DNA of 45,895 bases, from assembly GCA_021324135.1 (NCBI GenBank), contig JAJPJO010000075.1, forward strand, positions 1-45,895. The letters are read 5' to 3'. This DNA is from Pseudomonadota bacterium (GTDB lineage Bacteria > Cyanobacteriota > Vampirovibrionia > Obscuribacterales > Obscuribacteraceae). The notes beneath the pieces were generated by a model, which ran no database searches, had not been told where the DNA came from, and saw only the letters and a list, made by a program, of their open reading frames with translations. Of the stretch, positions 1 to 45,895 are shown one piece after another. The position numbers were made by a program, and so were the translations under genes. How positions within the stretch are numbered: position 1 is the first letter of the stretch; every line of letters starts with the position of its first letter.

Positions 1-3
1 GCA

Positions 4-450
4 TCAACCAGGACGGTTCACACTCTCGAGTCGCGCTCTTACCGCGTCAGTCAATGGAGCCGAGCGTTTTGTCGAATCATCGATCATGACGATTACCGAC
101 TCGGAGGTAGAGCAACACAAGCCGTCCTTAAATATTGCCTGGCCGACAGTGAAAGAGGAAGTCCCTACCCTTAAGATCTTCGAGCCCACCTCTGCCACAC
201 CTGGGAAATTCATTTCCTCTAGAAAATCAAGAGTCAGTTTCACGATGACGAAACTCAACTTGTCACCGGCAATGCCGCCCTCCCCCTCGAAGAGAAATGA
301 AACTCTGCCTGATTCATAGAGCGTGCAGAATACGGCATTGTTGATATGTCCCTGGCGATCCGTGTCTCCGTAGCGCAAGTTGACTTTGGTCCAATGATGG
401 TATGCACTTTCGTTGGTATCACATACGGTGAGACGTGCCGCTTTACTCAT
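4..450 (-). CDS. 4-hydroxybenzoyl-CoA-type hot-dog acyl-CoA thioesterase
   Basis: A 148-residue single hot-dog domain protein, the usual size for the 4HBT/YbgC family, which hydrolyses acyl-CoA thioesters in the cytoplasm. The N-terminal signature is visible: RYGDTDRQGHINN with the probable catalytic Asp at residue 31, followed by a conserved Tyr-Glu (residues 45-46) on the central helix. The substrate cannot be read from the sequence. I start at the ATG at 450, with GGAAAT just upstream. A TTG at 462 would add four residues. The gene lies 64 nt downstream of the MFS transporter on the same strand and may be co-transcribed with it. The stop codon is at the very edge of the window, so the gene is complete. 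Confidence 0.8.
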   Translation of the reverse strand: MSKAARLTVCDTNESAYHHWTKVNLRYGDTDRQGHINNAVFCTLYESGRVSFLFEGEGGIAGDKLSFVIVKLTLDFLEEMNFPGVAEVGSKILRVGTSSFTVGQAIFKDGLCCSTSESVIVMIDDSTKRSAPLTDAVRARLESVNRPG

Positions 451-514
451 GTCAATTTCCAATCAGGCTTTTGCCTTTATCGTTGGCTGAAACAAGGGAA
501 TAATTATACCCCTT

Positions 515-1801
515 TCAGCGCCTCTTTCGCGCAGTGAGCGCCAGCGCCATGGAGAGGAGAGATGCCACTGCCAGCGCTATCAGCGACTCGCCAAATCCAG
601 CCGATGAGCTTTTGAATAAGCCGACAATCCATGGCCCGGCAAAACCACCAAGGTTCCCTACTGAATTTATTATGGCAATGCCGGTGGCTTGCGATTCGCG
701 TTTGAGTGAATTGTTCGCCAGCGCCCAAAACGGCCCGGCCGATCCCCAGATGCCGAAGGCTGCCAGGCAAAGACCGGCGAACTCCATCCAGGGTATAGTG
801 CTGAGGCGAGAGACGAGCAAACCCAGGCAAGTGCACGAGGAGGCAAATGCCAAGTGAAAGGGGCGCTCACCGGTTCGATCCGAATTCCTGGCGACGATCA
901 GCATACCCATAGCTTGAAACAGCGCCGGTATGGATGACAGCAATGCCGTGGTCCGGTCTGATGTGCTGCCGAATGCTTTTATGATTTGCGGCAACCAGAG
1001 TTGAAATCCATACATGCTCACTGTCAGCGTGAAATATAAAAGAGCACATCGCCACACGGCGAGATCCTCGACGGCGGCGATGAAACCATCTTTCAACGCC
1101 GCCGTTCCAGCGCCGCTGCTGGTATCGCGGGCAGTGCCGAGCATGCCGTCGAGTCGCTCATGCTCTTCCTTTGATAGCCACCGCGCCTGGTGCGGCCCGT
1201 CCGGGAGAGTAAACCAGACCAGAAGACCAAACAGGATTGCCGGAATTCCGGTAACGACAAACAACCACATCCAGCCGGCCAGCCCATATATACCCTGCAT
1301 CGACAGCGCCGCCGCTGCCGTTCCGCTGCCCAAAAGTCCGGCCACCGGAATGGCCAGCATGAAGCGTGCCACAGCCAGTCCATAATATCTGCCTGGATAC
1401 CAGTAGGTGAGATAGAGAATCATGCCGGGAAAAAATCCGGCCTCGGCCACCCCGAGGAAAAAACGCAGCACCCAGAACTGCGGAGCCGATTTCACGCAGC
1501 AGAAGCTGATGGTCATTAATCCCCAGGCAACCATGATGGCCGAAACCCATCGCCTGGGACCGAAGCGCTGGATGACCAGATTGCTGGGAATGCCGAAAAT
1601 GCAATAACCTAAGAAGAAGATACCGCCTCCGAAACCGAAGGCGGCATCGGAGAGGCCCAGATCGTGATTCATCTGCAACGCGGCAAATGATATATTGATG
1701 CGATCGAGGTATGATATCACATATAGTACCAGCATGAAGGGAATCAAACGAAGAGAAACTTTGCTCATCAGTTTCTCTTCCAATTTTGCTTCTCGGGCCA
1801 T
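515..1801 (-). CDS. MFS transporter, ACS (anion:cation symporter) family
   Basis: A 428-residue major facilitator protein with about twelve hydrophobic segments. The first helix region carries YLDRINISFAAL, typical of the anion:cation symporter family (galactonate, phthalate, hydroxyphenylacetate and similar organic acids). A second helix region reads GGIFFLGYCIFGIPSN, also family-like. It should act in the inner membrane as an organic-anion/H+ symporter, with unknown substrate. I chose the ATG at 1801, which gives a short cytoplasmic N-terminus before SLRLIPFMLVLYVISYLDR as in relatives and places the start 4 nt after the stop of the TPR-metalloprotease gene. An ATG at 1852 would overlap that gene by 47 nt and is the alternative. 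Coupled spacing suggests one operon with the upstream gene and perhaps the thioesterase. Confidence 0.85.
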   Translation of the reverse strand: MAREAKLEEKLMSKVSLRLIPFMLVLYVISYLDRINISFAALQMNHDLGLSDAAFGFGGGIFFLGYCIFGIPSNLVIQRFGPRRWVSAIMVAWGLMTISFCCVKSAPQFWVLRFFLGVAEAGFFPGMILYLTYWYPGRYYGLAVARFMLAIPVAGLLGSGTAAAALSMQGIYGLAGWMWLFVVTGIPAILFGLLVWFTLPDGPHQARWLSKEEHERLDGMLGTARDTSSGAGTAALKDGFIAAVEDLAVWRCALLYFTLTVSMYGFQLWLPQIIKAFGSTSDRTTALLSSIPALFQAMGMLIVARNSDRTGERPFHLAFASSCTCLGLLVSRLSTIPWMEFAGLCLAAFGIWGSAGPFWALANNSLKRESQATGIAIINSVGNLGGFAGPWIVGLFKSSSAGFGESLIALAVASLLSMALALTARKRR

Positions 1802-1805
1802 TGCA

Positions 1806-2957
1806 TCAATGCTGGTCACGTTCGTCCCTCTTGCCGGCAGCCTCTCCTTCATGCTCGGCGCCCGATGTCCGGCTTGATGCCCCTTCATACAGTTTTTGAA
1901 TGGTGCGCTTATCGCGATCGGATAAAGCACCGCCGACGGTCGGAGCCCGGCCAAAAAACATAACGTCGTGGTTGTTTGCCGAATGACCGGCAATCCCCAG
2001 GGCATGCCCTATCTCATGGAGCAGGATTTTCTTCATCTCCGGCGCGGAGAAGAATTTCTTGTCGCTCATGCTTCGAACCAGTATGACAATATCGGCATGC
2101 ACGAGCTCTTTAGCCTCGCTGGCATCATTGCTCTCCAGCCACTGTACATGAGCGTGCCCATCCTCAGCCCCGCTTGCACCTTGCCTGAGACTGAGCGGAT
2201 CGTCGCTCCAATCAAGGACAATGGCGGCGTCCTTCTTGTTTTTGCAAAGCTCATAAGACAAATGACCGTTGCTGGCCGCCATCCAGTCATCCAGTGCTTG
2301 CACGGCAATGCTTCTGAACTGCAAGGGGAAATCATCGATGTTTTTTCCATCGCTTATGTAAACTTTTAGAGGCAGGCACTTACCCGGCCAGATCTGCCGC
2401 CCGGCTGCCTTGATCACCGCTGCGAAGTAATCGGCTGAGCCGGACTCGTCGAGCTTCTCGACCATGCTGACTCGCTTGAGAGCGTTCAGTCTGGCGCCGG
2501 CCAGTTTCAGCAAAGGACTGCCGGGCTCCTCTTTGATGAATTGCTCGAATGCCGACCTCGCCTCGCTGATTCGCCCCAGTGACTGGTAGCAATCGGCGAT
2601 ATTGTATTTGGTGGCAGGTATATGCGGCTGCAATTTCAAGGCGTCCTTATAGTGAGCCAGGGCAGCCTCGATATCGCCGGAATCGTTTAATGCTCGTGCC
2701 AGCCGGAAGTGAGCCAGCGCGCTCTTGGGTGCCAGCCGTACCGCCTCCTCGAAATCCCTCCTGGCCTCAGGCAAACGTTTGGCGTCCAGATGTGCCTGAC
2801 CGTCCTGAAGAAGCTCTCTGAGCCGAGAGCTCTTCGCCGGCAAATCGACCTGTCTGGCGCCCTCTGCAGGAGCAGAAAGAAGAGAGGCGCTTAGAGTCAG
2901 CGATATAAGCAAGACGATGCCATCCAGGCAGCTCGCTGTTAAGGACTCTCTTGCCAT
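1806..2957 (-). CDS. Exported TPR protein with C-terminal matrixin-like zinc metalloprotease domain
   Basis: 383 residues. Residues about 10-34 form a signal peptide (hydrophobic stretch ending near SAPAEGA). Residues about 45-150 are about three TPR units, including RLPEARRDFEEAVRLAPKSA and IEAALAHYKDALKLQP. The C-terminal part contains the metzincin zinc motif HEIGHALGIAGH (His314, Glu315, His318, His325) followed by a Met-turn (DVMF, Met333). This is the HExxHxxGxxH pattern of matrixins and related M10 peptidases. A secreted or periplasmic protease is therefore likely. The TPR part may position it on a partner. ATG 2957 is preceded by TGAGG. The gene ends 4 nt before the MFS start. Substrate unknown. 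Family assignment rests on the motif and is firm; physiological role is not. Confidence 0.8.
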   Translation of the reverse strand: MARESLTASCLDGIVLLISLTLSASLLSAPAEGARQVDLPAKSSRLRELLQDGQAHLDAKRLPEARRDFEEAVRLAPKSALAHFRLARALNDSGDIEAALAHYKDALKLQPHIPATKYNIADCYQSLGRISEARSAFEQFIKEEPGSPLLKLAGARLNALKRVSMVEKLDESGSADYFAAVIKAAGRQIWPGKCLPLKVYISDGKNIDDFPLQFRSIAVQALDDWMAASNGHLSYELCKNKKDAAIVLDWSDDPLSLRQGASGAEDGHAHVQWLESNDASEAKELVHADIVILVRSMSDKKFFSAPEMKKILLHEIGHALGIAGHSANNHDVMFFGRAPTVGGALSDRDKRTIQKLYEGASSRTSGAEHEGEAAGKRDERDQH

Positions 2958-3265
2958 TTGCCTCAGCTGATTGTTGCCGACAAGGGATAAATCAGGCGCC
3001 TGTCTATCAGGTCTGATGAATAACCCTGATGTGGTATTTCCATAAGATTTTAGCGATGCATAATTGAGAGATGAACCCGAATGGGAGTTTACCAGACGCT
3101 CGCCTTCCTATAATCATCCTCAAGGCGGTGAAAACGTCCAGCTTTCATATTAGATCTCCAACTCCTCATCATAAAGAGAAGAATATATTGCCACTGGGTA
3201 AGAGGTTTCTAGTAAGGGCGGATCATTTAGTAGCTCAATTTACAGGTGAGATTTCATCAAAGCGC
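2958..3265. other. Divergent intergenic region between metalloprotease and kinase genes
   Basis: 308 gene-free bases separating divergently transcribed genes, so promoters for both should lie here. I see a repeated hexamer ATCAGG at 2991-2996 and 3006-3011, and its inverse CCTGAT at 3025-3030, giving a possible operator (3006-3011 with 3025-3030). I see no convincing -35/-10 pair on either strand. The open frame extending upstream of the kinase start to 3071 is probably not translated (see the kinase entry). Confidence 0.4.
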
Positions 3266-4939
3266 ATGTCTGGACAATCGCCGGATACAGGTGAGCCCGA
3301 AAAGAGTATAGAGGCAGGACTTCAATCTCCTCCAGGTCGTTCGCACCTGGCCAGTCTGATGTCGTCGGCTGCGGAATCCCCACCTCACTCCCAGCTGGTC
3401 AGGTTCTCTCTGGCTGACGGCTCGCGCTATTTGCTTACCGTCACCTGTCTGACCAAAGATTCCGAGCCGATGTGGGTGCTGAGCACGGATGATGAGGAGC
3501 CGCCCACGGTATTTTGGAGCATTTCTACGGAAAACCCGGAGCAGATATACAACCTGCTTCTCAGGCGGGCTCGCAACCCCTCGCAGCGACCGAGCAAGCC
3601 GCTTATTGACACCGATGAAGAGCACCTCCAGCAGGGAGGCGCCGAAGCCACCTCCAATCACGGCGCCTGCGGCTCGTCCGGTCAGATTTTTCTCAATCGC
3701 TACGAAGTGATCGACGAGATCGGTTGCGGCGGCATGAGTCGGGTCTACAAGGCGCAAGACAAGAAACAAGACCGGCTCGTGGCTGTCAAAGTGCTGCATC
3801 CTCACTTGATTTCGGAGAACCGCGTCAGAAAGAAGAAACCGGAAAAGCGCTTCGAGCAAGAATTCAAGGCGACCATGGCACTCGGGCATCAGAATATAGT
3901 CGGGGTTTACGACTACGGTTTCACTAACGAGGGGCTGCCTTTCATGGTGATGGAGTATATTGCCGGGCAAAGCCTCGAGCAATTGCTTCGCGATCAGCAA
4001 AAGCTGAAGCTGACTTATTTCCTGACCATCTTTTACCAGGTCTGCTCGGCTCTCTCGCACGCTCACATTCGCGGCGTCATCCACCGCGATGTCAAACCGA
4101 GCAATATCATGTTGGTCAAGACCAACAATGTCGAGCTGGTTAAACTGCTCGACTTCGGCATCGCCAAAATCGAGCCTCATGGCGAGGAGACCCCTCAGAA
4201 ACTGACTCAGACAGGCGATGTTTTCGGCAGCCCTTACTACATGAGTCCGGAGCAATGCAAAGGCGGAACGCTTGATGCGCGATCTGATATTTATTCGCTC
4301 GGCTGCGTTATGTATCAAGCGATCACAGGCAAGCGACCTTTTGAAGGTGACAACGCCTACAAGACAATTTACATGCATGTAAATGTGAAACCGACCGCCT
4401 TTGCACTGGCCCGACCGGACAGCTCGGTGCCGCCTACGCTCGAGACGATCGTTATGAAGTGTCTCGAGAAAGAGCCCCATATGCGGTATCAGACCGCTCA
4501 ACATCTCAGCCTTGATTTGCAAAAGCTATCCAGCCAGGATGAGCAAGAGGAAGATTACATCACCAAGCAGACACGCTCCGGAACGTTCTATGCTATATCG
4601 CCGAACACGGGCAAAGAACAGCCGGCGAACTTTCTTTCTGTAGTGAAACTGTTACGCCAGGCCGGTTTGATCAGCGACAGCGAGTTCCACAAGGCATCTT
4701 TGCTTGATGACGCTAAAAGGAGCGAGCTGGGTCAACAGTTTGTATCGAACGGCGTCATCGACAATAAGACGCTGCACTCGGCGGTACAGTGTCAGTCATT
4801 GATCGAGCGGCAGATCCTCAAAGTGGAGAAAGCGATAATCGCTCTGCATTATTGCCAGCGCATGCGCATAAGTCTCGAGGAAGCACTGGAGGAGCTTGGT
4901 TGGACCACCGAGAAGCAGGCAACATTGAATCTCGATTGA
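3266..4939 (+). CDS. Cytoplasmic Ser/Thr protein kinase, first of a tandem pair
   Basis: 557 residues with a full eukaryote-like kinase domain at about 143-425: glycine loop IGCGGMSRVY, ATP-binding Lys175, catalytic HRDVKPSN (273-280), DFG (296-298), SPEQ and DIYSLGCVMY. It should phosphorylate Ser/Thr on cytoplasmic proteins, as there is no membrane helix. The kinase is flanked by two regions I cannot assign. Residues about 25-103 carry VFWSISTENPEQIYNLLLRR, and residues about 455-546 carry VVKLLRQAGLIS and EALEELGW. Both recur in the next gene. I chose ATG 3266 over upstream starts (open to 3071) because it makes the N-terminus align exactly with the paralogue: Pro-Pro at residues 22-23 and the Lys at 175 in both. 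The Shine-Dalgarno is weak. Probably co-transcribed with the next gene, 9 nt away. Confidence 0.88.
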   Translation: MSGQSPDTGEPEKSIEAGLQSPPGRSHLASLMSSAAESPPHSQLVRFSLADGSRYLLTVTCLTKDSEPMWVLSTDDEEPPTVFWSISTENPEQIYNLLLRRARNPSQRPSKPLIDTDEEHLQQGGAEATSNHGACGSSGQIFLNRYEVIDEIGCGGMSRVYKAQDKKQDRLVAVKVLHPHLISENRVRKKKPEKRFEQEFKATMALGHQNIVGVYDYGFTNEGLPFMVMEYIAGQSLEQLLRDQQKLKLTYFLTIFYQVCSALSHAHIRGVIHRDVKPSNIMLVKTNNVELVKLLDFGIAKIEPHGEETPQKLTQTGDVFGSPYYMSPEQCKGGTLDARSDIYSLGCVMYQAITGKRPFEGDNAYKTIYMHVNVKPTAFALARPDSSVPPTLETIVMKCLEKEPHMRYQTAQHLSLDLQKLSSQDEQEEDYITKQTRSGTFYAISPNTGKEQPANFLSVVKLLRQAGLISDSEFHKASLLDDAKRSELGQQFVSNGVIDNKTLHSAVQCQSLIERQILKVEKAIIALHYCQRMRISLEEALEELGWTTEKQATLNLD

Positions 4940-4948
4940 GGAATTCAA

Positions 4949-6601
4949 ATGGCGCTACAGGACCGATTCTCCAGACCAAAAGGCAGACAGCCGGAGCCGG
5001 TCAGTGCCAATCCGCCTTCCAAGTCGGACATCTCCTTTCTCATGGAAAGGGCGGCGCAAACATCGCCTCAGGTGCAAATTCTGCGCTGGCAATCAGGTTG
5101 TGAAACATTCATGCTCTGCGTTAACTATGCCGAAGGTCCGCTTGGTGAGCCGACCTGGGAACTATCAACCGGCGAGGAATCCGGAGAGATTTTCTGGAGC
5201 GTCACTACTGAAAATCCAGCCGAAATATATCGCCTGGTGATGAAACGATTGCCCCCGCTTCAGGGTATGCAAGTCAATCAAGTGAGCAACAGGCATCAAG
5301 ATCCAGTGCTGGAGCCGAGCCCGCTCTTCAGGGATGCACAGGCGTACCGGCGGCTTGATGAGGAAGAATTATTCGCCAGGCGCTACAGAGTCATGTTTCA
5401 AATCGGCCATGGTGGCATGGGACGCGTCTATCAGGCTTGCGATGTCGAGCACAATCGCGTTGTTGCCTTGAAGGTACTGCATCCGCATCTGGTAGAGGAT
5501 GAGCACGCCAAGAAACGCTTTGATCGCGAGGCGAAAGCGACCATTCACTTGCGCCACCCAAACTTGTTGATGGTCCATGATTATGGCTTCTCGGAGGAAG
5601 GTCTGCCCTACATTGCCATGGAGTATCTCGAGGGTGAGGTTCTCCACAAGAAGATCAAGCTCGACGGACCGCTGGAGGTGCGCCGTTTCCTCCAGATATT
5701 CATCCAGACCTGCTCGGCCCTTCACCACGCACATGTCAACCGGGTTATACATCGAGACGTGAAACCGACCAACATCATGCTTGTCAGAGTCGACAAGAAT
5801 AATGACTTCGTCAAGCTGGTCGACTTCGGCATCGCGCAAATAGTGCGGGCCGATGGTCGGGCGATTGAAAAGCTGACCCAGACGGGCGATGTTTTTGGCA
5901 GCCCGTTTTACATGAGCCCAGAGCAATGCACAGGCAAAGATCTCGATGCGCGCTCCGACATTTACTCACTGGGTTGTGTGATGTACGAGGCAATAAGCGG
6001 CATCAGGCCGTTCTACGGACCGAACGCGCTGTCGACCATGCAGCTTCAGGTCACGGCAGCTCCTAAAGCTTTCAAGGAAGTCTGCGCCGATCTCGGCGTG
6101 CCGATTCAGGTCGAATCGGTGATTCTGCGCTGCCTCGAGAAGGAGCCGGGCAATCGCTTCCAGACCGCCAAAGAGGTGGCTCAGGCGCTCGAGCACCTTT
6201 TGTCGGTTGATGAGATAAACCTCGATGATCAATGGATCAGCCGGCAAACCGAATCGGGAAATTTTTTGACTCTCAGGCAAGGAAGCAGCGAAAGCGAGAA
6301 AACCGACCTGGCGGATGTTCTGAATCTGTTGAAGGAATCCGATTTGATCAATCAGTTCGAACATCGCCAGGCCCTGCAACTGCTCGGCAGTCACGGTTCG
6401 GAGGTGACGCGTTTCCTCCTCGACAGCGGCAAAATTACCGAGCAAACACTCCATGCCGCCGCTCAATGCCAGAGAATGGTTGAAAGCGGCAAGTGCAAGA
6501 TCGAACTGGCTATAATTGCCCTGCACTATTGCTGCCGCAATCAGGTTACTTTGCGCGAAGCTCTCGATCAATTGGGCTGGCGCATTGAGGCGCCGCCGTA
6601 A
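4949..6601 (+). CDS. Cytoplasmic Ser/Thr protein kinase, second of a tandem pair
   Basis: 550 residues, a paralogue of the preceding kinase along its whole length. Kinase domain about 145-420: IGHGGMGRVY, Lys175, HRDVKPTN (268-275), DFG (292-294), SPEQ, DIYSLGCVMYE. The N-terminal region (about 25-103) has GEIFWSVTTENPAEIYRLV. The C-terminal region (about 455-545) has VLNLLKESDLINQFEHRQAL, then a segment rich in Cys/His (AAAQCQRM, ALHYCCRN) ending EALDQLGW. No membrane helix, so cytoplasmic. The stop of the first kinase overlaps the ribosome-binding site GAGGAA, 7 nt before ATG 4949, so translational coupling is likely. It converges with the next gene with a single base between the stop codons. 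Tandem duplication followed by divergence is the simplest origin. Confidence 0.9.
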   Translation: MALQDRFSRPKGRQPEPVSANPPSKSDISFLMERAAQTSPQVQILRWQSGCETFMLCVNYAEGPLGEPTWELSTGEESGEIFWSVTTENPAEIYRLVMKRLPPLQGMQVNQVSNRHQDPVLEPSPLFRDAQAYRRLDEEELFARRYRVMFQIGHGGMGRVYQACDVEHNRVVALKVLHPHLVEDEHAKKRFDREAKATIHLRHPNLLMVHDYGFSEEGLPYIAMEYLEGEVLHKKIKLDGPLEVRRFLQIFIQTCSALHHAHVNRVIHRDVKPTNIMLVRVDKNNDFVKLVDFGIAQIVRADGRAIEKLTQTGDVFGSPFYMSPEQCTGKDLDARSDIYSLGCVMYEAISGIRPFYGPNALSTMQLQVTAAPKAFKEVCADLGVPIQVESVILRCLEKEPGNRFQTAKEVAQALEHLLSVDEINLDDQWISRQTESGNFLTLRQGSSESEKTDLADVLNLLKESDLINQFEHRQALQLLGSHGSEVTRFLLDSGKITEQTLHAAAQCQRMVESGKCKIELAIIALHYCCRNQVTLREALDQLGWRIEAPP

Positions 6602-6602
6602 A

Positions 6603-9600
6603 TCAATCGGCTAAAGAAAACAATTCGGTTTCAACAGCCTCGGCATGCGGCTCTTCCTTTGCAGCACTGCTCAAGCTCTCCAGTATGCCACTGATTGTGG
6701 TGCCATATTGCGGATCCAGTCTTTCGATGATGCGGGCGATGCCGAGCAAATCATTTTTATAGCGCTCCTTGTTTTCGCTTGACTCCATCGCATTTATGCC
6801 TTCCTCGATGGCGGTGGAAAGCCGGGCACCCAGCGCCGCGGAGAGCACGCCCTGGTTGAACAGATGGCTCAGATCTTGACGCAACTCGCCCGGCATTCGC
6901 TTCGGTGCATCGCCTGAGAGGACCTTTGAGATTGTGCTGGTGCAATGCTGCGATATCGCCTCTTCGGCTATGCTCTGGAAGCTGACGCCGGCGGATTCGT
7001 AAAGCTCGATCAATCTGCTTAGCTTTTTCGAGCGCGCATGGCGTTTGCCTATCTTGTTCATTAGCTCTAAAACGGCGCTATCGACGCCTGTATCATTAAT
7101 ATAGAGTGAGAGAACCAGGGAGGCTGCCTTGCTCTTCCCCAGAGCGTCCAGGCATTCGACGACCTCGAGCCGGCAGTTTCTGTTCATCAGGCCGAACACT
7201 AAAAAGGCCGCTTTATAAATGTCGCGAGTCACCGAGCGCGGCACTACGGTATCAAGTCTGGTGGCTTGATCGAGCAGAGATTTGGCAAGAACATCAGTGA
7301 GACTATCCGCTTCATTCAGATTCTTGCCTACGATTTGCGTGGCGATTTTGCACAGCTCCCGCTGGCTGATCGCCGGATTAGCCAGCTTTCTCAAGCAAGC
7401 CGATTTGTCGAGCTGCCGCTGGTATTTGAGGCTGATGCACAGGGCCGCCTTGGCGGCGGCAGCGGCGCGCCTGCCACTGTCTGTGGTGTCAGCATCTGAT
7501 CTGGACATGCGCAATGCATCGCTCCATGCCTGCAGAGCCGCCGTCTCATCTTGATTAAGAAAACGGCAGTAGCCCTTCAATATAATCAGTTCAGACAGAG
7601 CGCCGGAATCGCATGTTTCTTGGCTCAGTTTGTCCAGTTGCTGCATCGCCTCTGTGTAATGCTCCTCTTCGATGAGAAAAAAGATCTTGTCGATTTTATC
7701 CTGGTCCGCCTCATCCCTCTCCATCACCGCGTCGCCGATTTCCTGCGCGCTCAGCAGTTCAGGGCAGATCAGTTTCGTTTTGCCGCTCTTGTTCATGCAC
7801 TTCTCGAGCACGGAGACGGCCGGGGCAAATTCCTCTCCTTGTGAGGCGAAAAGCTTGCAGAGACTGTCGATATGGCGATCGGCTCCGGCGGCTCGCGATG
7901 CCTTGATCAGCTCGGCCACCTGCATGGCAAAAGCAGGAGTAAGGCAGCGCCGCTCCACTAATGACCGGAGGACCTCGACTGCGCAGCCGAAGGCATAGCC
8001 GTCGGCTGCACTGACGTAACCGCGGTCGCCGTCGATCAGGGATGCGGACAAATAACGCATCACCCACAACTCTTCAGCGGAGACAACCTCTCGGGCGTCG
8101 GCTCCTCCGTATTTCTTGAAGATGGCAATGGCGCTGCTGAATTTTCCCTGCTCGACCAGGCTGTGCGCATAGGCGAGCTCCCTGCCTTTCAACCAGATGC
8201 TGACGCGCTCCTTGACCTCAAGGACGAGTTCATTTTCTTCGCCGGCGCACCAGGCCAGAAGCTCGATTGCTTGTTTGATCTCTTCTTCCGTCACGGAGGC
8301 TGCCGGCATGCTGAGCAGCTTATCGACCACTCTGATCATGAGATTGGTCAGTGAGTCATTATTGTAATTGTTTTGACCGACCATGACATTGATCATGGTG
8401 CGCACCATCTCCTCCATCTTGCCCCCATCAATCATCAGCTCGGCAGCCAGATCGAGGTCGCCCACCGCCAGTAAGCATTCCATGACGGCGCTGCCACTGG
8501 ATGTGATGGCTTCGCCCGATTTGAGAGAACGCAAGGCGGCGGCATAAACCACTTTTGAATGATCGAATTTTTGGGCTCGCCTGAGCTGGCGAGCAAAATC
8601 GAGGAGGACTCGATGATAAGACGGCGTCCGGACCATGGCAGAGCTCTCCAGAGCAATCAGTATTTTTGAGAGACTCTGGCGATCGGGGCAGGCGGCAATC
8701 AAGGCGTCGATGCAGTGATAGTGATAAGTGCTGCTCTCGTCGTCGTAGACAACCGTCGAGATCAGGATGGCATGCGATAGATCATTGATGCGGCCGCTGC
8801 CGACGTGATCGGCGAATTCCTTCGAGAATCCTTCCGGCCAGTGGAGATTCTCTTGCAAAACGGCAAGCGCTTCGGTTGATTTGCCTAAACCAAGAAGGCA
8901 GTCAGCGATTCTCATCGGCTGCATCTCGTGATCATCTGCCAGACGCAGAGCGGTGAGACCGGCTGTGAAAGCCAGCATTGACTTTTCCGGCTCGCCCGCT
9001 TGTCCGTAGCGGTGACCGAGAAGTCGCATGAACTCCGCGAACTTCCAATCGCTTTTCAAAATCCCGTTCAACTCGGCTCGAACCAGATCCCTCAATGAAT
9101 CAAGCGACTCGGCCGTCGCTAAGAACTGCTCCAGGCATTCATCAATGTCATTCTGGGCAATTTTGGCGGCGCAAATGCCGGCACTGGCGCGCGTGATCAC
9201 GGCATTGAGCTGAGCGTCTTCCCGTCGCTCTTCCTCGAGCCAGCGGCAACACTCTATGGCCGACCGGTAAGCGGACAACGCCTCGGCGTACTCATCGTTG
9301 GCCAAGTGGTTGTGCCCGAGATCGGTCATCATTACAGCCAGTGTGACGCTGCGCGCATACGGACCGGATCGCTCATTCTTCACCGCCCTGGTGATCCCTT
9401 GAATAGAATCGGCTTGCAATGAGTTTTTGCGCGACAGTTCAAGAAAGGCTCGCTCCGGTTGTCCCATTTTGAAATAGGTTGCCGCCAGGAGCAGAGTGGC
9501 GCGCAAGAGAGGCTCCTGCACGGCCGCTTCCTTCTCGTGTGCTCGCACCAGCTGCTGCGCTTCTCTGAAATAATGGGCGGCAATACCGAGCTGGTCTTGC

Positions 9601-11009
9601 TCGACATGGCAATAGCCAAGCTGGATCAGAACCGAGCAGAGCTGCTCGCTGGCCTTGCGCCAGCCTTTGTTCGGCAAGAGCTGGAACAGTTTGTCCTCGC
9701 CCCTGGCCAGGCTCGTCAAAATGCTCATCGCTTCTGAATAATTTTTTGCCGCCTCGGCATAATTGCCCTCGTCGTAGTGCCGATTGCCCTGGCAAACAAT
9801 GGCTTTCGCCCAGCGCTGCGGCGCGACGCCTGAAAGAACCAGCTGCCAGGTTCGCCCGGCTTTATGCTTCAAGCGGCTTAAATCCTTGTCTTTCGCCCGT
9901 GCCGCATTTCGGCGTTGCACCAGCTGTGATGCCAGCCAGGCATCATAGTCGATGAAAGACTGGCTCACTACTCCGCAGCCGTCCATGCTCGTGGCTGGCT
10001 CGCCTGATATACGGGCAAACACTTCCTGCTCGGCTCTTGCTATGGTAGCTAGATTCTCCTGGTGGCAAAGCGAAGCAATCAGATGCTCGTCAGCCTTATA
10101 GTCAGGAATGGCGGCCGGATTAAGTTTGATCAAATCTCTGAAATGTCTGGCCGACTGCGCCAGGTCTTTCGATCGGTGGCTGATGAGAGTGTTGAACAGG
10201 GCTGAGCCGTCGGGATCTTTGAAGTCCTTGTGACGGAAGAGCAGACAATCATCACCGCCCTCGAACGTTTTCCATAAGTCCGGATCGACGATAAGGGCCC
10301 GCAGAGAAAGATCGATTACCCAGATCGAGAAATTGTCCAGATCAGCGAAGAAGTGATGGTTGGCTCTCTTCGGGTGTTGAAAGTTTCTATGTCCCGTTTC
10401 ATGACTGGAACGACCGGACAACTCCGAAACAAACATGCCGTCGTAATCGATCAGCTTCAACCCTTCATCGCTCACCAAAATGTTGCCGTGCTGCAGGTCA
10501 CCATGGGCGATACCAGCGCTCCTCAGGTGTTCGACCATGTCGCGGAACTGCCTGTGAAGTTGCACCACTTTAGCCGGAGTGGCCACGTGGCGATCAAGGT
10601 ACTGATCGAGGCTTTCACCTTCAATCCATTCCATTTTCAAAATTGGATACCAGTCCGATTTAATTTTGATGCCGCGCTCGACGAACTGAAAGTCGGCAAA
10701 GAAGCTGAAGCCCTTTCCCGCCAGTGCCCTGGCGATCGCTTCATAGCGCTCCTGGGTGTCGTCTCGCTGCTCGAGAAAACAACGCACCGCCCAGGACGAA
10801 ACGCCGGCGCTCAGACGGTACACACTGGCGAAGGCACCGGTCATCGGTCGGGGCAGACCGAGATGGTTCAGCTCGACCCTGGCCCGGCGCAGCTCCGCCT
10901 CGGCAAAACAGGCTTGCGGCAGTTGAATGGCTTCATTATAGTCCTGAGGCGTCGGCCACACTGAGGTTGAAGCTCCTCCATCTCGCAGGCTTATTCCATA
11001 ATAGATCAA
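6603..11009 (-). CDS. Giant atypical protein kinase with long TPR/helical-repeat body
   Basis: 1468 residues. Residues about 50-240 form a kinase-like domain of the bacterial HGDLxHGN type: AHGDLQHGNILV (168-179), DYDG (188-191) in place of DFG, then ETGHRNFQHP. The usual ATP-binding Lys position reads AVRCF with Arg76. The rest (about 370-1440) is mainly alpha-helical repeats, with clear TPR signatures such as GNYAEAAKNYSEAMSIL, LGIAAHYFREAQQL and DEYAEALSAYRSAIECC. No signal peptide or membrane helix. The start is uncertain. TTG 11009 has GAGG only one base away, whereas a GTG at 10961 has GGAGGAG 11 nt upstream. It is the last gene of the gshB/receptor-kinase operon, 18 nt after the preceding stop, and may serve as a cytoplasmic scaffold or effector. 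Kinase activity is unproven. Confidence 0.82.
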   Translation of the reverse strand: MIYYGISLRDGGASTSVWPTPQDYNEAIQLPQACFAEAELRRARVELNHLGLPRPMTGAFASVYRLSAGVSSWAVRCFLEQRDDTQERYEAIARALAGKGFSFFADFQFVERGIKIKSDWYPILKMEWIEGESLDQYLDRHVATPAKVVQLHRQFRDMVEHLRSAGIAHGDLQHGNILVSDEGLKLIDYDGMFVSELSGRSSHETGHRNFQHPKRANHHFFADLDNFSIWVIDLSLRALIVDPDLWKTFEGGDDCLLFRHKDFKDPDGSALFNTLISHRSKDLAQSARHFRDLIKLNPAAIPDYKADEHLIASLCHQENLATIARAEQEVFARISGEPATSMDGCGVVSQSFIDYDAWLASQLVQRRNAARAKDKDLSRLKHKAGRTWQLVLSGVAPQRWAKAIVCQGNRHYDEGNYAEAAKNYSEAMSILTSLARGEDKLFQLLPNKGWRKASEQLCSVLIQLGYCHVEQDQLGIAAHYFREAQQLVRAHEKEAAVQEPLLRATLLLAATYFKMGQPERAFLELSRKNSLQADSIQGITRAVKNERSGPYARSVTLAVMMTDLGHNHLANDEYAEALSAYRSAIECCRWLEEERREDAQLNAVITRASAGICAAKIAQNDIDECLEQFLATAESLDSLRDLVRAELNGILKSDWKFAEFMRLLGHRYGQAGEPEKSMLAFTAGLTALRLADDHEMQPMRIADCLLGLGKSTEALAVLQENLHWPEGFSKEFADHVGSGRINDLSHAILISTVVYDDESSTYHYHCIDALIAACPDRQSLSKILIALESSAMVRTPSYHRVLLDFARQLRRAQKFDHSKVVYAAALRSLKSGEAITSSGSAVMECLLAVGDLDLAAELMIDGGKMEEMVRTMINVMVGQNNYNNDSLTNLMIRVVDKLLSMPAASVTEEEIKQAIELLAWCAGEENELVLEVKERVSIWLKGRELAYAHSLVEQGKFSSAIAIFKKYGGADAREVVSAEELWVMRYLSASLIDGDRGYVSAADGYAFGCAVEVLRSLVERRCLTPAFAMQVAELIKASRAAGADRHIDSLCKLFASQGEEFAPAVSVLEKCMNKSGKTKLICPELLSAQEIGDAVMERDEADQDKIDKIFFLIEEEHYTEAMQQLDKLSQETCDSGALSELIILKGYCRFLNQDETAALQAWSDALRMSRSDADTTDSGRRAAAAAKAALCISLKYQRQLDKSACLRKLANPAISQRELCKIATQIVGKNLNEADSLTDVLAKSLLDQATRLDTVVPRSVTRDIYKAAFLVFGLMNRNCRLEVVECLDALGKSKAASLVLSLYINDTGVDSAVLELMNKIGKRHARSKKLSRLIELYESAGVSFQSIAEEAISQHCTSTISKVLSGDAPKRMPGELRQDLSHLFNQGVLSAALGARLSTAIEEGINAMESSENKERYKNDLLGIARIIERLDPQYGTTISGILESLSSAAKEEPHAEAVETELFSLAD

Positions 11010-11027
11010 GCCTCATTGATTAGTTAT

Positions 11028-13481
11028 TCACTCAGACCGCTTGTTTGAAGCAAGAGTCTTGAGGACGCGGTCGAGGGCGAGCTGGTTCAACCTCTCCGCC
11101 TCCTTGCTTCCCGTACTATGAGCCAATTGAATAGCAATGCGCCGCTCGGCCGCTGACTCCTCGTAACGCCCGAGATTCTCGAGAGCCTGCGAGATCCCGG
11201 CGTGCACATCGCGCAAATTGAGCTGCCGGTCCAGATTGTCCGGCGCTTTGTCGAAGGCTTCCTCTGCTTTTTTGAGGAAACTCAAGGATCGCTCCTGGTG
11301 CTTCAAACCCTGTTCGGCGCTGCCTGCATACTCCAGGGCAATGGCATACTGGTTGTACCAAAGGTCGGCATTGGCTTCGTCGTGCGTGCCTCTCTCGGCA
11401 ATCGGTAATGCCCGAGCGAGACGATGCAGAGCGCCTTCGTAATCGTGCAACTGGATTGCCATTCCGCCGGCTCGGGTCGATGCCTCGGCAAAATCAAAGG
11501 ATTCATCATCCCCCATCGACTCCCGCAGTGCTGCCTCTTCGTCGGCCGCTTTCAGAGCTGGCTCAATCAATCCCTGCGCAAACAAAAAACTGTGCTTGTA
11601 GTGACAAGTGCTGGCCAGGCTGTGCAGATCGCCATACTCCCTGGAGATGCTCTCCGCTTGCGCCAAATATTGATTGGCTTGCCAGCTTTGCTTGCGTCCA
11701 TGACAAATGAAGGCCAGATCGCGATACGAGTCTGCCAGCGCCGGTGCCCGTAGACCCTGGGCTTTCTCAATAATGGACATAATTCTCCTCACGAGCCGCT
11801 CGACCTCTCTGTCGCAGCCAGGCTGTTTGCTCAACTGCTTCTGCTCATCCTTTAAGGACTGCAGTTTGCATGGCCTGCCGTTGAAGGAGCATCCGGGCAT
11901 GTCATCGCTGAATTTCCTCAAGTCTTCATCGCTAAGGAGCGAGTCTTGTGCATCCACGCTCACCAATGTCGCCAGTTTCTTGAGAGGCTCCAGATCCTCT
12001 GCAGTCGCTTGGATGTCCTGGACCCTCAGATAACGCAAGTTATGCAGATTTTTCAAATTTCTGAAACTCTCATTTTTCAGCTTGCACCCGCTCACATTGA
12101 GAGCGAATAAACATTTGATCCGGCCGATGTATGAGAGATCAACTACGTTGGTATTGCTTACACTCAAGTCTCTGAGCGGCATATCTACGAGGTATTTTGT
12201 GCCCTCATCGGTAATATCGTTATATGAAAGATCGACGTGGTGCGCCAGGGTGTAGCCTTGCAAGCATTTCAAGTCGTCATCCCTGTACCTCTGTCCTTTG
12301 AGCTTAATGGTTGTTTCCGAACTCTTCATCAAATTCTCAAGATGCCTGACGCGTTCGCGCGCAGGCTCGCCTGTAAAAATGAGGTCGGATTCCACGCCCT
12401 TTTTCGGATCAACTTTGAGCGCAGGCGGGGCGGTGGCTGCATGCTTTATTGCTAAACTGACAGCGGCAAGGGAGGCAATGATGATGCCGGCAAGCAGGCA
12501 CATTGTTCTGGCGGACAACTTCTTTGCCTGGCTCGCATGAGGCTTCGCGTCCTCACCATGCATCTTCAAGACCGACTTCGTTTCGCTCTCTATGATTTGC
12601 TCCCGCACCGCATATAGTGCGGCGCCCGCTTGTCTGGCATCCTCGTAGCGATCGATGGGACTCTTGGCTAACATTCTGGCAAGCACTGCCTCTAAGGCAG
12701 CCAGGTTGCTCTGGCAAAGGTGAGCAATTTTGAGTGGCGGCATGCCCTGGCTTTTGTGCATTTGCAAGGTTTGCAAAGTCGAGTCGCCGACAAAAGGCGG
12801 CGAACCAACGAGCATGTGGTAGAGCACACAAGCCAATGAATATTGATCGGATGCAGCTGTGCACTCGATACCGGCTGCCTGCTCCGGGCTCATATACAAA
12901 GGGCTGCCCAGGATCTCGCCCGGTTTCGTCAGTCGATGATCGTCGTCATCGTTGATTCTGGCAATACCAAAATCGAGAAGCACCGGTACGTATTCGTCGC
13001 CATCCGGCCGCAGCATTATATTGCTTGGCTTTATGTCTCGATGAATGACGCCCTCCAGATGAGCGTGATGAAGAGCATTTGCAAGATCGATGGTAATCTG
13101 CAGCGCGTTGGACGCTGACAGGTCGAGCCAGGAATCTCGTAAATGCGAACCGTTTTGCTCGCGATAGTGCTCATCAATGATCTGCTGCAAGTCCATGCCC
13201 TCGATGTATTCGATCACGAGGTAGGGACTTGAATCTTCCAGGACTCCGAAGTCATAGACTTTAGCAATGTTTGGATGGGTCAAACGACTGAGCGCTTTGG
13301 CCTCGGTTTGAAAGCGAACAAAGGAACGCTCGCGTTCGTGGCTTCGCGCCAGGAACTTAAGCACCACCTGACGGTTGAGTGTTTGATCCAGTGCGCGATA
13401 GAGGTTTCCCATGCCACCAGATCCGATGCAGGCACTGATGACATACTTACCGATCAGGAGAGAACCGGGCTGCAGTTCCAT
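11028..13481 (-). CDS. Receptor-like Ser/Thr kinase: kinase, TM helix, LRR-like repeats, TPRs
   Basis: 817 residues. Cytoplasmic kinase domain about 10-290 with IGSGGMGNLY, Lys42, HRDIKPSN (147-154), DFG (170-172), SPEQ and DQYSLACVLYH. One membrane helix at about 324-346. The extracytoplasmic half has degenerate leucine-rich-like repeats (about 395-530, e.g. LRDLSVSNTNVVDLSYIG and LHNLRYLRV) and then TPRs (about 560-800, e.g. WQANQYLAQAESISREYGD). It should sense something outside the membrane and phosphorylate cytoplasmic Ser/Thr residues; ligand and targets unknown. ATG 13481 is 17 nt after the stop of its paralogue. Third of three kinases with the same architecture in a row, so it arose by duplication within the operon. 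All catalytic residues are present. Confidence 0.9.
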   Translation of the reverse strand: MELQPGSLLIGKYVISACIGSGGMGNLYRALDQTLNRQVVLKFLARSHERERSFVRFQTEAKALSRLTHPNIAKVYDFGVLEDSSPYLVIEYIEGMDLQQIIDEHYREQNGSHLRDSWLDLSASNALQITIDLANALHHAHLEGVIHRDIKPSNIMLRPDGDEYVPVLLDFGIARINDDDDHRLTKPGEILGSPLYMSPEQAAGIECTAASDQYSLACVLYHMLVGSPPFVGDSTLQTLQMHKSQGMPPLKIAHLCQSNLAALEAVLARMLAKSPIDRYEDARQAGAALYAVREQIIESETKSVLKMHGEDAKPHASQAKKLSARTMCLLAGIIIASLAAVSLAIKHAATAPPALKVDPKKGVESDLIFTGEPARERVRHLENLMKSSETTIKLKGQRYRDDDLKCLQGYTLAHHVDLSYNDITDEGTKYLVDMPLRDLSVSNTNVVDLSYIGRIKCLFALNVSGCKLKNESFRNLKNLHNLRYLRVQDIQATAEDLEPLKKLATLVSVDAQDSLLSDEDLRKFSDDMPGCSFNGRPCKLQSLKDEQKQLSKQPGCDREVERLVRRIMSIIEKAQGLRAPALADSYRDLAFICHGRKQSWQANQYLAQAESISREYGDLHSLASTCHYKHSFLFAQGLIEPALKAADEEAALRESMGDDESFDFAEASTRAGGMAIQLHDYEGALHRLARALPIAERGTHDEANADLWYNQYAIALEYAGSAEQGLKHQERSLSFLKKAEEAFDKAPDNLDRQLNLRDVHAGISQALENLGRYEESAAERRIAIQLAHSTGSKEAERLNQLALDRVLKTLASNKRSE

Positions 13482-13498
13482 GCTCTACTCACGCTCGC

Positions 13499-15937
13499 CT
13501 ATTTGTTTCTGTATTGCTTTGCTTCATTCGCCGAGCCCGATCTCTCTAATTCCCGCGCTAACCATTCGCTTGTATCTTTCTGCAGGTAACTTTTCATACC
13601 GTACAATTTACCCAGTTGCAGCGCTTCCTTAAGATAGGCAATGGCGATAGTGTTCTTGCCCACGGAAGCGGCGCACCGACCTGCCTGGCAGTATGCCAAA
13701 ATGAGACTGTCATGAAGCAATTTGGTGCTCACTGAGTTTCTCATGCTCGCGCATTTGGCAAGAACGGCGATCGCCTCTTGATTAATTTTCAACGCCTCAG
13801 ACTTGTTCCCGCTCCTTTCTTCGCTCTCCGCCCAGGTAACCAGGCAGGCGCCGTAGCGCGGTGAATCCTTGCCTTCCTTTTCCTCGACTATGGCGATGGC
13901 TTCCTTGTGAAGGGGGTAGGCCTGCGCGTATTCGCCTGCCGCTGCCAAATGTGCCCCTAAACTTCCCAGTGGCTCAACCAGGCTCAATGAGCCTGGAGCG
14001 ACGAGGCTCCGCAAGACCGCGAGCGCTTCTCTTTGATCGGCAATGACAGCGCTGCGATTTGAAAGTGCTTGCTCGACCTGGGCTCGTTTTCGCAAGGCAT
14101 CGACGAGGTGCTTTTTGTTGCCATGCTCTCGCGCTATTGCCGTTATGCGATTGCTGATCTTGAGGGCTTCATCGAATTTTCCGATCCCTAAATCGATATT
14201 GGTCCAAAGCATAAGAGCCTGATGCAGAGCCGGCGAGTCAGCTCCCTGCGCCTTTTCGATCAAGGCGATAACATGTTTTGTCCTGGCGATCGCTTCGGTT
14301 TTTTTTCCCTGGCTCAGGAACTCGCCGGCTCGATAAAATTCCTGCTTCGTACTTGGTGGACCTTCGCCGTACATCTCAACAAACGGCATGCTCTGACGTA
14401 GTTCGTTCATACCTTCTTTGGAAATTTTAGTGTCCCTGAGGTCTAGCCTTTCCAGAGTCGGTATCGACTTGATCGTCCTTATAGATCGATCGGTCACAGG
14501 CGTACTCTTTATGGAGAGCGATCGCAAGCTCTTCAAGCTCAGCAAATTCTCCAGCGATTTATCGTCAATCTCGGTTTCGCCTGCATCGATCATTTCCAAA
14601 TTGGGCAGAAGCGGCAGGGTCTGGAATGTTTTGACTTGCGTCGCCTTGACGCTCAGCCAATTTACAGGAGAGTCGCAAAAGTTCTTGAGCCCACGATCGC
14701 TCACCGGGTCGTGGGTTAAATCAACGATCTCGGCATATTTATAGCCCTTGAAACAGGCCAGGTCGGAATCGGTCAAGATGAAATTCTTGAGCATGAGCCT
14801 TTCGGCTCGCTGATTGATTAAGATCTGCACGCACTTCTTAGCGGTTTCGGATAATTTCTCGGAGGAAGGATCATAAGCAGGCTTGGCAGGGTTTGGGGCT
14901 TCCGGCACTGTGCCCGACCATTTCAGGGTGGCAATCACACCAATGACGAAAATGATTGATACCAGAAGTAGTGCCAGGGCAGGTTTAAACAGGCGAGCGG
15001 ACTGCTGAGGTGTCACCATATGCGGTGGCACCACCGGGTTGCTTTCTTCTGATTCATCCCCTTCCTGCGGCAATAAATCGAGAATCTGCTTCAGCTGCTC
15101 CCCGACTTCTGCCATTGAGGAAAAACGCCCTGCAGGATCCGGATCGAGCAATATGCTGAAAATATCGTCCAGCGCCTCGGGCCAGTCTTTGTCACTTACA
15201 GATGAAAGCAAAGGAGGCTGATCGCGGCTTCGAGCCGTGATTGCCTCGAGCAAGGTCTCAGCCGCAAAGGGAGGCTGGCCTGTAAGCGTCTCGAAGAGAA
15301 CGCAGCCGAAGGAGTATTGATCGGATGCCGCTGTCACCTCTTCGCCGCCGGCTTGCTCAGGACTCATATAGAGCGGACTGCCGATCATCTGCCCTTTCCC
15401 GGTTAGTTCTTGCTCCTCGCCCTTATCAAGGGCAATCTTGGCGACACCGAAGTCGACCAGGACAGGAGTGTAGAGATCATGTTCCTTTTCGAGCATGATG
15501 TTGCTCGGCTTTATATCTCTGTGTATAACGCCGCTCTGATGCGCGTGCGCAAGTGCATCAGCGATCTGAATGAATATTTCAAGCAGAGCAGCGCTCGAAA
15601 TTAGTTGGCATTCTCCGCTTTCAATCAGGCGCTCCAGCGTCGTTCCCTCTATATATTCAATTGAGATGAAAGGCTGGGCCGCCGACAGCTCGCCGAAGTC
15701 ATAAACCTTGGCTATGTTCGGGTGGTTTAAACGGCTAAGGGCTTTGGCTTCCTGTTGAAACCTGATCAGATATTTGCCCTGCTGGAACGAGTAAACCGAT
15801 ATGAGTTTCAAGGCTACCGTGCGCAGAAGCACCTGGTCTTCGGCTTTATACAGGGCACCCATACCACCGACGGCAATTTTTTCGATAATCTTGTAGCGAT
15901 TCAGCAGTATCGTATTTGGTTCTAGTTCCACTGCCAC
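13499..15937 (-). CDS. Receptor-like Ser/Thr kinase, middle paralogue of three
   Basis: 812 residues with the same order of parts as its neighbours: kinase about 12-290 (IAVGGMGALY, Lys44, HRDIKPSN at 139-146, DFG 162-164, SPEQ), membrane helix about 317-340, LRR-like repeats about 385-520 (e.g. LLPNLEMIDAGETEIDD, LKSLRSLSIKSTPVTD), and TPRs about 540-805. All catalytic residues are intact. The start codon is GTG at 15937. A second GTG at 15931 would give MELEPNT, matching the MELQPGS start of the next paralogue exactly, with GAG 8 nt upstream, so either may be used. It lies 62 nt after the preceding kinase gene. Predicted membrane signalling kinase with the repeats outside the cytoplasm. Confidence 0.9.
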   Translation of the reverse strand: MAVELEPNTILLNRYKIIEKIAVGGMGALYKAEDQVLLRTVALKLISVYSFQQGKYLIRFQQEAKALSRLNHPNIAKVYDFGELSAAQPFISIEYIEGTTLERLIESGECQLISSAALLEIFIQIADALAHAHQSGVIHRDIKPSNIMLEKEHDLYTPVLVDFGVAKIALDKGEEQELTGKGQMIGSPLYMSPEQAGGEEVTAASDQYSFGCVLFETLTGQPPFAAETLLEAITARSRDQPPLLSSVSDKDWPEALDDIFSILLDPDPAGRFSSMAEVGEQLKQILDLLPQEGDESEESNPVVPPHMVTPQQSARLFKPALALLLVSIIFVIGVIATLKWSGTVPEAPNPAKPAYDPSSEKLSETAKKCVQILINQRAERLMLKNFILTDSDLACFKGYKYAEIVDLTHDPVSDRGLKNFCDSPVNWLSVKATQVKTFQTLPLLPNLEMIDAGETEIDDKSLENLLSLKSLRSLSIKSTPVTDRSIRTIKSIPTLERLDLRDTKISKEGMNELRQSMPFVEMYGEGPPSTKQEFYRAGEFLSQGKKTEAIARTKHVIALIEKAQGADSPALHQALMLWTNIDLGIGKFDEALKISNRITAIAREHGNKKHLVDALRKRAQVEQALSNRSAVIADQREALAVLRSLVAPGSLSLVEPLGSLGAHLAAAGEYAQAYPLHKEAIAIVEEKEGKDSPRYGACLVTWAESEERSGNKSEALKINQEAIAVLAKCASMRNSVSTKLLHDSLILAYCQAGRCAASVGKNTIAIAYLKEALQLGKLYGMKSYLQKDTSEWLARELERSGSANEAKQYRNK

Positions 15938-15999
15938 AACTCATGATTCAATCGACTGGAGGAAACGGTTTTGGTTTCTCAATTCAGTTTACATCAGAC

Positions 16000-18417
16000 C
16001 TATTGATAATTTTTTGCTTCATTTTTTCGGCCGAGCCTGTCGAGCGCCACGACCAGTAACTTTTTCATACTTTCCGCCCGCTTGTCGGCATAACCGTAGT
16101 CTCGGTAAGTGCTCAGACCCTGCTCTAATGCCGTGACAGCCTTCTCATTTTCATTTGCGGCAAGCCGGCACATGCCGAGTTTGAGGTAGGCCGCGCAAAG
16201 CACATTACCTTCGCCCTTTCTTTCCAATTTGTGCTTCTCCTCGATGGCAGCCACTTTCTCGAATTTAGTGATTGCCGCTCCATAGCGACCCGCCTCGCGA
16301 TCCGCCTCAGCCCAGATGATCAATGTGCTGGCATATACGTGTGAATCTTCGCCATAGAGGACTTTGCCAATCGCCAGGGCATGCTTGCACGTGTCGATAC
16401 ACTCAGGCAGTTGGCGGGCGATCAACAAATGGTTGGCGAGATGGCTCAGACACATGCAAAGATACTTGCTGTTCGGCACATCGCACTTCTGCAAAAGAGA
16501 GATAGCCTGCCGGGCTGTTAGTATAGCTTCTGAACTGCGTCGTTGTTCGCCGAGCAAGCGCAGCTTTTCTAAAAGAAGCGAGCATTGCATGTGCGTATCG
16601 CCATACTGACGCGATATAGCGAGCCCGCGCTCGATCGTGCGCTCGGCATCGGTCTGCTGTTTGAGTTGAACATAACATGTGGCCATAGGTTGCAGCATGT
16701 AGCAGACTGCGATTGAATCCGGACCTTGAACGCGCTCCACTGCAATGAGAGCCTGCCTGAGCAGAGGCAGGGCTCTGGCATAAGAGCCCGAGCCGGTCAG
16801 CTTCTCGGCTTCTTTCAAAAGTCGCGCTGCAGGCGGAGCCTGGCCCGGCAATACATGACAAAGCGGCAGACTCTTGCGCAGTTCCGCTCGAGATGACTCT
16901 GAAAGATCGAGTGTCACCGTGCGCAACTTAGGCATCTGCTTCAAATATTTGATTGAACGATCGGTAATGCAGGTTCGCTGCAATAAGATCTGCTGAAGCA
17001 TCTTCAGACGAACCAGCCTTGCTATGGAAGCATCGTCAACATCAGAGCCGCCAAGATCGAGATTTTCCAGATCCTTCATCTGCGAAACGACTTCTAGAGG
17101 CTTTACTGGATCGCCCTTCAATGAAAGGTTTCTGATTGGTGAGTCGAGCAAATAGCGCATGTCTTGATCTGATACGCCGCTCGTCTCAAGGTCGACGTCC
17201 AGAGCGTCTTTATATCCCTTCAGAGGTGCCAGGGACTGGCCCATACAAGCTCTGAGATTAAGCTTGGATGCGTGGCTGTCCATCAATTTTTTGAGATAAG
17301 TATTCTCCATCGCGCCATTGCTGGGTTCGGTATCGTTAATAGATGTGGCTCTCTGCACCGCCTGATGGGGCAGCCTGGGCGGAATAAGAATGGCCGATGC
17401 GACAAGGCAAGCGGCGATAATTGCAGCCAGGGGAATAACCGGCCTGAGCCATGATTTTGTTTGCGGACGCGATTTTTCTTGCGAAGAATCGCTGAACGTG
17501 ACCGGCACCGCATTTGATGGCGGGGCCGCCGCATCTGAATCAAGTTCGTCGCTGCTCAACGACTCGCAGATCGCAACTAGAGCCTGGCAGGCTTCTTGCA
17601 TGTTGGAAAAACGGTTCTCCGCCTGTTTGCACAGCAATTTTGCCAGCACCATCTGTAGTGGCGCCAGTCGCTGATCATCGCTCAGCGCAGACAGGTCTAC
17701 CTCGGACTGAGCGCGATGCATGGCCAGCGTTTCCACAATCGTTTCACCCACGTAGGGCGGCTCGCCTGTCAATACTTCATGGAGAACGCAGCCGAGCGAA
17801 TACTGGTCGGAGGCGGCGGTGATCGCCCCACCGCCCGCTTGCTCAGGACTCATATATAAGGGACTGCCGACGATGTTCCCGGTGGAGGTCAAATGCTGCT
17901 CGCGATACAGATCGTCCAGTTTGGCAACACCAAAGTCGAGCAAGACGGGGAAATAACCCTCCTCATCGTTTCTCAACATGATATTGCTGGGTTTTATATC
18001 GCGATGAATTACGCCTTCTTGATGGGCGTGCGCCAGAGCATCGCAAAGCTGTATGAAGATTTCGAGGACTTCAACGAGCTCCAGATGCTCTTTTTCATTT
18101 ATGCTTGCCTGAAGGGTTTTCCCGTCCACAAATTCCATGACCAGGAAGAGATCATTGCCGTCCAATTCGCCAAAATCAAAAACTTTGGCAATATTGGGAT
18201 GGTTGAGGCGGCTCGAGGCCCGAGCCTCGTTTTGAAAACGCATTACAGCTGTGCTGTCGAATGAGGCACCCTTCGATATGACTTTCAATATGACCGGGCG
18301 CAAGAGCGTCAGGTCGTCAGCTTTGTAAATCGAGCCCATGCCGCCTTTGCCGATCTTCTCGGTTATCTTGTAACGAGAGAAAATAATTCGGCCTGGCTCG
18401 AGCTCGCTTGCTTTCAT
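16000..18417 (-). CDS. Receptor-like Ser/Thr kinase, first paralogue of three
   Basis: 805 residues. Kinase domain about 14-290 with IGKGGMGSIY, Lys45, HRDIKPSN (138-145), DFG (161-163), SPEQ and DQYSLGCVLHE. Membrane helix about 325-346. LRR-like repeats about 390-520 (e.g. MKDLENLDLGGSDVDDASIA, IKYLKQMPKLRTVTL). TPRs about 540-800 (e.g. SYARALPLLRQALIAVE and YGAAITKFEKVAAIEEKH). I start at ATG 18417, giving MKASELEPG, which matches the paralogues. An ATG at 18441 would add MSRCRRCE but overlaps gshB by 23 nt. With the chosen start there is one base between the gshB stop and this ATG, and no good Shine-Dalgarno, which points to translational coupling to glutathione synthetase. Confidence 0.9.
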   Translation of the reverse strand: MKASELEPGRIIFSRYKITEKIGKGGMGSIYKADDLTLLRPVILKVISKGASFDSTAVMRFQNEARASSRLNHPNIAKVFDFGELDGNDLFLVMEFVDGKTLQASINEKEHLELVEVLEIFIQLCDALAHAHQEGVIHRDIKPSNIMLRNDEEGYFPVLLDFGVAKLDDLYREQHLTSTGNIVGSPLYMSPEQAGGGAITAASDQYSLGCVLHEVLTGEPPYVGETIVETLAMHRAQSEVDLSALSDDQRLAPLQMVLAKLLCKQAENRFSNMQEACQALVAICESLSSDELDSDAAAPPSNAVPVTFSDSSQEKSRPQTKSWLRPVIPLAAIIAACLVASAILIPPRLPHQAVQRATSINDTEPSNGAMENTYLKKLMDSHASKLNLRACMGQSLAPLKGYKDALDVDLETSGVSDQDMRYLLDSPIRNLSLKGDPVKPLEVVSQMKDLENLDLGGSDVDDASIARLVRLKMLQQILLQRTCITDRSIKYLKQMPKLRTVTLDLSESSRAELRKSLPLCHVLPGQAPPAARLLKEAEKLTGSGSYARALPLLRQALIAVERVQGPDSIAVCYMLQPMATCYVQLKQQTDAERTIERGLAISRQYGDTHMQCSLLLEKLRLLGEQRRSSEAILTARQAISLLQKCDVPNSKYLCMCLSHLANHLLIARQLPECIDTCKHALAIGKVLYGEDSHVYASTLIIWAEADREAGRYGAAITKFEKVAAIEEKHKLERKGEGNVLCAAYLKLGMCRLAANENEKAVTALEQGLSTYRDYGYADKRAESMKKLLVVALDRLGRKNEAKNYQ

Positions 18418-18418
18418 T

Positions 18419-19465
18419 TCACAACGTCGACATCTCGACATTACAGAAATTGCGCCGATAGAATTTCATGTAATCGACCTTTTGCTCGACTGCGTCGATC
18501 ACGGCTTGCGAGAAATTGACGCCTTCGAAACGCTGCGCGTTCAACAAACCGCCTGGGCTGAAGACGTTGATCTCCATCAGTTTATTGCCGACAATGTCGA
18601 GTCCGACGAGGAACATCCCGTCCTGAACGAGCTTCGGCCGCACCATTTTGCAAAGCTCGAGCGCTTCATCGCCAATCACCGCCGCCTCCACGCTGCCTCC
18701 GGCATGGACGTTGCTGCGCATGTCTCCCTCAGCGCCGCGCCGGCGGAAGGCTGCGTACTTGCCTTTATATCTGAGCGGCTGCCCGTTCATCATGAATAAA
18801 CGAACGTCACCTTTGGATGCCTCCGGGAGATACTCCTGGCAGATTATGTATCCTTCCTTGCTGAGTGAGTCGATGATCTGGCTCAGGTTGGACATATCTT
18901 GTGGTGTGACGAGGAAAACACCTTTGCCGCCCGAGCCTTGCAGCGGCTTTAAAACCATTCTGTCGCCCAGTTCTCTGGCGAATTCTCTTATCTTCTTCCG
19001 GTTGCGCGTGATCAACGTGCGCGGTCGAACTTCCTCAGGAAATGTTTGGAAGTACATCTTATTGCGCGCTTTGGCAAGACCGTTCGGATCATTGAGCACA
19101 ATGGCGCCATGCTTCATCGCCACCCGACCGAAGTCGATGCCGACACTTTGCGCCCAATCCCGCCTGCCGATTTCATCTGAGGGATCACTTCGCAAAAGGA
19201 GCACATCAAGATCGTCCACGACAATCTCCTCGACAATTGCTCTTGGTCCGCGCAAGTCATTTAGATATGAAGCGGCGCTCTTGTACATTTTCTTAGGAGC
19301 ATGGCGGGCGATCGCTTTCACTTTGTCGTCGCGGTCGTAGATGAAATCCTCGGCGCTGATCACCCAGGCCTCGTGCCCGCGATTGATGGCTACCATGGCC
19401 AATTGATTGGTCGTGTAAGTGACCTTCTCCGTTTGTACGTCGTTGATGAAAAAGGCGATGCGCAT
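18419..19465 (-). CDS. gshB: Glutathione synthetase-like ATP-grasp ligase
   Basis: 348 residues, slightly longer than typical bacterial GshB (about 315). It should join gamma-glutamylcysteine and glycine with ATP in the cytoplasm. Family motifs are visible in order: LLLRSDPSDE, VLNDPNGLAKARNKMYF, MVLKPLQGSGGKGVFLV (ATP-grasp Lys and glycine loop), CQEYLPEASKGDVRLFMMNG, GDMRSNVHAGGS, and EINVFSPGGL near the C-terminus. No gshA (glutamate-cysteine ligase) is in the window, so a related ligase activity on another substrate cannot be excluded. It is the first gene of the run of kinases on this strand, with one base to the next start. Start ATG 19465 with a weak AGAAG upstream. Confidence 0.85.
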   Translation of the reverse strand: MRIAFFINDVQTEKVTYTTNQLAMVAINRGHEAWVISAEDFIYDRDDKVKAIARHAPKKMYKSAASYLNDLRGPRAIVEEIVVDDLDVLLLRSDPSDEIGRRDWAQSVGIDFGRVAMKHGAIVLNDPNGLAKARNKMYFQTFPEEVRPRTLITRNRKKIREFARELGDRMVLKPLQGSGGKGVFLVTPQDMSNLSQIIDSLSKEGYIICQEYLPEASKGDVRLFMMNGQPLRYKGKYAAFRRRGAEGDMRSNVHAGGSVEAAVIGDEALELCKMVRPKLVQDGMFLVGLDIVGNKLMEINVFSPGGLLNAQRFEGVNFSQAVIDAVEQKVDYMKFYRRNFCNVEMSTL

Positions 19466-19487
19466 TGATTACTTCTAGTCCGGGGTC

Positions 19488-19517
19488 ATACTATTCTTCC
19501 CCGCCGGCGGTTAACAA
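19488..19517 (-). promoter_or_regulatory. Candidate promoter for the gshB-kinase operon
   Basis: On the minus strand, TTGTTA (19517-19512) and TAGTAT (19493-19488) are separated by 18 nt, about 23 nt upstream of the gshB ATG. Each hexamer matches the sigma-70 consensus at 4 of 6 positions, so this is only a weak candidate. It is the only pair I found in this short intergenic region. Confidence 0.25.
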
Positions 19518-19556
19518 TATTCGCGAGCCAGCAAATATGCCGCTGCCCGTTTCAAA

Positions 19557-21437
19557 TCATGGCTTGGCCGTGGTACCGAGCACCGCAGGGTGCGCTTTGC
19601 TTTCCAGCCTGCAGTCCAACCAGGCCGCCAGCATCTTTACGATATCTTTTGGCGCTTGACCTTCCTCAAAGATCAAATGCTCCTTAGAGCCCACCAGGAC
19701 CAGGTCCTTCTCGGTCGTCGCCAGCGCCTCATATAGGGCATAAGTGCCCTCCGGCTTCACGAGATGATCCTGAAAGCCCTGAAAAATGATCACGGGCATC
19801 GTTTTTATCTCGTGGGCATTTTTCTTGCTGCGATTCATGAAGTCCTGGAAGCTGAGCAATTCCTCTGCAGAAAGGTTCAGGCGATGGTCGGGATTGGCCA
19901 GCCACGCCTGCTTCAGCTCATCACTCATAGTGGCTTGATCAACGACCTTTTTTCCGATGGCAAACGGACGTTTCTTGTTGGTCAATAGTTTGAATCCGAC
20001 GAGAACCTTTGTCGAGGTGCTTTTATAGCGCAATCCGGAAGGGACGGAGCTGATTAAACCATCAATGAGGTGCGGATACTTGGCGGCAAACTGCATGGCC
20101 AGTGCGCCGCCCATTGATTCACCCAGAATGAAGATCGGCATGTGGGGATTGTGCGCCCGCAAGAGGCTTACCGAGGCAGCCAGGTCCTCGAGTCCGGCAT
20201 CGAGATCGAGATGATCCTGACTTTTTTCAAAGGCAAGGGAGCCGAATCCGCGCACATCGAGGGCGAATACGCCGTAGCCCATCGGGTTGACCTTGGTGGC
20301 GAAATCTTCGTATGAACCGGCATGCAGCCCCAAGCCGTGCAGACACACGATCATGCCCTTTTGCTCGACTTGCGGATCGATGCGGGAAAAGAAGATCTCA
20401 TCGTCCGGGCGATGCTTGATTCTCCAGTTCTCGAAATCATCGGATCGCACAATAGCAGCTCGCTGGTTGCCTGCAGCTGAGACTTCGGCACTATCTTCGA
20501 CTGATTTTAAAAGAGCTGAGCTGGCCGCCCCTATATCAGGCGGAGTGATACTGCCCATGATGGCATCCTTGACCCGCGCCTTCATCTTTTCGATGGCATC
20601 CTTCGAGTACGAGCCTTCTTGAGCCTTCCTGTCGATTTCGGCCAGGAGGCGATCGTGATTGGTTTTTCTAAATATCCAGATCACCTGCTCGAAGAACTTG
20701 CGGGCATTCGAGCAATCGTCGACCTTCGAATAAGCATCGCAGAGATTGTTGAATGCCATGCCGAGGCGCGGGCTTTCCGGTCCGAACGCCTCCAGGTCGA
20801 TGCGGGCGATGCGCTTGAATACACGCAATGAGTCGTTGAATTGCCCTTCGGCGTCGTAACCGCCGGCGATACCTTCAAGGGTTGGAACAAGCTCCGCAGA
20901 GGAGGCACCAAGCTTTTGTTCATAAAAGCTCAACGCCTCGCTATATTCTCTGAGCGCTTTTTTGGCTTGACCCTGCATATAGTGGCACTCTCCCAGCGCC
21001 ATCAGGCAATCGGCTGCATCGAAAGCGTTGACCGTCACGTTCTTATCGATCAAACGTTTGGCCTTCAGTAAGTATTCCTCGGCCTTCTCCGGCTCGCCAA
21101 GCCCAATTTCGCAGTAGCCAAGATTGATCAAGAGGCGAGAGGCGCTCGCGTCGCTGACATCGGCATTCTCCAGGCAATGCAATTGCCCGGCCAGATCGCG
21201 GGTGATCTCTCTAGCGCGCGCGTAGTCGCCCGCGAAGAAAGCCTCGGTGGCACGGATCTTCGCTTGCTCGCAGGACTTGTCGGCTGCCGATATCACAGGC
21301 GGCGTCTCGTCCCCTGATGAAGGCTGCTTTGAAACCTTGATGAAATCGGGCGCTGCAAAAGCAGCGGCACTGCCGACAGTCATGAAAACAATCAGAGAAA
21401 AGGCTGATATCGAGCCAGTTAGTCGCTTCTTCAACAT
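19557..21437 (-). CDS. Exported TPR protein fused to a monoacylglycerol-lipase-like alpha/beta hydrolase
   Basis: 626 residues. Signal peptide about 1-29 (KKR, hydrophobic core, AAAFAAP). TPR-type repeats about 55-255 (e.g. AEEYLLKAKRLIDKN, AKKALREYSEALSFYEQKLG). Alpha/beta hydrolase about 340-612 with oxyanion-region HGLGLHAGSY, nucleophile GESMGG (Ser441), Asp557 in FQGFQDHLV and His587 in GSKEHLIF, the order and spacing of the monoglyceride lipase/Hydrolase_4 group. Predicted to cleave an ester outside the cytoplasm, such as a lipid. I use ATG 21437, which starts at the signal peptide and has AAGG 8 nt upstream; an upstream start at 21518 would spoil the signal peptide. The next gene on this strand, gshB, starts 91 nt further on. 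Confidence 0.85.
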   Translation of the reverse strand: MLKKRLTGSISAFSLIVFMTVGSAAAFAAPDFIKVSKQPSSGDETPPVISAADKSCEQAKIRATEAFFAGDYARAREITRDLAGQLHCLENADVSDASASRLLINLGYCEIGLGEPEKAEEYLLKAKRLIDKNVTVNAFDAADCLMALGECHYMQGQAKKALREYSEALSFYEQKLGASSAELVPTLEGIAGGYDAEGQFNDSLRVFKRIARIDLEAFGPESPRLGMAFNNLCDAYSKVDDCSNARKFFEQVIWIFRKTNHDRLLAEIDRKAQEGSYSKDAIEKMKARVKDAIMGSITPPDIGAASSALLKSVEDSAEVSAAGNQRAAIVRSDDFENWRIKHRPDDEIFFSRIDPQVEQKGMIVCLHGLGLHAGSYEDFATKVNPMGYGVFALDVRGFGSLAFEKSQDHLDLDAGLEDLAASVSLLRAHNPHMPIFILGESMGGALAMQFAAKYPHLIDGLISSVPSGLRYKSTSTKVLVGFKLLTNKKRPFAIGKKVVDQATMSDELKQAWLANPDHRLNLSAEELLSFQDFMNRSKKNAHEIKTMPVIIFQGFQDHLVKPEGTYALYEALATTEKDLVLVGSKEHLIFEEGQAPKDIVKMLAAWLDCRLESKAHPAVLGTTAKP

Positions 21438-21572
21438 AGGTAATACCTTATCAAAAAGCGCGGGAAATAAATGCAATGGTAAAGGGATGTCATCTTGGCA
21501 AGGGTGATGGGCAGACAATGCTTATTTGCTAGAATTGCTGAGGATCGTCGGCTCACTATATAAGGTGTCAAA

Positions 21573-22646
21573 ATGCCTGGAAAGAAAAAGGAAGCCAAGG
21601 GTAAGTCCGCATCATCCGGCAGCAAAAAAAAGGTGACTGCGCAACCCAAACCTGCCGTCGCCAAGGCAAAAGATATAACGATTTCGGAGACCTGCACGAG
21701 CGTTCAGCCCCAAACCTCCGAGGCCCAAAGCGGCAAGCAGACCGCCGATCAATTCTCCTCGGCGCCCCTGGATGGTGAGTTCAAGCAGCTCTTCGATAAA
21801 GTCGACAGTAAGTACCACGACTATCTGCAATCGGTGATCAACCATCCGATCAGACAGTTTCAGCACCCAACCGTTGATGAATATCTTAATCAAATCGCCG
21901 AGCTTGGTCTTGCCAGGGCGGTTGCTCGGGCAATTGACTGTCGCGATTATGCCCGCGGCAATTCCTGGGAGCAGGCGCGCATGAATATTATGAACGCGAT
22001 TTTGCCCCAGCCTCGATTGCTGAAGGATGTTTTGAAAGAAGGCGTCCTGCAGAATTGCCCGGAGGCGATCAAGTGGTACCCCGAGGCAAGCGGCAATCCC
22101 AAAGAAATTGTCGATGTGCTCCGCCCGGTTCTCAAAGACAATGAACCTAAGAATCGCTGGTGGGCGGCGATCCATTTGAGCCGTCACATGGTAGATGAGG
22201 ATGGTCTTGTCGATACGCTCATCGAGGCAATGCAAAGCGACTGGGTGGCTTACAGGTATGAGAATTCATCATCGGGTATAAGCGGGCGAGGTGAGGCGGC
22301 GAAAGCCCTGGCTCGCCTGGGGAACAAGGCGTCGCATGCCAGAAAGATGCTTTATGCTCAACTGGACAGCAAGGGCATCGAGCCGGCCGATGCGGCTCAA
22401 GTTGCCGGCGCCCTTCTGGCGATCACCGGAGAGGTCGACGAGATCATGGACAAGGTGACCAAACTCGCGGAGGGAGTGCTGACCTCCAGGCGCGGACTGG
22501 AACTGCACGGCGGCGATCGCGAACTCTTAAGCACGCTGAGGAATCTGATTGGCAAATGGAAACAGTCAGGCAAAGCAAAATCTGATGAGGTGAATGCCAA
22601 AGTCGAGTTGCTCGAAAAAGAGATCAAGTATCATCTCAATCCCTGA
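21573..22646 (+). CDS. HEAT-repeat-like protein of unknown function
   Basis: 357 residues. The first 40 are rich in Lys, Ala and Ser (GKKKEAKGKSASS) and probably disordered. Residues about 70-345 are helical and read like HEAT repeats, e.g. NRWWAAIHLSRHMVDEDGLV followed by a second helix pair, and GRGEAAKALARLGNKA. No signal peptide or membrane helix, so cytoplasmic; no catalytic motif seen. HEAT proteins usually act as binding scaffolds. ATG 21573 is preceded by AAGGTG at good spacing. Transcribed divergently from the lipase gene and followed after 40 nt by the aldo/keto reductase on the same strand. I do not recognise a named family. Confidence 0.75.
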   Translation: MPGKKKEAKGKSASSGSKKKVTAQPKPAVAKAKDITISETCTSVQPQTSEAQSGKQTADQFSSAPLDGEFKQLFDKVDSKYHDYLQSVINHPIRQFQHPTVDEYLNQIAELGLARAVARAIDCRDYARGNSWEQARMNIMNAILPQPRLLKDVLKEGVLQNCPEAIKWYPEASGNPKEIVDVLRPVLKDNEPKNRWWAAIHLSRHMVDEDGLVDTLIEAMQSDWVAYRYENSSSGISGRGEAAKALARLGNKASHARKMLYAQLDSKGIEPADAAQVAGALLAITGEVDEIMDKVTKLAEGVLTSRRGLELHGGDRELLSTLRNLIGKWKQSGKAKSDEVNAKVELLEKEIKYHLNP

Positions 22647-22686
22647 TGAGGAGAAGCTTGACTATCGGCCAGGCTTGAGCGGAATA

Positions 22687-23529
22687 ATGCGATTGCGATC
22701 TTTTGGCGAGCAAAATATTCCTGTGCCCGTGATCGGCCAGGGCACATGGCAGATGCCTGAGTCCGGCAAGGGGCGGCGCGAGGCCGTCGATGCCATCAAG
22801 GCTGGTATCGATTTGGGCATGACGCATATTGATACTGCCGAGATGTATGGCAGGGCGGAGGAAATCGTCGGCGAAGCGATCAAGGGAGTAGATCGCAGCC
22901 GTCTCTTTATCGTCAGCAAAGTTCTGCCCTCCAACGCCGGGTATACCAAAACTATCTCCTGCTGTGAAAGATCATTGTCGCGCCTCGGGCTCGATTATCT
23001 CGACTGCTATCTTCTCCACTGGCGCGGCGGCCTGCCTTTGTCTGAAACTCTGGCGGCAATGGAAAAATTACAGGCTGATGGAAAAATCAGATCGTTCGGC
23101 GTTAGCAATTTTGACGTCGAAGATCTGGAGGAAGCGATGTCATGTTTGAGCAGCGGTAAACTCGCTTGCAATCAAGTTTTATACAACCTTGAAAATCGCG
23201 GCATCGAACGTCGCTTGATTCCGATGTGCCAGAAAAATTCAATCGCGCTGGTCGGGTACACGCCATATGGTACCGTACCTGGTGCGAGCTCGCAGGCGTA
23301 CAAACGCCTGGCTGCAATCGCCAGGCGCCATGATGCCACAATGCGCCAGGTCATACTGGCATTCCTGACCAGGCTGGATGGAACTTTTACGATTCCAAAG
23401 GCAGCGCGATTGGCTCATGTCGTGGAAAATGCCAATGCCGGCAAACTTGATCTGAGCGAGGATGACATACAAGAGATCGATGAGCTGTATCCTGTGCCGC
23501 GGCGGGATGTTCCGCTCGGTATGATTTAG
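22687..23529 (+). CDS. Aldo/keto reductase
   Basis: 280 residues, normal for a compact bacterial aldo/keto reductase (TIM barrel, NADPH-dependent reduction of aldehydes or ketones in the cytoplasm). The tetrad is complete: Asp49 (HIDTAEMYG), Tyr54, Lys78 (IVSKVLP) and His111 (LLHW). IRSFGVSNF and a C-terminal region with TIPKAAR fit the family cofactor segment. I start at ATG 22687, which gives the standard first strand (MRLRSFGEQNIPVPVIGQG). The frame is open upstream to 22594, inside the previous gene, but that extension has no family counterpart. Substrate unknown; it resembles the E. coli YeaE type. Confidence 0.88.
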   Translation: MRLRSFGEQNIPVPVIGQGTWQMPESGKGRREAVDAIKAGIDLGMTHIDTAEMYGRAEEIVGEAIKGVDRSRLFIVSKVLPSNAGYTKTISCCERSLSRLGLDYLDCYLLHWRGGLPLSETLAAMEKLQADGKIRSFGVSNFDVEDLEEAMSCLSSGKLACNQVLYNLENRGIERRLIPMCQKNSIALVGYTPYGTVPGASSQAYKRLAAIARRHDATMRQVILAFLTRLDGTFTIPKAARLAHVVENANAGKLDLSEDDIQEIDELYPVPRRDVPLGMI

Positions 23530-23552
23530 CGGAAGTTTTTTATTACGTTCAA

Positions 23553-24590
23553 ATGATGAAGAAGAAATTGCTGTTTATCGCCCTGGCCGTGCTCTTACTG
23601 GTCGGCTGCTGCATAGCTTATATCTATTGGATCAATTCACCGCTTTCGGCTGCCCATGCCGTTGGTATGGCAATTGCCAAAAAGGATCGGGCTGCCTTCG
23701 ATCGCTTGGTCGACATCGATAATTTAATTGATGCGCTGACCGGCGAGGTCCTCTATGATCCGGCAGTGCACACGCCTGATCTGACTGACCTGCAGAGATA
23801 CGTCTCCGTGGCCGCTGTCGGTATGGCGAAAGTCAAAATCGATCGCGCCTTGCATCGCAGTGTGGACAATTGGCTCTCGTTGCAAAACGGTGCCTCTCCT
23901 CAAAGCTGCCTGCCAAGCACAAAGCTGCAACTGTGCTCGAATCTTCGTTATCTTCCCGATCAGCCTGTTTACAGTGATGTCGGCGCACCCGTCCTGATTA
24001 GCGGCCAGAGCCGATCGAGAGTGGTTCTTGCCCAGGCGAGCAGCGGAGTCCTGGGCGACTTCGCAAAAGCGGTTCGTAAGGAATTTTCTGCCGAGGGCGA
24101 GCAGCAAAAACAGAACTTCCTCAGGCGCATGAATGAATTTGCCAATGCCCATCCCGATTACCTGATCTCGCGGCTCTTACTGGCTCCCGCAGAAGGGCGC
24201 AGCGGCGCCATTAAATCAGTGCTTTCTGATTATGGTCTGGTAAAACAAAATTTTCGCGGCAAATTCCAGGTCTGGGAAAATGAGCAAGGGCAAGTGCTGA
24301 CCTGTTACTTCTTCTCCCCGAAAGTGAACCATGAGGTGCCTCTCTCGATTCAATTCGTAAGACAAAATCCTGATGAATTCATGGCTTCCTGGAAGATTAC
24401 TCGTCTGGCCCAAATCAAAGAGACATTTCTTGAATTGGGTGAGGACACGGACAAGCAAGTGCAGGAGCTTGTCGCCTATAGTTTGCAAGATGTGACATCG
24501 CGCAATGCCATCAAGAGCGGCGTCAATATCTTGAAGCATCTCGACACGGACGCGAAGCAGATCTGGCAGAAGTTCAAGCAGGGTCTCTGA
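23553..24590 (+). CDS. Membrane-anchored DUF2939-like protein
   Basis: 345 residues. Residues about 4-26 are one strongly hydrophobic segment after MMKKK. The sequence LVGC at its end could also be a lipobox, so either a membrane anchor or a lipoprotein. It is followed by SPLSAAHAVGMAIAKKDRAA and FDRLVDIDNLIDAL, which fits the DUF2939 pattern (SP-x-AL, a helix, then a VD motif) as I remember it. The remaining two thirds have no motif I recognise. Predicted to face the periplasm. Lies 23 nt downstream of the aldo/keto reductase, so possibly the same transcript. The Shine-Dalgarno is poor. Function unknown. Confidence 0.7.
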   Translation: MMKKKLLFIALAVLLLVGCCIAYIYWINSPLSAAHAVGMAIAKKDRAAFDRLVDIDNLIDALTGEVLYDPAVHTPDLTDLQRYVSVAAVGMAKVKIDRALHRSVDNWLSLQNGASPQSCLPSTKLQLCSNLRYLPDQPVYSDVGAPVLISGQSRSRVVLAQASSGVLGDFAKAVRKEFSAEGEQQKQNFLRRMNEFANAHPDYLISRLLLAPAEGRSGAIKSVLSDYGLVKQNFRGKFQVWENEQGQVLTCYFFSPKVNHEVPLSIQFVRQNPDEFMASWKITRLAQIKETFLELGEDTDKQVQELVAYSLQDVTSRNAIKSGVNILKHLDTDAKQIWQKFKQGL

Positions 24591-24631
24591 TCGATTATCT
24601 GATTAATTCGGCCGATAATATGAGTTTATAG

Positions 24632-24647
24632 CCCCTATATACAGGGG
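24632..24647 (+). promoter_or_regulatory. Small hairpin containing the likely ribosome-binding site of the pseudokinase gene
   Basis: CCCCT (24632-24636) and AGGGG (24643-24647) form a 5-bp stem with a 6-nt loop. AGGGG is also the best Shine-Dalgarno for the TTG start at 24655, seven bases away. If the stem forms in the mRNA, it would mask the ribosome-binding site. Confidence 0.35.
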
Positions 24648-24654
24648 ATAGATA

Positions 24655-25731
24655 TTGTATGCCTCAAACTGGCAAACTTGCCGCTCAGTGAAAGTCATGC
24701 AAAAGCCTCGCACTGCACTCCTGACATTAGAATCCTTTGTCGCAAGCCACGGTCCGGTTCATCTCGATCATGCCCTCGAGTTGTCGCTCCGCATTCTCAG
24801 CATTCTGGAGTACTGTCACGAGCGCAACATGATTCACTCGCACTTGCGCCCCGACAAGATCGTAATGGATGGGTCGCAGCCTCTGTTGATCGATTTCAGC
24901 TTTCCGATTAACGGTTCTGCAAACGGAAGTGCAAACGGCAGTTTGAACGGCAACTTTCTCGAGCTTCCCGAGTATCAACTCAACCTGCACACCGTCGAGC
25001 GAAACGAGCAGATCTGCGATGTCACTGCGGTTGCCGGCTTGTTCTTCTACGCTCTTACAGGCGAGGCACCCGGTCCCTTGCGTGATCGAGAGGGTCGCAT
25101 GCCGCACCAGCGTCCTGCCGCTCGCAGCCGGTTGCTAGGTCTTTCGGGCGAGAAGCTCTTTCTCTTGAACCAGATCTTCGATAAAGCTTTCCAGTGGCAA
25201 CTGAAGGACAGATTTGCCAGCGCCCGCGATTTAGCTGACGAGCTGAACAGACTGAAGAACTACAACAAGCCATCTCTATCGCAGGAAAGCCTCGATGAGC
25301 TGCTCAAGGCGATGCGCAGCAACAATCAATCGCAAACTGTGACACCACACGAGATGCGCCTGCAAACAGCATTCAATGGACTGCAAGTTGTCTTCGGCGA
25401 GTTGGCGAGCGCCCTCGAGTCTGATTTGCGCGAGATGGAAGCCGGCTATCGAAAGGAAATTTTGCGGCCGGTTTATAACACCTTTGTACGCTTCAATTAT
25501 AAACTGGCTCCGGAAGCCCGGCTGACGATGCGTTTCAAGCTCGAGATCGTCGGCAGTGAAATCGTCGTCACTGCCTATGTATCTCAAGAAGGTGTCCAGG
25601 AGCGCATAGAGGAACTCTTCCGCACCGAGCATCACACCTTCTACGACAGCACGCAGCTCGAGAAAACCATTCGCGCTTTCGTCGCCCAGAATTTAGCGTT
25701 GCTGATCTCGCAATCAGGCGTTTACAGCTAA
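24655..25731 (+). CDS. Pseudokinase-like protein: kinase C-lobe without N-lobe, plus unknown C-terminal domain
   Basis: Up to 358 residues. The first about 215 resemble only the C-lobe of a Ser/Thr kinase: LSLRILSILEYCHERNMIHSH, then LRPDKIVMDG, LLIDFSFP, an activation-segment-like region, and later LFFYALTGEAPGP and DRFASARDLADELNRL. The N-lobe with glycine loop and Lys is absent. HRD reads HSH and DFG reads DFS, so catalysis is unlikely. A short NGSANGSANGSLNG repeat follows the DFS. The C-terminal about 130 residues (from about TPHEMRLQTAF) are unassigned. Start candidates are TTG 24655 (AGGGG at 7 nt), GTG 24688 and ATG 24697. The upstream gap is too short to hide an N-lobe. Converges and overlaps by 18 nt with the next gene. 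Confidence 0.75.
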   Translation: MYASNWQTCRSVKVMQKPRTALLTLESFVASHGPVHLDHALELSLRILSILEYCHERNMIHSHLRPDKIVMDGSQPLLIDFSFPINGSANGSANGSLNGNFLELPEYQLNLHTVERNEQICDVTAVAGLFFYALTGEAPGPLRDREGRMPHQRPAARSRLLGLSGEKLFLLNQIFDKAFQWQLKDRFASARDLADELNRLKNYNKPSLSQESLDELLKAMRSNNQSQTVTPHEMRLQTAFNGLQVVFGELASALESDLREMEAGYRKEILRPVYNTFVRFNYKLAPEARLTMRFKLEIVGSEIVVTAYVSQEGVQERIEELFRTEHHTFYDSTQLEKTIRAFVAQNLALLISQSGVYS

Positions 25732-26043
25732 ATCTTGGCTTGGTGCCTTGAGATTGCTGATCAGATCGCGAATCTCTTTGATGTCTTCATGCTCGGGTCC
25801 GTATTCCTTTAATAGGATAGCGGAAAGCCGTCCCAGGTTTCGGCAAGCATCCGCCGTTTTATCCAGAGCGGCTTGCACCATACCAAGGTTATAGAGATAT
25901 GGTACGAGTTCGGCGCTCATCGGATCAATTACCTGTTTTGCTTTCAGGGTCAGAGCTTTTTTATAAAAACGCTCCGCCTTAAGGTACTGGCCGCGCTCTT
26001 CAAAAGCTTCACCCAGGGTTAGATAATCTAGTTCTCGTGTCAT
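25714..26043 (-). CDS. Small TPR protein
   Basis: 109 residues with about two TPR units: LTLGEAFEERGQYLKAERFY and LVPYLYNLGMVQAALDKTAD. No signal peptide, so cytoplasmic; such proteins mediate protein contacts. ATG 26043 has an excellent ribosome-binding site (GAGGAGG, five bases away). The start codon and the end of that site form one arm of an inverted repeat (26042-26049 with 26092-26099). The 3' end overlaps the pseudokinase gene by 18 nt on the opposite strand. The closing residues (SQDLAVNA) have no motif. Confidence 0.75.
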   Translation of the reverse strand: MTRELDYLTLGEAFEERGQYLKAERFYKKALTLKAKQVIDPMSAELVPYLYNLGMVQAALDKTADACRNLGRLSAILLKEYGPEHEDIKEIRDLISNLKAPSQDLAVNA

Positions 26044-26099
26044 GGTACCTCCTCAAGATGTTATGGCAAGCCTACGGTGGGCACCGTATTCGGTACCAT
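26042..26099 (-). promoter_or_regulatory. Inverted repeat in the 5' leader covering the TPR gene start
   Basis: On the minus-strand mRNA, ATGGTACC (26099-26092) can pair with GGTACCAT (26049-26042), which contains the last two G of the Shine-Dalgarno and the first two bases of the start codon. Inside it, TACGGTG and CACCGTA (26088-26082 and 26079-26073) form a perfect 7-bp hairpin with a 2-nt loop. A 12-codon reading frame (26099-26061, MVPNTVPTVGLP then stop) starts in the upstream arm. Translational control is possible, or the inner palindrome could be a protein-binding operator. Confidence 0.4.
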
Positions 26100-26405
26100 T
26101 CACATCCATGTGCAAGCGATTATTTAGAAGTCACACCAAGAGATGTTCTTCAGGGCTGGAGAAAGATATATTGGCGGTTTGATTCCCAATTCCTGCTGTT
26201 TCTAAGTCGTTGGCAGGTCGGTCGTCATTAACCTTGTGTCTTCTATGTCAACAATCATAAACAGCGTCTAACCATTAATGCAATACGCTCAATTGGGCGC
26301 ACTTTGAATAGAAAATCAATATATCGAATGCCGAATCGGGCAGCCCGGCAGGGTTGTTTGCCCTACGAGATCCAAGAGTAAGTCAGATAAAATCTGTCCG
26401 GTTGG

Positions 26406-26461
26406 ACTTCACGCAGAGTTCACGTTCGATTCACTTTCACTTCACGGTGGCTATCTATATT
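26406..26461 (+). promoter_or_regulatory. Four 11-bp direct repeats (PHO-box-like operator) with -10 box
   Basis: TTCAC occurs at 26408, 26419, 26430 and 26441, exactly 11 bases apart, giving units ACTTCACGCAG, AGTTCACGTTC, GATTCACTTTC and ACTTCACGGTG. Ten bases after the last TTCAC is TATATT (26456-26461), a 5/6 match to the sigma-70 -10 box, and there is no separate -35 box. Tandem 11-bp direct repeats on one helix face ending about 10 bp before the -10 are how PhoB/PhoP-type OmpR-family activators bind. Streptomyces PHO boxes, as I recall them, use a similar GTTCACC core. Which regulator binds here is unknown. Confidence 0.5.
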
Positions 26462-26467
26462 GATTAT

Positions 26468-26648
26468 TGCGAGTGCGCTCGCGAGAGTTACAGCAAGCCC
26501 TGAAACTCGAGCCCTCCGGAAACTCCTCAATCCATCTTTAAGCTAGCAAAACGTCGGCCACAACTGCGGGACTAGAGATCGGATCGAATGTTTTCAAAGC
26601 TCGAGAAAAAGTCTAGAGCCGCCACCCTGCGGCTCTAACTTCTTTTTG
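26468..26648 (+). ncRNA. Candidate small RNA or leader transcript
   Basis: Starting about 7 bases after the TATATT box, a transcript of roughly 180 bases would begin with a hairpin (GCGAG/CTCGC around 26469-26482), carry an exposed CU-rich ACTCCTCA at 26522-26529, and end at a strong hairpin followed by a T-rich tract (26614-26648). No translated frame with a ribosome-binding site is visible. The sequence fits an independent small RNA; it could instead be the attenuated leader of the DUF2252 operon. Confidence 0.35.
26614..26648 (+). terminator. Intrinsic-terminator-like hairpin
   Basis: TAGAGCCGC (26614-26622) pairs perfectly with GCGGCTCTA (26629-26637) around a 6-base loop, followed by ACTTCTTTTT. 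Nine base pairs, GC-rich, with a T tract shortly after. No plus-strand gene ends just upstream, so it would terminate a transcript that starts within this intergenic region. Confidence 0.55.
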
Positions 26649-26679
26649 AGGTTTCCGCACCGATGAGCCGGGATCGCTT

Positions 26680-26704
26680 AACGGCCTGCAGGCTGGCCGT
26701 TTTT
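26680..26704 (+). terminator. Second terminator-like hairpin
   Basis: AACGGCC (26680-26686) pairs with GGCCGTT (26695-26701) around an 8-base loop and runs directly into a TTTTT tract. It lies 43 bases after the first hairpin and overlaps the -35 element of the downstream promoter. Two such hairpins in series insulate the DUF2252 operon from upstream transcription or act as an attenuator. Confidence 0.5.
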
Positions 26705-26730
26705 GAGCGACTGCTGTTTCTGGGTATAAA
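26703..26730 (+). promoter_or_regulatory. Candidate sigma-70 promoter for the DUF2252/histidine-kinase operon
   Basis: TTGAGC (26703-26708, 4/6 to TTGACA) and TATAAA (26725-26730, 5/6 to TATAAT) are 16 bases apart. A start about 7 bases downstream would leave a leader of about 25 bases with the ribosome-binding site GAGGTGGGG just before the GTG at 26762. Confidence 0.45.
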
Positions 26731-26761
26731 AGTTTAAACCGAGACTAGCAGAGGTGGGGAC

Positions 26762-28171
26762 GTGGACAAATACAACAAGCAGAATGAGGCCGCTTTACTG
26801 CACGATGCCACTGTTTCACCTCGCGATGACCGCTTCGATCGCGGCAAAGCATTGCGTGCGGCCATTCCGTGGACCGATCATGCCGGTTGGAACAAACCGG
26901 CCGATAGAGTCGATCCGCTCGATTTGCTCGAGGAATCAAACCGCGGCCGATTGAAAGAGTTGATTCCCCTGCGCTGGGGACGCATGTCGGTTTCGCCCTT
27001 CACATTCTTCAGAGGAGCTGCCGCTCTAATGGCCGCCGATTTGAAGGATACTGCCTCGACGCGGGTTTACGTTCAGGCCTGCGGTGATTGTCACTTGCTG
27101 AACTTCGGAGCATTTGCCACGCCGGAGAGGAACATCGCTTTCGACTTGAATGATTTTGATGAGACATTGCCGGCGCCGTGGGAGTGGGATTTGAAGCGCC
27201 TGGCGGTCAGCTTTGTTTTAGCCAGCCGAGAAAACCAGCTCAAAGCCAAGTTTGAGACCGGCGCCGTGACAGCGCTTTGCTCGGCTTATCGAGAGAAAAT
27301 GGCCGAATACTCGAAGATGAGCATCCTCGACATCTGGTATGACCGCATTGATTGGCAGCACGTGATCAAGAATACCGACAGGGATACGCTGAAGAACCAG
27401 CGCACGCAACTTTTGAAAAAAGCGCAAAAGCGCAACAGTGAATACTACTTTCCCAAGCTCGTCGATAAGAAGCAGGACGGTTACATTATCAAGGATGCTC
27501 CGCCGACCATTTATCATGTCGACGATTTTGACGGACTGCAGTTCAAGCCGGCTGTGCAAGCGGCTCTCGAGACATACGCCGCATCCCTGCAGGAGGATAA
27601 ACGGCGATTGTTCTCGCGCTATCGTTTTGTCGACACGGCAATTAAAGTTGTCGGTGTCGGCAGCGTCGGCACGACATGCGTCGTCATCCTCATGCTCGCG
27701 CCTGATGACGAGCCGCTTTTCTTGCAAATGAAAGAAGCGCGCCAATCGGTGCTCGAGCCTTATGCAGGCAAGAGCGCTTTCGAGAATCGCGGGCAGAGAG
27801 TGGTTGAGGGACAGCGCATCATCCAGTCGGCCAGCGACATTTTCCTCGGTTGGACCGAGTTTGACAATGGCAAACACTTCTACATTCGCCAGCTTCGTGA
27901 TACAAAAATAAAATTGCAGCCGGAATTCTGGGACGGGGACACGATGATCGAAATGGCTGAGATCATGGGGGCGGTCCTCGCTAAGGCGCATGCGCGCTCA
28001 GGTGATTCCGCCGTAATCAGCGGTTACCTCGGAAAGGATGACGCTGAATTCGATGAAGCCATTGCTGATTTTGCATTGACATACACCAATCAGGTGGAAC
28101 GAGATCATGCATTGCTCGCCCAGGCAATCAAATCAGGCAGGATAAAGGCGATTATCGAGAGTGATGATTAG
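26762..28171 (+). CDS. DUF2252 family protein (kinase-like motifs, function unknown)
   Basis: 469 residues, full length for DUF2252. Family features are clear: LIPLRWGRMSVSPFTFFRGA, then YVQACGDCHLLNFGAFATPE, then FDLNDFDETLPAPWEWDLKR, and the later DTAIKVVGVGSVGT. The GDCHLLNFG and DFD motifs resemble the catalytic GDxxxxN and metal-binding IDFD of aminoglycoside/choline kinase folds, so a phosphotransferase-like activity is conceivable, but none is established to my knowledge. No membrane helix. GTG 26762 has a strong GAGGTGGGG upstream. Its last 8 bases overlap the first histidine kinase gene (ATG 28164), so the two are translationally coupled and probably act together. Confidence 0.88.
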   Translation: MDKYNKQNEAALLHDATVSPRDDRFDRGKALRAAIPWTDHAGWNKPADRVDPLDLLEESNRGRLKELIPLRWGRMSVSPFTFFRGAAALMAADLKDTASTRVYVQACGDCHLLNFGAFATPERNIAFDLNDFDETLPAPWEWDLKRLAVSFVLASRENQLKAKFETGAVTALCSAYREKMAEYSKMSILDIWYDRIDWQHVIKNTDRDTLKNQRTQLLKKAQKRNSEYYFPKLVDKKQDGYIIKDAPPTIYHVDDFDGLQFKPAVQAALETYAASLQEDKRRLFSRYRFVDTAIKVVGVGSVGTTCVVILMLAPDDEPLFLQMKEARQSVLEPYAGKSAFENRGQRVVEGQRIIQSASDIFLGWTEFDNGKHFYIRQLRDTKIKLQPEFWDGDTMIEMAEIMGAVLAKAHARSGDSAVISGYLGKDDAEFDEAIADFALTYTNQVERDHALLAQAIKSGRIKAIIESDD

Positions 28172-29990
28172 CTTCACGCGGCAAATCGCCTTAGTTGTTC
28201 TGGTTCCGCTTTTTATTGAGCTCTACTTTCTCTTCGCGCTGCTCGGCACTCTGGCTGAGGTGCAGAAGGAGAGAAAGGCCGAGAGCGTTTCAATCAAGTC
28301 GCTTGCCGCTATAAATCTCGTCTTGAATGATGTAGTCAAATGCGGCAATCTGCTTTTGTTCCACCAACAAACTGCCGAGCAAGAAATGGCTATTGAAGCC
28401 AATTTTTTAGGCTTGATCGATCACACCAATCAATTGAAGGGTCTTTTGAGGGAAGAGAAACTTCGATCCTCGAAGATTCGATTCCTGGTTGCGGCGCTGG
28501 ATAAGCTGATCGACACCTGCCAGGACATGGAGCATTCAGACCTTGATAATCTCATGATTCGCGGCCCCGTGATCGGCAACATGGCAGTGCAAATCAATCA
28601 AGCCGGGGCGCTGGCCATTGAGGATGAAACGGCCACCCGCGCTCGCCACACAAATTTGCGGAGAAAACACGAGACTGAGCTGGAGGATATAGTCCGCAAA
28701 GGTTCATTGGGCACGCTGGCGATTGCCACGATCTTAGGCGGCTGTTTGCTCTGGCGCTTTTCATTTGCCCTGGGACGCTTGATGGATAACACAAAGAGGA
28801 TCGAATCGAAAAGGAAATTGCTGCCCACGCTGCGCGGTTATGACGAGCTGGCGCGATTGGATCGCTCAATCCATCAATTGGCCGATGAGCTGCAACGGCG
28901 CAGCGAGAGGGAACGCGCCTTGATGGATCATGCTGCCTTAATTCTATGTTCTTGCTCTGAGGATTTCTTGATTCTCGAGGTGAACGCCTTTGCTCAAAGC
29001 ATGCTCGGTTATGCTCCAGGTGAGATGACCAAACTGTCGCTTCAAGACATTGTTCAGGACGATCAACTGGACGAGTTCAACCACCACATGGCTGAGTGCC
29101 GGCGCACCGGAGCGGCGGCAATTTTTGAGAGTGCCATTGTGGCAAGCACCAACATATCAATATCATGCGAAATTACCGCTCAATGGTCGGTAGAACGGCA
29201 GGAATTTCAGCTCTCCATTCAAGACATAAGAGCGCGTCGTGAATCCGAGCGCGTGAAGGAAGAGCTCATGCAAGTGGTCAGCCAGGATTTGCGATGGCCA
29301 CTGATGGCTATTCATCGCAATCTCGATAGGATAAACAGCAAAGACCTCGGTGAGCTCAACGAGCGCGGGCAACGTCTTTTGAAAACGGCAACCTACTCGG
29401 TTTCCTCTTTGATGTCGCTTGTCGATGATCTCCTCGACATAGAGCAGCTTGAGTCAGGCATCTCGCTGTCGTATAGCCGGGCGCGAGCGCGCACTCTTCT
29501 GGAGCAGGCCGCTGACCTGGTCAGAGGCGTAGCCGAGAAAAAGCAATTGCAAATTACCATAGCCGGCGACGACGCGGAGCTGGAGGTGGATGCCGATCGG
29601 CTTGTTCGGGTTTTGGTAAACCTGCTGGGCAATGCCGTTAAATTCTCGCCCGAGGGCGGCTGCATTCGATGCTCCGCTCGCCTGGTGTCACAAGAGAATG
29701 GTACCGATGGCGGTGCGGCAGAAATTGAATTCCGGGTCGCCGATCAAGGTCCGGGCATACCCGAGGAGAAGCGCCAGACCATATTTGAAAAATTCAAGCA
29801 GGCCGGATTAGGCGGCGAAGGAGAAAAATCCGGAAGCGGCCTCGGCCTGGCAATCTGCAAAGCGATTATTGAAGCTCACGACGGACTGATAGGTGTCGAA
29901 AGCGATGAATCAGGCGGCTCGACATTCTGGTTTCGAGTTGCTCTGGCGGGCAGGAAAGCCCCCCAGTCGGGTGCCAACGTTTTTAGTTGA
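28164..29990 (+). CDS. Membrane PAS-type histidine kinase lacking the phospho-accepting His (Gln instead)
   Basis: 608 residues: membrane helix about 8-31, periplasmic sensor of about 150 residues, second helix about 182-204, linker, PAS-like domain about 250-355, dimerisation (HisKA) region about 365-430, ATPase domain about 470-595. The H-box reads VVSQDLRWPL, where SHELRTPL is expected: the His is Gln374 (CAG at 29283-29285). ATP-binding boxes are intact: LLGNAVKFSPEGG (N), DQGPGIPE (G1), FEKFKQ (F), GSGLGLAICKAI (G2). It should bind ATP but cannot autophosphorylate in the normal way. ATG 28164, in GAGAGTG ATG, overlaps DUF2252; a GTG at 28161 is adjacent. The next gene is its paralogue, 9 nt downstream. 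Confidence 0.88.
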   Translation: MISFTRQIALVVLVPLFIELYFLFALLGTLAEVQKERKAESVSIKSLAAINLVLNDVVKCGNLLLFHQQTAEQEMAIEANFLGLIDHTNQLKGLLREEKLRSSKIRFLVAALDKLIDTCQDMEHSDLDNLMIRGPVIGNMAVQINQAGALAIEDETATRARHTNLRRKHETELEDIVRKGSLGTLAIATILGGCLLWRFSFALGRLMDNTKRIESKRKLLPTLRGYDELARLDRSIHQLADELQRRSERERALMDHAALILCSCSEDFLILEVNAFAQSMLGYAPGEMTKLSLQDIVQDDQLDEFNHHMAECRRTGAAAIFESAIVASTNISISCEITAQWSVERQEFQLSIQDIRARRESERVKEELMQVVSQDLRWPLMAIHRNLDRINSKDLGELNERGQRLLKTATYSVSSLMSLVDDLLDIEQLESGISLSYSRARARTLLEQAADLVRGVAEKKQLQITIAGDDAELEVDADRLVRVLVNLLGNAVKFSPEGGCIRCSARLVSQENGTDGGAAEIEFRVADQGPGIPEEKRQTIFEKFKQAGLGGEGEKSGSGLGLAICKAIIEAHDGLIGVESDESGGSTFWFRVALAGRKAPQSGANVFS

Positions 29991-29999
29991 GGTAAAAGA

Positions 30000-31772
30000 G
30001 TGCCTGGAATACTCGGGACTAAACAGAAAATTCTTTTGTTGATCGCCATGCCTCTCGCGATGCAGCTTTTCTTCGTCATGACACTGTTGAGCGAGCTCTC
30101 GGAAATAGGTAAGGCGCGCTCAGATGAGACGCGGACCATTGAAGTGCTCGCTGCTTTGAACACGGTGACCAACGATTTCCTCTCATGCGGCTGTGTTTTG
30201 ATGTTTCAACCCAAAGGCGCTGCTCTTCCTTTAAATTACGAACGATTGCTTGATGATAGCGATCATCTGAAACGCATCTTGCTCGATGTGAAGGGAAAAG
30301 AGAGCTCACCAAATCTGATGGCGTTCATCAAGACGTTGAACGATTTTACCTCGGCATGCTCGGGCACGGAGGTATTCAGCATGAGGCAACTACACAGCTT
30401 TGGTCTGACAAATGCGGCCAAGGATTCGTCATGGCGCATAACGCAGGCAGGTGAATTAGCTATTGATGAGCAGTCGAAGATTCGCGACAAACAAGTGGAT
30501 GAGTGCGTTTCTCGAGAGGAAGAATTGAAGCAGACAACTCTCTTTGCCAGCAGCTCGACAATCGTTATGGCCCTGATCGCTATCCTTTATATGGCAATGG
30601 ACGTCGGGCGCAAATTTCGAACGCTCATGAAAAATACCGAGCGCATCTCATCTGGAGAACCTCTTTTGCCGGCATTGAAAGGTGGCGACGAGCTCGTCAG
30701 CCTTGATGCATTGTTGCATGAACTATCGGCTCGACTGCAAAGCGCCCGCGAGCGCGAACGCGCCCTGATCGAAAGCAGCGTCATGGTGATCTGCTCGCTC
30801 GATCAGGACCTGCGGCTCATCGAGATCAGCAAAGCGGTCGAGCGTCTGCTTGGCGTTCATGCCAGCGAATTGGACGGCGAATCTTTGTTCGCTCTTATTC
30901 ATCCTGAGGAGAAGCAGGAGGCGCTGAAGAGTTTTTCCAATTGCAAAGACTCGTCCGGGCCATGCACTTTCCAGTTACGTCTGCTTGCTAAGAAGAAGAA
31001 GACAATTTACACGGGTTGGACGGCGCAATGGTCGAGCGAGCAGTCCGCCTTTTTTTGCGTAGTGGAGGATATGTCTAAAAGACATGCCGCCGAAACGGCG
31101 AAAGCTGAAATCTACGCCATGGTCAGCCACGATCTGAGATCGCCGTTATCCTCGATGCTCGTCAGTCTCGATATGATGTCGCAGCCGATGTCCGGCTCTT
31201 TGAGAGCGGAAGGAACGGAATTGCTCGATGAATCTCGTCGCTCGATTCAGTCCTTGATTACGCTGATAAACGATCTAGTCGATTTTGAGCGCTTTCAATC
31301 CGGCGCCTACGAGCTCGATTTGCAAATAGCCCGTTTGAGAAACCTGATTGAGGAAACAATCGAAAGAGCACAAAAGGTTGCTGCCAATAAGGGCGTTGAA
31401 ATAGCTCTGCAGTGCGAAGAGCTCGATATTCGAGCCGACACTCATCAGCTTGCCAGAGCTCTGGCAATTCTGCTCAGAAACGGAATTGCACGCTCGCCTG
31501 CAGGAAGCAAAATCAAAATAGAGGCAGTTAAGCGAGTTATATCCGGGCGGCCGCATGTTGAATTTCGCTGCCAGGATTTCGGCAAGCGCCTCTCGGGAGC
31601 GGCGGCGCTTGATTTATTTTCAAGCGCCAATCAGAGCCACGAACAAGCAGAGGAATTGAGCCGTTTCAGCTTGCCGCTGCTCAAAGCGATCGTCGAGGCG
31701 CACAGCGGCGAAGTCGGCTTGGACTCCTCACCGCACGGGCTGACATCGATCTGGTTGCGAATCCCGCTCTAG
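30000..31772 (+). CDS. Membrane PAS-type histidine kinase with intact His but degenerate ATP-binding domain
   Basis: 590 residues, paralogous to the preceding kinase. Helix about 10-32, periplasmic sensor, helix about 180-200, PAS-like about 255-358, HisKA about 368-432. The H-box MVSHDLRSPLSSML has the phospho-accepting His377 (CAC at 31128-31130). In the ATPase domain (about 475-590) the N-box Asn494 survives (LLRNGIARSPAG), but G1 reads CQDFGKRLSG instead of DxGxGI and the G2 glycines are gone (ELSRFSLPLLKAIVEAHSG). ATP binding is therefore doubtful. The neighbouring kinase could phosphorylate this His in trans. Start is GTG 30000 with GAGG seven bases upstream. Converges with the next gene, 41 nt between stops. 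Confidence 0.87.
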   Translation: MPGILGTKQKILLLIAMPLAMQLFFVMTLLSELSEIGKARSDETRTIEVLAALNTVTNDFLSCGCVLMFQPKGAALPLNYERLLDDSDHLKRILLDVKGKESSPNLMAFIKTLNDFTSACSGTEVFSMRQLHSFGLTNAAKDSSWRITQAGELAIDEQSKIRDKQVDECVSREEELKQTTLFASSSTIVMALIAILYMAMDVGRKFRTLMKNTERISSGEPLLPALKGGDELVSLDALLHELSARLQSARERERALIESSVMVICSLDQDLRLIEISKAVERLLGVHASELDGESLFALIHPEEKQEALKSFSNCKDSSGPCTFQLRLLAKKKKTIYTGWTAQWSSEQSAFFCVVEDMSKRHAAETAKAEIYAMVSHDLRSPLSSMLVSLDMMSQPMSGSLRAEGTELLDESRRSIQSLITLINDLVDFERFQSGAYELDLQIARLRNLIEETIERAQKVAANKGVEIALQCEELDIRADTHQLARALAILLRNGIARSPAGSKIKIEAVKRVISGRPHVEFRCQDFGKRLSGAAALDLFSSANQSHEQAEELSRFSLPLLKAIVEAHSGEVGLDSSPHGLTSIWLRIPL

Positions 31773-31780
31773 CTGCACCA

Positions 31781-31800
31781 GAGAGCTGTCTTACAGCCTC
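31781..31800. other. Imperfect hairpin between convergent histidine kinase genes
   Basis: GAG-A-GCTGT and ACAGC-CTC pair as an 8-bp stem with one bulged A and a 3-base loop, located between the two stop codons. There is no T tract on either side, so terminator function is only possible. Confidence 0.3.
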
Positions 31801-31813
31801 GTCAATAATTTCA

Positions 31814-33916
31814 TTATGGTGATTTTGCCGAGGGGATTTCGAACCAGAAGGTCGATCCGGATTGATCGCTTCCCGTCGTTACTCCGATCTCACCGCCGTG
31901 CTGCTCGACGATGGCTTTGGCGATTGCCAGGCCTAATCCCGTTCCGCCCCGAGATCTTTCATCGCGTGATGAGCCTTGTTGAAAACGATCGAAGAGTTTA
32001 TCAACCTCATCCTCAGGAATGCCCGGACCTTGATCTTGCACTTCGAATCTGCATCTGCCGAATTGCTCTGAGACAACGATTGTCACGACGCCCTTTTCGG
32101 GTGACCACTTGATGGCGTTGGAGAGAAGATTGGTGAGAACTTGTTGCAGACGGTCTTGATCGGCAATGACGCGCGTCGTGGGCTCCATGCTCTTCTCTAC
32201 GGTGACGTTGGCTTGCTGGCTGAGTGATTCCAAACTGCTGACGGCGGTATTGACGATTTCGTGCGGATCGAGTTTGCGCAGCTTCAAGTCGAGTTTGCCG
32301 GCCTCCATTTTGCGGATATCGAGTATGTCGTTGATCAAGCGGATCAGCCTGTCCGCCTCTTTGGAGGCGATGTCTAAAACCGGTTTGGCCTTGGAGCCCA
32401 TTTCAGTCAGAAAGGAATTCTCCATGATACCGAGTGCGGTGCGAATAGCGGTAAGGGGGGTGCGCAACTCGTGCGAAACGGTCGAGTAAAATTCTTTCAC
32501 TCGCTGCTCGGCAGCCTTTCGCTCCGTGATATCGCGCACGATACCAGTAAAAATCTGCTGATTGCCGAGTTTGATAACGCTGAGCGACACCTCGACAGGG
32601 ACTTTGTCGCCGCTTTTCTTGATGCCGTAAAATTCGCGGCCCACTCCGAAGACTCGCCTTTCGCCGGTGCGCATCGGGCTGTCTTTGCCGGGCTTTTCTC
32701 CGCCTGACAAAAGCGACGGCAAGATGATGTTCACATCCTGTCCGATCAGCTCCGAGGATTCCAGATCGAGCATGCGTTCGAGCGCCGGGTTGACGGACTC
32801 GATTGATCCGTCCGAGTTGACCGTTATGATACCGTCGGGAGCGGTATCGAATATGGCGCGCATACGCGCCTCCCGCTCGGCTACTGCTTCTTCTGCCTTG
32901 ACGCGCTCGGTAATGTCGCGCGCTTCGGCAATCAGGAAAACAACATTGCCATCTTCTTCTTTGATCGGCTTAATTGAAAAATCGACTGTGGCTCTGCCTT
33001 CTTTGCCCTCGACTTCCGATTCGAAGCGCACCATTTCTCCCTCGGATGCCTTACTCACCGCTGATTTGAGCCGCTCCTGCACTGCTTGCGAGTAAGACCA
33101 CCAGGGCGTTTCCCAGAAGGGGCGATCTTTGACGGAGCTCATGTCGACGCGCGCGAAATCCAGCGCCGATTGATTGGCTTCCAGTACGTGCCCATCGTTC
33201 GACAACAAACCGCTGAACTGAAAGGTCTGGTTGAAAACGGCTCTGAATCTGCGTTCGGCATTGCGCAGGGAGAGCTCGGCGCGCTGTCTTTCATTGACAT
33301 ACTTGTTGACCACGGCGATCACAACAACAAGTATTATCAATGCCAGAGACATGAGAAGAGTGATGCCTGCGACCGTCTGGTATGTGAGCCGGTCGAGCTC
33401 GCTTGCTCTGAGCTGGAACTCGACGTCGGCTTGATTGCCCAGCTCGTCCACCATGACTTCGATGTGTTTGGTAACCATATCCTCGCCAAGCTGCCGGCCG
33501 TGCTGAACGGCCGCCTCGCTGCCTTTAGTGCGCTCAAGCGCCATCACTTCATCGGAGCACTCCGTGCGCACGCGAATATAGTCGCGAATCTCATCGGCCA
33601 GCATGCGATGTTTGCCGCGCAGCCGCATGTCGAGCTCTTCCACGAGTCGATCGAGCCGCTTCTTTTCGGCGTCATATACCTGAACATAGCGCTCATCGCC
33701 TGAATAGACGAAAGAATGCTCGGCGCCTTGCAGCTGCGCCAGTGAGTACTTAACTTCTTTGAGCACCGTCAATACCGACAGTCTCTGTTGCGAGAGGTTT
33801 GTATCCTCGAGCCGGCGGAAGCATTGACCAACCGATATCATGCCGATGTGCACGAGAAGAACCACCGTGACACCGATGGCAATTGTCGTCATTGTGGTCA
33901 GCGACATTTTTCTCAT
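31814..33916 (-). CDS. CHASE3-PAS-PAS sensor histidine kinase, catalytically complete
   Basis: 700 residues: membrane helix about 9-30, CHASE3-type periplasmic domain about 38-180 (QGAEHSFVYSGDERYVQVYD), helix about 190-214, PAS domains about 222-345 and 350-475 each ending in ARDITER/VRDITER, HisKA with VSHELRTPL (His482), ATPase with LLSNAIKWSPE, DQGPGIPEDE, FDRFQQ and GGTGLGLAIAKAI. All boxes are normal, unlike the two kinases on the opposite strand. It should autophosphorylate and pass phosphate to the OmpR-type regulator encoded 51 nt upstream. ATG 33916 chosen; an in-frame ATG lies three codons inside. Signal unknown. Confidence 0.92.
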   Translation of the reverse strand: MRKMSLTTMTTIAIGVTVVLLVHIGMISVGQCFRRLEDTNLSQQRLSVLTVLKEVKYSLAQLQGAEHSFVYSGDERYVQVYDAEKKRLDRLVEELDMRLRGKHRMLADEIRDYIRVRTECSDEVMALERTKGSEAAVQHGRQLGEDMVTKHIEVMVDELGNQADVEFQLRASELDRLTYQTVAGITLLMSLALIILVVVIAVVNKYVNERQRAELSLRNAERRFRAVFNQTFQFSGLLSNDGHVLEANQSALDFARVDMSSVKDRPFWETPWWSYSQAVQERLKSAVSKASEGEMVRFESEVEGKEGRATVDFSIKPIKEEDGNVVFLIAEARDITERVKAEEAVAEREARMRAIFDTAPDGIITVNSDGSIESVNPALERMLDLESSELIGQDVNIILPSLLSGGEKPGKDSPMRTGERRVFGVGREFYGIKKSGDKVPVEVSLSVIKLGNQQIFTGIVRDITERKAAEQRVKEFYSTVSHELRTPLTAIRTALGIMENSFLTEMGSKAKPVLDIASKEADRLIRLINDILDIRKMEAGKLDLKLRKLDPHEIVNTAVSSLESLSQQANVTVEKSMEPTTRVIADQDRLQQVLTNLLSNAIKWSPEKGVVTIVVSEQFGRCRFEVQDQGPGIPEDEVDKLFDRFQQGSSRDERSRGGTGLGLAIAKAIVEQHGGEIGVTTGSDQSGSTFWFEIPSAKSP

Positions 33917-33967
33917 GGCATCACATTTGGTATCGCGCCCTCAGGCTGGTTCCTGACTGCTGCGCAT

Positions 33968-34642
33968 TTAGTTGTGATCGACAATGCGATAACCTTGCCC
34001 TCGCTTCGTCTTGATTATGCTTTCACCTTCATCACCCAGCTTCTTGCGAAGCGTCTTCATATGGGTCCGCACCGTATCGATCGAAGCAGAAGAATCGCTG
34101 TCCCAGACTCGATCGAGTATGGCCTCGAGTGAAAAACTCTGGTTCGGATAACGCATGAGGAGCTCGAGCAAACTGAACTCTTTTGCAGTCAGCTCGATCT
34201 CCAATCCATTCCTGGTGACCACACCACTGGCGGTGTCAAGCTCTATATCGGCCACGCTCAATCTTTTGCCCATGTAGCTTGGCGGTCTGCGCAAGAGGGC
34301 GTTGACTCGCGCATCCAGTTCGGTGGGATGGAAGGGTTTGACGAGATAATCGTCGGCGCCGGCATTCAGTCCGGCGGCCTTATCCTCGACGGTGCCCTTG
34401 GCCGTTAGCATGAGAACCGGCACCTTGCCGTTCGACGATCTGTACTGCCTGCAGACCTCAACGCCCGCCAGATCAGGCAACATCCAATCAAGGATAATCA
34501 GGTCGTACGAATTGCAACGCAGCTGGACAAGAGCGTCCAGACCCTTGCGCGCCACATCGACCAGGTGCCGCGTCTGCTCGAGCTGCATCTTGAGCAGGTA
34601 CGCCAGACTGTCGTCATCTTCTACAAGGAGAATCTTTGCCAT
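33968..34642 (-). CDS. OmpR/PhoB-family response regulator
   Basis: 224 residues. Receiver domain about 1-115 with the acidic pair in LLVEDDDS, phosphorylation site Asp52 (LIILDWMLP), Thr80 (LMLTAKG) and Lys102 (YLVKPF). Winged-helix DNA-binding domain about 128-222 with LTAKEFSLLELLM, SIDTVRTHMKTLRKKL and IKTKRGQGYRI, the OmpR/PhoB type. It controls transcription after phosphorylation, most simply by the adjacent CHASE3 kinase. It is the only response regulator in the window, so the two complementary histidine kinases may also feed it. ATG 34642 gives the standard MAKILLVEDD start; an upstream GTG at 34684 would add 14 residues with no counterpart. Shine-Dalgarno weak. Confidence 0.93.
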   Translation of the reverse strand: MAKILLVEDDDSLAYLLKMQLEQTRHLVDVARKGLDALVQLRCNSYDLIILDWMLPDLAGVEVCRQYRSSNGKVPVLMLTAKGTVEDKAAGLNAGADDYLVKPFHPTELDARVNALLRRPPSYMGKRLSVADIELDTASGVVTRNGLEIELTAKEFSLLELLMRYPNQSFSLEAILDRVWDSDSSASIDTVRTHMKTLRKKLGDEGESIIKTKRGQGYRIVDHN

Positions 34643-34719
34643 AAAAATCGAAATTTCAACCAGAGGAGGTAAAGAGCCGAGCACAGGCTTCAGCCATAAG
34701 TCTATATGCCTCGAAACTC

Positions 34720-34745
34720 ATCAATCATATAAATCGATCAATCAT
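34720..34745. promoter_or_regulatory. Direct repeat ATCAATCAT upstream of the response regulator gene
   Basis: ATCAATCAT occurs at 34720-34728 and again at 34737-34745, separated by 8 A/T-rich bases, about 80-100 bases before the regulator start. On the gene strand it reads ATGATTGAT twice. OmpR-family proteins bind direct repeats, so autoregulation is possible, though the 17-base period is longer than the usual 10-11. Confidence 0.3.
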
Positions 34746-34821
34746 GATCTTAACGTCTTGCCCGGCGGTTGCCCCGGACCGTTTCAGCCCGGGAAATCGA
34801 GCCGATGCTCAGGAAGCGGAT

Positions 34822-35724
34822 TCAGCGCGTCCCTTCGTCTCCCTTGTGCTTGCCGAGGTACTGGATCAAGCCTGCCGGGTCGTCGGTCACGATGCCATCC
34901 ACCCCCATTGAGATTGCCTCAGCCCAATTCTTATTGCCGTTTACCGTCCAGACATTGACGGCAAGACCGGACTGATGCGCCTGTGAAACAGCGTCGGCCC
35001 TTATATCGCCATAGCCCGGGTGCCACGCTTTGGCACCAAGTTTAGAGGCATAGTCGCCGATGTCCGCCATGATGCAAGAGTCCAAAAAGCCAATCGCCAC
35101 CTCAGGCATCTTTGTGTGAAAACGTCTGATAACCTCGTGATCGAATGAGCTGACCAGGATCTTGTCCTTGCGCTTGTATCCCTTCAAGAGCGCTATCAGG
35201 TCGTCCTCAATTCCAGGATAAGCGACCGGCGCATTCTTTATCTCGATATTGATCAGCATTTTGCCATCGACGAGGGCGAGGACATCGGAAAGCAAGGGCA
35301 GGTGCTCGTCCTGAAAATCGGCATGGCCCTTGCCGGCGCTCAGTTTCCTCAGATCATTCCAGGTCATGTCTTTGATAAAGCCTTTGCCGTCGGTGGTTCG
35401 ATCGACGGTTTCATCATGAATCACTACCAGCTCACCGGTCTTGCATTTGTGAATATCGAGCTCGATTCCATCGGCGCCTGCCTCGAGACTCTTGCGGAAA
35501 GCCGCCATGGTGTTTTCCGGAGCCCACTGGCGGCCCCCGCGATGAGCGATTACCAGTGGATTCTTGAGGGCGGATGACTGCAAACCGGCAAAAGCGGGAC
35601 GAACGCCCGGCCCGGATACCGCCGCCATAACCAGGACGGCGGCTGCAATGATCGAGATTGAGAAACCAGTGCTTGAGAACCTGTTCGTTCTGATACCTGA
35701 ACAGTCACGGCTGGATGAGCGCAT
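34822..35724 (-). CDS. Exported glycerophosphodiester phosphodiesterase
   Basis: 300 residues. Signal peptide about 1-46 with a hydrophobic core (IIAAAVLVMAAV) and cleavage near PAFAG. The GDPD TIM barrel follows: IAHRGGRQWAPENTMAAF (catalytic His61, Arg62; Glu70), GADGIELDIH (Glu88, Asp90), VVIHDETVDRTTDGKG (second catalytic His103), INIEIKN, and a C-terminal VNVWTVNG and VDGIVTDDP. It splits glycerophosphodiesters from membrane lipids into glycerol-3-phosphate and an alcohol, with a divalent metal, outside the cytoplasm. Such enzymes often scavenge phosphate. ATG 35724 has AGAGG eight bases upstream. Size is normal for bacterial GDPDs with signal peptide. Confidence 0.92.
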   Translation of the reverse strand: MRSSSRDCSGIRTNRFSSTGFSISIIAAAVLVMAAVSGPGVRPAFAGLQSSALKNPLVIAHRGGRQWAPENTMAAFRKSLEAGADGIELDIHKCKTGELVVIHDETVDRTTDGKGFIKDMTWNDLRKLSAGKGHADFQDEHLPLLSDVLALVDGKMLINIEIKNAPVAYPGIEDDLIALLKGYKRKDKILVSSFDHEVIRRFHTKMPEVAIGFLDSCIMADIGDYASKLGAKAWHPGYGDIRADAVSQAHQSGLAVNVWTVNGNKNWAEAISMGVDGIVTDDPAGLIQYLGKHKGDEGTR

Positions 35725-35765
35725 GAGTTTGACCTCTTCAAAGGTGAGGGAGAAACGACTGTGCT

Positions 35766-35792
35766 ATTTTAACCGACAAATTAGCCTTTCAA
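35766..35792 (-). promoter_or_regulatory. Candidate promoter for the glycerophosphodiesterase gene
   Basis: On the minus strand TTGAAA (35792-35787, 5/6) and TAAAAT (35771-35766, 5/6) are separated by 15 bases, slightly short, about 42 bases before the start codon. Confidence 0.35.
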
Positions 35793-35829
35793 TCTGGTTT
35801 TGAGGCGATGAATCGTAGATCATGAAGGC

Positions 35830-36951
35830 ATGAATCGCACCCTCAGACCTGCTATTCCACTAAGATTGCTGATCCTGACTGCATGCCTCTCTTTTGCGGT
35901 ACTGCTCGTGGTGGCATTCATTGCATTACCGGATTGGCTGCCCAATCCATCTGCACCATATGCGCCACCATCAAGCGCGGCGAGACTTCTCGCACCAGTG
36001 GCGGTATCACGGGATCAGGGCAGCCATCCAATCGGCTGGTGGCTAATGGATGATTTCGCGCATCAAGAGCCGACTCCAAACATATTGGTTTTAGGAAATT
36101 CGCAGTTGGGCGGCTTGCGAGCCGCGGATGCGCAGGTGGCCGGCCGCAATCTGGACTTTGTGCTCGATCATAGAGGCTACGCTCTCGAGCGAGCTCTAAA
36201 CGGCGATGCTCAATCCGGGCTCAACAGAGTGTTCGTGGCCAGCCAGCCCGGTCCTCTGGTCTCGGATTACTATGCCATGGTCAGGGCCTTGATCACCTCG
36301 GACCGCAAACCGGATCTGGTTGTATTGGCGGTGGCGCCCCGCGATTTTATGAGCAATGGACTTTCATATCCCGGCGCATCCCAGTACTTTCGTTTTTTTT
36401 CTCCTCTAATAGATTGGCAAGGTGCATTGCCCCTCCGCGACCTGGCTTACCCGAGCTTGAGCAGCCGTTTTGACTCGTCTGTCAGACAGATTATTGGTCC
36501 GCATGTGCCGGCCTGCGGTGCGGGAAAATTTGTCTTTCTCCGCCAGGACAAGCAACGGTATAAAGACATCGATATCGACGGGGACTGCCATGAGGAATCG
36601 CTTGCATCAACGAGTGTGACAACCCAGCTCGCCTTCTTCGAGGAAACGATTGCCTGGTTGCGCAAAGCGCCATGCACAGTCGTGGTGGTCTCGCTGCCTC
36701 TGCTGTCAACGCATCAAAAGAGCCGCAGCTTTACCACGGAATTAAACGGGCGCATAGCCAGGACGTGCGCCGAGGGGAAAGGTTTGCCCGGCGCTTGCGT
36801 AAGCTTTCTGAATCTGAGCGTTGACAAACGTTTCATCAAAGAAGATTTTCTGGACCCCATACATCTAAGCCAGGCTGGCGGCCACAAGTTTGCAAACATT
36901 GTGTCAAACTGGATTAAAACCAACAACTTAAATAGTAGAATGCCTGAATGA
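35830..36951 (+). CDS. Membrane-anchored SGNH/GDSL-like hydrolase
   Basis: 373 residues. One N-terminal hydrophobic segment (about 11-33) anchors or exports the protein. The body has SGNH-type features: ILVLGNSQLGG with the probable nucleophile Ser91, VVLAVAPRDF, VVVVSLPLL, and DPIHLSQAGG with the Asp342-x-x-His345 pair near the C-terminus. SGNH proteins of this layout act outside the cytoplasm as esterases or acyl/acetyl transferases on polysaccharide or cell wall (DltD/AlgX-like), but I cannot name a substrate. ATG 35830. Its stop overlaps the mtnB start by 4 nt (ATGA), so it heads the methionine-salvage operon, an unexpected partner. Confidence 0.72.
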   Translation: MNRTLRPAIPLRLLILTACLSFAVLLVVAFIALPDWLPNPSAPYAPPSSAARLLAPVAVSRDQGSHPIGWWLMDDFAHQEPTPNILVLGNSQLGGLRAADAQVAGRNLDFVLDHRGYALERALNGDAQSGLNRVFVASQPGPLVSDYYAMVRALITSDRKPDLVVLAVAPRDFMSNGLSYPGASQYFRFFSPLIDWQGALPLRDLAYPSLSSRFDSSVRQIIGPHVPACGAGKFVFLRQDKQRYKDIDIDGDCHEESLASTSVTTQLAFFEETIAWLRKAPCTVVVVSLPLLSTHQKSRSFTTELNGRIARTCAEGKGLPGACVSFLNLSVDKRFIKEDFLDPIHLSQAGGHKFANIVSNWIKTNNLNSRMPE

Positions 36952-37616
36952 CCCTACAAAAACAACAGTCTGAATCGTCACTCGACCAGAACGGCCGCTT
37001 GCTCAGCAGGCAAATAATCGATGCCGGCAAAATATTCTTCGATAAGAATTGGGTGCTGGGGACAAGCGGCAATTTTAGCGCCGTGGTCAGCCGCGAGCCC
37101 TTGCGCTTGCTGATTACCGCCAGTGGAAAAAACAAGGGCGAGTTGGGCAGCGATGATTTCGTCATCGTCGATGAACAAGGCAAACCGGTCGATCCCTCGA
37201 TGGCGAAACCGTCGGCTGAAACGATGCTGCATGTCGTTCTCGCCAAGGAAGCCGGGGCGGGCAGCATCCTGCACACGCACTCGGTATACTCGACCATTCT
37301 GTCGAAACGTTTCTTTGGAGAGGATCACCTATCCATCTCTGATCTGGAGATGCTGAAAGGACTTTCCGGCATCACCACCCACGATACCAGAGTCAAAATC
37401 AAAATCTTTGCCAATACCCAGGATATGAACGAACTGGCCGATCAACTCGCTAAAATGATTGCTCACAACGATGAATCCGTGAAGCACGCTTTTCTTATTT
37501 GTGGGCATGGTCTTTACACCTGGGGTAAGGATGTGGCGGAGGCCAGGCGCCATATAGAAATCCTGGAATTTCTCTTCGAGGTCATTCATAAGAGTGACTT
37601 ATATACCTCCTCATAA
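36948..37616 (+). CDS. mtnB: Methylthioribulose-1-phosphate dehydratase
   Basis: 222 residues of the class II aldolase fold. It dehydrates 5-methylthioribulose-1-phosphate to 2,3-diketo-5-methylthiopentyl-1-phosphate in methionine salvage. Visible: LGTSGNFSAVV, LLITASGKNKG, KPSAETMLH (Glu91), zinc ligands HTHSV (His109, His111) and CGHGLYTWG, then EARRHIEILEFLFEV. This pattern is specific for MtnB rather than fuculose or ribulose phosphate aldolases. ATG 36948 overlaps the previous stop. The mtnD gene begins 12 nt downstream. Cytoplasmic. Confidence 0.93.
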   Translation: MTLQKQQSESSLDQNGRLLSRQIIDAGKIFFDKNWVLGTSGNFSAVVSREPLRLLITASGKNKGELGSDDFVIVDEQGKPVDPSMAKPSAETMLHVVLAKEAGAGSILHTHSVYSTILSKRFFGEDHLSISDLEMLKGLSGITTHDTRVKIKIFANTQDMNELADQLAKMIAHNDESVKHAFLICGHGLYTWGKDVAEARRHIEILEFLFEVIHKSDLYTSS

Positions 37617-37628
37617 ACCGGAGTGCCT

Positions 37629-38237
37629 ATGGTTTGCCTCACGATCTACGACTCAGAAAACCCACAATCCTTAACGAAAACAAGTGAGCCGGATGAGATC
37701 TCAAATTTCTTGAGGCGCTACGGAATGACGTACGAGCACTGGGGGATCAGGTGCGGAGAAGAAAGCGGACAAGAGGCTATTCTCCGGCAGTACGAAGTTG
37801 AAATCGAGAAGTTGAAAGCCAGCGGCGGCTACCTTACGGCTGATGTAATCGATGTCAATCCTGAGACACCTGGTCTGGATGCGATGCTCGACCGCTTCAA
37901 AGTCGAGCATACTCACGACGAGGATGAAGTGCGATTCGTCGTCAGAGGCGGCGGCATATTTCATATTCATGGCGACGATGGCGTCGTGTTCGCAGTCGAG
38001 ATGCATCCGGGCGATTTGATCACTGTGCCGCGGGGGACGAGGCACTGGTTCAACCTCTGCAAGGAGAAGACAATCCAGACGATTCGCCTGTTCCAGGATC
38101 AGAGCGGCTGGACGCCGCATTATGTTGATCGCGAAGTGCATCGCCGCTACGAACCGCTCTGCTTCGGACCGGCCTACCTGCATCAAGCGGAGAATTCAAC
38201 CTCCATTGATGCTGCAGGCAAGCACAAAACGAGATAA
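37629..38237 (+). CDS. mtnD: Acireductone dioxygenase
   Basis: 202 residues, cupin fold. Metal ligands are in place: HTHDEDE (His94, His96, Glu100) and His139 in RGTRHWFNL. The enzyme oxidises acireductone to 4-methylthio-2-oxobutyrate plus formate with Fe2+ (or takes an off-pathway with Ni2+), next to last in methionine salvage. I choose ATG 37629, five bases after GGAG; a GTG at 37623 overlaps that ribosome-binding site. Lies between mtnB and mtnC, although mtnC acts before it in the pathway. Confidence 0.93.
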   Translation: MVCLTIYDSENPQSLTKTSEPDEISNFLRRYGMTYEHWGIRCGEESGQEAILRQYEVEIEKLKASGGYLTADVIDVNPETPGLDAMLDRFKVEHTHDEDEVRFVVRGGGIFHIHGDDGVVFAVEMHPGDLITVPRGTRHWFNLCKEKTIQTIRLFQDQSGWTPHYVDREVHRRYEPLCFGPAYLHQAENSTSIDAAGKHKTR

Positions 38238-38263
38238 ACGCCTGAGAAGGAACAGATGAGCAT

Positions 38264-38986
38264 ATGAAGGAAGATATCTCTACAATCTTGTTGGACATCG
38301 AAGGCACGACATCGTCCATCAGTTTTGTATTTGACGTGCTCTTTCCTTATGCAAAGCGGCACATGCGCGGCTTTTTGGAAGCGAACTTAGAGAGCGAGCC
38401 GGTCTGTAAAACGCTGGATCAAATGGCGCGCGATCAGGGCTATGCGCACCGCCAGCAGTGGCTTGCCGATTTGTCCACGGACGAGGAAAGAATTGATCGT
38501 GTCGTCAAACAAGCTTGCCAGTGGATGGACGAGGATGCAAAGCTCACCGGTTTGAAAGAGCTGCAGGGTCTGATTTGGAAGACCGGTTATGACAGTGGTG
38601 AGCTTAAATCGCACGTCTATCCGGATGTTCCGGAGGCTATGAAGCGGTGGGTCGGCAAAGGCAAAACAATTTGCATCTACTCATCGGGAAGCATCGGCGC
38701 TCAGAAGACTTTTTTCAAAGATACCGAATACGGTGACCTGACGCATTGGATTACTGACTATTTTGATACGACGTCCGGACCGAAAAAAGAGCAAAAGAGT
38801 TACGAGAACATCCTCAGAAAAATCGGCACCGATGCCTCGAAAGTTCTTTTCCTCAGCGATATCACCGATGAGCTCAAAGCCGCCAGACAAGCGGGAGTGC
38901 AAGTGCTTCTCGTTGTCAGGCCCGGCAACCGCACCCAGGAGGAATCCGAACAGTTTGCCGCTGTTGAGGAGTTCGGCGGTCTATGA
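38264..38986 (+). CDS. mtnC: Enolase-phosphatase E1
   Basis: 240 residues, HAD superfamily. It enolises and dephosphorylates 2,3-diketo-5-methylthiopentyl-1-phosphate to acireductone, combining the steps done by MtnW and MtnX in Bacillus. Nucleophile motif LLDIEGTTSSISF (Asp11, Glu13, typical of E1), motif II IYSSGSIGAQKTFF, then FDTTSGPKKEQKSYENI and the metal motif LFLSDITDELKAA. Length fits the family. ATG 38264, 26 nt after mtnD. The following small gene overlaps its stop by 4 nt. No mtnA, mtnK or mtnN is in the window. Confidence 0.94.
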   Translation: MKEDISTILLDIEGTTSSISFVFDVLFPYAKRHMRGFLEANLESEPVCKTLDQMARDQGYAHRQQWLADLSTDEERIDRVVKQACQWMDEDAKLTGLKELQGLIWKTGYDSGELKSHVYPDVPEAMKRWVGKGKTICIYSSGSIGAQKTFFKDTEYGDLTHWITDYFDTTSGPKKEQKSYENILRKIGTDASKVLFLSDITDELKAARQAGVQVLLVVRPGNRTQEESEQFAAVEEFGGL

Positions 38987-39399
38987 TGAGCCACGATCGG
39001 GCGGCAATCAATCAAGAGATTATCCGTTTCATCCTGGCGCTTTCATATGTTGCAGTGCAAATCGCTACTGCAAGTTTTACCCTGAAGCCGTGTTTTGCTC
39101 TTGAGCCTTGCCGGATTGCCCAAACTGTCTCCGAGCCGGATGCGCAATATAAGGCATCGCAAGCGTTGAATCAAACGGCGGACGCACAGGAGGCTGAGCA
39201 TAAGACAAACTCAGCTGAAGATCCCAGGGCGCGGCGAGAGAAAAAGCGAGCTGAGAAAAACGAACGACGTTTCAACAAGGCTTGCGAGGCGGAGCTTAGC
39301 GCGAACTCGAGTTGCCTGCTGCTTTCAAGACCGCACTCTCAACTGATTTCCATTCCTGGCTGCGCGGATCGATCAATTCGAAATGGCCAGCGCCTGTAA
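38983..39399 (+). CDS. Possible small exported protein of unknown function
   Basis: 138 residues. The N-terminal half looks like a signal peptide (hydrophobic from about residue 15, ending near KPCFALEP), then a Gln/Ala-rich and a strongly charged segment (RREKKRAEKNERR). ATG 38983 overlaps the mtnC stop (ATGATG), which favours translation. Against it, the last 34 codons overlap the convergent hydrolase gene, and there is no recognisable domain. The true gene could be shorter or absent. Confidence 0.35.
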   Translation: MMSHDRAAINQEIIRFILALSYVAVQIATASFTLKPCFALEPCRIAQTVSEPDAQYKASQALNQTADAQEAEHKTNSAEDPRARREKKRAEKNERRFNKACEAELSANSSCLLLSRPHSQLISIPGCADRSIRNGQRL

Positions 39400-40075
39400 G
39401 CGGCATGAAGTCGACTTTCTCTTTGCGCTGCTTTTTCCTTTTCGCGTATGCTTCACTAAACTCGCACGGCACGATATCATCAGCGGTGCCATGCAGCAGC
39501 CACTGATGAGCAGTGCCGACAGCCAGTTGCATCGGGTCGCCTTCCTTGTAATGATCCGGTACCGCCGATGGTGCACCGCCCATGAGCTCTACGACGGCAT
39601 CGGCGCTGAGATGCAAGTTGTACGCCTTCTGCAAGTCGAGCACGCCGGCCAGCGATACTACCTGCCTGACCGTATGGTCATGAGCCGCCAGGCAGACAGC
39701 CAAATGACCGCCGGCGGAATGCCCCATCACTACCACCCGCTTGCTGTCGATGTGCTCTTTGGCGCTTTGCTGCATGAGAAAGCTATAGGCTTTGCTGATG
39801 TCTTCAAAGGTTCCCGGCCAGCCACCGCCTTCGTTGCCTACTCGCCTGTACTCGATATTGGCGGTTAAAAATCCTTTCTCGGTCAAGGCCGCGCATAAAT
39901 GCCCGGCGTGATCCAGGCTATACAAAGCGCGCCAGAAGCCACCATGAATGTTCATAACCAGTGGATAAGGCGGCTTGGCTTTGGGGATGCGCAGTTCGAT
40001 AAACTGGTGCGGATCGCTGCCGTAGATTAGCCTCCGATCGGCTCTGGGCGGAATAATACTAAGGATGTCTTTCAT
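39296..40075 (-). CDS. Alpha/beta hydrolase (BD-FAE / kynurenine-formamidase-like esterase)
   Basis: 259 residues, no signal peptide. Oxyanion motif NIHGGFWRA, nucleophile VMGHSAGGHLA (Ser120), acid in HGTADDIVP (Asp199/200) and GAGHFELIDP (His231) give a complete triad. The HGGFW and GHSAGGHLA combination is usual in BD-FAE and formamidase-like cytoplasmic esterases of about 260 residues. Substrate unknown. ATG 40075 has AAGG close by. The preceding small membrane-protein gene ends 4 nt upstream, so the two may be co-transcribed. Confidence 0.87.
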   Translation of the reverse strand: MKDILSIIPPRADRRLIYGSDPHQFIELRIPKAKPPYPLVMNIHGGFWRALYSLDHAGHLCAALTEKGFLTANIEYRRVGNEGGGWPGTFEDISKAYSFLMQQSAKEHIDSKRVVVMGHSAGGHLAVCLAAHDHTVRQVVSLAGVLDLQKAYNLHLSADAVVELMGGAPSAVPDHYKEGDPMQLAVGTAHQWLLHGTADDIVPCEFSEAYAKRKKQRKEKVDFMPLTGAGHFELIDPRSQEWKSVESAVLKAAGNSSSR

Positions 40076-40079
40076 TGCC

Positions 40080-40355
40080 TTACCATACCAGACTGGTACC
40101 GCCTATGGTGCCGCCTGGAGCCGCCATAGCGGAGCGCTCCAGCAAATTTCCGAATGTACAGGCAGTAGCCGAGAAGAGAGCGGCCGGCAGCAGTAAGGAA
40201 ACAAAAAGAAACAGTTTGCTCCTGCGATGCGATTTCTTCCCTGCCCATGCATCGGTCGGCTCGATCGCGTCCGGCTGGTTGGTCTTATCCACGGTTTCCT
40301 CGGAATTAATGACTCGAATAGCATAGCCGCGCCGGCGCCCATCCTTGCGTAACAT
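40080..40355 (-). CDS. Small membrane or exported protein
   Basis: 91 residues. A charged N-terminal half (LRKDGRRRGYAIRV, later AGKKSHRRSK) precedes one hydrophobic segment (LFLFVSLLLPAALFSATAC) and a short Gly-rich tail. Positive residues before the helix predict that the N-terminus stays inside. I see no domain and no clear ribosome-binding site for ATG 40355 (a TTG lies at 40361). The tight 4-nt spacing to the hydrolase gene is the best reason to believe it is real. Confidence 0.45.
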   Translation of the reverse strand: MLRKDGRRRGYAIRVINSEETVDKTNQPDAIEPTDAWAGKKSHRRSKLFLFVSLLLPAALFSATACTFGNLLERSAMAAPGGTIGGTSLVW

Positions 40356-40442
40356 TTGCAATATCTAAGACGGAAGAGGGTTTCTCCTGGAGTAATTGAA
40401 CTTCCATCAGGGCATATTGGATGAGAATTAAAGGGATATCGA

Positions 40443-42713
40443 GTGATGGCAATTTCTACAGTAGAAAAAGACGAGAGGATAATGCCTTATGGTGACCATG
40501 CCTCGGCGCTGGCACTGTGGTGGAAAGTCATATTTCTTTTGCCGCTCTGGGGCATTATCCCCGCTTGCATTATCGGTGCCATAGCCACGCGCCTGGGCCC
40601 GGCGGCGACTGAAATTGGCTTGCTGTTCGTCATGTTTCTCGGCGTCGCCTATTTCATAGAAGATGTCTTGAAGCGCAAAGTGAAAGTCAGCGACGGCACG
40701 CTCTACTTCGGTTACAAAAAGCTCAATTTGAGCCAATTGAAATCGCTGGGGGTATCCTACGAGGACAACAAGCTCATCCCGCGCGATCTTTTGTTCGTTT
40801 TTCAAAATGGCTATCAATTCTTCCTGGAGCTATCGCGGATTGACGCTGACGATGTTCAATACATCGTTAAACTGGTCGACAACCGCTATCCCCACTGCAC
40901 GGTCGATCCCACCCTGCGGACATTGGCTCGCTGTCAGGAACTGAAGCCGAAGTTAGCCACCGCCCTGAGCGATGCCGCCGAGCTTCCTTATCATTCAAAC
41001 AAGGTCCTGGTCGAGTCGATACGCGGATTCATGTCCATGTTCCGGAGCTGGTCGAGGTTAGGACCGGCTCTTGCCTTCGTTGCCTTTGCGCCCGTCTGGA
41101 TGCTCGCCTGCCTGGGCGAATTTTCTATTTTTAAAATGGCAGGAGCGGTGAACAATCAGACATTTCTGGAGCAGTGCTCGCGCGGTCTGAGTTCGGTCTA
41201 CAACCAGATCGGTACATTAATCTCGCACGGCATAGACGCCTTCTCTAATGCCGCTCAAAATCCGGTTGTAGGCACCATTTGCTGTATTGTCAGCATCGCT
41301 CTTCTGATCGAAGTGCTGAAGAAAATCGGGCCGAGTCTGATCGTCCTCGACGAGACCGGCGTTCATCTCTTCCACGCCTTCAAGCGCGTGCGGATGAAAT
41401 CACAATTCTTTCCCTGGGCATTCTTTGCCAAGGCAGAGCTCCTGCGTCCTTCGCAGGATACACACCCGGAGGAATGGAAAATCGTTTTGACTTTTACACA
41501 GTCGGCGGCCGGCTCGGGAAGTAAAAATCTGGTTCTGGAATACAACGCGCTTGAACCAAAGGGGCGGGCTGAGTTGCTTGAGCGTCTCAAACATTTTGCT
41601 CCAAAATGCCAGATCGATCCGGAGTTGACTGAAGCCTTGCTGCCCAAACAGCAGGCAAGTTACACAGAACTCTGGTTACAATCACTCTCAAGCTCACCCA
41701 AACGCGACAATCTCGATCCGCTCGAGCCAGGCGATTTGCTGCAAGATGGGCGTTTCGAGGTGCTCTACAAACTTGGCGTCGGCGGTCAGGGAGCTGCCTA
41801 TCTCTGCCGCGAAAATTCAATCATCGATCGGCAGCACTGTCAGGAATTGGTTTTAAAGGAGACGATTTTTCCTATATTTGTAGATGACACGGTCAGACGA
41901 CAATCATTGGAACGATTCGAGCATGAGGCAAAAACGCTGAACGCTCTCAATCACGAGCATATAGTCAAACTCAGCCAATATTTCGTAGAAGATCATCGCG
42001 GCTACCTCGTCCTCGAGCACATCGAGGGAAAGAATCTGCGAGATCTGAGCGCTAAAAAACCGATGCATGAAAGAGAAGTGCTGGAGCTTGCATTGCAGAT
42101 GTGCGACATGCTCGAATATCTGCATGGACAAGGGGTTCTACACCGCGATTTCACGCCGGACAATCTCATTCTGGAGATAAGCGGCAAGCTCAAGCTGATC
42201 GATTTCAACGTTGCCCAGACCGAGTCAACCGGCATGACTGGAACGGTTGTCGGTAAACACGCCTATGTCCCGCCTGAGCAATTCCGCGGCAAGCCGGTCT
42301 TCGCAAGCGACATCTATGCGATGGGCTGTACTCTTTATCACTTGCTGTCCGGTCACGATCCCGAGCCGATCACGCCATCGATAATTGAAAAGGATCGATC
42401 CGATATCAGCACCAGATTCAGTGCCATCATCAAGAAGTGCACCCATTTGAAGGCGGCCCATCGCTATGAGACCGTTAAGGAGTTGAGGGCGGATTTGAGC
42501 GAGGCTCTGATGGAGATATCAGGCGAAAGCACCCTGCAAGACCACGAAGAATGCAACGGTGCAGGAGACGGCGCTCGCCAGGGAACGAACGAGACCGGCT
42601 TGCCAGTTGGCGAGGCGGTCAATGAATCGATTGCAGGCGAAGCCTGTACCATCAAGTTGAAGGAGAAGGAAAAGGAAAAGGTGCCTGCCGGGAATCAGGC
42701 GGAGGAAGCATAG
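40443..42713 (+). CDS. Polytopic membrane Ser/Thr kinase with two membrane/PH-like modules and DFN motif
   Basis: 756 residues. Two copies of a unit made of a hydrophobic pair and a soluble beta-rich part: helices about 23-48 and 55-73 with KVSDGTLYFGYKKLNL, then helices about 206-226 and 275-293 with IVLDETGVHLFHAFKRV; the latter parts read like bacterial PH domains. Kinase about 436-700: LGVGGQGAAYL, Lys472, HRDFTPDN (567-574), then DFN (587-589) where DFG is expected, PPEQF and DIYAMGCTLYHLL. A Lys/Glu-rich tail (KLKEKEKEK) ends it. Activity is plausible, but the missing DFG glycine is notable. Start GTG 40443 (AGGG seven bases upstream) or ATG 40446. Followed immediately by its paralogue. 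Confidence 0.85.
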   Translation: MMAISTVEKDERIMPYGDHASALALWWKVIFLLPLWGIIPACIIGAIATRLGPAATEIGLLFVMFLGVAYFIEDVLKRKVKVSDGTLYFGYKKLNLSQLKSLGVSYEDNKLIPRDLLFVFQNGYQFFLELSRIDADDVQYIVKLVDNRYPHCTVDPTLRTLARCQELKPKLATALSDAAELPYHSNKVLVESIRGFMSMFRSWSRLGPALAFVAFAPVWMLACLGEFSIFKMAGAVNNQTFLEQCSRGLSSVYNQIGTLISHGIDAFSNAAQNPVVGTICCIVSIALLIEVLKKIGPSLIVLDETGVHLFHAFKRVRMKSQFFPWAFFAKAELLRPSQDTHPEEWKIVLTFTQSAAGSGSKNLVLEYNALEPKGRAELLERLKHFAPKCQIDPELTEALLPKQQASYTELWLQSLSSSPKRDNLDPLEPGDLLQDGRFEVLYKLGVGGQGAAYLCRENSIIDRQHCQELVLKETIFPIFVDDTVRRQSLERFEHEAKTLNALNHEHIVKLSQYFVEDHRGYLVLEHIEGKNLRDLSAKKPMHEREVLELALQMCDMLEYLHGQGVLHRDFTPDNLILEISGKLKLIDFNVAQTESTGMTGTVVGKHAYVPPEQFRGKPVFASDIYAMGCTLYHLLSGHDPEPITPSIIEKDRSDISTRFSAIIKKCTHLKAAHRYETVKELRADLSEALMEISGESTLQDHEECNGAGDGARQGTNETGLPVGEAVNESIAGEACTIKLKEKEKEKVPAGNQAEEA

Positions 42714-44159
42714 ATGGCCGAACTTTCTGTTAGAGCCAAGTACGAAGGCCCCGGCGTCGTTGCGACGCGCTCCGCCTTGAGATTGATGTTTCCGATCTGG
42801 GGTATTGTCTTCCCGCTGATTTCGGTGATCGGGTTTGGCGGAAGTCTGTACATTCTTTGCACACAACCGCTCCTCTGGGCAACTCCGCAAACACCGCAAG
42901 TCTTCGCATTTCTCTTTACCTGCAGCGCTATTGCCCTGCTGGGCCTGGCGCTCACCCGCCTGGTCAATTCGAATTATGTTGTCGTCGACAAGACGGGCAT
43001 ACGTTTGCCGGTGCTTCCCGATCAACCGGGCAATTCCATGCGGTATTACACCTGGTGGCAAATAACGAAGGTGGACATCATCAATGCGGCTAATCAGGAC
43101 TGGCGGAAACGCTGTCTCGTTTTGTATAAAACCAAAGGTCAGCCTATACTCTTGAAGCTCAGTCAAATCGGCGCGCAGGAGCTTGAACAAATGCTGCTTG
43201 CCTTTGAATTGTGGAGCACCAATTGCGAAGTCGGTGCTGATGTCGGCTTGCTCAAGGACGAGGTCAAACTTCTAACATCGGGATCGGACAAGCTTACATA
43301 CACGGACATGTGGGAGGAGGAGCTCCGCCGGCGGTACTGCCCCACTTCATTCATTCCGCTGGAGCCCGGTCGCACATTGAAGAATGGCACACTGAAAGTC
43401 AGGCGGCATCTGGCTCTTGGAGGACTGGCTGCCGTTTATCTTTGCGAACGAGATGAGAGCGAGCTGGTGGTTCTCAAAGAGGCTGTCATACCAGAGGACG
43501 CCATCGAGAGCGTCAAGCAAAAAGCGAAGGAGATGTTCGAGCGCGAAGCCAGGCTGTTGATGGGGCTCAATCATGCCGGCATCGTCAAGGTGCTCGATTA
43601 TTTCGCCGAGGGTGGTCGCAACTATTTATTGCTGCAGTATTTGAACGGTCAGGATATCAGGCAATTCATCAAGCAAAACGGACCGCAGCGAGAGCACCAG
43701 GTGATTGACTGGGCCATCAAAATTGCCGGCATCATGAAGTATCTGCACGAGCAAGACCCACCAATCATCCATCGCGATTTGACTCCCGACAATCTTGTCA
43801 TTACCGACGACGGATCGATCGTCGTCATAGATTTCGGCGCCGCCAACGAGTTTATCGGGCAGGCAACCGGAACTCTGGTCGGTAAGCAGTCGTACATAGC
43901 GCCTGAGCAGTTTCGCGGCAAGGCCGTAGTGGAGAGCGACATATACGCCTTTGGCTGCACACTCTACTTCATGCTCACCGGCAAGGAGCCGGAGGCGCTC
44001 AGCGAGTCCAATCCGAGCGATTTGCGCACGGACCTTTCGCTGGAAATCTGCGAACTGGTCGAGTCGTGCACGCAGATGGAGCCTGAAAACCGCTATCGTT
44101 CGGCGGCACAGCTCATTCCCGTGCTGCGCCGGATCTCGGCACAACATGCCGGTGTATAA
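42714..44159 (+). CDS. Membrane Ser/Thr kinase with one membrane/PH-like module
   Basis: 481 residues. Two membrane helices (about 25-49 and 62-83), a PH-like soluble region (about 85-185, YVVVDKTGIRLPVLP, RCLVLYKTKGQPILLKL), a linker similar to the previous protein (YTDMW and FIPLEPGRTLKNG), then a kinase about 222-475: LALGGLAAVYL, Lys255, HRDLTPDN (353-360), DFG (373-375), APEQF, DIYAFGCTLYFML. Catalytic residues are complete, in contrast to the DFN upstream. The glycine loop (ALGGLAAVY) is slightly unusual. ATG 42714 directly follows the previous TAG, with GGAGGAA upstream, so translation is coupled. Likely a membrane pair that could heterodimerise. Confidence 0.88.
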   Translation: MAELSVRAKYEGPGVVATRSALRLMFPIWGIVFPLISVIGFGGSLYILCTQPLLWATPQTPQVFAFLFTCSAIALLGLALTRLVNSNYVVVDKTGIRLPVLPDQPGNSMRYYTWWQITKVDIINAANQDWRKRCLVLYKTKGQPILLKLSQIGAQELEQMLLAFELWSTNCEVGADVGLLKDEVKLLTSGSDKLTYTDMWEEELRRRYCPTSFIPLEPGRTLKNGTLKVRRHLALGGLAAVYLCERDESELVVLKEAVIPEDAIESVKQKAKEMFEREARLLMGLNHAGIVKVLDYFAEGGRNYLLLQYLNGQDIRQFIKQNGPQREHQVIDWAIKIAGIMKYLHEQDPPIIHRDLTPDNLVITDDGSIVVIDFGAANEFIGQATGTLVGKQSYIAPEQFRGKAVVESDIYAFGCTLYFMLTGKEPEALSESNPSDLRTDLSLEICELVESCTQMEPENRYRSAAQLIPVLRRISAQHAGV

Positions 44160-44188
44160 CGATCGCGAATCGCCGTTTTGTCCAGATC

Positions 44189-44225
44189 CGGCTATCTAAG
44201 CCGTGTCTCAGCCCTCGTCAGGCTG
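44189..44225. terminator. Two short hairpins between convergent kinase and nfu genes
   Basis: CGGCT (44189-44193) pairs with AGCCG (44199-44203), and CAGCC (44209-44213) with GGCTG (44221-44225). Both are 5-bp stems located between the stops of two convergent genes. T tracts are short (CTTTAAA after the second), so termination is plausible but not clear. Confidence 0.3.
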
Positions 44226-44228
44226 GCT

Positions 44229-44471
44229 TTAAACCTGGATGACGCGCTTGATTGTCGGAATTTGCTCTTTCAAAGCCCGCTCGACGCCCATCTTGAGCGT
44301 CATTGTCGAGCTCGGGCACATACCACATGCGCCGACGAGATGAACGAACACTTCGCCATCCTTCACGTCGACCAGTTCGATGTTGCCGCCGTCCATCATC
44401 AGCATCGGGCGAAGCTTGTCGAGGACTTCCTCAACCTTCGCTTTCAATTCGTCTTTTACTTGTTCTGTCAT
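44229..44471 (-). CDS. nfu: Nfu-type iron-sulfur cluster scaffold (NifU C-terminal domain)
   Basis: 80 residues, a stand-alone NifU C-terminal domain as in cyanobacterial NfuA/Nfu. It binds a [4Fe-4S] or [2Fe-2S] cluster between two subunits and passes it to apo-proteins. Motifs: [17 protein letters not shown] and [18 protein letters not shown] with the CxxC pair Cys49/Cys52, then the C-terminal [13 protein letters not shown] start at ATG 44471, six bases after GAGG; a longer frame up to 44531 has no family counterpart. Converges with the membrane kinase gene; divergent from gap. Confidence 0.93.
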
Positions 44472-44836
44472 GACAAACCTCAGGTCCTTAGGGCATTTGC
44501 TTCTTGAGTCGGTCGTCGGGAAGAGCCTCAAGCCCTTTCTTTTATTCTACTGGCTAAGCTTCTTCCTTGTTGCAGTGCTGCGCTGCGGGTAGTCAAGACC
44601 GGCTTCACCATGGCTATATTATCGCTAAACTTGGAAATATTGCGCTAAATCAACAAAATCTCTTAACGCAGAATAAAAAGAATTCGAATAAAAGCGCGAT
44701 TCATATTATCCTCTTGTGCAGCCCCTCAATTCAGGGTCGCGCTAGTACGGACCTGGGGCCTCGAACCGCCTTTTGGCGCTTCCAGCTCAGGGCTCAGGCA
44801 GCCCTCGGGCGTTATCAGCCCTACGAAGGAGAAATC
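44472..44836. other. Divergent intergenic region between nfu and gap
   Basis: 365 gene-free bases, strongly A/T-rich from about 44610 to 44710. It contains -10-like hexamers (TATATT 44615-44620, TATTAT 44704-44709), but no -35 element at a good distance that I would trust. The 3' part (44710-44830) is a long leader before the GAPDH start, ending in AAGGAG. The open frame through it from 44567 looks non-coding. Confidence 0.4.
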
Positions 44837-45862
44837 ATGGCAAAAGTAGCAATTAATGGTTTCGGCAGAATCGGACGCAACGTCTTCAGAGCGTATCTGT
44901 CGAATCTTCCCAAAGAGTATGAGATCGTGGCGATTAACGATCCGTTCCAAAACCTCGAACAGTCGGCTCATCTGCTCAAGTACGACTCGGTGCTTGGTGA
45001 GCTGAAGGACCACAAGATCAGCCACACCCAGGATGCACTGGTCGTCGACGGCAAAAATATCGCCTTCTACGCCGAAAAAGATCCAGCCAGTCTTCCCTGG
45101 AAGAAGCTGAACATCGACATCGTTCTCGAGTGCAGCGGCGCATTTACCGATGCTGAGAAAGCCAAAGCCCATATCGCCGCAGGCGCCAAGAAGGTCCTCA
45201 TCTCCGCTCCGGCGAAGAATGAAGATGTCACCATCGTTCTTGGTGTAAACGACAAATCGTATGATCCGGAGAAGCACAACATCATCTCCAATGCCAGCTG
45301 CACGACGAACTGCCTGGCGCCGCTCGCCAAGGTAATTGATGATGAGTTCGGCATCGAGCAAGGCTTGATGACCACCATCCACAGCTACACCCTCGATCAG
45401 CGTTTGCTTGATGCCGCTCACAGCGATCTGCGCAGAGCCAGAGCTGCTGCCCAGTCCATGATCCCATCATCGACAGGCGCCGCCAAAGCCATCGGTCTGG
45501 TTCTTCCTCACCTGAAAGGCAAACTGAATGGTTTTGCCATGAGAGTGCCGACTCCCAATGTGAGCGTCGTTGATCTCGTCGCCACAACCAAGAAACCCGT
45601 AACCCTAGAGTCAGTCAATGCCGCGCTCAAGAAAGCCGCGCAAGGTGACCTGAAGCAGTATCTCGGCGTTGCCGAGGCACCGCTCGTTTCGGTTGACTTC
45701 GCCGGCAACAAACTCTCATCGATCGTAGACACCGAGCTGACCATGGTGGTGGGAACCAATATGGTCAAAGTTCTCGCCTGGTACGACAACGAGTGGGGCT
45801 ACAGCAACCGCCTGGTCGAGCTTTGCTCGCTGGTCGCGAACAAACTGGCAGTGAAGGTCTAG
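44837..45862 (+). CDS. gap: Glyceraldehyde-3-phosphate dehydrogenase, type I
   Basis: 341 residues. NAD-binding start VAINGFGRIGRN with Asp35 (AINDP), which favours NAD over NADP; catalytic SNASCTTNC (Cys155) and His182 (HSYTLDQ); DLRRARAAAQSMIPSSTGAAKA and AMRVPTPNVSVVDL; C-terminal WYDNEWGYSNRLVEL. It oxidises glyceraldehyde-3-phosphate to 1,3-bisphosphoglycerate in glycolysis. Two small departures from the usual text: SYTLDQ for SYTNDQ and LLDAAHSDL for ILDLPHKDL. ATG 44837 has AAGGAG eight bases upstream and gives the standard N-terminus. Complete; the last 33 bases of the window follow it without a clear terminator. Confidence 0.96.
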   Translation: MAKVAINGFGRIGRNVFRAYLSNLPKEYEIVAINDPFQNLEQSAHLLKYDSVLGELKDHKISHTQDALVVDGKNIAFYAEKDPASLPWKKLNIDIVLECSGAFTDAEKAKAHIAAGAKKVLISAPAKNEDVTIVLGVNDKSYDPEKHNIISNASCTTNCLAPLAKVIDDEFGIEQGLMTTIHSYTLDQRLLDAAHSDLRRARAAAQSMIPSSTGAAKAIGLVLPHLKGKLNGFAMRVPTPNVSVVDLVATTKKPVTLESVNAALKKAAQGDLKQYLGVAEAPLVSVDFAGNKLSSIVDTELTMVVGTNMVKVLAWYDNEWGYSNRLVELCSLVANKLAVKV

Positions 45863-45895
45863 AGCCTTCTTTCATGCCTGTTTCAGCTGGCTCGA

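Follow-up and report, generated by a model that had tools for sequence, protein, structure and literature searches.

Two adjacent sensor kinases with complementary catalytic losses as putative halves of one histidine kinase, and the recurrence of such pairs within a bacterial family

DivL and RetS are well-known examples of pseudokinases or inhibitory kinases, and Mycobacterium tuberculosis encodes two incomplete kinases, Rv0600c and Rv0601c, together with one OmpR-type regulator, TcrA. These two proteins cooperate with TcrA (PMC9274095). Trans-phosphorylation in mixed dimers has been established for mutants of NtrB and CheA (see references in PMC5956149), and two natural systems divide the catalytic work between proteins. 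In Rhodobacter sphaeroides, one operon encodes CheA3 and CheA4, with ATP binding on one protein and the phospho-acceptor function on the other, and neither autophosphorylates alone; their origin has been described as duplication plus loss, the acceptor acts as a phosphatase too, and the system has been singled out as unique in its partitioning (PMC3591291; PMC10782961). The adjacent sensor kinases FasB and FasC of group A Streptococcus formed heterodimers and no homodimers in two-hybrid tests, and the acceptor His was needed in FasC (H246), while the kinase domain was needed only in FasB (PMC12675982). The split-kinase principle is therefore already known, since CheA3/CheA4 and FasB/FasC precede the present case; our searches of the open-licence PMC literature returned no description of complementary kinases from Obscuribacterales.

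The locus described here lies in a window of 45,895 nt (the whole stretch of DNA that was analyzed) and holds two kinase genes, HK1 and HK2 (Table 1). The ORF coordinates bore out the first-pass annotation, which had placed the two in tandem, 9 nt apart; HK1 starts at either GTG 28161 or ATG 28164. Both proteins have a common layout of two transmembrane (TM) segments flanking a sensor region, followed by a HAMP-like linker, PAS, HisKA (DHp) and HATPase_c (CA). The profile check that the annotation had recommended placed HisKA and HATPase_c above the Pfam gathering score in each protein, with 31.9 and 93.9 bits, respectively, in HK1, and with 45.9 and merely 32.3 bits in HK2. Reading the boxes, we likewise found what had been reported for HK1, namely a CAG-encoded Gln for the H-box His with intact N (VNLLGNAVKFSP), G1, F (IFEKFKQ) and G2 boxes, and for HK2, which keeps His377 beside a degenerate G1 and has no G2 glycines. 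The broader claim that HK2 lacks the ATP-binding boxes stood for the N-box Lys, the second G1 Gly and the G2 glycines, but not for the N-box Asn, which is still present (AILLRNGIARSP). The full catalytic residue set is thus found in neither polypeptide.

Table 1. Positions of the HK1–HK2 locus and its sequence features within the window.
Feature	Position	Strand	Description
DUF2252 protein gene	26762-28171	+	Opens the gene run and overlaps the HK1 start; Pfam DUF2252, 472 bits
HK1	28161-29990	+	609 aa; membrane PAS histidine kinase lacking the phospho-acceptor His but with an intact ATP site (putative donor half)
HK1 PAS domain	28899-29234	+	Residues 247-358; Pfam PAS matches below cut-off
HK1 H-box VSQDLRWPL	29277-29303	+	Gln375 (CAG, 29283-29285) replaces His
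HK1 N-box LVNLLGNAVKFSP	29613-29651	+	Intact
HK1 G1 box VADQGPGIP	29736-29762	+	Intact
HK1 G2 box SGSGLGLAICK	29829-29861	+	Intact
GAGG	29989-29992	+	Possible HK2 ribosome-binding site in the junction sequence, overlaps the HK1 stop codon
HK2	30000-31772	+	590 aa; membrane PAS histidine kinase with His377, ATP site dead (putative acceptor half)
HK2 H-box VSHDLRSPL	31122-31148	+	His377 (CAC, 31128-31130)
HK2 pseudo-ATPase domain	31422-31769	+	Residues ~475-590; HATPase fold retained in the AlphaFold2 model, ATP-lid stretch 533-552 disordered
HK2 G1 box CQDFGKRLS	31569-31595	+	Degenerate
HK2 G2 region ELSRFSLPLLK	31653-31685	+	Degenerate

Pfam gives PAS, HisKA and HATPase_c only, with no receiver domain and none of the Hpt, dimerisation and CheW-like domains of CheA in HK1 or HK2, and no named NCBIfam kinase family fits either protein, all scores being far below cut-off. 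The HK1–HK2 operon contains no response regulator; the nearest one (33968-34684) is found with an intact kinase (31814-33916) on the opposite strand to HK1–HK2. Elsewhere the 46-kb window encodes six large Ser/Thr protein kinases, arranged in two tandem groups (3071-6601 (+), 11028-18441 (-) and 40443-42713 (+)), two of the six with TPR repeats.

Like CheA3/CheA4, the HK1/HK2 locus and its orthologue described below divide the acceptor and ATP-binding functions between two proteins encoded together. CheA3 and CheA4, however, are chemotaxis kinases with Hpt (P1) whose domains are missing or deeply altered, whereas HK1 and HK2 are HisKA sensor kinases and point-degenerate full-length paralogues. 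The likeness to FasB/FasC lies in two adjacent sensor kinases with divided acceptor and kinase roles (PMC12675982); FasB differs in retaining candidate His residues, the Fas sensors have six TM segments and that system is the only one of its type reported, while HK1-type proteins have lost the His, and many pairs show the same losses. DivL and RetS are similarly degenerate histidine kinases that act via contact with another kinase or regulator, but without mutual complementary loss between neighbouring paralogues. Rv0600c and Rv0601c are truncated kinases, in contrast with the full-length paralogues of the window. A reduced locus elsewhere in the window's own genome (L250:5649-8889) resembles the Rv0600c/Rv0601c/TcrA set: its overlapping genes encode a 347-aa protein that has HisKA but no catalytic domain, a kinase lacking the His, and a regulator of the OmpR type.

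We compared the window's own genome (G000) with that of another genus of the same family (G023), where DUF2252, HK1′ and HK2′ follow in the same order, with identities of 73%, 44% and 39%. HK1′ has the H-box ISSDLRSPL and an intact ATP site, and HK2′ has VSHDLRSPL and a dead ATP site (N-box KTFLSHAIKRSP, G1 VEDFGEPLK, G2 AAASLRFVLCR). A normal His in the first protein or normal G1 and G2 boxes in the second, which the first-pass annotation had proposed looking for in orthologues, were therefore not what we found in G023, as its pair keeps both losses. The other nearest relatives (G001, G005, G012 and G022) are single kinases with every box intact. In the tree, HK1 groups with HK1′ (99) and HK2 with HK2′ (100); the two groups are sisters (98) nested in a clade of intact single kinases (100), which points to tandem duplication and complementary loss before G000 and G023 separated. 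As read from these sequences, the window pair is the product of a tandem duplication of an intact kinase, followed by complementary loss.

To see how far such pairs recur, we surveyed 50 genomes of the family for His-less H-box patterns, with similarity searches and one public-genome scan, and read all boxes with one profile. The family, one of uncultured bacteria, probably belongs to Obscuribacterales, since its nearest named matches are Candidatus Obscuribacterales, and it contains 19 adjacent complementary pairs and a probable twentieth across a contig break. Type A comprises the window and G023 pairs (n = 2). Type B pairs (n = 5; G000:C19, G023, G046, G047 and G001) have an ATP-dead protein of ~490 aa and then a His-less one of ~510 aa, and type C pairs (n = 6; G000:C559, G023 and four in G046) a His-less protein of ~725 aa and then an ATP-dead one of ~735 aa; for type C, Pfam detects only HATPase_c of the two kinase domains in one protein and only HisKA in its partner. 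Six further pairs fall outside these types (G003:C517, G015:C177, G048:C223, G050:C16, G000:C314 and L169, from a Candidatus Obscuribacterales MAG). The twentieth would be a type C pair (G000:C78/C157), considered probable because a gene with a membrane N-terminus follows the L016 kinase with a 4-nt overlap and the L265 protein is without its N-terminus, though we found no joining sequence overlap between the two contigs. In two genera, a type B pair sits directly 3′ of a gene for a large thioredoxin-like-domain protein (L355:263-3349 (+) and L358:8466-10916 (-)), and a functional link between that protein and the pair is possible. At L138:7604-12086 and L139:4627-9205, the pair's acceptor is lengthened at its N-terminus by a further membrane and sensor region, to 838-876 aa in total, so here the input regions of the subunits clearly differ.

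The same division occurs inside single polypeptides, in five fused double kinases. In L137 (G050, 1261 aa), core 1 has ISSDLRRPL and a live ATP site and core 2 has VSHDLRTPL and a dead one; the other four are from G054 (L143, L373), with core 2 clearly dead in two and partly decayed in two. Because fused relatives in G020 (L146, L147) have both cores intact, fusion appears to have come before the split in the L137 lineage. A structure model of the fused protein reached a pTM of 0.46, too uncertain for DHp packing or cis/trans geometry. At L146:4085-15530 (G020), three fused double kinases of ~1250-1310 aa, both cores intact, follow one another head-to-tail.

Quick trees, in which long-branch rows are unsure, placed the members of these pairs differently. 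The two G015:C177 proteins pair with one another (98). Each protein of the G003 pair has as its sister (99) a member of an intact G000 tandem pair (L026), those of G048 and G050 are divided between two clades, and the modules of L137 cluster with G020 fused kinases that have both cores intact. Two clades (100 each), sister to each other (82), contain the type C members, and type B donors and acceptors fall in separate clades. On these placements we count at least six independent origins (A, C, G003, G015, G048/G050 and fused L137), and probably more. In three half-way cases (L142 of G051; L148, fused, of G020; L368 of G015) one member is His-less beside an intact partner, which suggests that on the route to a split kinase the His may be lost before the ATP site. 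Exceptions were a His-less kinase whose 16-kb locus contains no neighbouring kinase (L135, G040), and L140, L141 and one L264 kinase, in which both functions are missing. The L141:7063-8094 (-) (G000) and L140:6872-7903 (+) (G023) proteins, of 343 aa each and with neither the His (VSSDLRSPL) nor ATP boxes, are found in both genera and are candidate conserved pseudokinases. Three kinases flagged as ATP-dead by a crude rule (L242, L264 5654-7642 and L276) were dropped, being N-x-G variants of G1 with G2 intact.

Whether the pairing exceeds expectation was assessed in a census of ~99 kinase modules of G000, retrieved by similarity to HK1 irrespective of the H-box. Its eight same-strand adjacent kinase pairs consisted of four intact/intact, four complementary and no other combinations. 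Four His-less live kinases had a neighbour that could be read, and each of them had an ATP-defective partner, as against none of 83 intact kinases; by simple counting this has a probability of 1/C(87,4), or ~4.5e-7, which becomes 1/70 when the eight adjacent pairs are taken as given. In a set of 121 modules, itself partly selected for His loss, all 10 ATP-dead modules adjoin or are fused with a His-less live one.

The residues kept by the two sides mirror each other. Comparing 21 His-less with 20 ATP-dead modules, we found the H-box His in 0/21 vs 20/20 and the H-box Arg in 11/21 vs 20/20; the N-box Asn and Lys, the G1 Asp, the second G1 Gly and the last G2 Gly were each present in 21/21 His-less modules, vs 4/20, 1/20, 8/20, 0/20 and 3/20, respectively, of the ATP-dead ones. 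All 20 acceptors have H-D/E-x-x-T/S (11 with T and 9 with S, HK2 among the latter), a position lost in most His-less partners. Across types A-C, mean pairwise identity of the catalytic domain was 0.59-0.69 among His-less proteins and 0.26-0.32 among ATP-dead ones, vs 0.62 in an intact control, and H-box identity among the ATP-dead partners was 0.96-1.00. Between G048 and G050, pN was 0.05 for the His-less CA, 0.07 for the acceptor DHp and 0.22 for the acceptor CA; synonymous sites were near saturation, which makes dN/dS ratios unusable, and we therefore kept only the pN contrast between domains. By this measure of sequence constraint, both genes are maintained, each conserved where its partner has decayed.

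The first-pass annotation had read the pair as an obligate heterodimer. That reading gained support from complementary losses that are kept in the orthologous pair and recur in independent pairs and fused kinases, and we consider it probable (roughly 0.83) that HK1 and HK2 are obligate halves of one histidine kinase, a mixed dimer working by trans-phosphorylation. HK1 and HK2 would assemble with each other, the catalytic domain of HK1 would bind ATP and phosphorylate His377 of HK2 in trans, and HK2 would hand the phosphoryl group to a partner response regulator; neither homodimer should be capable of autophosphorylation. We take the acceptor to be the response-regulator contact because the H-D/E-x-x-T/S surface is kept there, and HK2 may also carry a phosphatase function. 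Some kinases, such as MtrB, act in cis (PMC5956149), and cis action in HK1/HK2 would leave the pair silent. The sensor regions of HK1 and HK2 have diverged (29% identity), so two inputs are possible, and we retain as a hypothesis the AND gate on two sensors that had been suggested. Amin, Porter and Soyer described a split-kinase condition that permits ultrasensitivity and bistability (PMC3591291), and an acceptor-held phosphatase, if present here, would bring the pair under it.

A working mixed dimer could also have come about through neutral drift after duplication (constructive neutral evolution) with no added signal logic, an origin to which we give only slightly less than an even chance. 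It fits all of the sequence evidence, including the half-way pairs with His loss alone (L142, L148, L368), and in the modelling presented in PMC11066126 mutational bias alone suffices to turn homodimers into heterodimers after duplication. The recurrence of at least six origins and the spread of whole pairs (the four type C pairs of G046) suggest an advantage, although they are no proof of one. A more distant alternative casts HK2 as a modulator of the RetS or DivL kind and HK1 as a pseudokinase or scaffold in its own right, each bound to other kinases or regulators and with no phosphate exchanged between the two. The predicted kinase core of HK2 does resemble RetS (7n0e_B, TM 0.86) and DivL, a likeness of fold alone, but we regard this reading as improbable, since it leaves unpredicted the pairing of opposite losses, the strict conservation of the ATP site in His-less proteins and of the H-box in their partners, and the split inside fused proteins. 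Still less likely is that HK2 serves as a histidine phosphotransferase fed by the receiver of another, hybrid kinase, with HK1 acting elsewhere; ChpT- and Spo0B-type phosphotransferases do retain a bundle like that of DHp together with a degenerate ATPase domain, but receiver domains are absent from both HK1 and HK2, and the constant ATP-competent, His-less neighbour would go unexplained. Recent pseudogene decay or sequencing error in either gene can be excluded with near certainty, because even if the single-residue His loss of HK1 could in principle be an error, the syntenic G023 pair carries both losses, with Ser by a different codon, and both genes are open with domain-specific conservation.

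Seen as obligate halves of one kinase, HK1/HK2 and their relatives extend what had been a few single cases of natural split kinases by ~20 natural pairs from one family, which also supplies half-way intermediates, intact relatives and fused versions. Within the literature searched, the repeated origin in one lineage, the conservation across genera, the intermediates and the intramolecular versions appear to be new. Aligned, the pairs provide histidine-kinase work with a natural data set on separation of function, from which residues serving only the donor role or only the acceptor role could be told apart. They also make it possible to ask by what path a homodimer becomes an obligate heterodimer after duplication, and whether that step is adaptive (through two-signal gating or ultrasensitivity) or neutral. 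For the family itself, we lean towards the view that tandem and fused kinase duplicates have repeatedly been made into obligate asymmetric kinases, intramolecular heterodimers included, as a routine two-input or switch-like format.
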